From the IMG/VR virus record IMGVR_UViG_3300032242_000965, positions 24,101-88,100 of that record: 64,000 nucleotides of DNA; one strand, 5' to 3'. The number at the start of each line of letters is the position of its first letter. Within the stretch, counting starts at the first letter, position 1. Origin of the DNA: a virus. This document shows, piece after piece, positions 1 through 64,000 of the stretch. The notes beneath the pieces were generated by a model that was not told the origin of the DNA, did not search any database, and saw only the letters and a list, made by a program, of their open reading frames with translations. A program made the position numbers and the translations under genes.

Positions 1-603
1 ACCACCTTCAGCAATATGTCTTGCATAAACACGTGCTAGTCCTGGCTTAGTTGTTGGTGCTAAAAATCTTTCACCTAGTGCATTCTCAATAAAGATTTGA
101 TGAATGTTGCGGTAACGTTGTTCACCTTCTTCAATATTACGATTATGTTTAATGATAATCTTACACTCAGGGATGTTATCACTATAACTAGCCTTCTTAC
201 CCATTGGGTAATAGCCTTCTTCTAATTTTTTACTATGTTCTCTTTTAGCCATATCATATTCCAAGTTGTCCATATCATCTAATTCAAAACTCTTTGTTTT
301 ACCAAATGTCATTTGTCTTAGTGCAGGTATTAATTTATTCCATGTAACTTCACCGTGTTCGCTTTTACTAGGACTATTGCGTATAACGTCACTATAGAAC
401 ACTTTCATTTGACCCTCATTGTCTAAACTAATTGCGGCTGTACCGTAGTTTTCCCCGTCTAATTTAAACTGAAACTCAATAACTTCAGCCTCATCAGGAA
501 CACTTACCTCTTTACCATTTGTGGATTTAAGTATAGGATCATATCCATTACTTTTCAAGTAATTGTATATGTCGTTTTTAGTTTTGTCTTGGTTTTTTGC
601 CAT
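1..603 (-). CDS. Conserved phage protein of unknown function, C-terminus beyond the left edge
   Basis: Reading the minus strand from the ATG at 603, the frame stays open for 201 codons to base 1, so only the N-terminal part is present. The visible part is hydrophilic, with charged stretches (DDMDNLEYDMAKREHSKKLEEG) and no signal peptide or membrane segment. It lies 21 bases downstream of the terminase stop and carries its own late-promoter-like octamer at 622-629, so it is probably a late gene, possibly connected with the head or packaging. I do not recognise the family. Open-frame evidence is strong; function is unknown. Confidence 0.75.
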   Translation of the reverse strand, partial: MAKNQDKTKNDIYNYLKSNGYDPILKSTNGKEVSVPDEAEVIEFQFKLDGENYGTAAISLDNEGQMKVFYSDVIRNSPSKSEHGEVTWNKLIPALRQMTFGKTKSFELDDMDNLEYDMAKREHSKKLEEGYYPMGKKASYSDNIPECKIIIKHNRNIEEGEQRYRNIHQIFIENALGERFLAPTTKPGLARVYARHIAEGG

Positions 604-621
604 AATTTAGTCTCAATACTA

Positions 622-629
622 TATTTATG
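622..629 (-). promoter_or_regulatory. T4-type late promoter octamer, CATAAATA
   Basis: The minus strand reads CATAAATA, one mismatch from the T4 late consensus TATAAATA. It overlaps the terminase stop codon and sits 18 bases before the ATG at 603. The same octamer with G, C or T in first place recurs before several other genes here. Confidence 0.5.
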
Positions 630-2172
630 CGAATACCGCAAAGAAGGGTAAGGGCATGATAATTTCTTGGTGATCTCTAATATGATTCTCTAAATCTACA
701 TTAAAATCACTTAATTGTTGCATAACTCTAACTGATAATAACGCAGCCATAACCAAATCGTCGGTTTCACCCAATTTAGCCTCATAACTAGCACCCTTAG
801 CAACAAAGGTCTTTAGTTCTGATACTAGACTTTTACTGTTAATTGTTAGTTTCTTACTTTCTAATAACGCTTTGAATTTAGCACAAGCTGCTAACTTACT
901 CTTGTTCGTAGTAGTGAATCCTTTGCGCTTTTTGCCCGGCTCACTAATGAAGTTACCTACAATGTTTTGCTCACCGTATTCAGCAAGTGACACTAATGCC
1001 GCTTCACCCACACTATTATTTTCGATACTATAATAGATATTTCTTGGTTCTGTTGTACAGTCAACTATGTACTTGTTTATTTGTGCTATTAACTTAACCT
1101 GACTTTGAATGTCGGTTTTATTATGCTTCCACTCACCTACTTGTGTAGTGGTGTTTGCTTCAAAGATTTGTATACCTGCTGGGTCACCACCTGTACCGAT
1201 ACTAGGATCTAGTGTGACAACATATATGTTACCCTTTTTAGGTGTCTTATACCAACGTATTTGTCCTTGGCGCAATATAGGCTCAGTACCTTCTAACTCA
1301 ATAAGTGTGCTAGGATTTATTAATGTTTCATCAGCAATAATGAATTCGCAATTCATCTCTCGGCGGAATCTATCTTCGCCAAGTTGAGAACGCATTTCAT
1401 CAGCCCACTTTTCATCACGTTCAGGATGAGCATGCCATGTTGCTTTATATGCTCTGAATCCGTTTACACCTAAATCAGTTGTGTTACCGAATTCATCTTC
1501 ACACTTGTTTGCACCCTTCCAAATCAATGCGAATTGGTCTTCGTCACTGTTTGGGGTTGAAGTGATAATTGCTTTACCACCAGTACTCAATGTAGGAGTA
1601 ATAGATGTCCAGAATTCTTGTGCAATAGTAGGTCTTACGAATGCAAACTCATCTAAGTATAATAATGAAATAGATAGACCACGACCTGTGTTTTCTGTTG
1701 TAGTAGCACTAACGATACGACTACCATTATCAAATGTTAAACTACCTTTGTTATAATCAACTGCGCCTGCTTTAATGTGGTCGGGGCAGTTCTCATACGC
1801 ATAGCGAACACGTTGCATAATCTCTTGTGCACCTGCATATTTGTGTGCGGCTATTAATACAGTACTATCTGGTACAAACATCGCATACCAAAGTAAGTAA
1901 CCTGCGGCACTAGTTGACTTACCTGTTTGTCGTGCCATTAAGTTAATGCTGAAACGATATTTGTGATATGTTTCAATTAAGCCACGTTGAAAGTCCCATG
2001 GGTGATAGTGCATACTACCACGTGTTGGGTGCTGAATCATAAAAAAGTTATCCATGAAGTATAGATAACCTGTGTCTGGGTCACAACACTTGATATAGTC
2101 TTCTAAATCCTTATCTGTCTTAAACTTAGTTTTCTTATAAGGAGTTTTAACTAGTGTTGGGGTGTCTGCCAT
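625..2172 (-). CDS. terL: Terminase large subunit (DNA packaging ATPase/nuclease)
   Basis: 515 residues, a usual length for the family. It is the motor that translocates DNA into the prohead and cuts the concatemer. The N-terminal ATPase shows a phage-type Walker A (ARQTGKST, residues 80-87), a Walker B with catalytic acid (LLYLDEF, 170-176) and a coupling-type motif STPNS (205-209). The C-terminal RNase H-fold nuclease shows its acidic residues in order: D322 (VVTLDPS), E384 (YSIENN) and D471/D472 (ETDDLVMAAL). It looks intact. The stop of the upstream fibre gene and this ATG are only 1 base apart (2172/2174). Family assignment is firm; resemblance to T4 gp17 is by motif order only. Confidence 0.95.
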   Translation of the reverse strand: MADTPTLVKTPYKKTKFKTDKDLEDYIKCCDPDTGYLYFMDNFFMIQHPTRGSMHYHPWDFQRGLIETYHKYRFSINLMARQTGKSTSAAGYLLWYAMFVPDSTVLIAAHKYAGAQEIMQRVRYAYENCPDHIKAGAVDYNKGSLTFDNGSRIVSATTTENTGRGLSISLLYLDEFAFVRPTIAQEFWTSITPTLSTGGKAIITSTPNSDEDQFALIWKGANKCEDEFGNTTDLGVNGFRAYKATWHAHPERDEKWADEMRSQLGEDRFRREMNCEFIIADETLINPSTLIELEGTEPILRQGQIRWYKTPKKGNIYVVTLDPSIGTGGDPAGIQIFEANTTTQVGEWKHNKTDIQSQVKLIAQINKYIVDCTTEPRNIYYSIENNSVGEAALVSLAEYGEQNIVGNFISEPGKKRKGFTTTNKSKLAACAKFKALLESKKLTINSKSLVSELKTFVAKGASYEAKLGETDDLVMAALLSVRVMQQLSDFNVDLENHIRDHQEIIMPLPFFAVFA

Positions 2173-2173
2173 T

Positions 2174-3583
2174 TTATGCTACTGGAGTTACAGTTACAAT
2201 AACACTAGGACTTGCTGGCATAGCAAAAGGTGATGTTTGTGCGGCTTGTGCTACTAGTTTTATGTGACCAACATCAGGGTTAGAACCTACTAATGCCCAA
2301 TATACTTCAATATAATCATTTGCCGCCATTGAAGGTACTATTGTATCATTAGTAAACCATATATTTGTAGGATTATTGTTTAATGTTATACTATCTTGAC
2401 TGTATGCAATATCACTACCGTTCTTTCTAAACCATGTACTTAATACTACTGTTCCTCCACCGTTTTGGTATACACCTAATTGTGCCTTAACTGCATACGT
2501 ACCTGCCTTATTTACAATAATTCTACTATTAGATGTACCGGTACCTTTTGTTATACCTAAATTGGCAATAGTAGTATCAAACAATATCGGTGTTATAGTA
2601 CTAGCACTTGTAGTAATGTTTGCTGTATTACCAAAAGAACCATAATTGATTGCATTAACATTACCGGTAATATTAACATTACCTGTAACAGATAAGTCAC
2701 CATTAATTGTAGCACCACTAGTATTAAATGTAACTTGTTTTTGAATTGTATTTGAACCAGTTGGAGTTAGCCAAAATTCAATACGACTACCTTGATTAGT
2801 ACTAGTTTGATTTTCATCTGCAATCATATCCATTCGTGTTGTAGAGATTGCAGGCCATCCGCCAGTTGCATATGGTGTAGCACCATAACGACTAATAACA
2901 TCATTGTTTAATAACTGACTTGGGCTTGCACTAGTACCATTATAATGACGACCAATAACAGCCGCATAATTGTTAGTACCTACACCATCAATATAAACTC
3001 TTGCAGGATTAGTAGTTTGACCAGTTATACTTAACATGACACCTGGATTCTGTGGTGTTATGCTAGTACCATCAGCAGTAATTGAAATAACCCCGCTAGT
3101 TGCTGAGCCGCCGGTGTTACTAGTAACTACTAAATTACCTTTAACACTTGCTTTGTTATTTGTAACTTGAAATACGTTACTTACTCCAGTAACAGATAAA
3201 TTAATATTACCGCTAGGTGCTAATGTTAGTGCTGTACTTCCTGATATTAAGTTTGCTTGTAATCCTGCTGTACCGTTAAGTTGTAATATACCATTCGTTA
3301 CTGTTAACACCCCTACATTAGCACTATTAGCAGTATCTTCCATACGAATACTATTTGGACCCATATACAAGTCAGCCCATTTCTTAGTAGGTGTGCCTAA
3401 TGTATATGCGCTACTAGCTGTAGGGATAATATTTCCAGTAATATTCATATCAGTGCTAGTGATATAATTCTTTATAACTGTTCCATTTGCAGTTTGTGTT
3501 AAGCCGGTATCGTCTACTAAAAAGATTGTAGTACTTGATACTGCATTTATTACTGGTAATTCTGTTAATTTTTTATTTGCCAT
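2174..3583 (-). CDS. Tail-fibre-like structural protein with C1q/TNF-like C-terminal domain
   Basis: 469 residues. The N-terminus (MANKKLTELPVIN...FLVDDTG) has the same layout as that of the 908-residue protein at 7083-9809 and looks like a shared virion-attachment segment. The middle is Asn/Thr/Gly-rich with recurring NVTGN and GNIT motifs, typical of beta-structured fibre shafts. The last ~140 residues (aromatic beta strands such as AGTYAVKAQLGVYQNGG and DYIEVYWALVG) resemble the C1q-like jelly roll that phages often use as a trimeric receptor-binding tip. It is likely a tail fibre or decoration protein; the exact virion position is unknown. Confidence 0.75.
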   Translation of the reverse strand: MANKKLTELPVINAVSSTTIFLVDDTGLTQTANGTVIKNYITSTDMNITGNIIPTASSAYTLGTPTKKWADLYMGPNSIRMEDTANSANVGVLTVTNGILQLNGTAGLQANLISGSTALTLAPSGNINLSVTGVSNVFQVTNNKASVKGNLVVTSNTGGSATSGVISITADGTSITPQNPGVMLSITGQTTNPARVYIDGVGTNNYAAVIGRHYNGTSASPSQLLNNDVISRYGATPYATGGWPAISTTRMDMIADENQTSTNQGSRIEFWLTPTGSNTIQKQVTFNTSGATINGDLSVTGNVNITGNVNAINYGSFGNTANITTSASTITPILFDTTIANLGITKGTGTSNSRIIVNKAGTYAVKAQLGVYQNGGGTVVLSTWFRKNGSDIAYSQDSITLNNNPTNIWFTNDTIVPSMAANDYIEVYWALVGSNPDVGHIKLVAQAAQTSPFAMPASPSVIVTVTPVA

Positions 3584-3584
3584 A

Positions 3585-3737
3585 TTATTCTACTATTAAT
3601 TGATTTCCGTTATCATCTGTTAAAAACTCACCCGCATCTGTGATTAACAAATCATTGTTATATACTTCAGCCATGCTTATGGTAATGCCAGGAGTACTGC
3701 TAATACCAGGTTCGATTACTAAATATGTTCCACTCAT
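3585..3737 (-). CDS. Microprotein of 50 residues preceding a fibre gene
   Basis: The ATG at 3737 opens 50 codons ending in TAA one base before the ATG of the next fibre gene at 3583. The product begins MSGTYLVIEPG and ends ITDAGEFLTDDNGNQ plus LIVE. It resembles in length, start and acidic tail the 56-residue frame at 9811-9981, which also lies directly before a MAN-starting fibre gene. The exact late octamer TATAAATA ends 4 bases before the start. Function is unknown; a small virion or fibre-associated protein is a guess. Confidence 0.6.
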   Translation of the reverse strand: MSGTYLVIEPGISSTPGITISMAEVYNNDLLITDAGEFLTDDNGNQLIVE

Positions 3738-3741
3738 GCTT

Positions 3742-3749
3742 TATTTATA
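3742..3749 (-). promoter_or_regulatory. T4-type late promoter octamer, exact TATAAATA
   Basis: The minus strand has the exact T4 late consensus in the intergenic gap, 4 bases before the ATG at 3737. With initiation about 6 bases past the octamer, the transcript would begin at or next to the start codon. Confidence 0.6.
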
Positions 3750-3794
3750 TCCCAATTATTCTTATTTTTAATAACTTATATCTTTTAATTTCTG

Positions 3795-6700
3795 TTATAC
3801 CGTCTTGATTCCAAATACTGCCCAGTTATAACCATCACTCCATACATCCCAATATTGTGTAGTAGCTTGTGCTAACACTTTGGTACTTGCAGAACTACCG
3901 CTTGGACCATAGAAGTTACCTGCTGGTGTACTTAATGTAATGTTTTGTGAAGTATTTTGCCAGAATCTATAACCTATACCTGAGTTAGCAGCCTGTGTTG
4001 GGTCTGGTAGTGTAACAGTATATGTACCTGAACCAGCAAATTCAATAAATCCACTAGCATCTGCCACTGTCAATGTAGTAGTTGTAGTAAGCACTCTTGC
4101 ACTCTTTCGTATGCCACCAGTAACAGTCAAGTTGCCACCAACTGTGACATTACCAGTTGTAGTCATTGTATCAAGTGTGTTGAGGGCAAAGGCTTGGTTA
4201 ATCTGTGTAACTGTGGCCCAACTGTAGTTGGCTATCACACTTGCGTATTGACCATTAACATTTCGTAACACAATAGTTTGATTAGTATTTGGTGTATATA
4301 CTATTGATAATGGCACTGAACTAACTTGAGTGGTGGCTAAAGTAGCAAATCCCAGTGCTGTGGATAACGCAGTTCCTGAAACAGAGTCAACCCACTGGTA
4401 TCCTAAATAATTTGAAGCACCAGTGACAGCCAATACCGCAGTTAGGTTATAAGTAACACCAGAAGTTAAAGTCCATACGCCAGTTGAAGTATTGTACGGC
4501 ACAGTACCTGTGGCACTTTGAAATACAATATTAGTCGGTGTTCCTGGACTGCCAATGACCTGATTTGATGTCAAAGTCACGCTACTGTATTGATTGTTGA
4601 CCGTGCCAGTAGCAGTGGCTTGAATTGCTATTTTAGGATTAAGTTGTTTGATTGTAGCTCTGGTTCCAATTGCTAAAACTGTACAAGTCCCGCTGCCGTC
4701 TGTGGCTCTTAGTTTTACTGTTTGATTAGTATTAGGAGTATAGATAAGTCTAGCACTACTTGAATAATTGTCATTTGCTGTCCAAGTTGCAGGAACAGAT
4801 ACACCAGAACTACCTGTGCTAGTTGCGGCACCGTTTGATGTATCAAGTTGAGCATTGGTTGTAGCATCTACCCAACTATACCAAATAAATGCACCGGTAG
4901 AAGTAAAAGTATTAGTACACAATGTTGCCTCTAATAGATATGTTTTACCTGCGGTTAGTGTGAAGATATTGCTGGCGTATGCGATACCACCATTTGTCGC
5001 AGTTGTTACATTGAAATTAATATCAGCATTTTTAGCAACAAAAGTTTGGTCTGCTGATTTTTCAACCTGTATGTAATCTGGATTCACTGTACCATAAGTT
5101 GTTGGCTGACCGTTGACGATAACATTACCAGCGTAGACATTGCCTTGCCCACTACTACCAGCAATCAAGTTAGCACCAGTAATGTTGCCAGTAGCAGTGA
5201 GATCGCCGCTGGTGGTGTTAATTGTCACCCGTGCTGTAGCATCTAATGTTGGAGAGAACACAATGTTGCCTGTACTACCAGCTGTGCCATTACCAGTCTG
5301 AATATAACTAGTAGTGCCGGCAGTGACAATTCTAGTCTTAGTAGCTGTAGCATTGGCTATGTTGCCTAATGTCAATGCACCATATCCTGCAATCTCTGCG
5401 TTAGAAGTTAAGTTACCACCAGTGATTGTGCCTGTTACATTTAAACTAGTTAATGTACCTGTGCTTGTAATGTTAGGTTGTGTATTTGTATATACAGTAC
5501 CTGCTATTGTTGCATTACCCACTTGACCTGTTACATTCGCACCGGTAATACTAGTCAATCCACTACCAGTGCCTGTTGTTTGTAGATAACTAGTTGCAAC
5601 AACACCACCTAAGTAATTTGCATTGTTTGCATTTGCTACCCATCCGGTTACATTTGCACCAGTGATAGAACTTAATAATGATCCATTACCTGAATGATAA
5701 TTAGCAACTAACAGATTACCTAAACTAGCATTACCTGATGTTAGGTTGCCAGTATAAGTTGGTAGATAAGCAGAAGTATTTGAGTTACTATAGAATGTAT
5801 CAGTAATACCATATCCACTTATTGTTGTTGGTTTACTTGATATATTAGTCCAAGTAACAGCATTTGCTGTATTAGCCCAATTAGAAGTAATTGCATAGTT
5901 GACATTACCGGATACATTGGTACCAGTTATTGCATTTGCTGTATTAGCCCAATTAGAAGTAATTGCATAATTCACATTACCACTAACATTAGTACCAGTT
6001 ATTGAGTTGGCAACATTAGACCAGTTACTTGTTATTGCATAATTGACATTACCGGATACATTACCGCCGGTGATACTAGTCAATAAACTACCGTTACCGC
6101 TAAAATAATTACTCTTTGTCAGATTACCTAGGTTTGCATTACCTGATGTTAAATTACCAGTGAACGCAGCCATTGCAGTATTTGCTCTGTCTGTAGTATA
6201 ATATAGGTTAGTACCTTCAGTCAAATTAGTTGTAGTCTTTACGGCTAGTCTGGCGTCGAATGCAGTATTGGATCTTACATCTGTATAGTATAAGTTTGTA
6301 CCTTCACTTATATCTGTTGTACTTAATGTAACTGCACCTGTTTTAGTATTAACACTTGTAACACCACCTGTAACAGTAATAACGCCAGTTGTATTATCAT
6401 AACTACCGCTACCAGTTACACTTATCGCAGTTCTTGCTCTAGCATTTGTAAAGTATTTGTTAGTGCTACCTTCAGTTACATTGTCTGTTGTCTTGATTGC
6501 TAATCTATTGTCAAATGCGGTATTAGCCCTGTCTGTAGTAAAATATAAATTAGTAGATCCCTCAATAAGATTATCGGTTGTTTTTGCAGACAATCTATTA
6601 TCAAAAGCAGTATTTGCTCTTGCAGTTGTAAAATATAAATTAGTGCCTTCAGTTAATTCTGTAGTATTGATTGGTATATTGATATATGTGCCACCATCAC

Positions 6701-7064
6701 GTGTTTGTTCCCACTTTTGTGTTGATTCATTCCAACGCAATGCGGTGTTTGAACTAGATCCTCTACCAACGACTATACTGGCGTTTAAGGTAGGTGTACC
6801 AGTAGCACCACTGTTTAATGTTATTTTATTATCTGTGATGTTTTGAACACTAGTATTAGTAATTGTTTCAGTGCCTGTAACGTGTAAGTTATGAAAGGTA
6901 ACATCACTTGTAGTATCCAAACTTTGATTAGGTTTACCGGTAACATTGGCATATGCTACTGTATTTGCAGTATTGGCAATATTAGCAATAACTGCATTAC
7001 TTACAGTAACGTTTGAAGTACCTGTTGCTTTTGGTACTAATTTATAATCTGATAAATCTGACAT
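3795..7064 (-). CDS. Large tail-fibre-like protein with internal repeats
   Basis: 1089 residues, almost all low-complexity beta-forming sequence rich in Thr, Asn, Gly and Ser. Two repeat families are visible: copies of TEGTNLYFTTARANTAF (about residues 135-290), and copies of SGNVNYAITSNWANTANAIT (about residues 330-405) that are also near-identical in DNA. The rest alternates NVTG/GNLT motifs with two longer beta domains (about 650-960). The C-terminus is aromatic and glycine-rich (WQNTSQNITLS, YWDVWSDGYNWAVFG). No enzymatic motif was seen. It is most likely a long tail fibre subunit encoded in the late fibre block. Confidence 0.75.
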   Translation of the reverse strand: MSDLSDYKLVPKATGTSNVTVSNAVIANIANTANTVAYANVTGKPNQSLDTTSDVTFHNLHVTGTETITNTSVQNITDNKITLNSGATGTPTLNASIVVGRGSSSNTALRWNESTQKWEQTRDGGTYINIPINTTELTEGTNLYFTTARANTAFDNRLSAKTTDNLIEGSTNLYFTTDRANTAFDNRLAIKTTDNVTEGSTNKYFTNARARTAISVTGSGSYDNTTGVITVTGGVTSVNTKTGAVTLSTTDISEGTNLYYTDVRSNTAFDARLAVKTTTNLTEGTNLYYTTDRANTAMAAFTGNLTSGNANLGNLTKSNYFSGNGSLLTSITGGNVSGNVNYAITSNWSNVANSITGTNVSGNVNYAITSNWANTANAITGTNVSGNVNYAITSNWANTANAVTWTNISSKPTTISGYGITDTFYSNSNTSAYLPTYTGNLTSGNASLGNLLVANYHSGNGSLLSSITGANVTGWVANANNANYLGGVVATSYLQTTGTGSGLTSITGANVTGQVGNATIAGTVYTNTQPNITSTGTLTSLNVTGTITGGNLTSNAEIAGYGALTLGNIANATATKTRIVTAGTTSYIQTGNGTAGSTGNIVFSPTLDATARVTINTTSGDLTATGNITGANLIAGSSGQGNVYAGNVIVNGQPTTYGTVNPDYIQVEKSADQTFVAKNADINFNVTTATNGGIAYASNIFTLTAGKTYLLEATLCTNTFTSTGAFIWYSWVDATTNAQLDTSNGAATSTGSSGVSVPATWTANDNYSSSARLIYTPNTNQTVKLRATDGSGTCTVLAIGTRATIKQLNPKIAIQATATGTVNNQYSSVTLTSNQVIGSPGTPTNIVFQSATGTVPYNTSTGVWTLTSGVTYNLTAVLAVTGASNYLGYQWVDSVSGTALSTALGFATLATTQVSSVPLSIVYTPNTNQTIVLRNVNGQYASVIANYSWATVTQINQAFALNTLDTMTTTGNVTVGGNLTVTGGIRKSARVLTTTTTLTVADASGFIEFAGSGTYTVTLPDPTQAANSGIGYRFWQNTSQNITLSTPAGNFYGPSGSSASTKVLAQATTQYWDVWSDGYNWAVFGIKTV
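5862..6070 (-). repeat. Tandem 72-bp coding repeat, about three copies
   Basis: Nearly identical 72-base units encode 24-residue repeats (NYAITSNWANTANAITGTNVSGNV). The first two copies differ by only a few bases and the third is more diverged. The repeat stays in frame and is part of the fibre shaft. It is a plausible site for copy-number change by recombination. Confidence 0.8.
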
Positions 7065-7082
7065 TCCCTATTCCTTATTTTA

Positions 7083-9809
7083 TCAATAAACTCTCCATGT
7101 AGTGCCGTTATAGAACAATCCAAAACTTTGATTGTCAACACTTACTGTCATATCACTTGCTGATCCCATAATTGTTTTACCGTTTCTAGCAATTACTAAA
7201 TTGTGCGTAGAATAAGAACCCCCGGCGCATGCAAAATATATTGCATCACCCGTTGATGGACTTGATGGTAATGTTGCTGTTACTATGTTTGATGTTGTAT
7301 CAACTCCATATCTTCCACCAACAGTTGCACTAAAGTCTGTTGATTTAATATCGAAAGGTAATTCAACTTTTATTACAGGCTTATTGTTATTATCTAAAAT
7401 ATTACCATCTGCAGGTAATGTTAGATTACCGTTTTGTTCAAAGATCCATATATTTTTACTACCAGTTGGATGATTAAAATTAGTAGTCAATTCTACTGCT
7501 TCAGAACCAATAATAAGTTGTGTAGTCTTTTGACCAACATTACTGTCGTAATTTACAAATGATAACCCTGTACCACCACCTGTTGTTGTATTATAAACTT
7601 CAAAGTTTAAGTCGTTACCTTCTTCTGCAACAACATCACCGGGAACAGTTAGTGTACCGTTATTATCAAATTGCCAAGTATGTTCAATACCACTAACTGA
7701 CCCGCCATCATAAACCTTGATGTTTGCACCGGTCGTTGTTGCATCAATAGTAGTAAAAACATTGGGTTCGTTTTGATTACTTACTGATTGTAAACGTGCC
7801 TTAGAACTATAACCGGCACTCATGGATTGTATTACTAAATCAGTATTATATCCTCTTATTATAGAATTATCCGGTGTTTGTAATGTTTGATTATTAAACT
7901 GCCAAGCATAATATGAACCTTGAATATCTGTTTCTATCTTAAAATTATAATTATTAAGACTTGTTCTTGTTAATACATTATTGCTACCATCAACTATAGT
8001 TTGACGAACTTCATTTCCGTTACCGATTGGATCAACTGCTGTAATAGTAACATTGTTTTCTGACTTGCCGTATATGATTCCATCAGTAGCAAAGTTCCAT
8101 ATCATGTTATCATTGTCTACTCCGATAACTACATTACCACCTGAACTTGTAACATTAGCATAACTAGTACCATTGGTAATTAAGTTAGTGTTGGCACTAA
8201 CACCACTACTACCATATAAACTACCAGTTACCCCAATACCATCACCATCAAAGCCACTGCTACTGTGACTGCTACCATATCCACCCTGTCCACTAGTACT
8301 AATAGTATTGAAATTAGCATTTGTAACAAAGAAGCCAAAAATTCCATCTTGATAAGTTACAACATACTCACCGCCGCCTACCTCACTTGAACTAGATACT
8401 ACGTCACCATTGTTATAAGATATCTCATTTGCTATGTTAGTGTTGATATAATTAGCACTATCATATTCATCATTTCCGCCGTCATTAATATAATTGCTTG
8501 GCCAATTACTTCCATCAAAGAATTCAAAGTTTGTTTTTACACTAGGAATGATTGACTTAAAGTTATCAAAGTTGTTATAGAACAAAGATTTCATAGTGGC
8601 TATATCATTATAAGAATAACTGCCTGGTGTATTACCGTCTATGATAACATTGTCAATAACAGATTCTACAAATTCTCTTAACGCAACTGTAGAAGTCTGT
8701 GTAACATTATCACTAATGACAACTAACATTACTACAATATCGCTACCTGCTAGGCCCGTTACTTGGAAATCATCACTACTTGTTGATGTATCAATAGTAC
8801 TTGTAGGTGTAACGGTATCTTTATAAATTACTAGTTTGTTAATTGGACCATTAGGATCACTGTAGTTATCATACATACTACCATAATGCGCTCTAAAGCC
8901 CTTATATGGTTCTAGTAATGTTGATCCGCCACCGCCTCCAGCTAATAAATCAGTGCCTGATGTGTCTCTGATTGTTTTGCCTATAGGTAATATTAGATCA
9001 CCGTCATGACCAAACTTCCAACGATGCCCAGTACCCGGTATATCATCGGGAATATTATCATTAGTTCCAATAGTTATATCACCGTCAGTTGTTGTACGAA
9101 CATACTGTGAATCATTACCTACAAACAAACTTGTTATTTGTAAATTACCAGTAGTCAGATGTAAGTGGTTGCCTTCACCACCGGCATTTGTTGGATATAC
9201 TACTAATTTTTGATTAGCATCACTGCCGTCAGCCGGAGTTAACACTATTGCCGTACCAACACCACTTGGGCTAGTAGTTTCATTAATAGTACTACCTGTA
9301 GGTAGATTTAAGTTACCATCTTTATTAAATGTCCAAGTAGAAGTAGTACCACTTCCATAAGAATTAGCAGTTTGTAATCTAATATTACCGTCGATGGTTA
9401 TCACTTCAAAGTCACTAACTTCCTGTGGTGTAATATTAAATGTTTTATGACCTGCATTATCTGTTGTTTGAGAAATGTTGGCACCATTTGCTAATTCTAA
9501 AACAGCATCATCATGGAAAGTCCATCGATATCCATTGACTTGAACAGCCGCATTACCATTTTCTACCCAAATATAACTATCATTGCTTTCTAATTCAACA
9601 TAGTTACTACCTACGATATTAACAATATTATTACTGGATCCGATATTATCACCATTGAATGTAATATTGCCGGTGTCAATACCGCCTGCATAGTTTTTAA
9701 GTTGAAGTGCAGTTATTTTGTAATTATTGCCACTGTCTATTACTGGAAGTTCTGTACTATCTACTATACTAGATAGTGAACTCATTTGTGATATTTTTAT
9801 ATTTGCCAT
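7083..9809 (-). CDS. Tail-fibre-like structural protein
   Basis: 908 residues. The N-terminus (MANIKISQMSSLSSI...ELPVIDSGNNYKIT) matches the layout of the 469-residue fibre at 2174-3583. Blocks of the form WTFNKDGNLNLPTGSTI, WKFGHDGDLILPIGKTI, WQFDNNGTLTVPGD and WIFEQNGNLTLPADG recur through the chain, giving a regular beta-repeat shaft. The last ~100 residues form a distinct tip ending in a Trp-Arg-Val-Tyr terminus. No catalytic motif is visible. It is a second large fibre or baseplate-attached decoration protein from the same late block. Confidence 0.75.
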   Translation of the reverse strand: MANIKISQMSSLSSIVDSTELPVIDSGNNYKITALQLKNYAGGIDTGNITFNGDNIGSSNNIVNIVGSNYVELESNDSYIWVENGNAAVQVNGYRWTFHDDAVLELANGANISQTTDNAGHKTFNITPQEVSDFEVITIDGNIRLQTANSYGSGTTSTWTFNKDGNLNLPTGSTINETTSPSGVGTAIVLTPADGSDANQKLVVYPTNAGGEGNHLHLTTGNLQITSLFVGNDSQYVRTTTDGDITIGTNDNIPDDIPGTGHRWKFGHDGDLILPIGKTIRDTSGTDLLAGGGGGSTLLEPYKGFRAHYGSMYDNYSDPNGPINKLVIYKDTVTPTSTIDTSTSSDDFQVTGLAGSDIVVMLVVISDNVTQTSTVALREFVESVIDNVIIDGNTPGSYSYNDIATMKSLFYNNFDNFKSIIPSVKTNFEFFDGSNWPSNYINDGGNDEYDSANYINTNIANEISYNNGDVVSSSSEVGGGEYVVTYQDGIFGFFVTNANFNTISTSGQGGYGSSHSSSGFDGDGIGVTGSLYGSSGVSANTNLITNGTSYANVTSSGGNVVIGVDNDNMIWNFATDGIIYGKSENNVTITAVDPIGNGNEVRQTIVDGSNNVLTRTSLNNYNFKIETDIQGSYYAWQFNNQTLQTPDNSIIRGYNTDLVIQSMSAGYSSKARLQSVSNQNEPNVFTTIDATTTGANIKVYDGGSVSGIEHTWQFDNNGTLTVPGDVVAEEGNDLNFEVYNTTTGGGTGLSFVNYDSNVGQKTTQLIIGSEAVELTTNFNHPTGSKNIWIFEQNGNLTLPADGNILDNNNKPVIKVELPFDIKSTDFSATVGGRYGVDTTSNIVTATLPSSPSTGDAIYFACAGGSYSTHNLVIARNGKTIMGSASDMTVSVDNQSFGLFYNGTTWRVY

Positions 9810-9810
9810 G

Positions 9811-9981
9811 TTAATTTTCCGTTACGAATCCATATTGGTCATCTTCAGTAGTAATTATATTATTTGTCTCATCTAAAATATAGTTGGAATAAACCGGTGG
9901 GTTGAAGATATCATAATTTAGTAATTGCATACCGCCGGATAATTTAACCCCGTTCAATACTAAAAGTGTACCGGAACTCAT
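9811..9981 (-). CDS. Microprotein of 56 residues preceding a fibre gene
   Basis: The ATG at 9981 opens 56 codons that end one base before the ATG of the 908-residue fibre gene. The product begins MSSGTLLVLNGVKLSGG and has an acidic tail. Length, position and the MS(S)GT-LV start match the 50-residue frame at 3585-3737, so the two look like paralogues paired with fibre genes. The function is unknown. Confidence 0.6.
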   Translation of the reverse strand: MSSGTLLVLNGVKLSGGMQLLNYDIFNPPVYSNYILDETNNIITTEDDQYGFVTEN

Positions 9982-9982
9982 T

Positions 9983-10282
9983 TTATTTTTCCGTGTCCAT
10001 TATAACGATAGTCATTGTTCCATCTGACGCTTGATGTGTCATACCGGCTACCTTCCATCCCGGAGTAGTTTCAAAGATATATGCTTCACTACCTGGCATT
10101 GCAAAGCTAGCAATATTTGCAGTTGGATTAGTCCCGAATTGTAACCAATGATGGTCACCTGTCAATGTTATAAGAACTTTACGTGCATTGATTGCCGTTG
10201 ATTGTCTTGAACTTGTAGTAGTTGCAACTGTCTGCCATCTTGGTGCGCCGTTACTAAAGTATAGAGGTATTTTGTGATCCAT
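9983..10282 (-). CDS. Hypothetical protein, probably virion-associated
   Basis: 99 residues, beta-rich by inspection, with no signal peptide or membrane segment (MDHKIPLYFSNGAPRWQTVA at the start). It ends 1 base before the 56-residue microprotein and is followed by the fibre genes, so it probably belongs to the same structural operon. I do not recognise the family. Confidence 0.7.
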   Translation of the reverse strand: MDHKIPLYFSNGAPRWQTVATTTSSRQSTAINARKVLITLTGDHHWLQFGTNPTANIASFAMPGSEAYIFETTPGWKVAGMTHQASDGTMTIVIMDTEK

Positions 10283-10283
10283 G

Positions 10284-10565
10284 TTATTTTCCTATTGGCT
10301 TTTCGCCGGTTAAGTATGGTCTACTAAACCATAGTTGAAACCATTCTTTGGTTCCGGGTTGTATGTTGTTTTTCTTCATCAACAAACCCTTTTCGTTTCC
10401 AGTAATACTTATATTACTTTCTTCCCCTATCACCTGACTAGTAATTCCGCTAAGTTTTTTTAAGTCTTCTAGGGTTGTGTCTAGGTTCTCTTGATGTGAC
10501 GGAATGGATTTAAGTTTATTAAATCCATTCATAAGTTGTTTTTGCTTATATACATCAAAGGACAT
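10284..10565 (-). CDS. Hypothetical protein
   Basis: 93 residues, with a helical charged N-terminal half and the motif GTKEWFQLWFSRPYLTG near the C-terminus. It is the first gene after a late octamer (10570-10577) whose last base is 4 bases before the ATG, and its stop is 1 base from the next gene. It probably heads the operon that runs into the fibre genes. No family recognised. Confidence 0.7.
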   Translation of the reverse strand: MSFDVYKQKQLMNGFNKLKSIPSHQENLDTTLEDLKKLSGITSQVIGEESNISITGNEKGLLMKKNNIQPGTKEWFQLWFSRPYLTGEKPIGK

Positions 10566-10569
10566 GATG

Positions 10570-10577
10570 TATTTATC
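10570..10577 (-). promoter_or_regulatory. T4-type late promoter octamer, GATAAATA
   Basis: GATAAATA on the minus strand in the 15-base gap between the methyltransferase stop and the ATG at 10565. The gap from octamer to ATG is 4 bases (CATC), with no room for a Shine-Dalgarno sequence downstream of the expected start site. Confidence 0.55.
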
Positions 10578-10580
10578 TGA

Positions 10581-11273
10581 CTATTTGATGTCTATCGGTC
10601 TTGTCTTAGTAGCAACAATAGAATAATATATCTCAGGAATAGCAGCACTTTCGTCAGTCTGTGGGTTCTTTACAGTTAAATCAAACTTCATATCATTGAA
10701 TTTGTCGATTCTAAACCCAGTACGTTGCAATAATGCGGCTAATTGAATGTTACCCATAACACTATAATTTTCAGCATTAAATTCGTGTTTTCTGTCATTG
10801 TTCTCGGGTGCAGGGACCTCAATATATATCTTGCCATTTAATTTCAATAATCTGTTATATTCAACTAATGTGAAAATAGGATATGGACTAGTTTGTAACA
10901 TCTGACGCATATAGACAAAATCAATAGTTTCGTCATTAAAACCGTCTTTCTGTGGTAAAAAGGTCATATCATAGTTTTTTACACTATGCCCTTTATTTCT
11001 ACAGACTTCTGTATCTTTATCATTCAATGTTATACCCAACATGTTAGTATAACCATTTTCTTTCATTTTGTCTAAGAAGTAACCCTGACCACATCCAATA
11101 TCTAATATCGCAGCACCCTTAGGAATATTCAAAGGATCAATATGCATTTCAATTGATTTTTCAATAATGGCTTTGCTAAATTCAGGAGACGGGTCAGTTG
11201 ACATAACAGTATAAATCCATTCATTGAAGAACTTCAATTTTACTAAGTCAAGTGTTTTGTTAATGTCAATCAT
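10581..11273 (-). CDS. Class I SAM-dependent methyltransferase, substrate unknown
   Basis: 230 residues, typical of a single-domain Rossmann methyltransferase. Motif I is clear (AILDIGCGQGYF, residues 55-66: D57, G59, G61, G63) and binds SAM. A post-I region (GITLNDKD) and an FVYMRQMLQ segment at motif IV follow. There is no DNA-methylase NPPY-type motif, so a small molecule, sugar or protein is the more likely substrate. It sits between structural genes, which suggests modification of a virion component or glycan; that is inference. Confidence 0.8.
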   Translation of the reverse strand: MIDINKTLDLVKLKFFNEWIYTVMSTDPSPEFSKAIIEKSIEMHIDPLNIPKGAAILDIGCGQGYFLDKMKENGYTNMLGITLNDKDTEVCRNKGHSVKNYDMTFLPQKDGFNDETIDFVYMRQMLQTSPYPIFTLVEYNRLLKLNGKIYIEVPAPENNDRKHEFNAENYSVMGNIQLAALLQRTGFRIDKFNDMKFDLTVKNPQTDESAAIPEIYYSIVATKTRPIDIK

Positions 11274-11329
11274 TTATTATCCTATAAGTTAATGATATTA
11301 CTTATCTGGATAATAGAGTGTTATTATTT

Positions 11330-11716
11330 TTATTTGCTGAAGCCTTTGAAGCCTAATACTGGGCTGACTTTATGAGTATCGCCTGGCTCACTACTCTTAC
11401 CACGCTTTGCCATTTTATGATGTTCGCTTGGAATAGTCTTAAGTGCAGATTGAATCATATTATGTTCTTCATCTGTATATGGATGATAACTATTGAACTT
11501 CTCTACTGGACTAGCCGCGTCCATTTTAACTTTTTTAGTAGACTTGCCATCTGCCATAGCCATTGCCATGCCTAAACGATTTTGATGGTAAACACGATCG
11601 TATCCACCTACGTCACGTGCAATTATACTGCCACCTGTACCGGTAGCGTTTTCATGGTCTTTGTGCATTTTACCACGAACAGGGCCACCTTCAGTTATAA
11701 ATTCATTTGCTCTCAT
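11330..11716 (-). CDS. Basic protein with a T4-like capsid-targeting N-terminus; candidate internal head protein
   Basis: 128 residues. The N-terminus MRANEFITE-GG resembles the capsid-targeting peptide of T4 internal proteins (MKTYQEFIAE-A), which prohead protease removes after a hydrophobic-X-Glu site; here the fit is I-T-E. The remainder is basic and hydrophilic (KSTKKVKMD, HHKMAKRGKSS) and ends HKVSPVLGFKGFSK, features I associate with a family widespread in marine and freshwater T4-like phages. It could be packaged with the DNA. The peptide resemblance is visible in the sequence; packaging is inference. Confidence 0.65.
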   Translation of the reverse strand: MRANEFITEGGPVRGKMHKDHENATGTGGSIIARDVGGYDRVYHQNRLGMAMAMADGKSTKKVKMDAASPVEKFNSYHPYTDEEHNMIQSALKTIPSEHHKMAKRGKSSEPGDTHKVSPVLGFKGFSK

Positions 11717-11717
11717 A

Positions 11718-12539
11718 TTAATTATCTATCTCATATGATACTAAGTGAATAATAGGATCATTGAATTGGGGACTTACCATTATTCTTATGTTACCAAAGA
11801 ATCTATCAACATTGTAAGTTGTTACCGGTAGTACTCCGCTAAAGACTGTACTATGTGCAGTATATTTAACAGTGGCTTCGTCACCTGTCAATATTACATT
11901 AAGTACTACCGACTGTGTATAATTGGTACCTACTTTTCTACTTGAGGTTACTTTAAATGTAGCACTAGTAAATCTTGCGGTTGGTACCTGATATATAACT
12001 TGATTAGGGGTAGCGTCAGGTGTTGTAGTTTTAAAAGAGCCAATTATTGAATTACCATATGCAAGACTATTACCTAAGGCAGTATCACCAGTAGTAATAA
12101 GATTTCCACTTACCTGAATGTCATTTAATCCTGCTAAACTAATTTTAGCACCGGGACTACCTACAATAGAGAATGATATTACATTTCCCGATTCTGAAAG
12201 ATTAACATTGCCTAAATCAAGACCATCATTGCTTACATAAATTTTATGTATTGGATTAGCACGTGTACCTATATCTACGGTTGATCCATTAACCACACTT
12301 ATATTTGAATTAAACTGTAATCTATTGTTAGCAGTATCAAAGTATAAATTAGGGCTACCGGTATATGTATTTGCTGTTTTGAACTGTAGTGACCCTTCAA
12401 TTCCTGATGGAGTAGGGAAACTAAAGGATGCTAAAGAAGTAAAATTATTATTGATTTTATCAAAAGCAACACGTAACGGATCACCTGTACCATCGTTAGC
12501 AAGTGCACCTATATCAATTAAATCGACTGGGATTGTCAT
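11718..12539 (-). CDS. Tail-fibre-like structural protein
   Basis: 273 residues. The N-terminal segment (ALANDGTGDPLRVAFDKINNNF, about 11-32) is a motif common at the attachment end of phage fibre proteins. It is followed by NVTG-like beta shaft sequence and a ~100-residue C-terminal beta domain (TSATFKVTSSRKV, FFGNIRIMVSPQFND). The stop is 1 base from the next gene, and a late octamer lies 21 bases before the ATG, here with room for a leader. It is probably a short fibre or baseplate fibre. Confidence 0.7.
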   Translation of the reverse strand: MTIPVDLIDIGALANDGTGDPLRVAFDKINNNFTSLASFSFPTPSGIEGSLQFKTANTYTGSPNLYFDTANNRLQFNSNISVVNGSTVDIGTRANPIHKIYVSNDGLDLGNVNLSESGNVISFSIVGSPGAKISLAGLNDIQVSGNLITTGDTALGNSLAYGNSIIGSFKTTTPDATPNQVIYQVPTARFTSATFKVTSSRKVGTNYTQSVVLNVILTGDEATVKYTAHSTVFSGVLPVTTYNVDRFFGNIRIMVSPQFNDPIIHLVSYEIDN

Positions 12540-12560
12540 ATTTTTATTCCATTAATAATA

Positions 12561-12568
12561 TATTTATC
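12561..12568 (-). promoter_or_regulatory. T4-type late promoter octamer, GATAAATA
   Basis: GATAAATA on the minus strand, 21 bases before the ATG at 12539, in the divergent gap with the plus-strand nuclease gene. On the plus strand a related core, GCTAAATA (12594-12601), lies 21 bases before the nuclease ATG and may drive that gene. Confidence 0.5.
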
Positions 12569-12622
12569 TTTTATTGTCTGGGCACGATATTCCGCTAAAT
12601 ATATGACTTTAAAGGAGTTTTT

Positions 12623-13441
12623 ATGCGTAAAATTATGTTGTCATTAACACTATTATTAGTAAGTTCAATGACATTTGCTTGGACACAACGTCCACCACAG
12701 GATCCACAGACATGTAAAGTACATGCACCATATGGATTTCCTCAGTCTGTAGGAGTAAATCCTATTTGCCGTCAAGCATATCTAGTTGGATATGATGCGG
12801 CTGCTAAATTACCAAGATTCGTTACTTACGAATTATTACCGCAAAATGCACTAGGATGTGTTGCACGTACTAACGCATTTGCTGCCGACCAATCAGTTCA
12901 AAATGGTCCTAGACCAGATGATTATGCAGGTACAGGATATGACAAGGGTCACATGGCTCCAGACGGTGACTTGAGTTGGGATACACAAGTTGAGTTTGAG
13001 AGTTTCTTAATGACTAACATGAGCCCTCAGGCTGGTTCATTGAATCGCGGTATCTGGAAACTATTAGAAACTAGTGTACGTGGTTGGGTCGTTCAAGGTA
13101 ATCAAAGTTATACAATTTATGTTGGTGGAATATATAATGCACAAGACAAGAAAATTGGTAATGGTGTAGTTGTTCCTCATGGCTTCTATAAGATTGTTAT
13201 TAACAACAAAACAAATGAAATTGCAGGTTGGGGATTCCCTCATGTTGCACCCTATCCCAACTTAGGTAATGACTTAACTAAGTTCCGTATGCCAGTTGCA
13301 GACATTATGAAGCAAGCAGGTGTGCAATATGCATTCCCTCAAGGTGCTAAAGAAGTGCAACCAGGTAAAGAATGGCCAGTAAACTTTGGTGATTTGACTA
13401 AAGCAAAACGTGCTAAGTGCCCGGGCTCTAAAGACGATTGA
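12623..13441 (+). CDS. Exported DNA/RNA non-specific endonuclease (Serratia nuclease superfamily)
   Basis: 272 residues and the only recognised plus-strand gene. A signal peptide (MRKIMLSLTLLLVSSMTFAW, cleavage near 19-20) predicts export. The catalytic motif is YDKGHMAP with H110 (a DRGH variant with Lys). N141 and E149 fall in LNRGIWKLLE with the 8-residue spacing of the Mg-binding Asn and following Glu in Serratia nuclease. Cysteines at 31, 49, 79 and near the C-terminus could form disulfides. An AAAGGAG ribosome site precedes the ATG and a strong terminator follows. It could degrade nucleic acid in the periplasm or outside the cell: nucleotide scavenging or exclusion of competing DNA. The catalytic class is firm, the purpose inferred. 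Confidence 0.9.
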   Translation: MRKIMLSLTLLLVSSMTFAWTQRPPQDPQTCKVHAPYGFPQSVGVNPICRQAYLVGYDAAAKLPRFVTYELLPQNALGCVARTNAFAADQSVQNGPRPDDYAGTGYDKGHMAPDGDLSWDTQVEFESFLMTNMSPQAGSLNRGIWKLLETSVRGWVVQGNQSYTIYVGGIYNAQDKKIGNGVVVPHGFYKIVINNKTNEIAGWGFPHVAPYPNLGNDLTKFRMPVADIMKQAGVQYAFPQGAKEVQPGKEWPVNFGDLTKAKRAKCPGSKDD

Positions 13442-13457
13442 TTAATTTTAATCCAAT

Positions 13458-13484
13458 AAAAAAGCACCCTAGGGTGCTTTTTTT
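13458..13484. terminator. Bidirectional rho-independent terminator
   Basis: A perfect 8-bp palindromic stem AGCACCCT/AGGGTGCT flanked by A6 on one side and T7 on the other. It can stop the plus-strand nuclease transcript and the converging minus-strand holin-like gene transcript, which ends at 13499. Confidence 0.9.
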
Positions 13485-13498
13485 GTGCCAGTAATTAA

Positions 13499-13714
13499 TT
13501 ACTTGGGTGCAAATTTTTCACTTGCAGTAAAGCCTAATCCGGCTACTACTATATACATCAATGCGTTTAACATTGGTGCATCTATTTTCAAATCATACAA
13601 TAAGTCACCAATTGCGGCAGCGCCTATTAATAAGAATGATAATAATGTAATAACTCTTTTGCTACTAATGCTATCATTAGTACCATCACTTAACATACTT
13701 TTTAACCAACTCAT
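13499..13714 (-). CDS. Small two-helix membrane protein, holin candidate
   Basis: 71 residues from the ATG at 13714, preferred over the TTG at 13726 because a GGAG ribosome site lies just before it. Two hydrophobic segments (VITLLSFLLIGAAAIGDLLY and ALMYIVVAGLGFTA) are separated by a short charged turn and flanked by a charged C-terminus. Size and topology fit a small holin, and it ends the operon that holds the spanins. No sequence signature proves hole formation, so holin is inference. Confidence 0.65.
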   Translation of the reverse strand: MSWLKSMLSDGTNDSISSKRVITLLSFLLIGAAAIGDLLYDLKIDAPMLNALMYIVVAGLGFTASEKFAPK

Positions 13715-13716
13715 AA

Positions 13717-13860
13717 TTATCTCCAAAAGAATAATATTGCTTTTAACTTGTCTATATACTTTTGTAAGTACTTAGATTGAAAGTCTTTTGCATATTGTGG
13801 TTGAGGAAAGTTCCAACCAATAAATGCACCGATTGCTATATAAATTAATGTCTCTATCAT
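13717..13860 (-). CDS. Small membrane protein of 47 residues
   Basis: The ATG at 13860 follows a good AAGGAG ribosome site. The product has one N-terminal hydrophobic helix (LIYIAIGAFIGW) and then a polar helix rich in Lys and Gln. It stops 2 bases before the next ATG. A similar one-helix microprotein occurs at 23298-23438. Its role is unknown; location suggests a lysis or membrane function. Confidence 0.6.
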   Translation of the reverse strand: MIETLIYIAIGAFIGWNFPQPQYAKDFQSKYLQKYIDKLKAILFFWR

Positions 13861-13870
13861 AACTAACTCC

Positions 13871-14461
13871 TTAAATTGGTAACCAGAGCCATAAACCTTG
13901 GCTCATTAATAAAAATCCAACCGCACATACTCCAAAACTACCCCAGAACAACGGCATACTAACTGCAAGAATACTTGCTGATAATAATACGATTGCTAAC
14001 TGATATGCAGTACTTGCATAACTCATCCATGGGCTACGTACTTTAGCTGCGTCACGGTCTGCTTCTAATTTCTTAGCACGTGCCATAATATCTTTCATAC
14101 CGTCTTTTGGTTCGTTCTCATAACGGTCAATCTTAGCAGTAAGTTCTTCTACACGTTTCTTGTCACCTGCTTTTTGTGCATCATATAATGCATACTCAGC
14201 AGCGGTTTTCTTAATACTCTTTGCTTGGTAGAAACTCCACTCAGATCCTGCTTTAATTGTATTACCTAGAATAGTACTAGAATATGTACCACCAAAATAA
14301 GCATTGATTGCTAGTAATAACGCAAACACGTTAATTACCATACCTGCTTTGTCTTTGATTTTTGCTTCACGTTCGCTACGTGAGCCTGCAGGTGGTTTAA
14401 CTGCATTTGGGTCTTTTGGTTGTTTGTTGACTAGGTTCAACATGCTATCTATTAGTGCCAT
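13871..14461 (-). CDS. DUF4337-like membrane protein
   Basis: 196 residues. An N-terminal cytoplasmic Lys-rich stretch leads to a first membrane helix (VINVFALLLAINAYFGG, about 43-59), then a charged helical region (about 80-135, with WSFYQAKSIKKTAAEYALYD) and two C-terminal membrane helices (YQLAIVLLSASILAVSMPLF and a following segment ending LWLWLPI). Order and motifs match the DUF4337 family as I know it; no biochemical function is established. AAGGAG precedes the start. It lies in the membrane/lysis block. Confidence 0.75.
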   Translation of the reverse strand: MALIDSMLNLVNKQPKDPNAVKPPAGSRSEREAKIKDKAGMVINVFALLLAINAYFGGTYSSTILGNTIKAGSEWSFYQAKSIKKTAAEYALYDAQKAGDKKRVEELTAKIDRYENEPKDGMKDIMARAKKLEADRDAAKVRSPWMSYASTAYQLAIVLLSASILAVSMPLFWGSFGVCAVGFLLMSQGLWLWLPI

Positions 14462-14476
14462 TATATTCTCCTTATT

Positions 14477-14734
14477 TTAGGCTAAACTTGCTAGATTAAT
14501 CAAACCGTTTATAGCGGTATTCATTAATAATAAATTTTCTTGCTCTACCATGTGTTGATTAATATTCAACTGACGTTGTATATCTTTAACTAACTCTATA
14601 TATTCTTCTTTACTAATTTCCCCTCTCATACACATATCTGTATATTCATGTACCTTTGCAGCCGCATCAGTTACATCAGGGTTTCTACTATTTACATTTG
14701 CTAATTCTTCTTGGTGTTGTTGTACAGTACTCAT
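14477..14734 (-). CDS. Hypothetical small protein
   Basis: 85 residues, helical and acidic in the middle (MRGEISKEEYIELVKDIQRQ), with a hydrophobic C-terminal end (MNTAINGLINLASLA). Its ATG overlaps the stop of the lipoprotein gene upstream (ATGA). Probably co-translated with the lysis block. Family not recognised. Confidence 0.7.
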   Translation of the reverse strand: MSTVQQHQEELANVNSRNPDVTDAAAKVHEYTDMCMRGEISKEEYIELVKDIQRQLNINQHMVEQENLLLMNTAINGLINLASLA

Positions 14735-15132
14735 CTTGGCTTCTTTCCTTCGCTTTGTTGCATTGTATTTGCCGAGTCTTCTATATTCTTAAACTTAATT
14801 TTACAGAATACAGGGCTCACTGTTCCACTATCATATTTGTCTGATAATCCTTTTACCATATCATTCAACTCAACTGTTGCTTGTTGTATTGGTTTATTAT
14901 GAGGTAAGTGTTCTGCATAGTGCATTAGAAATACGCTAGTATATGATAGTTCTTTTGCTAATCTTTTTGATTCTACTGGGTCACTACATTTATCTTTTGC
15001 AACACCTGCTTTAGTTCTAATCTCAGTTATTAACTTATACTCATTATTATCATACTTCATTAGATATGCATCTAATGCATCGTTAAACGTAGCGCATCCA
15101 GACAATAATAGAACTAATAATACTTTCTTCAT
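14731..15132 (-). CDS. Phage lipoprotein
   Basis: 133 residues with a short lipoprotein signal: charged MKK, hydrophobic LLVLLL and a lipobox LLSGC with Cys13 as the lipidation site. The mature part is helical and contains two further Cys (in DKCSDPVESK and VFCKIKF). It overlaps by ATGA with the outer spanin upstream and the 85-residue gene downstream. It would sit in the inner leaflet of the outer membrane or in the inner membrane. Function is unknown; a lysis accessory or exclusion role is possible. Confidence 0.7.
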   Translation of the reverse strand: MKKVLLVLLLSGCATFNDALDAYLMKYDNNEYKLITEIRTKAGVAKDKCSDPVESKRLAKELSYTSVFLMHYAEHLPHNKPIQQATVELNDMVKGLSDKYDSGTVSPVFCKIKFKNIEDSANTMQQSEGKKPR

Positions 15133-15431
15133 TTGATGCTTTCAAATATATTTTTCTGTATCTGATACCATTCAATCCATGTGTCAACTTTAACTGCACA
15201 TTCATAATATGTTGAATAGTTAATCGTAACTGTTTTTGCTACATCGCTTAACTTTGAACTATCATCTAGTTTCTTTAGATTAGGACAACCTTCCATCACA
15301 ACTTTACTTGGTGCTTCTGGGAAGCTCCTGCTAACTGGAACACTAGTGCAACCTGCTAATACAAATATTACTAACATGATGAGTAATATAAGTATCGTTA
15401 CTGATTTAACTACTTCATTTTGATTATTCAC
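15129..15431 (-). CDS. Outer-spanin-like lipoprotein (Rz1-like)
   Basis: 100 residues from a GTG that overlaps the stop of the inner-spanin candidate (GTGA). A charged N-terminus precedes a hydrophobic segment and lipobox VLAGC (Cys28). After it comes a Pro-containing stretch (SVPVSRSFPEAPSK) and MEGCPNLKKL, seen in many Rz1-like proteins. Paired with the coiled-coil membrane protein upstream it fits the two-component spanin that fuses inner and outer membranes at lysis. The pairing and lipobox are visible; the name rests on architecture. Confidence 0.7.
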   Translation of the reverse strand: MNNQNEVVKSVTILILLIMLVIFVLAGCTSVPVSRSFPEAPSKVVMEGCPNLKKLDDSSKLSDVAKTVTINYSTYYECAVKVDTWIEWYQIQKNIFESIK

Positions 15432-15868
15432 TTTGTCTTCTCCGCTGAGTCGTTGTGTGCTTTTACAAATTCTTTAGGAATTACACATTGGTTATCATAC
15501 TTAGTTACTTCACGGTCTATGTATTGTTTTACAACTAAACCCTTTTCACGGATAATCTTTACTTTTTGTTGTGCTTTATTATCTAACTGAGAATTAGCCT
15601 GCTTGGATTGTTCTTCTGCTTTTGCTACTTTGGCTTCCATGTCATGTACACGCTTGCGCCATTCCATTTCAGTACCATAACCGCCTGTAAAATAGACTCC
15701 CACTAATATAAAGAATAGTGAAAGAACATGAAATATTGGTCTATAGGGTATTAGTACAGGAACTAGTGCTAAAAAGAAACTAGCCATATATATGACTATA
15801 CCAGTTGCTATAATAGCAAAGATAGCCATCTGTAAGAAACTGTCGGGGATTAAACTTAATAAGAACAT
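15428..15868 (-). CDS. Inner-spanin-like membrane protein (Rz-like)
   Basis: 146 residues from the ATG at 15868. A TTG at 15895 would extend it by 9 residues, but the octamer CATAAATA lies between the two, which favours the ATG. Three N-terminal hydrophobic segments (residues about 3-68, including AIFAIIATGIVIYMASFFLA) precede a periplasmic coiled coil (MEWRKRVHDMEAKVAKAEEQ onward) and the ending QCVIPKEFVKAHNDSAE, typical of Rz-like proteins of large phages. Extra membrane segments are unusual, since classical Rz has one. It would span the periplasm with the lipoprotein encoded next. Confidence 0.72.
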   Translation of the reverse strand: MFLLSLIPDSFLQMAIFAIIATGIVIYMASFFLALVPVLIPYRPIFHVLSLFFILVGVYFTGGYGTEMEWRKRVHDMEAKVAKAEEQSKQANSQLDNKAQQKVKIIREKGLVVKQYIDREVTKYDNQCVIPKEFVKAHNDSAEKTK

Positions 15869-15873
15869 ATCTG

Positions 15874-15881
15874 TATTTATG
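15874..15881 (-). promoter_or_regulatory. T4-type late promoter octamer, CATAAATA
   Basis: CATAAATA on the minus strand, 5 bases (CAGAT) before the ATG at 15868 of the inner-spanin candidate. It would place the lysis block under late control. Confidence 0.5.
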
Positions 15882-15896
15882 CAGATATTATCCAAA

Positions 15897-16103
15897 TTAT
15901 GTGTATTTTAGATTATACCAAAGTAAATTTTCTTCTGTAAATTCAGCCTCAACTACTACTTTATATCCATACTGATCTCCTATTCGTATATAAAATACAG
16001 GAGTTTTAGTTGAATGTTCTTTGACCCATTTACAATGGTCAGTTTTTTCCCATTCGGCTAATGGGAAGGCGGCATAAAGTTCAGGATCTTCAACATCACC
16101 CAT
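15897..16103 (-). CDS. Hypothetical small protein
   Basis: 68 residues, acidic N-terminus (MGDVEDPELYAAFPLAEWEK) and a beta-rich C-terminal half (VFYIRIGDQYGYKVVVEAEF). It lies 17 bases after thyA. No membrane segment or catalytic motif. Family not recognised. Confidence 0.65.
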   Translation of the reverse strand: MGDVEDPELYAAFPLAEWEKTDHCKWVKEHSTKTPVFYIRIGDQYGYKVVVEAEFTEENLLWYNLKYT

Positions 16104-16120
16104 GTTGAATTGATAGACAA

Positions 16121-16993
16121 TTACACTGCCATTTCTGCTTTTATTTGTTGGTGACTGTTGTAATTCTGTAATTCTATATCTCCCATTGTAAACTTATTAA
16201 TATCCTTAATGTCAGGATTAAGTTTTAATGTTGGTAGTGACAGTGGATCACGTGTTAACTGCTCACGAACCTGGTCAATGTGCATTTTATAGATATGTGT
16301 ATCACCTGTACTAATAATTAATTCACCTACAGTCATATCACAGCATTGTGCAATTAGATGTGTAAGCAATGCATAACTAGCAATGTTAAATGGGAGTCCT
16401 AAGAACACATCAACACTACGTTGATACATATGACAACTTAATTCATTCTTGCTATTCACATAGTATTGACTCATAACGTGACAAGGTGGCAATGCCATTT
16501 GGTCTAGTTCGCCCACGTTCCAGGCATTAAGAATATGCCTACGCCCATTAGGATCTCGTTTAAGTCCTTCTATGAGATTTGCCAATTGGTCAACGCTATC
16601 AGGTTCATATTCACTACTACTAGTCCAGCGTTTAAGACCTGTTAACCAAGTACGCCATTGAACTCCGTATACACGACCCAAGTCACCGTCAAATTTAGCC
16701 TTATCTCTCCAGTAGGGAGCATATGCATTTGGTGTCCATATTGTAACCCCGCCTTTTTCACCATGTGTGATTTCTGCTAGTCGGCGTTCATCACCTGATC
16801 CTTCGATAAACCAAAGTAGTTCACCTACACAGGATTTCCATGCTAATTTCTTTGTGGTTACGGCTGGAAAGCCCCTACGCAAATCAAAGCGAATACTACG
16901 TCCAAACACACTAATAGTGCCAATGCCAGTTCTATCATCTTTTGTTTCTCCGTTATCTAATATATCTTGTAATAAGTCTAAGTACTGTTTCAT
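16121..16993 (-). CDS. thyA: Thymidylate synthase (ThyA type)
   Basis: 290 residues. Converts dUMP and methylene-tetrahydrofolate to dTMP and dihydrofolate, raising thymidine supply for phage DNA. Family motifs are intact: the phosphate-binding DDRTGIGT (19-26) with Arg, catalytic Cys171 in ALPPCHVMSQ, the YQRSVDVFLGLPFNIASYA segment and the terminal GDTHIYKMH region. It is somewhat longer than the 264-residue E. coli enzyme, with an insertion around residues 119-133, which is common in phage and eukaryote-like forms. The ATG overlaps the stop of the preceding gene (ATGA). Confidence 0.96.
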   Translation of the reverse strand: MKQYLDLLQDILDNGETKDDRTGIGTISVFGRSIRFDLRRGFPAVTTKKLAWKSCVGELLWFIEGSGDERRLAEITHGEKGGVTIWTPNAYAPYWRDKAKFDGDLGRVYGVQWRTWLTGLKRWTSSSEYEPDSVDQLANLIEGLKRDPNGRRHILNAWNVGELDQMALPPCHVMSQYYVNSKNELSCHMYQRSVDVFLGLPFNIASYALLTHLIAQCCDMTVGELIISTGDTHIYKMHIDQVREQLTRDPLSLPTLKLNPDIKDINKFTMGDIELQNYNSHQQIKAEMAV

Positions 16994-17286
16994 AATTTAC
17001 CTAACAATTTATCTGTCTCAGGTTGTACTGTTTCAGCAATAGTTTCTAAATTTAGTATAAATTCAAAACTGTTGATAAGAGGATCTAACTCAGTTAGTTT
17101 ACGTGAGATGACCTCTTCAACTTCGTCAGGGCTTAGTCCTTGTTTGAAAAGAGATTGTATATTAATAGTATGCTGTTTTTTACCTACCATTCTAACTACA
17201 ATCTTTTTAACAAATTGTACGGGAACTCTACTCTTTTCTACATCCTCTAGAATATGTTCCCACTTACTCAAAAAATCAGGTGACAT
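16990..17286 (-). CDS. Hypothetical protein upstream of thyA
   Basis: 98 residues, mostly helical and charged (SPDEVEEVISRKLTELDP), no signal or membrane segment. Its stop overlaps the thyA ATG, so they are translationally coupled. A small regulatory or adaptor protein is possible. Family not recognised. Confidence 0.7.
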   Translation of the reverse strand: MSPDFLSKWEHILEDVEKSRVPVQFVKKIVVRMVGKKQHTINIQSLFKQGLSPDEVEEVISRKLTELDPLINSFEFILNLETIAETVQPETDKLLGKL

Positions 17287-17293
17287 TATTGCC

Positions 17294-17992
17294 TTAAATA
17301 GTTACAGTTGCCTTTGCAGGACGACCGCGCTTTTTAGCAACAGGTGCTGATGGTGTAGTAGTTTGTGTTGTGGTTGAAATACCTAACATCTCATTAGCCT
17401 CTTGTTGCAATCTTGCACTTTCTGCTAACAAACCTTTTGCTTCTGCTTCCATTCTTGCCGCTTGTTGTTTTAGATTATTTGCTAATGCAGTATCACCTAA
17501 TATACCTGGCACATCTGGTACACCAACTGGCGGTGTTGTTTTTGCGGCTTCTTTGTTACGCATACGTTGTGCAACTTGTTTAGAACTTTGTAATCCTAAA
17601 CTTTGATCCATTTCGGCTAACCGCTGTACAGCCTCTTCACCTTGTTTCATTTCATCTAAAATCTTATTCAACTCATCTAATTTAATTTGAGTAGAAGGAC
17701 TAGGTGTCATTACAACTTGATTAGTTTGTACTTTCTTTAGTAAGCCTTCTTTATGAAGTACTTGTAAAATAATTTTACCATCATTTGTATGAGTACGATT
17801 TAATGCATCGGCTAGATTTTCACTATTTTGCCCGATATCACTTTCAATACATTTCATTAATGGATCATGTATATGTCTGTTTAATGATTCAGTATATACT
17901 GCTAATGCCATGTGGTCTTCACCTGGTACTTCTCTGAATACAACAGCAATCTTGCGATCACCAATTTTTCCTACGTGTCTTAAAAAACTCAT
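17294..17992 (-). CDS. Conserved phage protein with C-terminal AT-hook-like motif
   Basis: 232 residues. The N-terminal ~100 residues (MSFLRHVGKIGDRKIAVVFR...) form a compact domain I associate with a family shared among T4-like phages of aquatic bacteria. A coiled-coil region follows (LNKILDEMKQGEEAVQRLAE; LKQQAARMEAEAKGLLAES). The C-terminus carries KKRGRPAK, an AT-hook-type minor-groove motif, so DNA contact is likely. GGAG precedes the start. Its actual role is unknown. Confidence 0.75.
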   Translation of the reverse strand: MSFLRHVGKIGDRKIAVVFREVPGEDHMALAVYTESLNRHIHDPLMKCIESDIGQNSENLADALNRTHTNDGKIILQVLHKEGLLKKVQTNQVVMTPSPSTQIKLDELNKILDEMKQGEEAVQRLAEMDQSLGLQSSKQVAQRMRNKEAAKTTPPVGVPDVPGILGDTALANNLKQQAARMEAEAKGLLAESARLQQEANEMLGISTTTQTTTPSAPVAKKRGRPAKATVTI

Positions 17993-18054
17993 AATGTTCT
18001 CCTTATGCTTTATAAGCTATAGCAATATTTAATTGATATTAGGTTATCCAAAAA

Positions 18055-18303
18055 TTAATTACTGCCAGCCCAACGCAATTCATATATCATTGCTTCTTTT
18101 GGATCTTCAAAGTAAATATAATAAATATCCAACAGTAGATTAGATATATCCATCGATGTTCCAAATCTACCGTATAGTTTTTTTACTACCCAAAGGTAAG
18201 ATTCTTCAGACATACTAGTAGTAGCCTTTACGAAATGTTTGGGTATGCCACCTTTTACTTCTCTGGTACCAAACCAACTTTGAGGATCAATTTCTCTTTT
18301 CAT
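18055..18303 (-). CDS. Hypothetical protein
   Basis: 82 residues, soluble, with aromatic motifs (PQSWFGTREVKGGIPKHFVK; ESYLWVVKKLYGRFG). Its ATG lies inside the end of the preceding gene, a 17-base overlap, which suggests coupled translation. Family not recognised. Confidence 0.65.
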   Translation of the reverse strand: MKREIDPQSWFGTREVKGGIPKHFVKATTSMSEESYLWVVKKLYGRFGTSMDISNLLLDIYYIYFEDPKEAMIYELRWAGSN

Positions 18304-18523
18304 CTTTTATTAAATTATAAACCATGATTGCTTGATTGAGTATATCACGTAATGCTACGTTTGTCTTAGCCTTTCGGCGAATCTCACCCCACAATTGGTC
18401 TTCTTTAAGTTGTTCATGTAAAGACTTTTTCTTTTCAGAAATGGAAACAAGTTCACGGTCAAGTGAACCTGATTCTCTTTTATAAACTGTTTCACCTTTA
18501 TCCGGTGATTCAAATACACTCAT
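18287..18523 (-). CDS. Hypothetical protein
   Basis: 78 residues, hydrophilic and helical (ISEKKKSLHEQLKEDQLW), ending in basic residues. The start codon lies in the 13-base repeat at 18521-18555. Family not recognised. Confidence 0.65.
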   Translation of the reverse strand: MSVFESPDKGETVYKRESGSLDRELVSISEKKKSLHEQLKEDQLWGEIRRKAKTNVALRDILNQAIMVYNLIKDEKRN

Positions 18524-18555
18524 CTAGTCAACTCATCTAGTCAACACATCTAGCA
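18521..18555 (-). repeat. 13-bp tandem repeat at a gene junction
   Basis: The plus strand shows CATCTAGTCAACT, CATCTAGTCAACA and a partial CATCTAGCA in tandem. The array covers the stop of the upstream gene and the start of the next, so extra copies may have arisen by slippage at the junction. Confidence 0.7.
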
Positions 18556-18943
18556 TCTTATATTTTTCGTAGGCATCAACTACAGCAGGATTATTATTAT
18601 TAATTGTAGGCACTACTTGCCACCATAATTCATCACCTACTCGAAATGGGTGATTATAACTCGCGGAGCCGACAAATGTTCTTGGTTGGTGAATCTTACC
18701 TCGATACCAAAGTCGTTCTGCTAACTTTAAGACTTCTTCTAAATCATAATCACCTATTTCATAACGGTCAGAATTTCTTGCACCTATATTACCATATGTA
18801 TGATATTGTTCTACTACAGCCACAAACTTTTCATAGTCAGGACAATCAGTACGTGTTACAATGAACATTACCTCATCCTCGGACACTTCACCTGCTAACA
18901 GACTTTGTAAGCATCCGCCTAAACTTGTACCGATATACATCAT
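18533..18943 (-). CDS. Hypothetical protein
   Basis: 136 residues, soluble, with an acidic centre (GDYDLEEVLKLAERLW) and a Trp-rich C-terminal part (GDELWWQVVP). The ATG overlaps the stop of the 107-residue gene. Family not recognised; probably part of the phage's small early or middle genes. Confidence 0.7.
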   Translation of the reverse strand: MMYIGTSLGGCLQSLLAGEVSEDEVMFIVTRTDCPDYEKFVAVVEQYHTYGNIGARNSDRYEIGDYDLEEVLKLAERLWYRGKIHQPRTFVGSASYNHPFRVGDELWWQVVPTINNNNPAVVDAYEKYKMLDVLTR

Positions 18944-19263
18944 ACGATTACAGGCCTTTTTTCTACTCGGTCGCTATAAATTTTCTGTCCATTAGCACGA
19001 ATAAAATCCACAATACCTTGAGGTGCGGTTTCAAATGCTGATTTAATTGATTCCTCAGTTAGTTCATCATCTGCATTGAATGCATAAATTTCATAATGAC
19101 GTTGAGGGTTTGATTGCGCCCTTATTGTCATTATACTAATGTTAGGGTAAATAGGAAGTGGCACACCCTTAAGAGTATTCCACATTATTTGTTTCTCAAG
19201 GTCACTATGACAATACAAATATTCAAGACCTTGATTATCCCACATTGCGAGATATTGTTTCAT
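18940..19263 (-). CDS. Hypothetical protein
   Basis: 107 residues, soluble alpha/beta pattern (RHYEIYAFNADDELTEESIK). It overlaps the downstream gene by ATGA and starts next to the stop of the 33-residue membrane microprotein. Family not recognised. Confidence 0.7.
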   Translation of the reverse strand: MKQYLAMWDNQGLEYLYCHSDLEKQIMWNTLKGVPLPIYPNISIMTIRAQSNPQRHYEIYAFNADDELTEESIKSAFETAPQGIVDFIRANGQKIYSDRVEKRPVIV

Positions 19264-19365
19264 TTATTCACCGTTAGATTCAAAAAACTTTTGAAGAATT
19301 TTTACTATCACTAGTATAATACATACCGCCGCAAGACATTCTAATAAAAAAACGATTACTGGCAT
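19264..19365 (-). CDS. Membrane microprotein of 33 residues
   Basis: The ATG at 19365 has an AAGGAG ribosome site 9 bases upstream. Nearly the whole product is one hydrophobic helix (VIVFLLECLAAVCIILVIV) with a short charged tail. The stop abuts the ATG of the next gene at 19263. It lies between the VWA gene and small hypothetical genes. Role unknown. Confidence 0.6.
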   Translation of the reverse strand: MPVIVFLLECLAAVCIILVIVKILQKFFESNGE

Positions 19366-19376
19366 ACACACTCTCC

Positions 19377-20663
19377 TTATTGTTCATCGTATAATGCAAA
19401 TGTTCCGAATGGGGGATTAGGATTCTTGTCACCATGAATGATCCAAGTAGTATCGCAATACTCTGCATCACCCCAAGAGCCACAAGGGTAACCATCAGTA
19501 AACACAATCAAACGTTTTGGTTCGATAGCACTTTCTTTTAAGTATGTAAAGATACAATCAAAGTCAGTGCCACCACCGCCCATTACTTCATAGTTTTCAA
19601 TCAAGTCCATGTTGTCACTATGAAAGTCTTTTGGGTTGTACGTTTCAGTATCAAAACAGAATACATGAACTTTGTAGCCATCAAACGAACTCATCATGCC
19701 ACCAATTTCACCTAAAAAAGCCTGTGCTTGTTTATTTGAAATTGAGCCTGACATGTCGATAGCAACAACTACGTCAATCTCTTCACCTGGTGTCATGCCA
19801 GGCATGATAGCATCCATGTGCCAACTTCTACGTGAGGGACGCATCCAAGAATAGTCTGTGCGAATAGCACTAGTCAAGTTTGTTTGAATCAACTCACGCC
19901 AGGGCATGACTGGATTAGTATGTTGTTGAATTAATCGTTCAACACTCTTAGGTAATGTACCTGCCTCTGCACTTTGTGCGGCACTGATAATTGCTTGCTT
20001 GATTTCTTGACGGGCACGTTCACGTTCTTCAGGTGTCATTTGCTTAGGGCGCTTGCCTTTGCCTTTTTTCTCACCGTCGTTACCTTCTTCACCGTCATTA
20101 TCACCATCTTCACCATCCATGTGATCGTCCAATAATTGTTCAATCAAATCATCGATGTTGATTTTCTTAACATTCTTCATTAAGTCATCATAGATTTCTT
20201 CTGCAGGCTTGCCATCGTATTTTGTTTCATATAAGCAAGGCACAGTAGTAATGAATTGACCTACATGATGACGTTTCAAATCAGCATTGACTGCATAGTC
20301 ATCAGCAATGTTCCACATTTGCGGATCACGTTCACCTCTACGACCCATATGGTCATAAACAACGTGTAATACTTCATGACCAAATAAGAATTCAATTTCT
20401 TTTGGCTTTAGCATTTTAATAAAGCGACTATTGTAATAGAATGTAATTCCGTCAGTAGCGGCAGTAGCACACCATTCGTCAGCATTTACCAATTTCATTC
20501 GTGTAGCAAGATTACCAAAGAATGAATGACGCAACAACAATCCAATACGTGCACCTACTAATAGTTCACGTGCCTGTGCATCAATCTTAGGGTCAGTAGG
20601 ACCAATTAGATTGTCAAATTTACTACTACGTTTTTTCTTAGTTGGGCTGATTACGTCACTCAT
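19377..20663 (-). CDS. Putative metallopeptidase-like/VWA-domain protein (DUF2201 type), partner of MoxR ATPase
   Basis: 428 residues. The N-terminal part has a zinc-peptidase motif HEVLH (96-100) within a DUF2201-like domain. A highly acidic linker (about 181-198, DGEDGDNDGEEGNDG) leads to a C-terminal VWA domain with an intact metal-ion-dependent adhesion site: DMSGS (303-307), T366/D367 in GGGGTDF and D390 in FTDGYP. MoxR AAA+ ATPases characteristically act with VWA proteins to remodel or activate complexes, and the MoxR gene is nearby upstream. It has its own consensus sigma70 promoter at 20689-20717. The target is unknown. Confidence 0.85.
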   Translation of the reverse strand: MSDVISPTKKKRSSKFDNLIGPTDPKIDAQARELLVGARIGLLLRHSFFGNLATRMKLVNADEWCATAATDGITFYYNSRFIKMLKPKEIEFLFGHEVLHVVYDHMGRRGERDPQMWNIADDYAVNADLKRHHVGQFITTVPCLYETKYDGKPAEEIYDDLMKNVKKINIDDLIEQLLDDHMDGEDGDNDGEEGNDGEKKGKGKRPKQMTPEERERARQEIKQAIISAAQSAEAGTLPKSVERLIQQHTNPVMPWRELIQTNLTSAIRTDYSWMRPSRRSWHMDAIMPGMTPGEEIDVVVAIDMSGSISNKQAQAFLGEIGGMMSSFDGYKVHVFCFDTETYNPKDFHSDNMDLIENYEVMGGGGTDFDCIFTYLKESAIEPKRLIVFTDGYPCGSWGDAEYCDTTWIIHGDKNPNPPFGTFALYDEQ

Positions 20664-20688
20664 AGATACTCCTTGTTACAATAACTAT

Positions 20689-20717
20689 ATTATACACTAG
20701 TATTTAATTATTGTCAA
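20689..20717 (-). promoter_or_regulatory. Consensus sigma70 promoter for the VWA gene
   Basis: The minus strand has TTGACA (20712-20717), a 17-base spacer and TATAAT (20689-20694), a perfect match. The -35 overlaps the TGA stop of the small gene at 20714. It shares TTGACAATAA with the two promoters at 22114-22142 and 22917-22945. Confidence 0.85.
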
Positions 20718-20884
20718 TTCAAACTTAAGCCACGAAAACCTTTATCAAAGTAAATCATAGCATATGGTTGGGCACTTTCCAAATGATAAAAGGTTTCACC
20801 TTGACCTTTTGTCCAACCTTTTGCACGGACACGTTGACCCAATGCATAAAAATATTTCTTACCTGAGAGACTAGTATGTTTCAT
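20714..20884 (-). CDS. Small hypothetical protein between the MoxR and VWA genes
   Basis: 56 residues from the ATG at 20884, which follows AAGGA; an upstream ATG at 20917 would start inside the terminator hairpin and is less likely. The product is basic, with many aromatics (KKYFYALGQRVRAKGW; AMIYFDKGFRG). It sits between MoxR and its VWA partner, downstream of a terminator-like hairpin. Family not recognised. Confidence 0.55.
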   Translation of the reverse strand: MKHTSLSGKKYFYALGQRVRAKGWTKGQGETFYHLESAQPYAMIYFDKGFRGLSLN

Positions 20885-20898
20885 TATAAATCCTTTAG

Positions 20899-20958
20899 AA
20901 AAAAAGGGCGAGAACATTCACACTATTCCCGCCCTGTGAACGGTGCGTTTAAGCACCG
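20899..20958 (-). terminator. Double hairpin with U-tract after the MoxR gene
   Basis: On the minus strand a stem CGGTGC/GCACCG (20941-20958) is followed by AGGGCG/CGCCCT (20905-20935) with a 19-base loop, then seven T. The long loop makes it a weaker terminator or an attenuator. It would let the downstream VWA gene depend mainly on its own promoter. Confidence 0.6.
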
Positions 20959-20970
20959 GGAGTCAGTGGA

Positions 20971-22071
20971 TCAGTTGCCTGCTTCCACAATATATTTTCC
21001 ATACTTCTTATGGAATTCATCAAAGTTCTTCAATTGAGTTGGCTCAATTGGTAACTCATAAGTCTTCAATGCAATCTTAGCACCCATAACTGTCAACTCT
21101 GTTTCAAAGTTGTTCATCATGTAAGTGAAGAAGTTTTCAGCCATTTCATGGAACTGTTTGCTGTTAACTTTCTTGTTGGTGACTGAATCTTTCAATTCGT
21201 AGCACATAGAAATTGTCAATGAGTACATTGCTGAAATTTCTTTTACTTGCAAGTCTTTAACTTTGCCTGATAAAATATCAGTTGGCTCAGGCATCTTACC
21301 TGCAATCTTACGATGAGCCATAAACTTAACTGCTAGACCTTCACCAATAGCACCTGCCACTAAATTGAATTGTGTGTCAACATCCATGTTGTCTTCATCA
21401 TTCAACAAGTCACTAACGAAACACCAACTACGAGGTGTTGCAAATGCACGTGAACTAGATTTGGCATCAAAGTCATACATATCATTCTTTGCGAATGACA
21501 AGTAACCAACAACGTCTTTGTGAATGTTGTTGTTCACAGCCCATGTCTGCCATGATGTAAAGTCAGGGCGCATTTCTAAGTGAATGAAACGATTAGCAAG
21601 GGGCATCGGCATACGATAAGTAACACCTTTGTCGCTATCACGATTGCCTGCCGCAACGATTACAACATTATCAGGCAACTTGTACTTACCTACACGGCGA
21701 TTCAAAATAAGTTGATAGCCCGCCGCTTGTACTGCTGGGGGTGCCGAGTTCATTTCATCTAAGAAAAGAACTACAACTGGATATTGACTTGCTAGTTCAT
21801 CACTAGGCAAATCTACAGGGCTAGCCCAATCCATCTTGTTGATATCTTTATTGAAGAATGGAATACCACGAATATCAGTAGGTTCCATTTGTGCCATACG
21901 CAAGTCAATTACATGACCTTTTAGTTCATCGGCAATTTCCTGCACGACTTCAGATTTACCGATGCCGGGAGGGCCCCAAAGAAAAACGGGACGTTTAGTT
22001 TTGAAAGCACTTAGAATTGCTTTGCGGGTTTGTACACTAGTGATAGTGTGATTGTCGCTAACTGATGCCAT
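20971..22071 (-). CDS. MoxR-family AAA+ ATPase
   Basis: 366 residues. Walker A GPPGIGKS (33-40), Walker B LFLDEMN (102-108) and a sensor-1-like AAGNRDSDKG stretch (about 139-150) define a AAA+ ATPase of the MoxR/CbbQ/CobS type. Such ATPases form hexameric rings that use ATP to remodel partners, usually a VWA-domain protein, here encoded just downstream at 19377-20663. The gene has its own near-consensus promoter at 22114-22142 and an AAAGGAG ribosome site. Family is firm; the remodelled target in the infected cell is unknown. Confidence 0.9.
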   Translation of the reverse strand: MASVSDNHTITSVQTRKAILSAFKTKRPVFLWGPPGIGKSEVVQEIADELKGHVIDLRMAQMEPTDIRGIPFFNKDINKMDWASPVDLPSDELASQYPVVVLFLDEMNSAPPAVQAAGYQLILNRRVGKYKLPDNVVIVAAGNRDSDKGVTYRMPMPLANRFIHLEMRPDFTSWQTWAVNNNIHKDVVGYLSFAKNDMYDFDAKSSSRAFATPRSWCFVSDLLNDEDNMDVDTQFNLVAGAIGEGLAVKFMAHRKIAGKMPEPTDILSGKVKDLQVKEISAMYSLTISMCYELKDSVTNKKVNSKQFHEMAENFFTYMMNNFETELTVMGAKIALKTYELPIEPTQLKNFDEFHKKYGKYIVEAGN

Positions 22072-22113
22072 TTATGACTCCTTTAAAAATGACTTGTTGA
22101 CTTAAGAAACTCT

Positions 22114-22142
22114 ATTCTATAGTAAAACTGATTTATTGTCAA
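22114..22142 (-). promoter_or_regulatory. Near-consensus sigma70 promoter for the MoxR gene
   Basis: TTGACA (22137-22142), 17-base spacer, TAGAAT (22114-22119) on the minus strand. The -35 overlaps the TGA stop of the zincin gene at 22139, as at the other promoter of this module. The sequence after the -35 (ATAAAT) matches the promoter at 22917-22945. Confidence 0.8.
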
Positions 22143-22594
22143 GGCTTACTCATACTTTGGGCAACACTTTCTAATAGTGCATTTACCAATTCACCTTCTC
22201 GGCGAAAGGCCTCACGTTCCCAAGGACGCTTATGATACACTACCGAATACTGTTTACCTAACCAAAAACGCTTATGTTTACCGTTACGTGAAATTTCGGA
22301 TTTATAATGACCACGAATATATTGTTTAGCATGAACCATTTCATGCGCCAATGTCAATAACATTTGAGGTAACTTTAACTGGCTATCAACTACTACAGTA
22401 ATTTCATTCTCACCTGTTTTACTTGCAACACCATTATTACCATCACGTTTGCGTAAATTTGGTGCACTACAAACTAGTAGGCTATATTTTGCTTTATTAA
22501 GGTTTAAGTATTTTGCATAAAACTTTGCAGTCTTATAGAGTAGTAGAACTTTTTCAGGATTTGTATTACCGTGGGCTAGAATTTCAATTTTCAT
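22139..22594 (-). CDS. Zinc metallopeptidase-like protein (HExxH, SprT/minigluzincin-like)
   Basis: 151 residues. The helix TLAHEMVHAKQ carries HEMVH (H84, E85, H88), the zinc-binding and catalytic motif of zincins. A downstream PWEREAF segment (about 124-130) supplies a Glu suitable as third ligand. The chain is basic and lacks a signal peptide, so it acts in the cytoplasm if active. It is transcribed upstream of the MoxR and VWA genes, and the VWA protein has a second HExxH motif. A role in degrading host proteins early in infection is a guess. Confidence 0.75.
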   Translation of the reverse strand: MKIEILAHGNTNPEKVLLLYKTAKFYAKYLNLNKAKYSLLVCSAPNLRKRDGNNGVASKTGENEITVVVDSQLKLPQMLLTLAHEMVHAKQYIRGHYKSEISRNGKHKRFWLGKQYSVVYHKRPWEREAFRREGELVNALLESVAQSMSKP

Positions 22595-22596
22595 AA

Positions 22597-22887
22597 TTAA
22601 GCCCGATTGTCACAATATTCAAACAGAATCCATTTAGCACGATTTAGTGCTTGACGAACATCCTCAATGACCATAAAATCATAGGCGCCGTTGTTGTCAT
22701 ACGCAATCATTTCCTGACAATCAGACATGATACTAGCCGCCATCATAGCAGGACCACTATGACGAAAAGTAATGCTTTGTTCAACTGCCTCACGCATTTG
22801 GGCTTCGGTACAGCCATACATACGAATCTCACGTTTTTGTTGCATGTCTTTAGCAACACCTTGGGCGATAGCAACATCAACTGTCAT
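22597..22887 (-). CDS. Hypothetical protein, first gene of the early-type module
   Basis: 96 residues, helical, with acidic and Met-rich segments (AMMAASIMSDCQEMIAY). It ends 2 bases before the zincin gene and follows the perfect sigma70 promoter at 22917-22945. AAAGGAG precedes the start. Family not recognised. Confidence 0.7.
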   Translation of the reverse strand: MTVDVAIAQGVAKDMQQKREIRMYGCTEAQMREAVEQSITFRHSGPAMMAASIMSDCQEMIAYDNNGAYDFMVIEDVRQALNRAKWILFEYCDNRA

Positions 22888-22916
22888 ACGTACTCCTTTA
22901 GTTAATCAATACATGT

Positions 22917-22945
22917 ATTATATACTGTAATGGATTTATTGTCAA
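22917..22945 (-). promoter_or_regulatory. Perfect sigma70 promoter of the early-type module
   Basis: TTGACA (22940-22945), 17-base spacer, TATAAT (22917-22922) on the minus strand, 30 bases before the ATG at 22887. It lies in a 159-base gene-free gap (22888-23046) in which I see nothing else certain; a plus-strand TATAAATA at 22979-22986 has no gene behind it. Confidence 0.88.
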
Positions 22946-23046
22946 ATCCCAAAGTGAAACAAAAAGTAGTACTTTTGTTATAAATATGTACTAAGTATTA
23001 ATGCAAACGTATAATTAATCGGTATTATATAAGGTTAATGTAATAC

Positions 23047-23301
23047 TTAGGACATCAACTTAGCCATTAACAACAATTTTTCTAAGTGGTCAATGGCTTT
23101 GTTGATTTTATCTTTTTGTTCATTACTATAACTAGTATGGCGTGTTCGCCTTGCTTCAACTTCTAATTTACTAAGTTGACCGACCATTGTTTCAATATTT
23201 TTCAACATCTTACGTAGGTCGGGATTATACGATATACTGTTAAGTTGAATAATTAATTCATTACTCACGTTATCCCAGTCCAATGATGTTTCTATTTTCA
23301 T
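23047..23301 (-). CDS. Hypothetical helical protein
   Basis: 84 residues, predicted mostly helical (LRKMLKNIETMVGQLSKLEV; INKAIDHLEKLLLMAKLM), no signal peptide. The ATG overlaps the stop of the membrane microprotein upstream (ATGA). It is the last gene of the operon that starts with plcP. Family not recognised. Confidence 0.65.
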   Translation of the reverse strand: MKIETSLDWDNVSNELIIQLNSISYNPDLRKMLKNIETMVGQLSKLEVEARRTRHTSYSNEQKDKINKAIDHLEKLLLMAKLMS

Positions 23302-23438
23302 TTATCTTTCGTAGGTTCTTCTTTCTTAGAAACCTTTTGAATAGGTTCAGGAAAGTAGGGTTCGATGATATAGTGATTACTTGTCCACCAGCCAAGTCCT
23401 GACAATGCTCCGATTACTATATATGTTGCTATAAACAT
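23298..23438 (-). CDS. Membrane microprotein of 46 residues
   Basis: The ATG at 23438 overlaps the TAA of the amidotransferase-like gene (TAATG), with GGAG upstream. One membrane helix (FIATYIVIGALSGLGWW) is followed by a Pro-rich and then Lys/Glu-rich tail. It resembles the 47-residue protein at 13717-13860 in size and in the Y-I-x-I-G-A pattern. Role unknown. Confidence 0.6.
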   Translation of the reverse strand: MFIATYIVIGALSGLGWWTSNHYIIEPYFPEPIQKVSKKEEPTKDK

Positions 23439-24082
23439 TATTTCTCCATTAGTTTATTAACGAAATCTAATAATAGTGTATGATGTGTACCGTGATGATA
23501 CTTACCCTTCATCCAACTATAACTATCATACCAAAACTGTTCACTCTCTGGGTGACAACCTATTAGACCGATTCTATTTTGAATAATAGCCATCGGATCG
23601 TTATTACTATATGTAGCAATAGTTTCGAACTTCAAATTATTTCCTACTAATGCACAACCATCATACCAAAACATATTCATAGGTGTATCTTGCCAAGTAA
23701 CTGATATATTTTTAGCATGTGGTCTTCTTGTATCTGTGCCGGGGCGGCTTAAATATTGCACAGCATCAACACCATCTAGTATATTAAAGTAGTGACTGCC
23801 GGCCCAGTATGCACCCATGCATATACCCAAATAACGTCCACCTTTGTTAACGAAATCACGTATTGCTTTTTTGTTGGGCTTTAATAGTTTATCATATGTA
23901 TCACTATCACCAAATCCACCGGGGAAAGCAACCATATCAACATCATCAAAGAAACCCTTTTCCATTTCATTCTTTGAGAATAAACGGAATTCATAATCCG
24001 AGGATAGTGCTTTGATTATTCCGTTTCCAGACTGAACCGAGCATCTTGGATCATGCACGAAAAGTGCTATTTTTGGCTTCAT
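23438..24082 (-). CDS. Class I glutamine-amidotransferase-like protein (biotin-ligase N-terminal type)
   Basis: 214 residues from the ATG at 24082, one base past the stop of the glycosyltransferase gene; a longer frame to 24118 would overlap that gene. The fold markers are FPGGFGDSDTY, a nucleophile elbow GRYLGICMGAYWAG with Cys, and GCHPESEQFW with His/Glu near the C-terminus, arranged as in BPL_N/GATase1-like proteins. No synthase domain is attached, so a substrate cannot be named. It is in the same operon as the PlcP-like and Agt-like genes, which may mean a part in modifying the head group; that is inference. Confidence 0.75.
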   Translation of the reverse strand: MKPKIALFVHDPRCSVQSGNGIIKALSSDYEFRLFSKNEMEKGFFDDVDMVAFPGGFGDSDTYDKLLKPNKKAIRDFVNKGGRYLGICMGAYWAGSHYFNILDGVDAVQYLSRPGTDTRRPHAKNISVTWQDTPMNMFWYDGCALVGNNLKFETIATYSNNDPMAIIQNRIGLIGCHPESEQFWYDSYSWMKGKYHHGTHHTLLLDFVNKLMEK

Positions 24083-24083
24083 T

Positions 24084-25073
24084 TTACACCAGATGTTGTT
24101 TGAATATTTGCCAGGCATTAGACCAACTCCAACGCTGACTTCCTTTTTCTACTACATCTCTATTTAACCCCAAGCAACGATCCACTGCTATTTTCAGGTC
24201 ATCATCCATGAAACCTGTTATCCCGCTATCAATTACATCTAATGGACCGTCTGCAGGATATGCTGCAACGGGAGTTCCACAAGCCATTGCCTCTATCATC
24301 ACTAATCCAAATGTTTCCCAACGACTAGGAAACACAAATACTTCTGCATTAGCGTAATACTGTGCTAATTCTCTACCTCTCTTAGCCCCTGCAAAATGTA
24401 CGTCGGGGTACATCTTTTTATAAGTTTCTAACATAGGACCATCACCTACCATAATCTTTAAATAATCCGGATAGTCTAATTTAAAGAAATCCTCAAGATT
24501 CTTTTCTTTACTAACACGACTAACACATAAGATATACTTAGCAGTTGTTTTTTCTCTTAAATCAGGTGTAAAGATTTCGCGGTCTACTCCTCTAGTCCAA
24601 CTAACAATCTCACCATCAAACCCATGACTATGCAAATCTTTAACCATTGTATCTGTAGTAGTTAATACTTTACCTGCATGTTTATGAAACCAACGAACAT
24701 ATGCCCATGTAATAGTTTCAGGTACACCTATTAGTTTCTTTATACCTTCAGGAAACTTAGTATGGTAAGCAGTATTGTACCTAATACTACGTTTTGTAAG
24801 ATATTTTCTAGCAGACAAACCAAGAGGACCTTCTGTGGCGATATGGATATGATCCGGGTTAATCTCCTTAATCGTCTGGCCGATTTTCCTGGGGTAGGTA
24901 ATCTTGACTTCATTGTACATAGGGCAATCAACATAGCCGTACCTCCCGGGGTCAATATATACAACATTATAACCATCAAGAACCGCACACGCCTCAATGT
25001 TTTTGTATGTAGTAACAACGCCATTTATTTGATTAGGTAAGTTGTCTGTTACTATTAATATCGTCTTTGTCAT
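24084..25073 (-). CDS. agt: GT4 glycosyltransferase, Agt-like (diacylglycerol glycosyltransferase candidate)
   Basis: 329 residues, GT-B fold. The start MTKTILIVTDNLPNQINGVV is the family's Gly-rich acceptor loop. The C-terminal donor site has the EX7E motif (E253 and E261 in ETFGLVMIEAMACGTPVA) and VSRVSKEKN (184-192). It resembles glycosyltransferases that add a sugar to diacylglycerol during phosphate limitation. It overlaps the end of the PlcP-like gene by 41 bases, so the two are co-expressed; in phosphate-starved marine and soil bacteria PlcP makes diacylglycerol and Agt glycosylates it. The family is firm; the lipid acceptor is inferred from the pairing. Confidence 0.8.
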   Translation of the reverse strand: MTKTILIVTDNLPNQINGVVTTYKNIEACAVLDGYNVVYIDPGRYGYVDCPMYNEVKITYPRKIGQTIKEINPDHIHIATEGPLGLSARKYLTKRSIRYNTAYHTKFPEGIKKLIGVPETITWAYVRWFHKHAGKVLTTTDTMVKDLHSHGFDGEIVSWTRGVDREIFTPDLREKTTAKYILCVSRVSKEKNLEDFFKLDYPDYLKIMVGDGPMLETYKKMYPDVHFAGAKRGRELAQYYANAEVFVFPSRWETFGLVMIEAMACGTPVAAYPADGPLDVIDSGITGFMDDDLKIAVDRCLGLNRDVVEKGSQRWSWSNAWQIFKQHLV

Positions 25074-25821
25074 TTTCTTTAGTCCATGTTATTATTTCCC
25101 AGGTACCTTCCCAGGTTTCTACTAATGCTGTGCAACTTTCTACCCAGTCACCATCATTCATATAGACTATATCATCTACTAATTTTATTTCAGCATGATG
25201 AATATGACCACAAATTACACCGTCAAATCCCCTTTTCTTACAGTATGCTATAAGATTTTTTTCAAATTGGAATATGAAGTCAACTGCTTTCTTTACTCTT
25301 CCCTTAAGATATTGGCTAAGACTAAAGTACCCAAAACCCATACGATGGCGTAGCCAATTGAATTTAGTATTGAACGAAAGAATGAAGTCATATGCTTTAT
25401 CTCCTAAGAATGTTAGCCAAGGTGCTAATCTTGTTATACCGTCAAACATGTCGCCATGTATAACTAAGTAATGTTTACCATCTAATCCTATATGTTCACA
25501 TTGATTACAGACTTCAACATTACCAAAGCCAATATTATATGGCATTAGTGGTCTAAGAAACTCATCGTGATTCCCAGCAACATAAATAACTCTGGTACCA
25601 CGCTTACTATGACCAAGAATACGGCGAACCACATTTGTATGCGATTGTTTCCATCGCCATTTGTTTTGTTGAATTCTCCACACATCTAGTATGTCTCCTA
25701 CTAAGTAGAGAGTATCACATGTATTATGTTTAAGGAAGTTGTTTAATGCATCTGCCTTGCTATCACGTGTACCTAAATGTACATCACTAATAAAAATTGA
25801 GCGATAGGTTCTCTGTGTCAT
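25033..25821 (-). CDS. plcP: PlcP-like metallophosphoesterase (phospholipid head-group hydrolase candidate)
   Basis: 262 residues from the ATG at 25821; a longer frame to 25872 would run through the late octamer. Calcineurin-like motifs are complete: SDVH (D13, H15), GDILD (D43), GNHDE (N84, H85), HGD (H122) and GHIHH (H206, H208), with the family ending NDGDWVESCTALVE. LpxH is a relative, but the spacing, the WVESCTA ending and the partner glycosyltransferase point to PlcP, which cleaves phospholipids to diacylglycerol. A phage could free phosphate from the membrane this way. The choice of PlcP over LpxH is by resemblance and context. Confidence 0.8.
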   Translation of the reverse strand: MTQRTYRSIFISDVHLGTRDSKADALNNFLKHNTCDTLYLVGDILDVWRIQQNKWRWKQSHTNVVRRILGHSKRGTRVIYVAGNHDEFLRPLMPYNIGFGNVEVCNQCEHIGLDGKHYLVIHGDMFDGITRLAPWLTFLGDKAYDFILSFNTKFNWLRHRMGFGYFSLSQYLKGRVKKAVDFIFQFEKNLIAYCKKRGFDGVICGHIHHAEIKLVDDIVYMNDGDWVESCTALVETWEGTWEIITWTKENDKDDINSNRQLT

Positions 25822-25826
25822 AACAA

Positions 25827-25834
25827 TATTTATC
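25827..25834 (-). promoter_or_regulatory. T4-type late promoter octamer, GATAAATA
   Basis: GATAAATA on the minus strand, 5 bases (TTGTT) before the plcP ATG at 25821. It would drive the plcP-agt-amidotransferase operon at late time and give a leaderless message. Confidence 0.55.
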
Positions 25835-25876
25835 GGATAAATCCATGATATATTGTGACAAACGTGTGACAATGGA

Positions 25877-25894
25877 AAACCCTCTAAGAGGGTT
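25877..25894 (-). terminator. Rho-independent terminator
   Basis: Stem AAACCCTC/GAGGGTTT with a 3-base loop, followed on the minus strand by TTTTCC. It closes the rubrerythrin-rubredoxin-membrane protein unit before plcP. Confidence 0.7.
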
Positions 25895-25915
25895 TAATAA
25901 AGGAATACAATAAAT

Positions 25916-26167
25916 TTATTTTTTTGTTTCTTTTACTGGATGAGGCTCTTTACTGATTGGATCAAAATGGGGTGCAATACGTTCCATTTCTTCCGGTGTA
26001 GCAAAACGTTTAGGTTCTGTCAATGTATTTGGAAGCCATAATTGTACAGGTTTCCAAAATTTATGAATGAGGTTATTAATCACAATAACCCCTGCAACTA
26101 CAACTGTAAATCCTAGCATAGTCAATATACTACCTGCTAAGAATACTGCGGCTTGATCCATATCCAT
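25916..26167 (-). CDS. Small membrane protein
   Basis: 83 residues. One strong hydrophobic helix (FLAGSILTMLGFTVVVAGVIVI, about 9-30) is followed by a basic aromatic stretch and a polar tail (TPEEMERIAPHFDPIS). ATG at 26167 lies 1 base after the rubredoxin stop; ATG at 26161 is an alternative. A terminator follows the gene. Function unknown, although co-transcription with the rubrerythrin pair is likely. Confidence 0.65.
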   Translation of the reverse strand: MDMDQAAVFLAGSILTMLGFTVVVAGVIVINNLIHKFWKPVQLWLPNTLTEPKRFATPEEMERIAPHFDPISKEPHPVKETKK

Positions 26168-26168
26168 A

Positions 26169-26297
26169 TTAGATAGTCTCGTAATCTTCTTTGCCTACAC
26201 CGCACTCAGGGCATAGAAAGTCTTCAGGTAAATCTTCCCATTTACCTTCTGTTTCTTCATCGTGGATGTGTCCACATACTACGCATATATGTTCCAT
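26169..26297 (-). CDS. Rubredoxin
   Basis: 42 residues, a little shorter than typical 45-54 residue rubredoxins. The iron site is intact: C5-V-V-C8-G-H and C29-P-E-C32-G-V-G-K. It carries electrons through a single Fe(Cys)4 centre. The ATG overlaps the stop of the rubrerythrin gene (TAATG). Classical rubrerythrin has this domain fused at its C-terminus; here it is a separate, translationally coupled protein. Confidence 0.88.
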   Translation of the reverse strand: MEHICVVCGHIHDEETEGKWEDLPEDFLCPECGVGKEDYETI

Positions 26298-26749
26298 TAT
26301 TGGACCTCCTGTAACATTCTTTGATAAGCACTGGCATGACGTTCTTCAACTTTCTTTAGTGCGGCAAAACGCTTTTCTGCCTTTTCTAGTAGTTCAATAA
26401 ACTCACGTGCATGTTCTTTGCTTTCTGTGATTTGTTCTTCGGCCTCTTTAGCGGCTTCAATGTTACCTTCACTCTCAGCGATTGCTTGGAATTGTGGGTA
26501 CATTGTAGTGAATTCATATGTTTCACCGTCGATTGCTTTTTGTAAACATTCTTTTGTACTTGGCTTACCGATTAATAACTCTAGGTGTCCCCAGGCATGT
26601 TTAATCTCTTGGTCTGCTGTATGTTCAAAATGTTTTGCTACATCTTCAAAGCCTTCTTCACGTGCGATACGTGCAAAATAGCGATACTTGATGTGAGCCA
26701 TACTTTCACCTGCTAATGCAGATTCTAAATTTGCTAATGTTGCTGACAT
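26297..26749 (-). CDS. Rubrerythrin (di-iron peroxidase domain only)
   Basis: 150 residues, the four-helix ferritin-like domain without the C-terminal rubredoxin. Ligand motifs are visible: LAGESMAHIKY (E15) in helix 1, DQEIKHAWGH (E-x-x-H) in helix 2, EAEEQITESKEHA (E and E-x-x-H) further on. It reduces hydrogen peroxide to water with electrons from rubredoxin, encoded immediately downstream. In a phage this would protect the infected cell or its iron enzymes, for example the radical SAM enzyme encoded upstream, from peroxide; that is inference. Confidence 0.9.
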   Translation of the reverse strand: MSATLANLESALAGESMAHIKYRYFARIAREEGFEDVAKHFEHTADQEIKHAWGHLELLIGKPSTKECLQKAIDGETYEFTTMYPQFQAIAESEGNIEAAKEAEEQITESKEHAREFIELLEKAEKRFAALKKVEERHASAYQRMLQEVQ

Positions 26750-26758
26750 GTTTTTCCT

Positions 26759-27007
26759 TTATTTAATTTCTGGTAATCTTTTGATACTCTTGTGTTTGAC
26801 AATTATAACATTGTTAATTTTATTTTCAAACATAATGGGTAAATCTAAATGAACCGTTACATAAGGTCCATCGACTGGGTTTAATTGTGTATCATTGCCT
26901 ATTGTGCCCATAAACGGGATATCATTCCATGTACCTGTAACACGATCACCAATATTATATTTACTTTTGTAGGTTACTCTATCAAAATAATCTTTTAGAC
27001 TTGCCAT
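26759..27007 (-). CDS. Conserved phage protein of unknown function
   Basis: 82 residues, beta-rich, with GDRVTGTWNDIPFMGTIGND resembling a small SH3- or KOW-like barrel, and a basic end (VKHKSIKRLPEIK). No signal peptide. It starts 1 base after the radical SAM gene's stop. I associate it with a family in aquatic T4-like phages; function unknown. Confidence 0.65.
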   Translation of the reverse strand: MASLKDYFDRVTYKSKYNIGDRVTGTWNDIPFMGTIGNDTQLNPVDGPYVTVHLDLPIMFENKINNVIIVKHKSIKRLPEIK

Positions 27008-27008
27008 A

Positions 27009-27956
27009 TTATATCCTTCTTTTATTAAGAACTACTTCAGGAGCACAATGACAACCTAGTTGTCTACATATTACAGGTTCAATTACTGGGTTAAAAACTT
27101 CAATGAAGTTCTTATCGTGTATTGAATAGTAATCTCTTTTACCAAATAAGAATTGCCCACATGTTCCTGTAAGACAACCATTGAAACTTATAAAAAGGTA
27201 ATTAACACCTAATGTACAACTCCATCCTACAAAGTTATTTAATGAATGCATGATAGGATAGTTTTCGTTTTCGGGTTTTACTATACTACCATTATCAAAT
27301 AACAATGAGATATGATTTGTTACACTATTGGTTATACCCTTTTTGTGATTCAATACATATTCAGATTGTGACGTAGTATACTCTATTTCTCCATTAATGT
27401 AAACTGGTTTGGAACTAAGAGAAAAATCAACACCCGATGATTTCAATTCGTCAACTATACTAACACACTTATCCCAATGTGTGTGATCCATTAATACATT
27501 CACACCAAATGTAACATTCTTATCAATTAGTATTTTAGTTAACTCAATAATATGGGAAACATCCACTTGTTCATGGTGTACGCTAACACTAACATTATTA
27601 AACAAATGCCCATACTCTTTCCACCAACGTAATGTGCGTGATCCATTAGTCATTATCTTTATTTCACAACCTGTATGTTGAATTACATATTCTAAAAATT
27701 CTTCAATGTCAGGCCATAATGTAGGTTCTCCGCCACCTAATACTAACTTAATATGTTCTATATTTTGATTGTTGCGATAATAGTTAATCAAATGAACCAT
27801 GTTCTTTTTTACTATATCAACATCAGGCCAAGGCATGACACCAGTATTACATCCTGGAAAACAGTACCAGCATTTGTAATTACATATATCACTAGGTGTA
27901 TAACTAATCTCTAATGAGTTAGTTGCCTTAGTGTTTTTAATTTCTATAAGTTTCAT
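27009..27956 (-). CDS. Radical SAM enzyme with C-terminal Cys cluster
   Basis: 315 residues. The 4Fe-4S SAM motif is C25-N-Y-K-C29-W-Y-C32, followed by the GGGEPTLW SAM-binding segment (about 74-81). The C-terminal third has further cysteines (WSCTLG, GCLTGTCGQ, CRQLGCHC) that could hold an auxiliary cluster in SPASM-like fashion. Radical SAM enzymes of this shape modify peptides or carry out other carbon-centred radical chemistry; no precursor peptide is recognisable here. A terminator of the upstream gene overlaps its leader, so read-through or an internal start is needed. Confidence 0.85.
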   Translation of the reverse strand: MKLIEIKNTKATNSLEISYTPSDICNYKCWYCFPGCNTGVMPWPDVDIVKKNMVHLINYYRNNQNIEHIKLVLGGGEPTLWPDIEEFLEYVIQHTGCEIKIMTNGSRTLRWWKEYGHLFNNVSVSVHHEQVDVSHIIELTKILIDKNVTFGVNVLMDHTHWDKCVSIVDELKSSGVDFSLSSKPVYINGEIEYTTSQSEYVLNHKKGITNSVTNHISLLFDNGSIVKPENENYPIMHSLNNFVGWSCTLGVNYLFISFNGCLTGTCGQFLFGKRDYYSIHDKNFIEVFNPVIEPVICRQLGCHCAPEVVLNKRRI

Positions 27957-27962
27957 AAGGAA

Positions 27963-27982
27963 AAAGGCTCCGAAGAGCCTTT
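27963..27982 (-). terminator. Rho-independent terminator after the outer-membrane barrel gene
   Basis: On the minus strand AAAGGCTC-TTCG-GAGCCTTT with a stable UUCG-type tetraloop, followed by TTCC. The U-rich tail reaches within 7 bases of the ATG of the radical SAM gene. Confidence 0.85.
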
Positions 27983-28001
27983 TATGAAAGATTTCTAAAT
28001 T

Positions 28002-28547
28002 TTAGAAACCACGTGTATATGCTACTGCAACAACTTTTTGATTATTGTCACCGTTAACACGGTCATACTTCAATGCAACTGTATCTTCTTTGCTTAATGC
28101 ATAAGCCAAAGAATAACGTGCTGTATGTGTTTGGTCATTGTTTTGTGTGCTATCAAAAGCAGAACGGAAACGATATCCAACTTTAGCAGTTAAACCAGCA
28201 ACACCCGGAACTGCTACTGCAATACCTGGCTCAACTGAGTAGTATGTAAAGTCTGTAGTATTAGTATACTTTTGACCAACTGCAGCACGTGCATATAAAC
28301 CAACTGGGCCATTAACTGTAGCACCTGCTTCTAAGCGTGTGCTTAGTGCGTTAGTACCTTCAGTTTGTGCATTAGAGAAAGCCAAGTCACCAGCAAAGCC
28401 ACTGAACTCTTTCTTTACGCCCAAAACATATTGTTGTTGTGCGGCTGCACCTGCGTTGTTGATATGTTGACCTTCAACTGTGAAACTATCTGCGGCCATA
28501 GCGCCAAATGCAGCTAAAACCAATGTTGCGATTGCAATTTTCTTCAT
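28002..28547 (-). CDS. Outer-membrane beta-barrel protein
   Basis: 181 residues. Signal peptide MKKIAIATLVLAAFGAMAA (cleavage near 18-19). The mature ~160 residues alternate polar and hydrophobic residues in about eight strands (e.g. GLYARAAVGQKY, GLTAKVGYRFRSAF, DTVALKYDRV) and end VVAVAYTRGF with the terminal Phe recognised by the barrel-assembly machinery. Size fits an eight-stranded barrel. AAAAGGAAA precedes the ATG and a strong terminator follows. It could change the host surface, for instance to block a second infection; this is inference. A host origin of the gene is plausible. Confidence 0.82.
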   Translation of the reverse strand: MKKIAIATLVLAAFGAMAADSFTVEGQHINNAGAAAQQQYVLGVKKEFSGFAGDLAFSNAQTEGTNALSTRLEAGATVNGPVGLYARAAVGQKYTNTTDFTYYSVEPGIAVAVPGVAGLTAKVGYRFRSAFDSTQNNDQTHTARYSLAYALSKEDTVALKYDRVNGDNNQKVVAVAYTRGF

Positions 28548-28620
28548 ATTTTATTTCCTTTTAAATTATGTTTTTTTAAAACATAGCCTAATATTTAGCG
28601 CAAAAAGATTGCGTAATATA

Positions 28621-28905
28621 TTAAGTGTTATCTGGGGGTAACCCATTACTATGTCTGTCACGTACTTCATCCAAATCTTGGAACATTCTTTGCTCTTGTG
28701 TGGTTAATTCCTTGAATGTTTTTCTAGGATTACCACATAAAGCGCATTCTGGATTACCGCAGTCCATAGCGTGGTGTTTAGCAAACTTATGAGGTTCTTT
28801 AACGTCCATTCCATGTTCTTTAGCAATCTTAGTTTGCTTTTTAATAGCGTTTTCATCTTGGTGTAAACGCTTAGAGTGTTTGAATTTGTCTTGTTCGGTG
28901 CTCAT
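28621..28905 (-). CDS. Conserved small protein with Cys motif (CGNPxCxxCGNPRK)
   Basis: 94 residues from the ATG at 28905 (MSTEQDKFKHSKRL); a longer frame to 28920 is possible. The central CGNPECALCGNPRK could bind a metal, with nearby HKFAKHHAMD histidines. I associate the family with many Gram-negative bacteria and phages; its function is not known to me. It lies 4 bases after the desaturase gene's stop is passed and is probably co-transcribed with it. Confidence 0.7.
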   Translation of the reverse strand: MSTEQDKFKHSKRLHQDENAIKKQTKIAKEHGMDVKEPHKFAKHHAMDCGNPECALCGNPRKTFKELTTQEQRMFQDLDEVRDRHSNGLPPDNT

Positions 28906-28924
28906 AGTATAATAATACACTAAA

Positions 28925-29635
28925 CTATGTTGCTTGTCTAGCCTTTGCTAGCCCAAATACACTAAATATGGTCAACCACATATAACCTATATCGAATTCA
29001 TACCACTTCTTAGAGAGACGGGTACTCGCTGGGTCCAAATGGTGGTTGTTGTGCAATTCTTCACCACCAATAATAATACCCCAAGGACTAATATTACGAC
29101 TACAATCTTTAGTTTCGCCATTTCTATATCCTATAAAATGTCCAATGCCGTTTATAACTCCGGCTGCCCAAAAGGGTATCCATATCATTTGTATACCCCA
29201 TATCAATATTCCCCAATATCCAAATACTAACGTATTGAACACAAAGAGAATGCCAATGCCAAGTCTGGAGTGAGGAGTGTATATGTTGTGCTCCATCCAA
29301 TCAGAAGGAGTACCAACACCGTATGTATCAACCATGACTTTATCTTTTGATGCTTCATTATATAAAAATGCTCCTTTAAAGAAAACTCTTTTTATCCCAT
29401 ACACATGTGGGCTATGGGGGTCACCTTCTACGTCACTGTATCTATGATGCTTGCGGTGTATTGCTACCCATTGCTTTGTTACCATGCCGGTAGTAAGCCA
29501 CAACCAGAAACGCATAAAGTGACTTAATATAGGGTGAAAGATTATTCCTTTGTGTGCCTGGCCTCTATGTAAGAATAGAGTGACACAAATGATAGTAATA
29601 TGTGTTACTATCAATGTATAGATTAGATATGTCAT
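28925..29635 (-). CDS. Membrane fatty-acid desaturase (acyl-lipid/acyl-CoA delta-9 type)
   Basis: 236 residues. The three histidine boxes that hold the di-iron site are intact: H23RGQAH28, H60RKHH64 and H195NNHH199, with an extra His in GIGHFIGY (166). Hydrophobic pairs before box 1 and between 120 and 160 give the usual membrane topology. It is shorter than typical bacterial desaturases (about 300-390) because the termini are trimmed, not because a box is lost. It inserts a cis double bond in acyl chains using O2 and electrons. Together with plcP-agt it suggests that the phage alters host membrane lipids. Confidence 0.88.
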   Translation of the reverse strand: MTYLIYTLIVTHITIICVTLFLHRGQAHKGIIFHPILSHFMRFWLWLTTGMVTKQWVAIHRKHHRYSDVEGDPHSPHVYGIKRVFFKGAFLYNEASKDKVMVDTYGVGTPSDWMEHNIYTPHSRLGIGILFVFNTLVFGYWGILIWGIQMIWIPFWAAGVINGIGHFIGYRNGETKDCSRNISPWGIIIGGEELHNNHHLDPASTRLSKKWYEFDIGYMWLTIFSVFGLAKARQAT

Positions 29636-29666
29636 ACTCTATTTAGTTAAAAGAGTATGATTTTGG

Positions 29667-29828
29667 TCATTTCTTAGGTTTATTACAGTTTGGATCTTTG
29701 CAAATAGTAGTTCGTTTGGTATCACAATCAGGGCAATTCTTTATAGTTGCACGACTAGGCATATAACTTACCTTTTCATACTTACCCGGTTTATCATTTT
29801 TGCTATAACACATTGTAGACTCTTGCAT
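29667..29828 (-). CDS. Small Cys-containing protein, zinc-ribbon-like
   Basis: 53 residues from the ATG at 29828, which follows AGGAGAG; a TTG at 29879 would extend it into the tmRNA terminator and is less likely. Cysteines come as CPDC and CKDPNC with a basic end (NKPKK), enough for one zinc site. Function unknown. It is directly downstream of the tmRNA gene. Confidence 0.6.
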   Translation of the reverse strand: MQESTMCYSKNDKPGKYEKVSYMPSRATIKNCPDCDTKRTTICKDPNCNKPKK

Positions 29829-29879
29829 AAGAACTCTCCTATACATATATAACGCGGTAGCAATAGTTTCCGTTGACAA

Positions 29880-30305
29880 AAGGAAACCTGCCGAAGCAGG
29901 TCCTGAGTTTCTGTTACGAGGTATTTCTTACCCTAGGATGCTTTTATCAAGCAGCCAATGCGAACTGTGAGTCGTTTGCTTTTACTTTTTTTGCTTCTTC
30001 GGTCGGGTCTAACGTCTTTCTATGCTATGGGCATAGCGACTATTACTTTTCCCCCAACCCTAACGGCTTCTACATTGCCGGACTGTCCATTTCATTACTC
30101 TTGACCCTGTCGAATCTAGGTCAGGCCCATCAAAAACATACTATGGTCTATCCGCACTTATAGGTTTCCCTAGAGTAATCCGGTGTACCAGCCCTGATCC
30201 CAACCTTTCGATTTTGTAGAGATTTAAGTATGTTTATGGTGGACCTGGCGGGATTCGCACCCGCGTCCAGAATCCTTTTCAATTCACTTCATACAGTCTT
30301 AACTT
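29880..30305 (-). ncRNA. ssrA: Circularly permuted (two-piece) tmRNA gene
   Basis: tmRNA rescues stalled ribosomes and tags the unfinished protein. On the minus strand the acceptor half comes first: P2 strand GACTGT (30293-30298), T-stem CGGG-type pair 30248-30252/30260-30264 with a 7-base loop, acceptor 3' strand 30241-30247 and encoded CCA (30237-30239). After an intervening segment (30129-30236) the coding half starts at 30128 with GGGCCTG, which pairs over 7 bp with CAGGTCC of the acceptor half; GACAGTC then pairs with GACTGT. A pseudoknot-like stem GGTTGGG/CCCGACC precedes the tag frame, GCA at 29977-29979 to TGA at 29947-29949, encoding ANDSQFALAA. The tag resembles beta/gammaproteobacterial tags. 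Order and pairings are seen directly; processing is inferred. Confidence 0.93.
29881..29906 (-). terminator. Terminator hairpin of the tmRNA precursor
   Basis: ACCTGC-TTCG-GCAGGT on the minus strand (29886-29901) flanked by AGG/CCT, then TTTCCTTTT. It closes the tmRNA coding piece; the last mature base is probably before it. Confidence 0.75.
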
Positions 30306-30306
30306 G

Positions 30307-30314
30307 TATTTAAT
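30307..30314 (-). promoter_or_regulatory. Candidate late-type promoter for the tmRNA gene, ATTAAATA
   Basis: The minus strand has ATTAAATA (6 of 8 to TATAAATA), overlapping the stop of the methyltransferase gene. Initiation 6-7 bases downstream would fall near 30300, exactly where the P2 strand of the acceptor piece begins. A sigma70 reading (TTTACA, 17 bases, TTAAAT) is an alternative. Confidence 0.4.
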
Positions 30315-31581
30315 CACAACTAAACAATTCTGTAAACATATTTTGGACATATTGACTGTTGTTCTTTCTAAAGACCCAAACAGGTTCTATAAATACACCG
30401 TTCTTACTATTGTCTACAATATTGTGAGGTCTTACTTGCAATCTCATTCCAATCTTACCCAAATAGTGTGCATTTGGGTATGTCAAAATATCGTCAACCA
30501 TATCATCGCATAAGTTCAATCGTGTACCTTTTGCGATTCTAGGTTCAATGATATTAATCATCATATATGCATCATCACGTAATGTATCCCAAATCATGCG
30601 ATTCACTTTGAAAAAGAAGTCATTTTTCCAACTATCAAATGAGGGATATCTACTATAACTCTGTGTCTCACTATTGTTACTTGCATAGCGTTCTGTTTCA
30701 TAGTACGGAGGACTAGTAAAGTAAAAATCAAATTCATTATGATGCTTACTCCAATCTACATCTTCACTAGGTAGATTATATATTGTTACTGATTTACTAC
30801 CAACACAAGTAAAGTAATTATCATATTCTGTTAGTATAGGAGCATGTCCTAACAATCGTTCATACTCAATGCATTGTTGTTTATAAGTATTATAAACTTC
30901 TGGATTAGGATCACATCCTACGTATTTCTCTGTACATCTTGTACCATAGAATCCTGCAAGTCTATCTCCCCAACCACAACTAGTATCTAGTACGTTGACT
31001 GCATCATGTTTTTCATACAATGCTTTTGCAACACTAGGTTTGAATTGTGTTGCAGTATATGTACCAATTCTAAATCCTTCACGGAACATACTATCGTTAA
31101 TATCTCTATTAGCAATGACACCTAATCTCCAGAACTGCCAATTCATCTTTTTTAGTTGATCCATACTATGCCAAATATCCCAGGGACTAGATACAAGATT
31201 ACTACCACACTTCATACGATTTTCTTGTTGAAAGTAATTGCTAACACTATTATAAACGTGTGACTTATCTATAACACCTAATGGGTTATCTTCATACTTA
31301 TATTTGTAATCAACTTTTTCTAATACAACATCAAAGTCTTTATATTCACCCATCATTGATGTATTACGAAACTGTAAAAACAATTCGTTAAGTTCACTTT
31401 TTTCAATGATTCTACTTGGGAAAGGTATGTTGTTACTAGTGATATATTCTGCTAGTGTGTCTCTGATATCTTCTTTGGAATATAGTTGTATAAATTCTTT
31501 CCAATCAACATTACTAATATTAGGTATTCCCCTACTATCGACATGAGTTTGGATATAAGTTAATACGGATTGGTTGAGCAT
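30310..31581 (-). CDS. DNA methyltransferase (amino-methyltransferase, TSPPYY motif)
   Basis: 423 residues. Motif I VLDTSCGWGDRLAG (197-210) binds SAM and motif IV TSPPYYE (289-295) is the catalytic loop of N4-cytosine or N6-adenine methyltransferases. A ~190-residue N-terminal region without known motifs precedes the catalytic domain and may recognise DNA. No restriction gene lies nearby, so it is probably an orphan enzyme that protects phage DNA or alters host gene expression. A sigma70-like promoter lies directly before the ATG. Specificity cannot be read from the sequence. Confidence 0.82.
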   Translation of the reverse strand: MLNQSVLTYIQTHVDSRGIPNISNVDWKEFIQLYSKEDIRDTLAEYITSNNIPFPSRIIEKSELNELFLQFRNTSMMGEYKDFDVVLEKVDYKYKYEDNPLGVIDKSHVYNSVSNYFQQENRMKCGSNLVSSPWDIWHSMDQLKKMNWQFWRLGVIANRDINDSMFREGFRIGTYTATQFKPSVAKALYEKHDAVNVLDTSCGWGDRLAGFYGTRCTEKYVGCDPNPEVYNTYKQQCIEYERLLGHAPILTEYDNYFTCVGSKSVTIYNLPSEDVDWSKHHNEFDFYFTSPPYYETERYASNNSETQSYSRYPSFDSWKNDFFFKVNRMIWDTLRDDAYMMINIIEPRIAKGTRLNLCDDMVDDILTYPNAHYLGKIGMRLQVRPHNIVDNSKNGVFIEPVWVFRKNNSQYVQNMFTELFSCD

Positions 31582-31587
31582 ATTACT

Positions 31588-31616
31588 ATTGTAACATACT
31601 AATTTGTAATTTGCAA
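31588..31616 (-). promoter_or_regulatory. Candidate sigma70 promoter of the DNA methyltransferase
   Basis: TTGCAA (31611-31616), 17-base spacer, TACAAT (31588-31593) on the minus strand, 10 of 12 consensus bases. The -10 ends 6 bases before the ATG at 31581, which predicts a start at or within the first codon and thus a leaderless message. Confidence 0.5.
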
Positions 31617-31617
31617 A

Positions 31618-31800
31618 TTATTCTTTAGTAGTCTGGTGACAACTACCCACAAGTGTTTTATGTTTGGCTTTGTATTCTTGTCGTTTTTGTTCTGGTGCCT
31701 GCTGACACTCTTGCTTAGTTTTATATTTTGGTGATTCACCGGACTCAGGTGTAGGGCCTAATATGCTGAATGTTAATACCCATAATAAATTCTTGACCAT
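31618..31800 (-). CDS. Small exported or membrane-anchored protein
   Basis: 60 residues with a hydrophobic N-terminus (MVKNLLWVLTFSILG) that could be a signal peptide, then a Lys/Gln-rich helix with two Cys (KQECQQAPEQ; VGSCHQTTKE) that could pair in the periplasm. I have seen similar short proteins in aquatic phages but know no function. Confidence 0.6.
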   Translation of the reverse strand: MVKNLLWVLTFSILGPTPESGESPKYKTKQECQQAPEQKRQEYKAKHKTLVGSCHQTTKE

Positions 31801-31808
31801 ATTGCAAT

Positions 31809-31895
31809 TTAGTCACCCATTGTGTCGTTATAGTTTATTATCCATACTACTGCTATTGCACAGATTAAAGTTATTATGGCTTCAAAATATTCCAT
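31809..31895 (-). CDS. Possible membrane microprotein of 28 residues
   Basis: An ATG at 31895 opens 28 codons with one hydrophobic helix (AIITLICAIAVVWIINY). No clear ribosome site precedes it. Similar one-helix microproteins occur elsewhere in the window, which raises the odds that it is real. Confidence 0.4.
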   Translation of the reverse strand: MEYFEAIITLICAIAVVWIINYNDTMGD

Positions 31896-31910
31896 GATGA
31901 ATTAATTATT

Positions 31911-32291
31911 TTATAATCTTTCAAGTGGATCCCAAGCCAATGTACTATCATTCCAATAATATTGTATTGTGTCGGTAGACGGGGGTTGTGGTATTGGGGG
32001 TTTCCAAGTCCAATCTGAACTATCCATTGACCAACTGGCATATGGTCTTAATGGATAAAATACATCATTTATTCTATCATACTTTCCACCAATTATTGCA
32101 CTATTTCCCCTAAGCGGTTTACCACCATCCGGTTTGCCGTTTACATCATAATGCATATTACGTCTTGTAAATGGATCAGTTTCTATCCAATTATGCGGAT
32201 CCCCAAATTTACCGGAATCAATAGTATGTTTATCACATATGATAATATTAATCACAATGTTATTGTCGTTGATTTGTGCAAAATGACTCAT
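31911..32291 (-). CDS. Conserved phage tail protein, fibre-assembly or decoration type
   Basis: 126 residues. The start MSHFAQINDNNIVINIIICD, a central GGKPLRGNSAIIGGKYD and PYASWSMDSSDWTWKPP with a Trp-rich end match a family common in T4-like phages of aquatic bacteria, usually next to fibre genes. It lies 12 bases after the glycine-rich adhesin gene. A structural or chaperone role is likely; neither is proven. Confidence 0.7.
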   Translation of the reverse strand: MSHFAQINDNNIVINIIICDKHTIDSGKFGDPHNWIETDPFTRRNMHYDVNGKPDGGKPLRGNSAIIGGKYDRINDVFYPLRPYASWSMDSSDWTWKPPIPQPPSTDTIQYYWNDSTLAWDPLERL

Positions 32292-32303
32292 AAAATTAAA
32301 AAA

Positions 32304-33419
32304 TTAAAAAGTAATAGTTTGTGAAGAATCGGTTATTGCATGGAACCATCTTTTACTAGCACCGCTTCCACTACTAGTAACTGTGCCACCAGTTAATGCT
32401 CGTGCAGACCATACATATGAGATAATAACTATACCTTGATATCCAGAAGTAGTATCTAGTCCACCATTTTTACTTGAACCGCCACCGCCACCTGAACCAT
32501 AATTTGTAGCATTTTGTCCCGGGCCATTACCGCCACCGCCAGAGCCGCCGGTGCCGCTATATGAACCTCCTCCGCCACCTGCGTAGGTTACACCATCTGT
32601 CCAAGTTAGTCCTGGTCCACCGTTATATCCTGAATTAGGTCCGCCTGCGCCACCACCTCCACCAATGCCTCCACCGCCACCATCATTTCCATATGCAGGT
32701 TGATTGCCAAAATTTCCAGATGTAGGTTTTGGTTGTGTTGAATAGCCGCCGCGTGGGCCACCTGATCCTCTATGACCTGAACTGCCGCCACCAGAGCCTC
32801 CATCACCACCAGCCATATCGTCTGAGCCTCCACCTAAGCCGCCGCCTATTGCAGTATAACCAAATGCAACAGTACTTCCGCCGTTACCCCCGACACCTCC
32901 GGATCCTATAGTAAATGAATATGATCCTCTAGGAAGATTAAAATTCGCATCAATTAAACCACCGGCGCCACCTCCACCGTTTTCCGCATTATTATCACTA
33001 CCTTGACGAGCATGTCCACCGCCACCACCGCCAAGTATTAATACATTTACAGGAAGTGGATTAGGTACACAAGTATTAGAACCATATGTAATATCTGTAT
33101 AGGTACCGTATGTGCCGTCATTTTTTATAGTATATAAATCAGAACCTGAGCAAGTTGCAGCTGGTTGTCCAGTTACCGAACCATATGGTTCGGGGCCTGC
33201 TTTGCCACGTAGTTGACTCATTGAAATATTAGTTCCAGACGGTGAGGCAGCACCACCATTATTAGCTAGTCTTCTGACTAACGGGTCATTAAATGATATA
33301 GGTAATAGAACATTATTAACTGAGTAATTGGTATCCCCATTACTATTTTGAGCGACATTTAATACTCCTCTAACATTGGAAATTGATAACGCTGCTGGGG
33401 AGGCTGTGGTTGTAGTCAT
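32304..33419 (-). CDS. Glycine-rich adhesin-like tail tip protein
   Basis: 371 residues. The middle (about 128-330) is dense in glycine runs (LILGGGGGGHARQG, GGGGAGGLID, GGGSYSGTGGSGGGG) separated by short variable loops, the pattern of polyglycine-II sandwich adhesins such as the gp38 adhesin of T-even-like phages. The N-terminal part (FNDPLVRRLANNGG, ISMSQLRGKAG) is a motif seen in phage structural proteins; the C-terminal ~40 residues are aromatic and probably capping. It would contact the host receptor. A late octamer lies 5 bases before the ATG, and the start overlaps the upstream gene by 50 bases. Confidence 0.75.
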   Translation of the reverse strand: MTTTTASPAALSISNVRGVLNVAQNSNGDTNYSVNNVLLPISFNDPLVRRLANNGGAASPSGTNISMSQLRGKAGPEPYGSVTGQPAATCSGSDLYTIKNDGTYGTYTDITYGSNTCVPNPLPVNVLILGGGGGGHARQGSDNNAENGGGGAGGLIDANFNLPRGSYSFTIGSGGVGGNGGSTVAFGYTAIGGGLGGGSDDMAGGDGGSGGGSSGHRGSGGPRGGYSTQPKPTSGNFGNQPAYGNDGGGGGIGGGGGAGGPNSGYNGGPGLTWTDGVTYAGGGGGSYSGTGGSGGGGNGPGQNATNYGSGGGGGSSKNGGLDTTSGYQGIVIISYVWSARALTGGTVTSSGSGASKRWFHAITDSSQTITF

Positions 33420-35361
33420 TCATATATTTATCACAGTAATGCTGGTACAACCATGCCCAGTCATAAGTTAACATGAGTTTTTCTAATCCCCCGTTAACAG
33501 AATCATAGTATTCCATAGCATTTTTTGCACCTAGAATACTCATATTTCCATAATTACCATTACCCACTGTACTCCAACACTCTAGTCTATGCTTGGATTC
33601 CTCATCATTATAGTATTTCAACTTAATACATTCTCTGAAACTAGTTCTCCAGGTATCATATTCGCTTGAATTATATGTGCTAACACCGCTGTTAATTTTT
33701 ACTACTTCAGTGGGACTATCCATAGTATAATCTAATCTCTTGACTTCGGTATTCAATGTAAGTTTACGATTATTTGCTACTATTGCTTGATGTCCATATT
33801 CTAATCCATTGACTGGGTTGGTGCAAGTAAAGATATAGTGACGACTAGATTTCATTCTATTTGGTTGCCAACTAAAGTCAAAGTCATCATTTACTTTTAA
33901 CTTAGCGTTAACTAAAAAGTACCATGGTGTGGTTGATATATTTGCTGCGGCATGTTGGCTTTTAACTCGACCAACAACTCTATCAATTCTATGTATCTTG
34001 TTAGGTAGATTCTTTGTAATCTCTACCAAATGATTATAGTTGTCTTCAGCACAACTCTCCCCATTACTAAAGAATACAATGTCTAATGGTTCTACTTTAG
34101 TAGGGTATCTATGATAAAAAACTTCATGGTAGTCTGATAGTTTATCATATAACTTATAAACCACATCACTGGGTACTATTGCTTCACATTCATTGAGTAT
34201 ATGTAGATATGGTTTGTTTTCAGTATTCGGTAGTATATTTTTATAATCTAATGTAGGTGTACCTACATAAAAATGTACGTACTTACATGAAAACTGATGA
34301 TTTACTACCTCATCAAATATACTATCTATGCATGGTACTTGATTTATAGATAGTTTAGCAACTATATCAGTCATATATTTTGTACCTACACTATCACGTT
34401 GCCTATAGATAATTGTAGGCATACTCTCAGGAGTAAAATATTCATTACCAAATACATATGTATATGGTTCTTCCGTTTCATCGGGGTGCCAACTATAATC
34501 AAAATCATTTACACATTCTACAACTCTAAACTTTTTTGGCATAGGTAAACGTGTTGCGGTTTGTATATCACAATATTTCTTAACAGTGGCATTACGCATA
34601 CTATATATTGGTCCACCTGTCTTTTGCCATTGTGTGCCGAACTCATACATATAAGGTGGTTCAGTATCATCTGGATGCCAACTAAAATCAAAACTATCCA
34701 TGTCAATGCTTTCAGGAATAGTCCATCGTCTTAAACTAGGTAATCGGGTAGCAACTTGAATGTCATTATATTTTATAACTGATGCATCATCAGGTGTATA
34801 TCTTGGTCCACCTGTCTTTTGCCATTGTGTTCCGAACTGATGTATCAGACTAGGCTCATGTGGATGTGGTCTCCAACTATAATCAAAGTCTTCACTAATA
34901 TCATCTGGTATATACCAACGTTCTATTTCAGGCAATAACATTGCCTTGATATCATACATGTATTTCTTTTCTGTTGCACCTTTAACACGATATTGAAATG
35001 AAGGCATGGTATCAACATCATACCATTGATTACCAAATACATAGATAAAGGGTGGCTCGGTATCGTCTGGGTGCCAACTATAGTCAACTGTACAGTTATT
35101 GATTAATGGACGCCAACAACGATTATTAGTATCAGGCAGTCTTCTTGCTATCTGATGGCTTTGATATTTGATACCTTCACTTTCAGGTATAACGAATCTT
35201 GGTCCACCTGTCTTTTGATGTTGTGTTCCAAACTGATGTATATAAGGTCTATCATATGGATCCGGGCGCCAAGTAAAATCAAATTCACTTGTATCTAAAA
35301 AATCAGGGACTTCCCAATATCCTTGCTTGAACAATTCAAGTCTACGACTAACATCTATCAT
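33370..35361 (-). CDS. 65-residue-repeat protein fused to a glycosyltransferase-like domain
   Basis: 663 residues. Five N-terminal repeats are marked by Trp31, 96, 163, 228 and 291 in the pattern DFDYSWHPDxTEPPYxYxFG, alternating GTQWQKTGGP and GNQWYDVDTMP versions, with a period of 63-67 residues. A sixth partial copy (DFDFSWQPN) lies near residue 500. The C-terminal half (LDIVFFSNGESCAEDNYNHL, HRIDRVVGRVKSQHAAANIS, NPVNGLEYGHQAI, TWRTSFRECIKL) corresponds motif by motif to the protein at 39184-40131. Repeats may bind a glycan. The ATG overlaps the carbamoyltransferase stop (ATGA). Function is inferred from the cluster. Confidence 0.7.
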   Translation of the reverse strand: MIDVSRRLELFKQGYWEVPDFLDTSEFDFTWRPDPYDRPYIHQFGTQHQKTGGPRFVIPESEGIKYQSHQIARRLPDTNNRCWRPLINNCTVDYSWHPDDTEPPFIYVFGNQWYDVDTMPSFQYRVKGATEKKYMYDIKAMLLPEIERWYIPDDISEDFDYSWRPHPHEPSLIHQFGTQWQKTGGPRYTPDDASVIKYNDIQVATRLPSLRRWTIPESIDMDSFDFSWHPDDTEPPYMYEFGTQWQKTGGPIYSMRNATVKKYCDIQTATRLPMPKKFRVVECVNDFDYSWHPDETEEPYTYVFGNEYFTPESMPTIIYRQRDSVGTKYMTDIVAKLSINQVPCIDSIFDEVVNHQFSCKYVHFYVGTPTLDYKNILPNTENKPYLHILNECEAIVPSDVVYKLYDKLSDYHEVFYHRYPTKVEPLDIVFFSNGESCAEDNYNHLVEITKNLPNKIHRIDRVVGRVKSQHAAANISTTPWYFLVNAKLKVNDDFDFSWQPNRMKSSRHYIFTCTNPVNGLEYGHQAIVANNRKLTLNTEVKRLDYTMDSPTEVVKINSGVSTYNSSEYDTWRTSFRECIKLKYYNDEESKHRLECWSTVGNGNYGNMSILGAKNAMEYYDSVNGGLEKLMLTYDWAWLYQHYCDKYMNDYNHSLPSSVINFQC
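33425..33432 (-). promoter_or_regulatory. T4-type late promoter octamer, GATAAATA
   Basis: GATAAATA on the minus strand inside the 3' end of the repeat-protein gene, 5 bases (TATGA) before the adhesin ATG at 33419. Confidence 0.5.
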
Positions 35362-36836
35362 GTGTGTACTTTAATACCATACATCTTTTCAAAACGTCTT
35401 GCGTCACCTTTGTCGTTGACCATAGGCTCACCACGTATGTTTAAACTTGTATTAAGTAACATAGGACATTCTGTCATTACATACCATTTTTCAAGGAGTT
35501 CTCGTATTCCGCTTCCATCATTAGGGACAGTTTGTACACGACTAGTCCCGTCAACATGAACGATAGCAGGAAATAAGTCAGGATTCCTACAAGTAGCGAC
35601 TGATTGCATATACCTACTGTTATTGAAACCACGAGGCATAACAAAATACTGATTAGCATACTCTTCCAGAATAACTGGCGCAAAGGGTCTGAACTTTTGT
35701 CTGCGTTTAATTTCATTTACTTTCTCCTTAATTTCATTACCTCTAGGGTCTGCTAATAGACTACGATTACCTAATGCTCTAGGACCAAACTCTGCTCTAC
35801 CATTAGCAACACCTACTATGTCGCCTCTAAGCAAACTATCAAGTAATTTATTAACAGGATATTTACCTTTTATATCATATCCTAGAAATGCATCTTTCCA
35901 ATCAAGTTTATAATTGAAGCCTAAGGCAGCAGCACCTAAACTACTACCGGCATCCCCTGGATTAGGCATAATCCAAATATTATCAAAATGTTTACTTAGA
36001 TATTGGTTTGCTACACAATTTAATGCAACACCGCCACCATATACTAAATTTCTACTTTCACCGATTATTCTAGCACGTTGCATTACATTATGAATCAATT
36101 TTTCAACTATATATTGACTACTTGTTGCAATATCAATATTGTCTGCACCTTCTAAAAAATCATCAGACACACCTATGTGTAGATTATGTTTGAATTCTAT
36201 GTCTGTACTAGAAATCAATAATTGGTCATACATATCTATGTATTCAGACATGTCTCCATATGCAGCCATGCCCATTAGAATATATTCTTCTTCATTGGGT
36301 TTTAGTCCCACACGCTTAGTCATTGCACTATAGAATAGTCCTATACTGTTTGGATATCGTTGACTCCATAACTTAGTGTAATTAGGGCCTTTATTAGTAT
36401 AACGTGCATCCCAAATACTAATAGTATCGAACTCACCTATAGCATCAATAATAACTACAGTAGCATCAACAAAACTACTAGTTTGAAATCCTGCTGCCGC
36501 ATGTGTCAAATGATGTCCATGTGTATGTATTTTTCTATTCTCAAACATATTGTGAATATCATTACCTATAATATTCTTGGCAAATAATGTATTGAATCTA
36601 GGTTTCTGTCCTGCACGTAGTTGACGTAGGTATTTTAGTGTTGGGTTTTCATAGTAATGAAGTTCATAGTCATCACTAATATATGACAATGCATCCTCTA
36701 CTAATCGTGGGTGTAGATTCTTATCATTTTTAATCTTGCTGTATCGTTCACTATGCCCGGCAAAAACTATGTTGCCACCACTGATAACACTTATACTAGC
36801 ATCGTGAAAGCCTGCGCTAATTCCTATGTAATCCAT
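35358..36836 (-). CDS. Carbamoyltransferase (NodU/CmcH family)
   Basis: 492 residues. The N-terminal Kae1/HypF-like domain begins MDYIGISAGFHDASISVI and has the metal-binding HHLTH (H108, H112), an acidic VVIIDAIGEFD and GGVALNC for nucleotide binding. The C-terminal half has GRAEFGPRALGNRSLLADPR, the family signature. It transfers a carbamoyl group from carbamoyl phosphate, with ATP, to a hydroxyl of a sugar or other small molecule. Its neighbours are sugar-modifying enzymes, so a carbamoylated glycan on the virion or the host surface is likely, though nucleotide hypermodification cannot be excluded. Confidence 0.9.
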   Translation of the reverse strand: MDYIGISAGFHDASISVISGGNIVFAGHSERYSKIKNDKNLHPRLVEDALSYISDDYELHYYENPTLKYLRQLRAGQKPRFNTLFAKNIIGNDIHNMFENRKIHTHGHHLTHAAAGFQTSSFVDATVVIIDAIGEFDTISIWDARYTNKGPNYTKLWSQRYPNSIGLFYSAMTKRVGLKPNEEEYILMGMAAYGDMSEYIDMYDQLLISSTDIEFKHNLHIGVSDDFLEGADNIDIATSSQYIVEKLIHNVMQRARIIGESRNLVYGGGVALNCVANQYLSKHFDNIWIMPNPGDAGSSLGAAALGFNYKLDWKDAFLGYDIKGKYPVNKLLDSLLRGDIVGVANGRAEFGPRALGNRSLLADPRGNEIKEKVNEIKRRQKFRPFAPVILEEYANQYFVMPRGFNNSRYMQSVATCRNPDLFPAIVHVDGTSRVQTVPNDGSGIRELLEKWYVMTECPMLLNTSLNIRGEPMVNDKGDARRFEKMYGIKVHT

Positions 36837-36837
36837 A

Positions 36838-36939
36838 TCAATATATAAATGGGTCTTTTTTCTTCAACTCTTTGAGTCGTTTACGATACTTATACTCTCT
36901 AAGTATATTCTGATATATTCTCTTAAAAAACTCAATCAT
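36838..36939 (-). CDS. Basic microprotein of 33 residues
   Basis: The ATG at 36939 overlaps the SGNH gene stop (ATGA) with GAGG 11 bases upstream. The product is a strongly basic amphipathic helix (KRIYQNILREYKYRKRLKEL). It ends just before the carbamoyltransferase ATG. Possibly a regulatory or coupling peptide; function unknown. Confidence 0.5.
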   Translation of the reverse strand: MIEFFKRIYQNILREYKYRKRLKELKKKDPFIY

Positions 36940-37766
36940 TTTATTACCTCAAAAAATTTAGTCACTACCGAGTCTTGGTGTAGATTTCCCGGATGCGATA
37001 TTATACCGTTTTTACCGTTCTTATGTTTATTCATATCTCTTGCACGATTCATATGTATAGATTCCGGATATTCAAAATTTTCATAGTACAGTGGGATATC
37101 TGCATAAACTGTAGGATATCTGTCAGTAAATTTACTTTTTTCCATATCCTGACAGGAACTCATTTCAAATAACGGAATATTTGCCAAATCACATATTAGC
37201 TTAATAGTTTTTCGAATGTTATCAAATCTATTGAAAACTTGATGATCCATAACAATAAAATCTTCATATGTTCTTTTCCAATGATTGTTTGTTATAAGGT
37301 TTGGTAACAAAAAACTTACACAGGTATCATCTAACCAGTAGAAATTACGATAGACTGGAGGCCAGTTTATAAAAACTACTTTTGGTTTCTTAGGTGCATT
37401 AGTCATTAAATTTATAAAATTATAATATACAAAATCAACACTACTACCACTTATACTTGCATTAACATAGTCAACATTAGCCTGTTGTGCTATTTTATAA
37501 AAAAATGTATCTGTTACATGTAACCCTATCCCAACTGTAAAACTACAACCGAAAAAAGCATAGTAGTTATCATAGTCAACATCTTCTAACTCTTTCATTC
37601 TATAACCCAATTTGTTAAACTTATATGTTATTGGGTTATTGTAGTAATACCAATCAGATCCATATAACTTCATATTACGATTATATAATTCTTCTGTGTC
37701 AGTCAACGCAAAGGGAATTTCAATCGAAATTAAGTCTATATGAGGTGATTTTAACAAAATATCCAT
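36936..37766 (-). CDS. SGNH/GDSL-hydrolase-like protein
   Basis: 276 residues from the ATG at 37766, which overlaps the upstream stop (ATGA). Block I is FFGCSFTVGIG with Ser75 as the nucleophile candidate (a GCS version of GDS). A Gly/Asn block follows (NASISGSSVDFVYYNF), and a late ISHPGNLHQ stretch with a preceding Asp could supply the D-x-x-H dyad. SGNH enzymes de-esterify or esterify sugars and lipids; in this cluster O-acetyl removal or transfer on a glycan is likely. The motifs are weak enough that other activities remain possible. Confidence 0.65.
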   Translation of the reverse strand: MDILLKSPHIDLISIEIPFALTDTEELYNRNMKLYGSDWYYYNNPITYKFNKLGYRMKELEDVDYDNYYAFFGCSFTVGIGLHVTDTFFYKIAQQANVDYVNASISGSSVDFVYYNFINLMTNAPKKPKVVFINWPPVYRNFYWLDDTCVSFLLPNLITNNHWKRTYEDFIVMDHQVFNRFDNIRKTIKLICDLANIPLFEMSSCQDMEKSKFTDRYPTVYADIPLYYENFEYPESIHMNRARDMNKHKNGKNGIISHPGNLHQDSVVTKFFEVIK

Positions 37767-39184
37767 CACAACCCTTTGAACTCATTATACATAGGAACTA
37801 ATTCAGGATATGTCTCAGTAAAGTTTGTTCCCCTGCGTCTATCATGTTCATCTACAAATGTAACAAAATCTTTACGTTTTGTATTAATGTTAACACTAGG
37901 AGAATTCAATTCTGTTTGTATAATATTATAAATTCTACGCAATTTGTAAATCTCATGTTCATAGAATCCTTTGTACTCTTCTCCGGGTACATTAGTTTCT
38001 TGATTATCTTCCATGAACTTAATTTGTTCTTCTACATAATGTAATAACGATTCTGGTATAATGTAACTTGCTTGATGTTCAGGGTGACGTAGATAAGGCA
38101 TATCTAGCACAATAGGAGTTCTATGATTTTGATATGCAACATGTCTATACTTCAATCTTAGTTGTAGCACATCATTTAGAAATTTAGTATAGCTAGGAAT
38201 GCTTAGTATATTATATGTACTCATTAAACTAATAGCAGCGCCGGGTACTTCATTAATCATGCGTTCAATGTTATGTAGCCATTGATTATAGTTCATTCCA
38301 TAACGTATATACTCAGCCTGTGCTCCATGTGCCTCTGCAGAGGTAAAAATTTGTAAATGCATTACTTTCTTACCCTCTTGTATAATCTTTAGTTTTTCAA
38401 TAAACTTATCATACAGTTCATCCGGCACATTCATATTAGTGTTTACACTAAATGTTAAATTGGGGTTAGGATTCTCAATGATATAGTCAAGTACTTTGAA
38501 TGTGTTTTTACTTAATAAAGGTTCTCCACCTGTAATACGAAACTGTTTTAATTCGTTATACATAGTAGGCCACCAACGCCAAAACGCTTCTACATAAGGA
38601 TTATCTTGATTGTTGGGTATAGGCATTTGTTGATTCTGTTTGAACCAATCTAAGTTATTAAATTTAGTTGTAGTAGGATAAGCGCCATATCGTTCAATTT
38701 CTTCCATCCATTGACTACTGATATTAGGACTACAGTAACTACATTTAAAGTTACACACACTACTGAAACTAACTTCTACATAACTAGGATCAACATTATC
38801 ATCCCAAGGCTTACTAGCAATGTCTTGTATATGACCATGTGCCCAAGTAGTGTCAGCACTTTTATAAGTTCTATCACTATATCTATTACCACTATCTTCT
38901 GCTCTCCAACAATAGTCACATTCGCTAGGACGCACGCCTTCAAGCATTAGTTTACGTTGGCTCTTTTTGAATTCTGTATTATGTAGTGCGGTTGGATTCT
39001 TGCGTAGTTCTTCTAATGGAACTACGTGTGTACCTGGGTGATGACAACTATGTGTATGTCCGTTTTGTAAGTGTAGTGTAACTTGCTTCCATTTAGCTAC
39101 ACAAAAACTAGAACTTACCTTGTTTAACTCAACATAAGTATTTTCTAAATGTTCTGCGTATTCTTCTTCTTTTGTTTTTTTCAT
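37766..39184 (-). CDS. Radical SAM protein with N-terminal Cys-rich (twitch/SPASM-like) region
   Basis: 472 residues from the ATG at 39184, which overlaps the upstream TAA; a TTG at 39190 is the alternative. The radical SAM core has CNFKCSYC (cysteines at about 144, 148, 151) and ITGGEPLL. Before the core, FCVAKWK, SCHHPGTH and SECDYCWRAEDS form an auxiliary-cluster-type segment placed N-terminally. This shape is frequent in phages and in sugar-modifying loci. It may dehydrogenate or epimerise a sugar or modify a peptide; the substrate is unknown. Confidence 0.82.
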   Translation of the reverse strand: MKKTKEEEYAEHLENTYVELNKVSSSFCVAKWKQVTLHLQNGHTHSCHHPGTHVVPLEELRKNPTALHNTEFKKSQRKLMLEGVRPSECDYCWRAEDSGNRYSDRTYKSADTTWAHGHIQDIASKPWDDNVDPSYVEVSFSSVCNFKCSYCSPNISSQWMEEIERYGAYPTTTKFNNLDWFKQNQQMPIPNNQDNPYVEAFWRWWPTMYNELKQFRITGGEPLLSKNTFKVLDYIIENPNPNLTFSVNTNMNVPDELYDKFIEKLKIIQEGKKVMHLQIFTSAEAHGAQAEYIRYGMNYNQWLHNIERMINEVPGAAISLMSTYNILSIPSYTKFLNDVLQLRLKYRHVAYQNHRTPIVLDMPYLRHPEHQASYIIPESLLHYVEEQIKFMEDNQETNVPGEEYKGFYEHEIYKLRRIYNIIQTELNSPSVNINTKRKDFVTFVDEHDRRRGTNFTETYPELVPMYNEFKGL

Positions 39185-40131
39185 TACCAACCTTCTAATT
39201 TTCTGATTATATCAATCTCTCTCACTAGAGGTCCTTGATTATATCTATCATTGTTATAATTACGTTTAAAGAATTTACTTTGCATTTTGTCAAAGGTGCA
39301 CATTGGTAATCCTAATTTATCACTCAACGGTACACCTATCATAGTCATCTCACGCATAGTATCTTTATCTTTATATTCTTCCCACATCGCTATAAAATTA
39401 TCAAACCATTGCACATTCTTTGCATCCCAATCTGTAAGCATAGTCATATATGTACCTAGTCTTGCACCGTAGATTGCCCAATCACCATTCTCTACATCCA
39501 TACCCACATTATGCCATATAGTTAAATTATTAAGATTGCGACCTGCAACTTTACGTTTAAAATCTTCTATAGATGGCTTTACTCCACCATCTAAGCACAT
39601 CTTTACACCTTCACGGAAGCCAGCACGCCAGGCTTGAAAGGGAGTATAGTTGGGATATGTCGTGCTATAACAATCATTCATACTCCAGTATAAAGTATTT
39701 TTATAATCTAAACAAAAGTCAATAGTACTATCATCACTGCCGTCGCTATTCTCATGTGTACGCATGTTCATTACATACTCTTTAGTCCATGAACTCATGC
39801 CACCATTACCATATACTAATCCATTAATGTTGTTAATTGCCTTCCAACGATACTGTGCTTGTTTGTATATAGGATCTTTGTCAGTAAAATCTAATACAAG
39901 ATTAAAGAATTTTAAATCAGGTAAGTTGTCACCGTCAATTAATATAAATCGTTCTGTGTCACTTGCTTCTGCCGCTGCCTTGTGTGCCGCGTCACTACCC
40001 TTAACACCATCAACCCTACGTGCCCATGGAACCATATTCTTTATCTTAACCCAGAATTCTTCTTTCTGTGGTTCATCATATGACAGGTATATACAATCTA
40101 AATCAGTAATATCAACAATGTCTTGGCTCAT
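39184..40131 (-). CDS. Glycosyltransferase-like protein (GT-A type)
   Basis: 315 residues from the ATG at 40131, chosen because it overlaps the upstream stop as ATGA; a longer frame reaches 40149. The start LDCIYLSYDEPQKEEFW, RRVDGVKGSDAAHKAAAEAS, and RFILIDGDNLPD (a DxD-like metal site, D-G-D) match nucleotide-sugar transferases. NGLVYGNGGM and FQAWRAGFREGVKM recur in the C-terminal domain of the 663-residue repeat protein, so the two share a family. Probably transfers a sugar to a phage or host glycan; donor and acceptor unknown. Confidence 0.75.
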   Translation of the reverse strand: MSQDIVDITDLDCIYLSYDEPQKEEFWVKIKNMVPWARRVDGVKGSDAAHKAAAEASDTERFILIDGDNLPDLKFFNLVLDFTDKDPIYKQAQYRWKAINNINGLVYGNGGMSSWTKEYVMNMRTHENSDGSDDSTIDFCLDYKNTLYWSMNDCYSTTYPNYTPFQAWRAGFREGVKMCLDGGVKPSIEDFKRKVAGRNLNNLTIWHNVGMDVENGDWAIYGARLGTYMTMLTDWDAKNVQWFDNFIAMWEEYKDKDTMREMTMIGVPLSDKLGLPMCTFDKMQSKFFKRNYNNDRYNQGPLVREIDIIRKLEGW

Positions 40132-40406
40132 AGAATCTTTTCTTCCCATGTTATTGTTTCATCAATGTAGTTTTCATCAACTATAATGCACACATCTTCA
40201 ATGGCGCAAACTGTTCCTGTAATACCGGGAACTAATTTAATAACAATATTCTGAGGTTTAACTACTTTACCATCAATGACTTTTACATCTGTTCTACCTT
40301 CTGCAAAAGTTTGTTTATCGATTACTATATAGTTACCCTCGAGGTTCTCACAAGTATAACATATATAATCACCGTTGTCATCATAATAAAGTCTCAATTC
40401 AACCAT
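40128..40406 (-). CDS. Conserved phage protein of unknown function
   Basis: 92 residues, beta-rich (RLYYDDNGDYICYTCENLEG, then VIDKQTFAEGRTDVKVIDG). It overlaps both neighbours. I associate the pattern with a family found in aquatic T4-like phages, without a known function. Two close Cys (CYTC) could bind metal. Confidence 0.65.
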   Translation of the reverse strand: MVELRLYYDDNGDYICYTCENLEGNYIVIDKQTFAEGRTDVKVIDGKVVKPQNIVIKLVPGITGTVCAIEDVCIIVDENYIDETITWEEKIL

Positions 40407-41157
40407 AATATTTCCCTAAAGTTTTACTAAAGTCTTTAATATGATAATGAAATGGGTAACGTTGTGGGAAAGTATTTACCTTGAAACTATCTTCAGTAAG
40501 TTCATATACTAGTTCATCTGTCCAATTGTCTCTTGTTAGATAGTTTACATGTTTCTTCATATGAACCATACTCATTTGTGTAAAATTGGATAGTGTGCAA
40601 TTTTCTATCCCAATAAGGTGTGCAGCTATACTATATACCCAATCAGTGGTAGCAGGTTCGTCACTGGCACACTTTAAGATTTTCTTATAGTCTTCCCAAT
40701 TTTCAAAAATATTCCTAACTAACTTATAGAAGTATTCTGCATTATCTGATTTTTTAAAATAAGTGATTGCATTATATACATCAGGTAGTTCATTGTCTAT
40801 AATGAATCCTCGATATGCTTTAACATCTGATATTTCATTTTTAAAATTACGGATAGTAGAGCATATTACTAAATCTTTTTGCATCAATATGTCCCACCAA
40901 TAGTCTATATTACTAGGTATAATCATGTCTGCTTCTAATTTGATTGTATATTCATATGGGCTAGCCTCATACACTTGCCAATCATTGATAAGTTTCCAAT
41001 CACTATCAGGTGCTAAATCACCATGTGGTAAATCAGTAATAATGGTTATATTTGCATCTGGCATTATTTTTAGAATGCTATCCTTTAATACTTCTGCACA
41101 ACTAACATAATCAGTTGACTTAGTATTTTGTGCCAGTATGACATAACCCCTATTCAT
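40399..41157 (-). CDS. Glycosyltransferase-like protein
   Basis: 252 residues, GT-A-like. The start (RGYVILAQNTKSTDYVSCAE) and a KLEADMIIPS stretch (E-A-D as the DxD-type site, near residue 75) parallel LDTDYLVN of the adjacent 262-residue protein, its likely paralogue. Trp/His-rich C-terminal part (MVHMKKHVNYLT). It overlaps the next gene by 8 bases. Probably part of glycan synthesis; family call is moderate. Confidence 0.65.
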   Translation of the reverse strand: MNRGYVILAQNTKSTDYVSCAEVLKDSILKIMPDANITIITDLPHGDLAPDSDWKLINDWQVYEASPYEYTIKLEADMIIPSNIDYWWDILMQKDLVICSTIRNFKNEISDVKAYRGFIIDNELPDVYNAITYFKKSDNAEYFYKLVRNIFENWEDYKKILKCASDEPATTDWVYSIAAHLIGIENCTLSNFTQMSMVHMKKHVNYLTRDNWTDELVYELTEDSFKVNTFPQRYPFHYHIKDFSKTLGKYYG

Positions 41158-41938
41158 CTACTAACTCCATAAAGTTAGATTTGCTCATACAATGAAAATC
41201 TATATCTTTAACTATAATGTACTTTTTATCTTTCTTTCTTAATATCAGATAATCAGTATTAAAAGGTGTATCATTTACTCTATACGCAGTTGCTTCTTTA
41301 CCTAAATGTACTAGTTGCCATGGCATATAATCTTTCTGATTAAAGGTGTGCCCATTAGCAATATACAATGCTATAGTAATTGCATAATCATTACGATACA
41401 TACCAACTGAAAATCTATACAGGCTAGAATAGTGTTCATAGTTCTTCTGAACCATTTCTAAACATTCAAATATTTGCTTAACACGCTGTGTTTTACGAAA
41501 CACTAATACAGTAGCCCACATTGTAATAAAACTATATGGGCTTATAATTTCTCTTTCATCCACATCACTCATTAGAAAACTTACATCATATGCACACATA
41601 AAATCATCATACAAGTCAAATAATTTAAGTAATTGATTACAGTTAACTAGGTAGTCAGTATCAAGCACTATTGTTTCATCGTATGGAGTTAGTTCATATG
41701 CCTTATATCTACCTTTGTTAAGCCAAAGATTTTTACCTTTTCTATTAGCAGTATCTTCTGTAGTGATTATTACGTTATCAAATGCATAGTGTTGTACTTC
41801 AGGTAATGAATTTTTATTGGTTATTAATGTAGTTGGTAAATTTAAAAAGTATTCAATTCTTTTTGCTGTGGCTACTGCCATTTCATAGTAGTTGACATTT
41901 TCAATATTGAATGCAAATAATAATACACCACGGGTCAT
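41150..41938 (-). CDS. Glycosyltransferase-like protein with DxD motif
   Basis: 262 residues. The start TRGVLLFAFNIENVNYYEMA, a Lys-rich NRKGKNLWLNKGRYKAYELT and VLDTDYLVN (D-T-D, about 93-95) fit a GT8-like nucleotide-sugar transferase in which the two Asp hold the metal ion. It overlaps the neighbours on both sides. It pairs with the 252-residue paralogue; the substrate is unknown. Confidence 0.7.
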   Translation of the reverse strand: MTRGVLLFAFNIENVNYYEMAVATAKRIEYFLNLPTTLITNKNSLPEVQHYAFDNVIITTEDTANRKGKNLWLNKGRYKAYELTPYDETIVLDTDYLVNCNQLLKLFDLYDDFMCAYDVSFLMSDVDEREIISPYSFITMWATVLVFRKTQRVKQIFECLEMVQKNYEHYSSLYRFSVGMYRNDYAITIALYIANGHTFNQKDYMPWQLVHLGKEATAYRVNDTPFNTDYLILRKKDKKYIIVKDIDFHCMSKSNFMELVDE

Positions 41939-42240
41939 CTATTATTCTCTAACTCTTTTAACTCGTTATACCATTCTATCATAACAGTATTATGCGTATC
42001 TCTCAATAACGTGAGTAGTTTTTGCCTATTTACTTTGACTGGGTTTTCGTAAGCATCAATCAAAATCAATTCTTCTGATCCAGCATTGTCCACAAACACA
42101 AGAAGTTCAGGTGAGGCTTTCCAAAGACCACCTTGGCATGCTACCAAAAGTTTTGCTTGATATTTGTCTTTGAGATATTGCTTGGCACTGTTGTGCTTGA
42201 AACGCGCCTTTGTATCGGCTATTAGTTGTTTAGTATCCAT
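41935..42240 (-). CDS. Hypothetical protein, first gene of the glycan operon
   Basis: 101 residues with an N-terminal basic helix (TKQLIADTKARFKHNSAKQY) and a C-terminal acidic helix (IEWYNELKELENNR). Its start overlaps no gene and is preceded by a hairpin that contains the AGGAG ribosome site. It heads the run of overlapping genes down to about 33.4 kb. Family not recognised. Confidence 0.65.
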   Translation of the reverse strand: MDTKQLIADTKARFKHNSAKQYLKDKYQAKLLVACQGGLWKASPELLVFVDNAGSEELILIDAYENPVKVNRQKLLTLLRDTHNTVMIEWYNELKELENNR

Positions 42241-42260
42241 AAATACTCCTAAAAGTATTT
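42241..42260 (-). promoter_or_regulatory. Hairpin holding the ribosome-binding site
   Basis: On the minus strand AAATACT-TTTAGG-AGTATTT forms a 7-bp stem directly before the ATG at 42240. The AGGAG site spans loop and stem. It could limit initiation; an AGTAAATA at 42256-42263 is a weak late-octamer match that would start the RNA inside the stem. Confidence 0.4.
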
Positions 42261-42286
42261 ACTGAGAGTATACTAACCCGTAATTT

Positions 42287-43345
42287 TTAACTACCTGAGA
42301 CTGTGCCGTTGACTACGGGTGTTCCCCAAGATTGTGTCATGCCTACAGGTAATAAAGGTTTACGTACACTTAATGTAGTACTTGTACCGGCTGCTACTTG
42401 TAATCCGTTAGGTACCTGATCCCACAACACTTTAATTGTTATTACGTTACCGTTATCACCGTTAACACCTTGTTGACCGTTTGTTTTAGCACTTACTTGT
42501 ATGTAGGACCCATCATAATAATTATATCTTAATTCTGTAGAAGGTACGCTACCAACACTTTGTCTAAATATCACTTGGTCACTACTAGTCATACCATAGT
42601 AACCAATGCTTGATGACAAGTCATTGTATGATATGACTCCATAGCGTTGACCGGTAAATTCCTTAGGTACAGCAGTTGGGTTGGTACCGCCAACCTTAGT
42701 TACACCTTTGTATTCTACACCTACAATATTTATAGTCTCTACACTAGGACTACTAATTACTAATGTACCGGCGCTACTAGCAAGTTGACTCATTATTGCG
42801 TTAATTCTGAGTCCAGGTGCTGCACCAAATGTCAATGCTAATTGCCCACCTAAATTAAAGAAATATCTTGCCGCATCCCCGTTAGCAAATGTTACAATAA
42901 AAGTAAATTCTATTGCATCACGCCATGTGCTGCTATTGACTACTCTATAATCATTTCCAGCACTACTATCTCGCATTGCAGAATTTAAATGATTAGTATA
43001 TATATCCTTGACACTTTGTGTAATTTTGTACAAAGTATCATACCGAATTATGCCCGCAACAGCACCACTGACTACATTTGGAATTGTGATTGCTGATGTA
43101 GATATACCTAGATGTGTTTTTGCAGTATTAACTGCTGTAACTAAATTTGTCCATGCATCGAGTTTAATTCTATCATCTATTGCAATATTGGGTTCTACTA
43201 ATTTAGCAATAGGTGTTTGACCGTAACCAAATTTACCACTACCTGTGCCCCAAACTGTATTAAAAGCATTAGAAGATGTTGAAGTGGGCTCACCTATTAT
43301 TGTATTATAGTCAGCTGCCGATATTAGAGTTCCGATTCCGCTCAT
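42287..43345 (-). CDS. Phage structural (tail) protein
   Basis: 352 residues. The start MSGIGTLISAADYNTI and SGKFGYGQTPIA match a family of virion proteins in aquatic phages. Middle and C-terminal parts are beta-rich (IEFTFIVTFANGDAARYFFN; GNVITIKVLWDQVP). No enzymatic motif. It lies directly after the 409-residue fibre gene and before the glycan operon. Likely a tail or baseplate-associated component. Confidence 0.7.
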   Translation of the reverse strand: MSGIGTLISAADYNTIIGEPTSTSSNAFNTVWGTGSGKFGYGQTPIAKLVEPNIAIDDRIKLDAWTNLVTAVNTAKTHLGISTSAITIPNVVSGAVAGIIRYDTLYKITQSVKDIYTNHLNSAMRDSSAGNDYRVVNSSTWRDAIEFTFIVTFANGDAARYFFNLGGQLALTFGAAPGLRINAIMSQLASSAGTLVISSPSVETINIVGVEYKGVTKVGGTNPTAVPKEFTGQRYGVISYNDLSSSIGYYGMTSSDQVIFRQSVGSVPSTELRYNYYDGSYIQVSAKTNGQQGVNGDNGNVITIKVLWDQVPNGLQVAAGTSTTLSVRKPLLPVGMTQSWGTPVVNGTVSGS

Positions 43346-43354
43346 TGTGTATCC

Positions 43355-44584
43355 TTATTTGATAACGACTATAGCTAATAATAATTCTTCTGGTTCGATG
43401 TTTTTATGCTCCAATGCACGACCGATAGTGTTAAACATAGTTGCTTCACCTGGTTTAGCAGCACGTGCTAATCCATTACCTGCACTTACTAATCTCTGAC
43501 CCTTAACTACTTTACCGATAGTTTTAACTTTAACACGACCGGTTAATGCAATCGCCGGATGAGTTTCATCTGTACCTGCAGGACCATTCATTAAGTATGC
43601 AGCAGTATTACTAACAACACCAAATACGTTCTCGCTTAATTCATCAACTACTTTAGTAACTTCAGCGATACCGCCGATTTCAACGACCGTACCTGGATCA
43701 TATGTAGCATCAGCGTGGAAGCGTTCTGCTAAGTCAGCGTATGTTGCTTGAATTTGTGCACCATTAACTAATGTCCATGTACCTGAAATATCGCCGCCTC
43801 CAATTAAATGCGGTGTTGTAATTGAATTTACATTTAAGTCACCGTTAAATCTGCTAGGATACTGACCATTAGTCGGTGGATTACCACCATTCAAGTATCT
43901 ATATACGTTATCATTTGTATAGGTTCCACTTGGTGTATACGGCTGACCATTTGCATACATATACTTGTCACATCTGATACCATTTGTACTGTTTTGAGTA
44001 AATGAGATATTACCTGATTGAACTGAGAATGCGTTCCCACCTGGATTACCATAAGCACTCCATTCACCTGTTAAGTTACCTGAAGTACCACGTGAACCTG
44101 TAGTAATTACTTGTGTAGTTAAATTTGTAATGCTACCAGTAGTAAAAGTTGCTGAGGTTGCAGTAAATGTTTCAATTGTACCTAATCTAATTGAAAGTGT
44201 ATCGCCGGTGATAGCATGTGTTGATGATAAATTATTTGTTGTTACATTACCGGTAACAGTAAGATTACCCAATGTAGTAGTACCACCGCTGTTCGTACTT
44301 GCTAATGTCAACCATGCTACTGGATTAGTTGTGTTATCTGCAGGGCATACATTCAATGTACTTAACGTAGTATTGTACCACAACTGACCCTTTATTGGGT
44401 TTGGAGGAGGAACATCTGCTGCAAAATTCTCTGTAATTCTTACAAAGTTTGTATTGATTGCTTGTCCGTAGCCTGCATAGTTTCTACCGGGTAGACTCAA
44501 TGAAGTACTAACGCTATTGATGGTACCATCTTGTACTGTAGTAAGAGTGTTACCGTTGCTTCTTATAATTGTATATCCTGCCAT
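43355..44584 (-). CDS. Tail fibre protein with Peptidase_G2-like C-terminal region
   Basis: 409 residues. The N-terminal part (RNYAGYGQAINTNFVRITENF; PIKGQLWYNTTLSTLNV) is a common phage fibre attachment motif. A short NVTGN beta shaft follows. The last ~130 residues (ATYADLAERFHADATYDPGTVV and onward) resemble the self-cleaving or chaperone-like tail domain often called Peptidase_G2; cleavage here is not shown. A GGAGA ribosome site and a late octamer 21 bases upstream give a normal leader. Confidence 0.75.
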   Translation of the reverse strand: MAGYTIIRSNGNTLTTVQDGTINSVSTSLSLPGRNYAGYGQAINTNFVRITENFAADVPPPNPIKGQLWYNTTLSTLNVCPADNTTNPVAWLTLASTNSGGTTTLGNLTVTGNVTTNNLSSTHAITGDTLSIRLGTIETFTATSATFTTGSITNLTTQVITTGSRGTSGNLTGEWSAYGNPGGNAFSVQSGNISFTQNSTNGIRCDKYMYANGQPYTPSGTYTNDNVYRYLNGGNPPTNGQYPSRFNGDLNVNSITTPHLIGGGDISGTWTLVNGAQIQATYADLAERFHADATYDPGTVVEIGGIAEVTKVVDELSENVFGVVSNTAAYLMNGPAGTDETHPAIALTGRVKVKTIGKVVKGQRLVSAGNGLARAAKPGEATMFNTIGRALEHKNIEPEELLLAIVVIK

Positions 44585-44605
44585 ATCTCTAGTTCTCCGA
44601 TTGAA

Positions 44606-44613
44606 TATTTATC
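44606..44613 (-). promoter_or_regulatory. T4-type late promoter octamer, GATAAATA
   Basis: GATAAATA on the minus strand abutting the stop of the 206-residue gene and 21 bases before the ATG at 44584, with a GGAGA ribosome site between. This spacing is a conventional leadered late gene. Confidence 0.6.
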
Positions 44614-45234
44614 TTAAATTGTCACCAAGTTCGTTAGACTCTGTATTCTGATTGTATAGTCTACTTGAATTTGTCTGTTTAAACTTTTCTGTACAGGGTG
44701 AAAAATTACATGAGTTATTAACTTTGTTAATTCATTTCCCGCATCATCCGTTCCGTAATTTGCTAATAGTCCAAGTTCGTCAAATACGAAAGAACTATCC
44801 ATTGATGTACCGTTATCAAATGCATATTGACCAGTGGGCTCACCATAATCTAATAAACATTGAATAACTATATCTGTATAAACCTTACCAGTAGAATGGT
44901 TCACACTCATTTTATTTTTAATTGGATTACTATTCAAAATACTAGTATCATCAATAATCTTTGCGTATGTTTGATTATATAAACTAGCATTCTGTCCAGT
45001 TGTATTAGTTGGGAGATACGTAATAATACCTGTTTGGTCTACGCTACTACCACCATTACCTAATGCTAATCTAAAAATATTTCCTACTCCTCTACTACTC
45101 AAACTATCTGCAATTGCGATACTTATATTTTCATAATGTATAGCATTACTTCCGTCAAAAAAGACTTCATTGGTGTTTGGGTCATAGACTTTTAAAAATC
45201 CACGAATTTCTACTGGAATGTTAACATTTGACAT
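44614..45234 (-). CDS. Conserved phage structural protein
   Basis: 206 residues, beta-rich. It begins MSNVNIPVEIRGFLKVYDPN and has SSRGVGNIFRLALGNGGS and a C-terminal DYTIRIQSLTNL. The preceding 51-residue protein ends with a related string (ISDPNTKEILVQIRGDY). Its ATG overlaps the upstream stop (TAATG). Probably part of the tail or baseplate; not further identified. Confidence 0.7.
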   Translation of the reverse strand: MSNVNIPVEIRGFLKVYDPNTNEVFFDGSNAIHYENISIAIADSLSSRGVGNIFRLALGNGGSSVDQTGIITYLPTNTTGQNASLYNQTYAKIIDDTSILNSNPIKNKMSVNHSTGKVYTDIVIQCLLDYGEPTGQYAFDNGTSMDSSFVFDELGLLANYGTDDAGNELTKLITHVIFHPVQKSLNRQIQVDYTIRIQSLTNLVTI

Positions 45235-45389
45235 TAGTAATCGCCTCTTATTTGCACTAGTATTTCTTTAGTATTAGGATCAGATATCTTAACTGCTGAA
45301 CTAAATGCAAACCCGCCCTTTTCATCGACTGGGGCTTGTTTTTGTTCAGGAACTGATTGTTCTTTTGCTTTATCTAAATTTTCATTCAT
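45234..45389 (-). CDS. Microprotein of 51 residues before a structural gene
   Basis: The ATG at 45389 (alternative 45385) opens 51 codons, ending in a TAATG overlap with the next gene. The N-terminal half is charged (NENLDKAKEQSVPEQK), the C-terminal half beta-like (FSSAVKISDPNTKEILVQIR). A late octamer ends 4 bases before the start. Likely a small virion component. Confidence 0.6.
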   Translation of the reverse strand: MNENLDKAKEQSVPEQKQAPVDEKGGFAFSSAVKISDPNTKEILVQIRGDY

Positions 45390-45393
45390 AATT

Positions 45394-45401
45394 TATTTAT
45401 C
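45394..45401 (-). promoter_or_regulatory. T4-type late promoter octamer, GATAAATA
   Basis: GATAAATA on the minus strand in the gap after the giant gene, 4 bases (AATT) before the ATG at 45389. Confidence 0.55.
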
Positions 45402-45403
45402 TT

Positions 45404-48400
45404 TTAATAATGTCCATATTGCAGAAATCTAGCAGCCGGGCTTGTACTAATCTGTAGAGGATCACCGAAATTGCTACTATAATTGATAGTATTCCAAACT
45501 TTTCCATAATACATTGGATCTAATACACGACTTGGGGTTAATCCATAAATCTCAGTATATTTTGAATTTAGTTGAATTACACCTGTACCCATAAGTCCTC
45601 TGGTCAATCCAGATAGTGTATTAGTAATCCTTACAGTACCTGTTCCAGTACCAATATGCATGGCTACAAATTTAATACCTAGTGTGTTACTTGGCGCCCC
45701 GATTAGCGTAAAATCAGTATTTCCTATTGTCTCAATAGTATATGTTGTACCAATCATAATATCAGTAACTTTTATTATAGGTTCAACCTGAGTAAAACGT
45801 ATTTTTTCTCCGTTTAACTCTAATATATTACCAACTGTTAATGTCACTAATAAATTTTGACTTAATGAAGCCTGCGAATTATCTACAAATACTAATGCTG
45901 GTCTACCATGTATAATTTCTAACACATATTTGGAACTATCTACATTACTACTTGAAGTTTGATTATATACAACAGTTTTCATAACTGAATTAATATTACA
46001 TTCAACATAAGCAAATATTGTCCCTGCAGTATCCATATCTACTATAGTAGTCTGGGTCACAGTATCTAGCAATTTACTCACATCATATACCTGTATAGAA
46101 GTATCGTTTGAGTTGAAGTCTTTGGTTAACCATGTTCCATCTCCGATATTTGTAAGGTAGACTGTTGATTTTCCATATTTGTCAATATCTATATTGAACA
46201 TCGAACTATTAGGAGTATCCCCATCAAGTGTTACTGTTATTAGTACGACATCATTTAAGTTTATGGTAGCATCGATGGTTAAATTATTTGAGTTATCATA
46301 ACTTAATTTATCCGACCCTATACGACTTCCATTAATAGTTACCCATGCCTTATTTACATCGGTATATAATATAGGATCCATATCTACGCCGTTAACGGGA
46401 TTACTAAATGGTTGCGGAATAGCAAATACGTTTTGATTTGCAGTAGCAACAACTTTCCTAGTTTGTATAAACAATCTATCAGTTTCATTGAACGTAGTAA
46501 CTGCAATAGTATCAGAAGTTATTGGACTTGTAGTTAATCTTAATTCGCCGGTACCAGAATCTATATAATAATCATTGTTTTGCATACCGAGTTTTGGAAC
46601 TAATCTTAATCCATTTTTCTCAACGATAGCATTAGCAATATTTAATTTACCTATGTTATTAGTAAGAACTATATTGTTAGAGGTACTATTGGTAAATGTC
46701 TGAGTCTCAGGAATACTATATGATAGTTCACCATAAGTATTTGCAGGTCTAAAATTACTTATACCAGTATCAAGTATTGTCCAAGTTATATAATCTGTAT
46801 CTTGATTATATAAAGTGTTGAACGTCAGTTTAGATAAATTAGTGTCTTCTATAAAGGTACAGTTGTAATCTGTTCGAAATGCCAACTTAACACCATTATG
46901 GTACACAACCGGTGGATTAACTAATGGTTGATAATATAAATTCAAATAAATTTCACTATGGTTAGTAGTTGAATTAGTTCTAAAAGGTATATGTTGTGAG
47001 TTTCCCCTAGCCAGTTGTTTGCCGTTTCCTACTTCATATACTTCTATCATTAATAGTTTGTTTGCAGGTAACGATGATGGGTTGAGAGGATCTAGTCCAT
47101 AATATGTGACTACTTTTGTAATCCAATTAATAGTATAGCCTGTGTATATTCTGTTGCCTAACTTAGTAGTGCTATCAATAATAAACACACTTACTTGTGC
47201 AGGATTTCTTAACAACCCATCAAAACTAACTGTACCAGTTGTACTAGTAACCGATTTCATTCCAAAGCTAGTATGCTGGAAGTATGCTTGTTGCGGGATG
47301 ACAGGAGTACTATCCCAATTTGATCCTGGCCCTGTCATTACCTTGATTGATAATGTTTCGGTGATGACCCCTGGTATTAATTCTTCTGGTCCGTAACCAT
47401 ATAAGAAATCATTTCCTGTTATAACACTATCTGGTTCTGCAGGTGTTAACATACTTATACTTGACCAAGTATTTGTATCTGAACTTCTTATGATAGTTGC
47501 ATTATCACCTACAATATAGTACCATGTGCCATCATGTGTAATATCATTCAATGTATCTACTGTCAATGAATTGTTTGTTTTATTAGACCAGGTAATACCA
47601 TCTGTACTAGTAATGATGGTCCCGTATTCTCCTACAAGTACAAATCTGCTATTTACATATGCGCCGGCTGTTAGATTACGTGTTACACCTGAAGAAGTTT
47701 GTACCCAGTTATGACCGTTTACACTATACCATACTGTTCCATTATTTCCTGCAATAACAATGATATTATCATTACTTACTACTGTGTTAATAGTTTCTAT
47801 GGTTATATAATCTTGTAATGTCCAAGTAACACCGTCTATACTTGTTATAACTATACTACAGGTAGTTACTTCCGGTGCGGCTGTACCAATACCTGACAAT
47901 ATTCTATTACCGCCACCAACTGCAATATATCCTTTGAATGCTTTGGTAGAAATCTCACTAATATTATAAATTATATTACGTGTTTTTGTACCAAAAGTAT
48001 ATTGCTTATTCCAAACAATTCCCTCAGCACTACGTGTAATAAACGATCCTACACCATAATAATATCCATCACTGCCTTGTATTATTTTATTCACATTGTC
48101 AGCAGGATATGATTCTGCGCTACTATCAAATGCATCATCATCAAAACCTACTTGGTCTAGTAATGTTGATTGACCTTGTCCTAACCAATCTATACCATTG
48201 TAACTCAATAAGACTGGATTATGCGCGGTTAGTGTTGAAACCAAATACTTGTCTTTACCATAAATTATACTTGTTACATTTAATGAATGTTCTGCTAATA
48301 TATGGTTATGCCATGTCACTCCATCTATACTGGTCATTAATATTGACTTGTCTGCACTTTCTCCAATTGCTATATATTGGAATTTATATGCACTTGCAAT

Positions 48401-51400
48401 CTTAGTAGATTCATTATAGTTAGAGGTTAATGTAATATGTGAATCGTCAGTAACAACATCAACTATATACCCGAAACCGTTAATAGATAATTTTGTACCA
48501 TGTGCTAATTCTTTGTCAAATAATGTACCATTACCAACAACATTTTTACTACCATGTGTCAATAACAATGATCCAGTTATCAACACCTGATTATTATTAG
48601 TAATAATTCCCTTGATACTTAATGTTCTAGGATATAGTTCTTGACCTTTCAATGCCACATCAATCGGAATAATATCTTCTGGGCTGAAACTATTACCATA
48701 GTATACTGTACCAGGATAACTTATACCACTAACTAATTGTGGTAAGTCTTTTGCCGGCATATTGATAGCAGGTTGATAGTAAGCCACAATTCTGTCTAAT
48801 GCATTTATTGACCTATCGTCACTTTGTAATAATATCCATTTAGTTGAATCAAATACTGTATCGTTGTTGCTTTCAATACAACGCCAAACTCTATCAGCAT
48901 ATGATACTATAGAACTAGTATCATACTTATAACTTAATCCAAGCATGAATGGTTCTGGTATATATGCAAAATCTGATATGTTTGCAGTATCTGAATTATA
49001 GTCTAATAGCGTAGCATCTTCACCGGTTATTAGATTAATAGATGTATTATCTACTAGATTATTATTATGTTTATAATTGAATTCATCATATGTCACGGGC
49101 TTCTTCATACCTGGGTCATGGAACACTTGTACTTGTGTTTCATTTATAGGTTGAATATAATAAATATCAAACACTTTAGGGCTGACTCCGATTACTGAAA
49201 CTGATGATATTCCACCAACTATGTGTGCGCCACCGGATGCTGGATTACTAATTGTTTCTACAGTTATTTGTACATCATTAACTCCAGCAAGTCCGCCTAA
49301 TGCTGATCCGGATACATTTATCACTTCACCTACATAATGCTGTGTGCCACCGTCAATAATTTTAACAAAATATGTTTGTGTTACATCATATGGATTAAAT
49401 CTAGGTTTATGTATTTCAATTAATCCTCCGTTTCCATTAGGATTGGATACAGAGGTTGGATCTGAATTATGATAGAAATATGTTTTGGCACCTTGAATTT
49501 GTCCAGGATGTAATCTACTAGGTGTATAATCTAATCTTACTATTACATTATTAGAACTATCATATGTTACCCCGTGATCCACAGTAGGACCTGAAATGGT
49601 TTCTGACTTTATAGGTAGTACTGCACCTTGCAAACTAGCAAAATTACTATCTAAAGCAACACCTTCAACAGTAATATTTTGTATAGAGCCTGTGGTTGGT
49701 GCTGGGTGTAAAGTATTAGTTACAGCTGATGCACGTGTTACTTTACCTAAATATGCTTCAACAATATTAATAGTTAAATCATTTGTTGTAGTACTACCAC
49801 CCAGTCTGTCACCTGATATCATTACAGTATCACCGGTTACATAATTTGTGCCAGGATTACCAATATTAATTGTTGCAGTATATTTTGAAACTGCATATTT
49901 TGCAAAATATATACCATCATCACCGGTATAGTCACTAGCCAATGTCATTAGTACGTTACTACTAACAGTACCCACAGTTGCTAAAGTATGTAAATGAAGG
50001 ATAGGACTACCATCAGTATTAAATTTGTCCTGAATTCTTATAACAAACTCAGGTAATACTTCAGTAAAGTTAGTACCTTCACATGTATGCTTAATACTAG
50101 TATCCGTGATTGTTTGGCTTACACTAATAGTACACTTAGATATATAACTAACACCTGATTTAGTACCAGGAACGTTTATATAATCGGTAATTATATAAGG
50201 TGTTACTCCACTAGCCGCAGTACTTGTAACATAAGCACCTATTTCTATAGTCCCTGAGGTTAGTTCTATTACATATAAATCTGTGCCATCAATAAAACAT
50301 TTGAACTCACAAGCAGATGCACCAGTCACTACATTACTACCTTTTGTAAGTATTAATACTTTACCTATGAAATCCTGGCTAGTTGTACTAACTGTCACAT
50401 TAAATCCTGCACCAGTGCCTACTCCACTAGTAGTATCTTGATTTAAGGGACCATAAGAAGTTGATACACTATCTACTACTATAAAGCAGTTATTTGTTCC
50501 TGTAATACCAGATAGTGTTGCACCAGGCACAGTAATTGTATCAAATACTTTATAGTTTTGTCCCCCGTCGGTAAGTTTTGCATTGTAACTTCCACCCAAC
50601 AATACATTAGTTACTGTGAGCTTTGCACCTGTTCCTACTGCACGACTAAAGATCCAATTAGAGTAGGTTCCAGATCCGTTAATAACATTAACATTAACCG
50701 TAATATTAGATCCATCGATGATGGTAATAATACCCTGTAAATTAATATTAGTGTTTGAGGTATAACTAATTTTTACTAACATCCCAACTTGATATGAACC
50801 GACTGTGTTAACCGCCCACGTTTGTAATGTAGTCTCTAAATGTATACTAGAACTTGAAGTTGTACCGGTATATCCTGAACCAGTGACTGCAACGGGGGTA
50901 GTTGAACCAGTAATATCAGTATACGGTCTTCCATGATATGCTACATCTACTGTTTCAGATATTGTTACATCACTACTGACTGCACTTATACCGAATTGAT
51001 TATACTTACTTCCCCAGAATTTATTAGGTTCCCACGGTACTATTTTTGAAACATAACTAGTTCTATCAAATCTTAATGTATTTGATATACCGCGAACATT
51101 TAGGTTGCTAGTGATTGCAATTGCACGTCCAGTTACACTGAATATGTATTCATTGCCGGTAAATACCTCAGTAATAGTACCTGCATGAAGTTTTATTCTA
51201 TCATGACCAATCAAACTAGCATTCAATGTTTTATGTAATGTTATTGATAGTAATTCAATATCTTCTATTTGTGCAATTACATATACATAATAGTAACCGT
51301 CTACGATAGATCCTTTACCGTTAACGCAAGATGATTTAATTAAGTCACCTGTTTGTAGATAAGTGCTAGGGACAATGATTGTATCATTAATAAAGTTAAG

Positions 51401-54400
51401 ATTGCTTTGTGCAAATTTTACATCATAACTACTAGTAAATCTAATTTCAGGAGTAACTGGATAATTCTCACCTGGATCTATTATATTGATAGATATAACT
51501 TTACCATCAGACATAACCGGTTCTAATACTGCTTCACGTGTTGGTGATGGATATATTGTAGTATCAATATGTGCAGTAATTTTGGGCGGGTCTATATAAC
51601 CTCTACCAGTTTCTAATACAACTACACCGGGTAGATCCATAGTAATAACTATACCTGGATAATGGTCTGATACATAAGAATTATTGATCCCTCTAGTTAA
51701 TCCTGACACCAATCCAGTGTCTCTATTAACAGTATTATATCCTATAATTTCACTATCAATATACAAGGTACCTGCGTCAGGCATACCTCTAGCATTATCT
51801 ATTAATAATGTATTACTAGTAGGTGTCATATATATTTTCAGTATACCTATCTCAAAGTTAGGTATATCTTTTAATGACAATCCATAATTACTATGCCAAT
51901 CAGTATAATTACTGTTGGTCCATATGCTATCTCCAATTGCATATTCATTCTTTGTATTGTTAGGATTTATAAAAGATAGTTGTGGACTTATAAATTTACC
52001 TGTTTTAGAATTATATATTGGATTAATATCAAAATCAGTCGTGTTTGAATATACATTATCAGTATGTGTATAACGCAAATCAAAATCTTTAATGACAGTA
52101 TGATATGGCTTAACTTCATTAATATAACCACTTAGAAGTGTTGTATTATCTACGTGGTAATTTACTTCTTGTTGCAAATCACGAACCGTATAAGTTACAT
52201 CTGCAAAACTAGTTTTATTTAACCATGGCAGATAGTTATTACCGCTTACATTTTCACTTTGTATATATTCAAACATCAGTATCAAACTCTTATTACGATG
52301 TTCTAATAGTGGACCAGTAAAGATTTGTTCATTTAATGCACGAATAATATAATATGTTTCTAGCGCAGGGAATGTATCGAAACTATCAGTGTCAAAGAAG
52401 TTGTCACCGAATCCAATCTTATTAGTTTGATAGTCCCATAATTTACTTGAGAACTGTATTGTTCCGTTTTGCAATCCTATACGTGTCCATGCACCGCTAG
52501 TGTATATGTATACTTCACGCTTTCCTTGACCGTTCTTAGCAACACCTACAATAAGTCCCTCTGTAGCAGTTAATTTGTATAAGTCTGCATACATACCAAC
52601 TTCAATTTTTGTTTTTGTCGTATCGTTATATCCAGTTGCCCACCAATAGATATTAGACCAATAACTACTAGTATCAAAATAATCACCCGACATGGCTAGA
52701 TATGTTAAATTACTAAACTCATTGATAGGATACTGAGCAAGAACTTTATTAGCATATCCTAAATAATTTTTTAATGCATTGAATCTATCAATAAACATAC
52801 TTTGTCTAGGTCTTACACCAATACCTGTTTGCATATAAGCAGGTAATGTATAGTTTGGAACACTAGAACCTATCAAGTCTACACCAGCAAAACTTTCTAA
52901 TAATCTATTATACAATCCTTCTGGACTATCATGTCCTAAACTATAGTTTGGTAAGCCTGGCAAGAAATCACTAGGATTATTATTTTGTATTAATTTGAAT
53001 TGATTCTGTATTACGGCTTCATTTGATCCAGAACCAAAACCTAAATGCATATTAGTATGCAAGCCGTTTATATAATCACGCACATTATACAATGCATAGG
53101 TATCACTACGTAATGGTGCCATGTATGAAATACCTGAATTTTGCGGACGAGTTATATATCTTTCTAGTATACTATCAGTTAATGTCTTATCACTATTATG
53201 TACTGCATTTGTATTTCTTACCCAGTAATAATAATTCTGTACTAGACTATTATTAGAATTAACTGCATATGTTGATGTATACTTTTGTAAATCGTATGGT
53301 GTTCCGGGTCCTGTATAGTTCACAGGAGTCACATCACTTTCTATCCAAGTATATACAGTTACATCACTACCAGGGAAAATTTGTCCCCAATACTTAGCGT
53401 TATATGCCAAATCATCCTGATGATAATTCAAGAACCTAGTAGTACTAGTATTGAACCATGTTTTACCAACTTGCTTGATACTCCAAATCATTGTACTAGA
53501 AACTGTAGTTCTATGATTATATCCGGCTGGGTCAGAGATTCCAATAAAGTCTAAATTCTCTCTTACCGCACCTAATAATTTACCACGTAACGGATCGATG
53601 TAATCTAAACTAACTAGATTTTCATCAGTAATGTTGTTATATAATTGAACTTTTTGAATCTTATCAATGTCAACTACATTTGTACTATTTCTATAGATAC
53701 TCCAGTTTGGTGATCCATATGCATTTTCATATACAGTAACTCTTCCACCAACTTGATCAGCTACAAAATTAGGACTACCTATTACAATAATGTTATCATT
53801 GAATGAAAGACTATTACCATACAAAGGCAATGCTCCATATACTGATATACTATCATTAACTGGTTGAGAATAAATGTATTCACCTGAGTTCAATAAACTT
53901 TCATTATATGGTTTGATATAATCATACATATAAGCCGCGCCTGCATTATAGAATACATCTTCAAATGTAGTAAGATTTAAATCAAACACAGTATTGTAAT
54001 GCATCTCGCTGCTTATCATATCAAAGAATGTACCAGCATAACGATCGGCTTTAGGTGCAGTAACTACAAAACTATTTTGTTCATTGAATGCCACTCTATA
54101 CCCAAACTGACTGTTATTCTGTACATGTGGTTCTCTGATAATTTGTGTCTTGGTATAAGGTGCTATACCCATTAGATAGAAGTAATTACCATTAAATGCG
54201 GTTATGTTAAGTTTATTATTATCAGCACCTAACTCAACACTTAACAAACGAATAACCAATCTGTCATCTTCAGTTACATATGCAAATATGTTCGGTACTT
54301 TAGTGAGATTAATTGCATTTGCAATTCCATATGCATCAAGACCATTAGTAAAATCTAGGAATACTGAATAACCATTAATAAACAAAATGGTTTTTGATAC

Positions 54401-57400
54401 TGATTGTCCACCTATAGTAATAGGTTGTAGATTAGCAACTATCTCGGCAGTTGCAAACCCATAACGTTTAGCTTCATTAGTAAAACGATATACTGCTCCG
54501 TTTTGACCTGGCTTAGTTTGGTCATATATTGCACCTACTATTACTTCACTACCGGTATTGTTGGTTGCTATGCTAGTTCCAAATTGTTGATTGGCTATTA
54601 CTCCGTCAATATTATCATAACTAGTCAATGATTGCATTAATACTAAACTAGGACTACTTACTGTGATAACATCACCTGCTTTAATACCTAATACTTTACT
54701 AAAGAATATTTCTGGGATCTGACCTGCATATCTAACATTATAGAATGTCTTTGACAATGGCTTACCGTTAAGAGAAATTCTAGTATGATCCATTAAGAAG
54801 TTATCTAATGGCCAAGGTAATGCAATTACTAATATATCTGGGTTATAGTCTAACTTGAATGTTTCAATTAATCTATCAAACGCCCAAACAATACCAACAT
54901 TAGGTGAGGGAGGAATAGTTTCATTATCTACTAATCTAACATGGTATGTAGGTGAACCAATGAATATCTTACTTGCATCATAATTAACAGCGATGCTTGC
55001 ACCAAAGTTATCATTGCTTTGGTACAATACTGTTTTCCATGCAATTGATGCCATTACAGGATCACTACTAGTTGGTCCGTTATAATTACTATCTAGTGTA
55101 ATAGTTTTTGTTGTAGTTCCAGTTATATTAGCTATAGTAAATGTATCATAATCTTCAGTATTAGTATTGTAAATTGTAATTGTGCCACCTTTCATATCAG
55201 ATATGATAGATAGTGAAAATGTTGCATCCAATGTTACAGCACTACTACCGTTAGTTACTGATACTAAAACTTCTCTAGGATTCTTCAAATCACCTGGGTT
55301 TTTACCTAAATAATAAGTGTCAAATGATGACATATTAATAGGTCCCATAAAGTTAAACTGGTTATTAACAGTGGCAATGAATATATTGTTAGATGCAATT
55401 ACATCACCGTTATTTAAATCTATTTCTTGTAAGTATGAAGATCCGTGATTTATATTTTTATTATCTATGAAATCATTTCTAATTCCAGCCAATTGATTAA
55501 TACTAAGACTATATCCTATACGTTCAACTGTATGTATTACTGTTTTATCTATAGTAGTAGTAACTATAATTTCTGAATCTTTAGCAGGAGCAACATCTAA
55601 TATAATCTTGTCTTTTACTAATTGATAATTAAATATGTTAGACCATATAATTTTTGCATTGATTGGGCTGGTTGTGGTGTTGCCCTTAAAATTACTGTCC
55701 AATGTTATAATTTTTGTTGGATTAGAAGCATCTATATCAGCGATAATAAAGGTATCATACTTGTATGTATTGTCATTATAAATTACAATCTTTCCACCTA
55801 TCATGCTAGTAGTAACTGCAATGTTGATTGTGGTTACTATATTACTATCGTTAGTTGCTGATATTAATATAGTTATTGGTGCAGACACTTGGATGTTGCT
55901 GTAATTTTTTGCAAGGTGTCCATAGTTACTATTGGGAATAGCAATATCAATTTTATTTCGCACTACTCCGGTTGGATCAGTAGAAGTCAAATCAAAGGTT
56001 GTTGTAGTACCATCACCAATTAAGGTATCTATAATAGTGTCAATATACTCGCTAGTTATTACAGTAACATAGTCAGGTAATAAGTTAGTATATGTCCATG
56101 CCGGAGTATTGACAGGGAAATATGGTTTAAATTCTAAATGAGTTGTTAGATATGTATAGTAGGTATCTAATGTCTTAAATAACAAATCATATGAAAGTGG
56201 ATTACAGTAATCATTGACATAAAACTTAGTAACATTTGTATTTAGGTCATATACATAGTTAGTCAATGTGACAAGATAATCTGTGTTATCATTAGTCGGG
56301 TCAATTGCTATATGTGTGCCAGGAGTTAATTCACCAGAAATTGAGAAATAATAGTTTCTACGTGTTGTGCCAAACGTTCTTAGTGACAGTTCAGGATTAG
56401 TAGTATCCAAGTCCTCAGCAGGTACATTATGTGCACCGTCATATGTCCATTGAATAGTTGCATTGATTGTTCCGGTAGGATCAGGATAATTGCTATCTAA
56501 TGTTATACTTTTAGTTGTAGTTCCAGTTATATTGGTTATATTAAAGGTATGACTTCCAATAGTAATTGTACTATAATTCTTCATGTCAGATATGACATCT
56601 GTGGAATTAGTAACTATTGTAGGAGAATATTGAGTTACACCTATTCTTAAATTAATTTTCTTTCCTTCAAACCCAAAACCTAATATTACAGAAGTATTAT
56701 ATTGTTTATATTGCAAGAATGTAATACGTTTGCCCTGTGGTATAGAATTTTTTGCGTTACCATCAACTACAAAGAATTTATCTAATGGATTTGTTGGTGC
56801 AGCAAGTTGTGATATTAATGGTGTATCTTGTTTATTACCTAATACTGGCAACAATGTATAATCAACTTGACGATGGAAGTAAAGTACGCTGTTAACTTTG
56901 GGTGCGCCTACAAACAAATAGTTGCTATCACCACTAAATGCCATACTAGTACCTGCATATGTACCGTTGACAGTTAATACTTGTTCTTCAACCAATGCCG
57001 CTACTTCTTGTAGTGATACAATTCTATAAACATATAATTTACTTACTGTGTCACTTGGCTGGCTTACAATCATAAATTCACTACTGCGAGCCATAGTAGT
57101 ACCAAAGCCTACATCTTTTGTGATAGTATCAATTCTAATAGTACCGATACCACTACGAATATATTTGTAGACTCTTCCTACTGGACCTAAATCAGGATCT
57201 ATATAGTTAGGATCACTTATGTAGTAACCCAATTGCGGTAGATATGCTACTGCACTACCTAATTTACCATTGTTGATGTTTGGTATTTCAAAGTTAACAT
57301 CATAGTAGTTAATATTCTTTTGATATACTGCCCAGTTATTAGTTGCGGTTTGGTCTACCCAAACTTTTGCAGTAGTATATTCAAAGTTTAATAATGGTAA

Positions 57401-60400
57401 AGTGTTTATCTTAGTAGGTGAACTTACTCTCATTGGCTGAAATCTATATATTAATACAGGATTATCAAACATAACTGTTGTTATATTTGATGCCAATGCC
57501 AAAGTAATAATTATAGATTTGTTATTTGATATTTGTTCTACTGTGTAAAAACCATTAATGATAGTATTAGTGTTTGTATCTTTATTGATAACAGCAATTG
57601 TATCATACTGTGATAATCCATGTGGTGTAGCGAAGTTTATTGTACATGTGTTATTCAAATTATTGACTAATGAAGTCATCATTAAGTCTAAACCTATAGG
57701 GGTATAGACATTCCAATCACCCTGTTTATCAGCAATCCAAATATAGTCATTCTTATAAATTAAATTTGTTACCAAATTACTAATACGTTCAACTGTATAT
57801 GAATATAATGTGATATCGTCCAAGTTAGCATACCCCGCACTTGGTAAACTAGTAATACTATTATCACCTATAGTAGGCAATACACTAGTAGTGTTTATTG
57901 TGCGACCGTAGTTTTTAATATTATATAATGGTACTTGTTGTTCTGCTATATCTACATTATTACCATTAATTAAACTTACGATTGCAGGATTACCTGTCAA
58001 TAGATTTTCATCTAATGTGAATTCTACAAAGTTATGATTTAGTACACCACCGTACTCACTATTCTTAATAGCCCAGTTTTCATTTATAGTATATGCTAAA
58101 TCATTATTCTGTATGGTAGCACCTTGGAAACTATTGATTATATCTAATGTTCCCTTTTCTGCAATCATATTTTTATAGATGTTAACTTGTGATATATCAT
58201 CTAGGTCGGCATCTGCTAGATAACTACGAGGTCTATAACCAATCAATGAGAAGCCTAACAAGTCACCGTCATTTTGAATATTACTTCTACGTGTATCATA
58301 GTAATATTCACTTTCACTTGCACGTGTATTTGGGTTAGCCAATATACCTGTATCAATCTTGTCATAACTAGTTAATGACCAGTCATTAAAATCAAACGTA
58401 TTAGTTGGAACGATAACTGTTTTATTAGCCATCCAGTATTTGCGCTTGTATATTACAATCGTACCTTTGGTATACTTTGTATTTTCTTTCCAATCAACTA
58501 CGTTGTTTTGATTTTGTATAAAGCCAGGTGCGTATAGTGTACCGTCCCATTGATTAGTCTTACTACCCTTAAGGTATAATCTTTGTTGACGCAACCCTGT
58601 AATTAAATTGTAAAGTACATCATTGAATACAGTTTCATTATCAAAAATAACGATATGTTCTGCAATACTAGTATCCGCACGTAGATAACTTATTGTATCT
58701 CCGTTAGTCAATATCTTCATCTTAAACGTTGTATCTTTACGATAGATAGCCAAATCATTTAAATTGACCGGTATTAGATTTTGATTTAATACAAAGTTAT
58801 TTTGAGTTAATGTGAATGGTTGAATAATTCCAATTGGTTTCTCAATATGGAATTTATTTGAACATGGATTCAAATTGATTACGCTTCCAACTTCCCATCC
58901 AGTCTGCACCCAATATAATACTTCTGCAATCATTTGATTCCAGTCTAGTACTGTATTATTTTCTACATCATCAAATATTACGCCCTGTGTTGTTAGATAA
59001 TTACCATAACTTGCTAGCAAGTTAGCCAAATCAGTTATATTTTTATATTCTGTACCATAACTAGTATATTGCACCTGAGTTGAGTATTCAGAGTATATAT
59101 TAACTTTAAGATTCAATACAGTTATTAACTTTTGTTTTGTAGTGTTAGTAGGTATACTTGAAATAAAATATGTTTTATTTTGACTATTACCGTATACTTT
59201 ATATCCATTGGTAGTCTTCTGTACTATAACTGAACTATAAACAATAGTATCATTTGGTTCATTTGTATATTGTAAGATAGTATAACTATCATCCGGTACT
59301 ATCAATGAACTATTAGTGCTATTAGGGGATCCTTTTTCTATATAAAAGTTTACTTTATTTTTATCTGTATATCCACTAACTCTATAACTTAATCTTACAT
59401 CTACATAGGTTATAGTATTAGCAACTTGTTGTGTACCAGGTAAGCCATATTGATTTAGATAGTCAATGATCCAATTCATATAACTATGAGCAGCACTATT
59501 GGCATCATTTCCATATAATTGAAGTTGTTGTCTACCCGTAGTTCTAAATCTATTGTAAACTAGATATTGATTAAACTCATAGTTATATTTGTATACATCT
59601 AAGTCTAGTCCTAATGTAAAGAATTGTGCTGGCTTTGCTAATGCAAATATACGCATTAGGTCAAATGGCCATGTACTACTCTTTCTATAACTATATTCAG
59701 CAGGACCCACGTCACCAATAACCCAATCATTGTTGAATGTTGTTTTATTGTAGTTACGTATTACTGATTCAAACGGGCTTAATAACTCGCCTCTACTATT
59801 AACTGGTAAAATACTTAATAAGTCAGGTCTTATATAATTTTTATCGATATATGACTCACCATTATTATATATGTAGCCGTTACTTAAATCAGTCCATAAC
59901 AATAGATTCTCACTAGTATATGGTCCTAATCCATAACGCTCGTCCCACCAAGTTGGCTTAACTGGTAACCCTAGCATTTCCCAAGGAGTTGCATGAGGTG
60001 TTGCGGTGTCATAGAACCATAAATATATACCTCTCCAGTAACCCTGTTTAAGTGTAGTGTTGTCTAATTTGTTTTTAGCCTTACTATAATTCCATGTATA
60101 TTCATTAGTGCTGTCATAGTATTGGCTTGCAGTATCAATGCGATTTAATCCAACCCAGTTTAAGTAACTGGTTTTGTATAACTGCATTATCTGGTCGTAT
60201 GAATAATCAGTAGTTCTAAATTGTCCTGGGAATATATCTGCATATACTATTGGAGTTTTAGCATTTACTTTAATGTTATTATAAATTCTACATTCAAATT
60301 CAAATAGTACTTTGTCTCTAAAATCTATGATATTACCATAATCATCAAATGTATCATACATCTTTGTAAGACTACCATCATGACCTTTAATGAAGTAAGT

Positions 60401-63400
60401 TGGTTTTAAGTATGTCTCGTCTAATATAATTTCTGGAATAGAGACAGGATACAATCCTACTTTACTAGGAGTACTAGGTACAAAACTACCATATGTCTGA
60501 CTATATTCTTTAACAGTAACTGTATCACCATCATTAAGTTTGGCACTTAGTACTAAATATGGTGCATCAGGGTTGACAAAATAATCTACACCCTTCAACA
60601 TTAAATTGTTTTGCATTATACCATTAACAAGTCTTGAAGAATATACTAATACTGATTCATAATTAGCATTGTTAAAGTCATAGACTTTTGATAATGGATA
60701 TACCGTATTAGTTACTCCCACAGCAAATGTATATGTATTAGATATTGCTGGTGTTTTACTAGGTAACATGTCACTCCAAAAGAATGGACTAGATTGTGAT
60801 TTTGCACTAGTAATTATATCTAATGCATCATCTAATATATCACTTGCGCTATCATATGGTGTATAATCTTGTGAGTTTACTGTATTGATTAATAATGATT
60901 TGAATTTTACATACTCAGTAGCATTATAGTTTACTCCATTAAAGAAGTTTGCTTCTTGTCTACGTATAAATGCTGCCGCCGTAACCATTGTAGCACTATT
61001 TTGAATAATTCTAGTACCGTATGGTACAGGATTACCCAAGTCTCTATAGTTATTTGCACCAAATGATTGACCGGTCAGTCCAGGAATATTGTTACAAATA
61101 CTCTTATAGTGACCTCTAATGTCACCTGCATTTATAGTTGTAACTTGATAATTGAATGGGTTCTGTTGTAAATTGCTAGGTACCTGATAGTAACCTATAT
61201 TGCTTACAACATCACTATATGCCAATATAGTTATCAGGTCGCCGGCTGCTAGTGTTTGAGTAATAACGACAACGGTTTGAGTATTAGTTACTGTTGTAGT
61301 ATATGCATCAATTCTAGTGTTATTTACATATACTACACTAACTGGCCATGCTGTACTCGTACTATCTCTTAATGGTACATCTAATGTAAATGTGTTAGTT
61401 GTGTTAATATTTGTATATGTATAATCAAATACTTGATATTGAAAACTAGTATCAACTGCGGTTTCCCAACCTAATTTTCTAACATAATTTGTTTTATTTG
61501 TATACTGATAGACATAACCGTAATTTACAGGTTCATTGATACTTTGTCCATTGGATACATAGTTGAACGATTGGCTGTTTAACGTAGACTCAAAGTTAAT
61601 ATCATTTAGATTACCCACACCGCTATATTGAATCGGTATTCCTAACACCGTGTCTTTAACACCTGATCCTACGCTATATTGAAATAATGTACAACCTTTA
61701 AAATCAGTACCTGGATAATAATTACCATCGCCTAAACTTATACCATTACTATCAAACAAATCAAACAACGGTGCTTGATTAACAGTAGTTTTAGTTTGAC
61801 TATTAACCCATCCGTCTACGCTATCATAATAATAATTATAACCTTTATTAGTAACTCCATTAACAATAATAACTTGGTCACCTGAGGTTACATCACCGTC
61901 GCTTGCTTTGGTTAATGTAATAACTCTACTACCATTAACTGTTGCAATATTGGCTACAAAAATTTTATTTACGACTTCTGGATTTCTATCTTTTGCAAAT
62001 ATAATTCTACATCCATCGAATAAACTTGAATTTTCGCCATCAGGCAAATATATATTAGGATCAATACCTGCTATAGTGTTTAGTGCATCTGTGTTAACTG
62101 TATCAATATAATCAACTGGTGTTTTACCAAAAGTACCATGATATATTAACTTTAAGTTTGGATAAAATTCAATAATAGGACGTGATGCTCTATTAGTTCC
62201 AGTAGTCAGTGCTTTGTTAACAATTGGACTTAATAGATTATTCTCTGATATTGTTTTTAGTACATCAACATGGAACCAGCGATTACCCCTAGTCCAACCA
62301 TTTCTATCGATACTATTACGACTAATTGTAATATAGTCAGGTGTATATGGTAGATTAATTACATCGCCAAACCCTACTTGGTCAAATCCACTTGCAGGAT
62401 CATCAAACGGGGCACTAAATTCCTGACTATATAATTCTGGTACAATTAATTCGCTACTGGGTATTAACTGTATACTTGTTCCAACACCTTCTACATAATA
62501 AGTATCGTGTAGATATTTTGTTGGGAATACTCTTCCGACAAATTTTACTCTTAATCCATTTGAAAATTTTATTCCATTTGGGCTTGTATATGCTTTTTGT
62601 CCAATAATATCAAGTACATCGATAACTGCTGAGACTGTATCATCTATAAGTTTAATCTTACCAAACTTAAGTGAGTTTCCCTCATCCTGATAATATAGTG
62701 TACTGATTGCAGAAGTATTTGATGGGATTAGTGATATCTCCCCATAACTATTCTTAACAAATTTTCTGTCTATATATTCTGTTCCGGCAGCAATAACTAT
62801 TGTAGTATTATCAGCAATAGGCATTAATGGTACTAATTTAATAACTGGATCAAATTGATCTCCAACTAATGTTATCTTAAATATAGTACTAGTTATTGGT
62901 TCTCTTATGAAGTTTTCAAAATTAACAGTATCAAAGTTATCACTATCAAAAAAATCACTAATTATTGCTCTTTCATTAGGATTAGTGCCATAGAACAATA
63001 ACGTTTTATCTGCAACATTAATTACACCGTCAATATTCTTAATATCATATAAACGTCTTCCGTGTACGTTGTCAAAACTCAATGTTGTTACTAAATCAAT
63101 AGGAACACGACCTGGATAATTATTATCATCTTCTGCATTGCTTGTAGGAACATTATAAGTAAATGTACCTGAACTGACACCGTTAAATTCTATGCCATTA
63201 ATTTCTCTTGTGCTGAAGTTTTTTCTATTTGGATCAACACCGTCCATACCTGGCAATGATTGTATATAAAATTTACTTTTTTCATCAACTTGAAACGTAT
63301 ATGTACCACCACGAACTAGTGTCAATGTTGGGTTCTCTGTTGGGAGTAATGATCCATTTACTTCAAATTGATATGAATTAACATTGGAAATAACTTTAAT

Positions 63401-63868
63401 AGTTGCTTCTTGTAATACGCTTGTAGTTGTAATGTCAACACTTTCAGGACCTTCTGGAATCCAATAGTATTGACCAAAGTTGATTAGTTTATCTAAGTCA
63501 ACAAAACTATCCCAACTATAGAATTCATTTTTAAATAAACTATTATGATTAGGTGTTAATCCGCTTTCTAATTTAATAGCGTCAATGATTCCCGGATATG
63601 TAATAGCATCGGTTACTTTGCCTGTTACAGGATCAGTAAACACTACAGTAGGTTCTAATTGATAGTTTCTTTTATCAACTGTTGGTTCTTCTACATACTG
63701 ATCGGTTGTTTTTACACCATAACCAAACTTACTGCCAATATAACCTTGTACTTTTCTAAAGTCTGGTGGTTGAACTAATTGGTCTAATGTCGCAGATAAA
63801 AACTGGTCGTTAGTGTTTGTTTGAAATATTTCTGGTAAGAAATCAATGGTTCTTATTCTTGTTGCCAT
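45404..63868 (-). CDS. Giant tail/virion protein of 6154 residues
   Basis: One uninterrupted frame of 18.5 kb, among the longest phage genes I know of. The N-terminus (MATRIRTIDFLPEIFQTNTN; NSLFKNEFYSWDSFVDLDKL; INFGQYYWIPEGP) looks like a fixed attachment region. FG-GAP-like strands recur between about residues 2250 and 3370 (FGASIAVNYDASKIFIGSPT, FGTSIATNNTGSEVIVGA, FGYRVAFNEQNSFVVTAP). A ~60-residue module ending ITLDSN-Y occurs three times near 2450, 2720 and 2920. Between about 5330 and 5470 are Ycf48/BNR-like blades (SIDGVTWTLQDY, STDGITWSNKTN). SGLTRGxx occurs twice. No protease, lysozyme or membrane motif was seen. Probably a fibre or tail-surface scaffold made of beta-propellers. Confidence 0.8.
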   Translation of the reverse strand: MATRIRTIDFLPEIFQTNTNDQFLSATLDQLVQPPDFRKVQGYIGSKFGYGVKTTDQYVEEPTVDKRNYQLEPTVVFTDPVTGKVTDAITYPGIIDAIKLESGLTPNHNSLFKNEFYSWDSFVDLDKLINFGQYYWIPEGPESVDITTTSVLQEATIKVISNVNSYQFEVNGSLLPTENPTLTLVRGGTYTFQVDEKSKFYIQSLPGMDGVDPNRKNFSTREINGIEFNGVSSGTFTYNVPTSNAEDDNNYPGRVPIDLVTTLSFDNVHGRRLYDIKNIDGVINVADKTLLFYGTNPNERAIISDFFDSDNFDTVNFENFIREPITSTIFKITLVGDQFDPVIKLVPLMPIADNTTIVIAAGTEYIDRKFVKNSYGEISLIPSNTSAISTLYYQDEGNSLKFGKIKLIDDTVSAVIDVLDIIGQKAYTSPNGIKFSNGLRVKFVGRVFPTKYLHDTYYVEGVGTSIQLIPSSELIVPELYSQEFSAPFDDPASGFDQVGFGDVINLPYTPDYITISRNSIDRNGWTRGNRWFHVDVLKTISENNLLSPIVNKALTTGTNRASRPIIEFYPNLKLIYHGTFGKTPVDYIDTVNTDALNTIAGIDPNIYLPDGENSSLFDGCRIIFAKDRNPEVVNKIFVANIATVNGSRVITLTKASDGDVTSGDQVIIVNGVTNKGYNYYYDSVDGWVNSQTKTTVNQAPLFDLFDSNGISLGDGNYYPGTDFKGCTLFQYSVGSGVKDTVLGIPIQYSGVGNLNDINFESTLNSQSFNYVSNGQSINEPVNYGYVYQYTNKTNYVRKLGWETAVDTSFQYQVFDYTYTNINTTNTFTLDVPLRDSTSTAWPVSVVYVNNTRIDAYTTTVTNTQTVVVITQTLAAGDLITILAYSDVVSNIGYYQVPSNLQQNPFNYQVTTINAGDIRGHYKSICNNIPGLTGQSFGANNYRDLGNPVPYGTRIIQNSATMVTAAAFIRRQEANFFNGVNYNATEYVKFKSLLINTVNSQDYTPYDSASDILDDALDIITSAKSQSSPFFWSDMLPSKTPAISNTYTFAVGVTNTVYPLSKVYDFNNANYESVLVYSSRLVNGIMQNNLMLKGVDYFVNPDAPYLVLSAKLNDGDTVTVKEYSQTYGSFVPSTPSKVGLYPVSIPEIILDETYLKPTYFIKGHDGSLTKMYDTFDDYGNIIDFRDKVLFEFECRIYNNIKVNAKTPIVYADIFPGQFRTTDYSYDQIMQLYKTSYLNWVGLNRIDTASQYYDSTNEYTWNYSKAKNKLDNTTLKQGYWRGIYLWFYDTATPHATPWEMLGLPVKPTWWDERYGLGPYTSENLLLWTDLSNGYIYNNGESYIDKNYIRPDLLSILPVNSRGELLSPFESVIRNYNKTTFNNDWVIGDVGPAEYSYRKSSTWPFDLMRIFALAKPAQFFTLGLDLDVYKYNYEFNQYLVYNRFRTTGRQQLQLYGNDANSAAHSYMNWIIDYLNQYGLPGTQQVANTITYVDVRLSYRVSGYTDKNKVNFYIEKGSPNSTNSSLIVPDDSYTILQYTNEPNDTIVYSSVIVQKTTNGYKVYGNSQNKTYFISSIPTNTTKQKLITVLNLKVNIYSEYSTQVQYTSYGTEYKNITDLANLLASYGNYLTTQGVIFDDVENNTVLDWNQMIAEVLYWVQTGWEVGSVINLNPCSNKFHIEKPIGIIQPFTLTQNNFVLNQNLIPVNLNDLAIYRKDTTFKMKILTNGDTISYLRADTSIAEHIVIFDNETVFNDVLYNLITGLRQQRLYLKGSKTNQWDGTLYAPGFIQNQNNVVDWKENTKYTKGTIVIYKRKYWMANKTVIVPTNTFDFNDWSLTSYDKIDTGILANPNTRASESEYYYDTRRSNIQNDGDLLGFSLIGYRPRSYLADADLDDISQVNIYKNMIAEKGTLDIINSFQGATIQNNDLAYTINENWAIKNSEYGGVLNHNFVEFTLDENLLTGNPAIVSLINGNNVDIAEQQVPLYNIKNYGRTINTTSVLPTIGDNSITSLPSAGYANLDDITLYSYTVERISNLVTNLIYKNDYIWIADKQGDWNVYTPIGLDLMMTSLVNNLNNTCTINFATPHGLSQYDTIAVINKDTNTNTIINGFYTVEQISNNKSIIITLALASNITTVMFDNPVLIYRFQPMRVSSPTKINTLPLLNFEYTTAKVWVDQTATNNWAVYQKNINYYDVNFEIPNINNGKLGSAVAYLPQLGYYISDPNYIDPDLGPVGRVYKYIRSGIGTIRIDTITKDVGFGTTMARSSEFMIVSQPSDTVSKLYVYRIVSLQEVAALVEEQVLTVNGTYAGTSMAFSGDSNYLFVGAPKVNSVLYFHRQVDYTLLPVLGNKQDTPLISQLAAPTNPLDKFFVVDGNAKNSIPQGKRITFLQYKQYNTSVILGFGFEGKKINLRIGVTQYSPTIVTNSTDVISDMKNYSTITIGSHTFNITNITGTTTKSITLDSNYPDPTGTINATIQWTYDGAHNVPAEDLDTTNPELSLRTFGTTRRNYYFSISGELTPGTHIAIDPTNDNTDYLVTLTNYVYDLNTNVTKFYVNDYCNPLSYDLLFKTLDTYYTYLTTHLEFKPYFPVNTPAWTYTNLLPDYVTVITSEYIDTIIDTLIGDGTTTTFDLTSTDPTGVVRNKIDIAIPNSNYGHLAKNYSNIQVSAPITILISATNDSNIVTTINIAVTTSMIGGKIVIYNDNTYKYDTFIIADIDASNPTKIITLDSNFKGNTTTSPINAKIIWSNIFNYQLVKDKIILDVAPAKDSEIIVTTTIDKTVIHTVERIGYSLSINQLAGIRNDFIDNKNINHGSSYLQEIDLNNGDVIASNNIFIATVNNQFNFMGPINMSSFDTYYLGKNPGDLKNPREVLVSVTNGSSAVTLDATFSLSIISDMKGGTITIYNTNTEDYDTFTIANITGTTTKTITLDSNYNGPTSSDPVMASIAWKTVLYQSNDNFGASIAVNYDASKIFIGSPTYHVRLVDNETIPPSPNVGIVWAFDRLIETFKLDYNPDILVIALPWPLDNFLMDHTRISLNGKPLSKTFYNVRYAGQIPEIFFSKVLGIKAGDVITVSSPSLVLMQSLTSYDNIDGVIANQQFGTSIATNNTGSEVIVGAIYDQTKPGQNGAVYRFTNEAKRYGFATAEIVANLQPITIGGQSVSKTILFINGYSVFLDFTNGLDAYGIANAINLTKVPNIFAYVTEDDRLVIRLLSVELGADNNKLNITAFNGNYFYLMGIAPYTKTQIIREPHVQNNSQFGYRVAFNEQNSFVVTAPKADRYAGTFFDMISSEMHYNTVFDLNLTTFEDVFYNAGAAYMYDYIKPYNESLLNSGEYIYSQPVNDSISVYGALPLYGNSLSFNDNIIVIGSPNFVADQVGGRVTVYENAYGSPNWSIYRNSTNVVDIDKIQKVQLYNNITDENLVSLDYIDPLRGKLLGAVRENLDFIGISDPAGYNHRTTVSSTMIWSIKQVGKTWFNTSTTRFLNYHQDDLAYNAKYWGQIFPGSDVTVYTWIESDVTPVNYTGPGTPYDLQKYTSTYAVNSNNSLVQNYYYWVRNTNAVHNSDKTLTDSILERYITRPQNSGISYMAPLRSDTYALYNVRDYINGLHTNMHLGFGSGSNEAVIQNQFKLIQNNNPSDFLPGLPNYSLGHDSPEGLYNRLLESFAGVDLIGSSVPNYTLPAYMQTGIGVRPRQSMFIDRFNALKNYLGYANKVLAQYPINEFSNLTYLAMSGDYFDTSSYWSNIYWWATGYNDTTKTKIEVGMYADLYKLTATEGLIVGVAKNGQGKREVYIYTSGAWTRIGLQNGTIQFSSKLWDYQTNKIGFGDNFFDTDSFDTFPALETYYIIRALNEQIFTGPLLEHRNKSLILMFEYIQSENVSGNNYLPWLNKTSFADVTYTVRDLQQEVNYHVDNTTLLSGYINEVKPYHTVIKDFDLRYTHTDNVYSNTTDFDINPIYNSKTGKFISPQLSFINPNNTKNEYAIGDSIWTNSNYTDWHSNYGLSLKDIPNFEIGILKIYMTPTSNTLLIDNARGMPDAGTLYIDSEIIGYNTVNRDTGLVSGLTRGINNSYVSDHYPGIVITMDLPGVVVLETGRGYIDPPKITAHIDTTIYPSPTREAVLEPVMSDGKVISINIIDPGENYPVTPEIRFTSSYDVKFAQSNLNFINDTIIVPSTYLQTGDLIKSSCVNGKGSIVDGYYYVYVIAQIEDIELLSITLHKTLNASLIGHDRIKLHAGTITEVFTGNEYIFSVTGRAIAITSNLNVRGISNTLRFDRTSYVSKIVPWEPNKFWGSKYNQFGISAVSSDVTISETVDVAYHGRPYTDITGSTTPVAVTGSGYTGTTSSSSIHLETTLQTWAVNTVGSYQVGMLVKISYTSNTNINLQGIITIIDGSNITVNVNVINGSGTYSNWIFSRAVGTGAKLTVTNVLLGGSYNAKLTDGGQNYKVFDTITVPGATLSGITGTNNCFIVVDSVSTSYGPLNQDTTSGVGTGAGFNVTVSTTSQDFIGKVLILTKGSNVVTGASACEFKCFIDGTDLYVIELTSGTIEIGAYVTSTAASGVTPYIITDYINVPGTKSGVSYISKCTISVSQTITDTSIKHTCEGTNFTEVLPEFVIRIQDKFNTDGSPILHLHTLATVGTVSSNVLMTLASDYTGDDGIYFAKYAVSKYTATINIGNPGTNYVTGDTVMISGDRLGGSTTTNDLTINIVEAYLGKVTRASAVTNTLHPAPTTGSIQNITVEGVALDSNFASLQGAVLPIKSETISGPTVDHGVTYDSSNNVIVRLDYTPSRLHPGQIQGAKTYFYHNSDPTSVSNPNGNGGLIEIHKPRFNPYDVTQTYFVKIIDGGTQHYVGEVINVSGSALGGLAGVNDVQITVETISNPASGGAHIVGGISSVSVIGVSPKVFDIYYIQPINETQVQVFHDPGMKKPVTYDEFNYKHNNNLVDNTSINLITGEDATLLDYNSDTANISDFAYIPEPFMLGLSYKYDTSSIVSYADRVWRCIESNNDTVFDSTKWILLQSDDRSINALDRIVAYYQPAINMPAKDLPQLVSGISYPGTVYYGNSFSPEDIIPIDVALKGQELYPRTLSIKGIITNNNQVLITGSLLLTHGSKNVVGNGTLFDKELAHGTKLSINGFGYIVDVVTDDSHITLTSNYNESTKIASAYKFQYIAIGESADKSILMTSIDGVTWHNHILAEHSLNVTSIIYGKDKYLVSTLTAHNPVLLSYNGIDWLGQGQSTLLDQVGFDDDAFDSSAESYPADNVNKIIQGSDGYYYGVGSFITRSAEGIVWNKQYTFGTKTRNIIYNISEISTKAFKGYIAVGGGNRILSGIGTAAPEVTTCSIVITSIDGVTWTLQDYITIETINTVVSNDNIIVIAGNNGTVWYSVNGHNWVQTSSGVTRNLTAGAYVNSRFVLVGEYGTIITSTDGITWSNKTNNSLTVDTLNDITHDGTWYYIVGDNATIIRSSDTNTWSSISMLTPAEPDSVITGNDFLYGYGPEELIPGVITETLSIKVMTGPGSNWDSTPVIPQQAYFQHTSFGMKSVTSTTGTVSFDGLLRNPAQVSVFIIDSTTKLGNRIYTGYTINWITKVVTYYGLDPLNPSSLPANKLLMIEVYEVGNGKQLARGNSQHIPFRTNSTTNHSEIYLNLYYQPLVNPPVVYHNGVKLAFRTDYNCTFIEDTNLSKLTFNTLYNQDTDYITWTILDTGISNFRPANTYGELSYSIPETQTFTNSTSNNIVLTNNIGKLNIANAIVEKNGLRLVPKLGMQNNDYYIDSGTGELRLTTSPITSDTIAVTTFNETDRLFIQTRKVVATANQNVFAIPQPFSNPVNGVDMDPILYTDVNKAWVTINGSRIGSDKLSYDNSNNLTIDATINLNDVVLITVTLDGDTPNSSMFNIDIDKYGKSTVYLTNIGDGTWLTKDFNSNDTSIQVYDVSKLLDTVTQTTIVDMDTAGTIFAYVECNINSVMKTVVYNQTSSSNVDSSKYVLEIIHGRPALVFVDNSQASLSQNLLVTLTVGNILELNGEKIRFTQVEPIIKVTDIMIGTTYTIETIGNTDFTLIGAPSNTLGIKFVAMHIGTGTGTVRITNTLSGLTRGLMGTGVIQLNSKYTEIYGLTPSRVLDPMYYGKVWNTINYSSNFGDPLQISTSPAARFLQYGHY

Positions 63869-63881
63869 TATCTGTGCCTGT

Positions 63882-64000
63882 TAAACTGAACTTGCGTTTG
63901 CACTACTTTGTAGTTGTGCAGGGGTTAATGCTGAAATTATTACTATATCTGTAGCCTGAGCGCAACTTACAAATATTTCATATGGTGCTGAACGAATTTC
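63882..64000 (-). CDS. C-terminal end of a further phage gene, N-terminus beyond the right edge
   Basis: The minus strand is open from the right edge to a TAA at 63882-63884, 13 bases before the giant gene's ATG. The visible ~39 residues (PYEIFVSCAQATDIVIISAL, ending in Ser/Ala/Asn) give no family. The closeness suggests that it lies in the same operon as the giant gene. Confidence 0.6.

Follow-up and report, generated by a model that had tools for sequence, protein, structure and literature searches.

A 6154-residue single-frame gene directly downstream of gp6 in a T4-related jumbo myophage and its proposed role as a baseplate arm

The locus and its reading frame

Of an IMG/VR record 88.1 kb long, the window analysed here covers the right-hand 64 kb, and a single gene of 18.5 kb takes up 28.9% of this window. 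This giant gene and its closest neighbours are arranged as follows:

63881..64000 (-): C-terminus of gp6 (baseplate wedge), of which the contig end leaves 39 codons and the stop
45404..63868 (-): giant gene, 6154 aa, defined by its open reading frame and by matches to phrog_10938
44614..45234 (-): next downstream gene, 206 aa, with a PHROG match to phrog_11259 (E 1e-63)
43355..44584 (-): gene of 409 aa, virion-structural-like, with a weak peptidase_G2-like C-terminus; possibly a tail-fibre gene

The giant gene runs from an ATG through 6154 codons in one frame, has its sole stop at the end, and encodes a protein of 683 kDa with a pI of 4.8. The remaining five frames across 45404-63868 contain 303 to 950 stops each, with open runs of at most 120 codons, and in 200 first-order Markov simulations with the same dinucleotide make-up the longest frame had a mean of 113 and a maximum of 201 codons. 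The uninterrupted 18.5-kb frame filling more than a quarter of the window, as announced in the preliminary description, was thus borne out. An IMG/VR scan with the first 800 residues of the giant returned 457 relatives, of which 80 were kept. All 20 longer relative contigs that were checked carry an open frame of 5284-6621 codons without internal stop, and each of the 18 relatives fetched whole, from separate IMG/VR contigs, encodes one protein of 5281-6617 aa. In a comparison with the nearest relative (L087, ~76% identical in the N-terminal block A described below), third codon positions vary most, dN/dS is ~0.07-0.18 in the conserved blocks A and B and up to 0.31 in the inserted stretches, and dN is ~0.41-0.44 in the inserts versus 0.12-0.20 in blocks A and B.

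Judging from these codon comparisons, the giant gene is under purifying selection over its full length. A stop or frameshift within it is very unlikely, because its relatives carry one uninterrupted frame, and an assembly fusion was ruled out by the 18 single-frame relatives on separate contigs together with a dN/dS of ~0.07-0.31 in every block. Although the gene starts 132 bases from the contig edge, the probability that it is an assembly or frame artefact is negligible in view of these two observations and of the single large genes that complete isolate genomes hold too.

Two more large proteins are encoded in the window, one of 1089 aa (3795-7064 (-)) and one of 908 aa (7083-9809 (-)); the former matches no PHROG and carries, at 5839-6063, 3.1 copies of a 72-bp tandem repeat. 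A phage-encoded permuted (two-piece) tmRNA is located at 29881-30349 (-) (Rfam RF04321, 109 bits with a cut-off of 47; RF01850 beta_tmRNA, 92.9 bits; ARAGORN tag AMPIA), and strong tmRNA copies are also present in the related contigs G014, G015 and G017. This tmRNA suggests a link to a betaproteobacterial host. Downstream of the giant gene lie a NodU/NolO-type carbamoyltransferase and two radical-SAM genes (35361-36836 (-), 37769-39190 (-) and 27012-27956 (-)); Phosso and Atu_ph07 likewise have several radical-SAM genes just downstream of their giants, and a sugar or peptide modification cassette beside the tail genes is possible.

Conserved blocks, propellers and inserts

The following features were distinguished along the protein, from its N-terminus to its C-terminus, with block boundaries taken from a 24-sequence alignment:

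63431..63868 (-): N-terminal segment, residues 1-146, present in all named jumbo-phage homologues (57 records)
56849..63868 (-): block A, residues 1-2340, conserved
53609..57451 (-): FG-GAP (integrin-type) beta-propeller, residues ~2140-3420, about seven blades by motif, with a large insert
55019..56851 (-): variable insert inside this propeller, residues ~2340-2950, from the alignment
56444..56626 (-): ITLDSN module 1, residues ~2415-2475
55643..55879 (-): ITLDSN module 2, residues ~2664-2742
55031..55276 (-): ITLDSN module 3, residues ~2865-2946
51269..53611 (-): core of block B, residues ~3420-4200, conserved (as far as ~3960 in the named jumbo phages)
49649..50911 (-): second variable stretch, residues ~4320-4740
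45407..49636 (-): block C, residues 4745-6154, conserved in close relatives
47399..48421 (-): YCF48/BNR-type propeller, residues ~5150-5490, with S-x-D/N-G-x-x-W repeats
45404..45751 (-): C-terminal end, whose LTRG motif recurs at the C-termini of the PA5oct, Phosso and Atu_ph07 homologues

Per 60-residue bin, identity in block A is mostly 30-65% among the 18 close relatives and ~25-29% in the named jumbo phages. The protein had been described as conserved at the N-terminus and modular in the remainder; the first part holds, while the second does so only in part, as residues ~2950-4300 (block B) and 4745-6154 are conserved too. Most of block C is missing from the named jumbo phages, and a search of viral contigs with this block gave no pattern match. 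Since the LTRG C-terminus is common to PA5oct, Phosso and Atu_ph07, the extra length of the giant is internal. The N-terminal block has no solved relatives by sequence. For its first 125 residues the structural model is of low confidence, with just weak cupredoxin/laccase-like fold matches and no convincing match to any solved baseplate protein.

The first propeller is recognised by Pfam FG-GAP_2, which scores above cut-off at residues ~3092-3127 and is present in 22 of 33 relatives (best E 3.4e-11). FG-GAP motifs extend from ~2150 to 3430 and flank the insert on both sides, so that this region is read as one propeller with an enlarged loop (~600 residues here). The insert measures ~610 aa in the window protein, ~440 in the nearest relative and roughly 17-260 in most others. 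An AlphaFold2 model of the matching region of a relative with a short insert (L042) has a pLDDT of ~90 over most of the propeller; its best Foldseek matches in the PDB are mostly propeller proteins, with low TM-scores and gapped alignments, and those in the viral library include the Atu_ph07 homologue and several FG-GAP/integrin-like proteins. As for the second propeller, the C-terminal block, used as a profile, finds solved Ycf48 structures (5ojp, E 9e-6; 5ojr, 2xbg and 5oj5, up to 4e-5), and residues ~5150-5490 match the C-terminal parts of cyanophage gp7 proteins more strongly (domain E 7e-20 and 1.4e-21).

Exact copies of ITLDSN occur three times (residues 2455, 2721 and 2923), each in a module of ~60-80 residues, and a degenerate copy is found at residue 5145. 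The modules are part of the variable insert in the first propeller and not blades. The FG-GAP-like, Ycf48/BNR-like and ~60-residue ITLDSN modules noticed at first reading were all recovered; of the several beta-propellers in series that they had suggested, two are supported, and the ITLDSN modules drop out as blades. Weak CBM_5_12 (chitin-binding type 3-like) matches were seen at residues ~1793-1813 (window ~58430-58492), in block C and in some relatives, and the annotation of one PA5oct-like homologue names a chitin-binding type-3 domain.

A known virion family in the gp7 slot

Pieces of the giant match phrog_10938 in PHROGs with E-values of 2e-70, 1e-90, 4e-47 and 5e-47, covering profile positions 20 to 2134 of 3324. 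By homology, it is a long member of this known family of virion structural proteins. Homologues were found by tblastn in 57 phage records, among them RaK2-like enterobacterial phages, PA5oct-like Pseudomonas phages, Atu_ph07, Phosso and SCTP-2. Family proteins of the RaK2/PA5oct/Atu_ph07-type jumbo phages measure 3313-4555 aa: RaK2 ORF070w (3326 aa), CBB_236 (3340 aa), SCTP-2 gp140 (3807 aa), PA5oct gp355 (3857 aa), Atu_ph07 gp180 (4449 aa), the Phosso protein (4555 aa) and a more distant member in XacN1 (3313 aa), found with profiles. Related contigs encode the T4-type major capsid protein Gp23, and the source is therefore taken to be a T4-related jumbo myophage. What the present clade contributes to this already known family is the C-terminal block, together with lengths of up to 6617 aa, the largest seen here. 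A literature search for descriptions of the largest phage proteins returned nothing useful.

Only 12 nt separate the gp6 stop from the ATG of the giant. The product of 63881..64000 is almost the same as the C-terminal end of the protein encoded just before the giant in the related contig L007; this L007 protein matches phrog_10646/phrog_219 (baseplate wedge subunit) and is preceded by a gp5-type hub/lysozyme protein and a gp25-type wedge subunit. A gp6-sized gene (1109-1132 aa) lies immediately upstream of the giant in 78 of the 80 relatives and is cut by the contig edge or split in the other two; across these 80, the gp25-gp6 order was judged by size and order, the families being assigned on L007. 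The order gp25-gp6-giant is also found in PA5oct, RaK2, CBB, Phosso, XacN1 and Atu_ph07. In SCTP-2 (locus L006, 24272-33562 (-)), a 3096-aa gene stands upstream of the giant where gp6 is expected. The place of the protein on the virion had initially been called unknown, which was too pessimistic: gp6 adjoins the giant directly upstream, and this points to the baseplate. On the other side, genes similar in size to the 206-aa phrog_11259 gene come after the giant or stand close to it in PA5oct, Phosso, Atu_ph07 and SCTP-2; in a search against protein families this 206-aa gene had no gp8 match.

In T4 the gene order is gp6-gp7-gp8, and the giant sits in the gp7 slot. Nevertheless, the comparison by hhalign of the gp7 core with the N-terminus of the giant gave a probability of 0.1% for T4 gp7 and 0.4% for cyanophage gp7, versus 96.8% (E 3e-10) for the control, the N-terminal segment of cyanophage gp7 against T4 gp7. 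A profile of cyanophage gp7-slot proteins finds T4 gp7 at 5e-8, and T4 gp7 profiles have no match in any of the 24 giants; searches by sequence thus gave no sign of T4 gp7 homology. A gp7-core model (KGT/LFK motif region) found nothing in the complete records of PA5oct, Phosso, Atu_ph07, RaK2, SCTP-2, XacN1 and CBB, nor in five related contigs. It does find gp7 in T4, V09, S-SSM7, S-8S55 and Melnitz, but all five are within the model, so the fair control of power is the cyanophage-T4 comparison. As far as these profiles can tell, the giant stands in the gp7 slot without a recognisable gp7 core, the defining trait of that family that was examined.

Cyanophages, too, have a giant gene next to gp6 on its downstream side, as in S-CAM3 (3045 aa), ACG-2014e (3495), S-H9-1 (3530), S-8S55 (3891), ACG-2014f (4225) and P-SSM2 (5195); on account of the last, a protein of more than 5000 residues beside gp6 is not unprecedented. 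A block B profile matches cyanophage gp7-slot proteins at several places, weakly and through a short repeated LTRG-type module, and for that reason these matches were not used as proof of common descent. One version of the baseplate reading set out below is that the giant is a true, highly diverged gp7 ortholog whose N-terminal segment is the gp7 core with its signal erased. Its slot is identical to that of gp7, the cyanophage slot proteins (3000-5200 aa) are core-recognisable gp7s that grew likewise, two of them sharing the YCF48-like propeller, and the seven complete jumbo genomes hold no other gp7 core; set against the hhalign results given above, this leaves orthology a tentative option. 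With similar reserve we put forward that throughout the RaK2/PA5oct/Atu_ph07-type lineage of T4-like jumbo phages gp7 may have given way to a giant of 3300-6600 residues, or have been remodelled into one until no longer recognisable; this giant would combine third wedge chain, outer arm and host-sensing surface in a single polypeptide.

Proposed role and comparison with known systems

As a whole, the locus is probably best explained by a wedge-anchored tail-baseplate arm, a phrog_10938 protein in the gp7 slot of a T4-related jumbo myophage. The wedges of contractile tails are assembled from (gp6)2-gp7 units to which spikes or fibres are attached; the gp7-type subunits anchor spikes and may pass the signal for contraction on to gp25 and the sheath (phage XM1, PMC10457771). 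In the proposed arrangement, the conserved N-terminal block would dock on gp6/gp25, replacing or containing the third wedge chain, as the slot suggests; with one giant per wedge and six wedges, a virion would carry about six copies. The FG-GAP propeller, block B and the C-terminal YCF48-like propeller would project outward as the arm, and the propellers and variable inserts would probably contact glycans or proteins of the host surface or, alternatively, hold the tail fibres encoded downstream. Landing would then be signalled to the wedge, upon which the sheath would contract. Propellers of the FG-GAP and YCF48-like types commonly bind ligands. Host contact fits the data because the inserts are the fastest-changing parts, and receptor binding by the giant is inferred from fold type and variability. 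The wedge role is argued from position because no gp7 core is detectable in the giant, and neighbouring genes are not always partners.

That the giant is a virion gene, as originally proposed, is sustained by homology, its homologues having been detected in virions by mass spectrometry: PA5oct gp355, whose record is marked ESI-MS/MS; phAPEC6 gp245 (381.88 kDa; 17 unique peptides), numbered next after the baseplate wedge gp244 (PMC7247149); and CBB_236 (21 unique peptides, 7.72% coverage; PMC5259590). The extreme size of the giant could point to a polyprotein that is split into several structural proteins as the virion matures; in some jumbo phages many virion proteins are reported to be cleaved by prohead proteases, as described for SPN3US. 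However, the homologous ends are kept in the window, PA5oct, Phosso and Atu_ph07, and the phAPEC6 proteome table gives the full predicted mass of the homologue, as an annotation value (PMC7247149), so that we regard processing of this kind as improbable.

It is also quite unlikely that, instead of being a baseplate part, the giant forms the long hair-like whiskers that RaK2-like phages bear on tail and head. CBB and phAPEC6 bear such hairs (~119 nm in CBB) without an assigned gene (PMC5259590, PMC7247149), a long beta-rich chain could build a filament of this type, and the homologues of the giant are virion proteins. Yet the gene is also present in GAP32 and in many phages without reported hairs; the authors of the CBB study sought hair genes among those absent from GAP32 (PMC5259590), and CBB_236 is annotated as similar to GAP32_230. 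Moreover, the gene belongs to the baseplate operon, and a simple filament is not what propellers would lead one to expect.

Few proteins of their phages reach the size of those in phrog_10938, whose annotation goes no further than "structural" or "hypothetical". The slot after gp6, with gp7 found nowhere, offers a concrete role for testing and suggests where much of the mass of the jumbo-phage baseplate may sit; the missing gp7 is the most interesting point of the locus. Both jumbo phages and cyanophages have enlarged the gp6-adjacent protein to thousands of residues with the same propeller type, and this suggests baseplate arms as a site of rapid host adaptation.

Among known systems, the YCF48/HCF136 propeller (5ojp, 2xbg) has BNR-like repeats as in residues ~5150-5490 of the giant; YCF48/HCF136 is a Photosystem II assembly factor, and the likeness, seen in sequence, is limited to the domain. 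T4 gp7 (baseplate wedge initiator, 1032 aa) shares the slot after gp6, but is six times smaller and has no detectable sequence relationship. The cyanophage gp7-slot giants resemble the window protein in lying directly after gp6 and in their modular growth to thousands of residues, and S-8S55 and S-SSM7 (with two genes of ~3000 aa) have a YCF48-like propeller near the C-terminus, as here; in contrast, they possess an N-terminal gp7 core and, where annotated, a following gp8 gene, neither of which is recognisable in the window. The named proteins of phrog_10938 share homology with the window protein across block A and a large part of block B, with the N-terminal segment in common; in most of their phages gp25-gp6 lie upstream of the giant, and the PA5oct, Phosso and Atu_ph07 homologues share the C-terminal LTRG region. 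Compared with these named homologues, the window protein is 1600-2800 aa longer, its extras being the ITLDSN-bearing propeller insert and, with the YCF48-like propeller in it, the greater part of block C.
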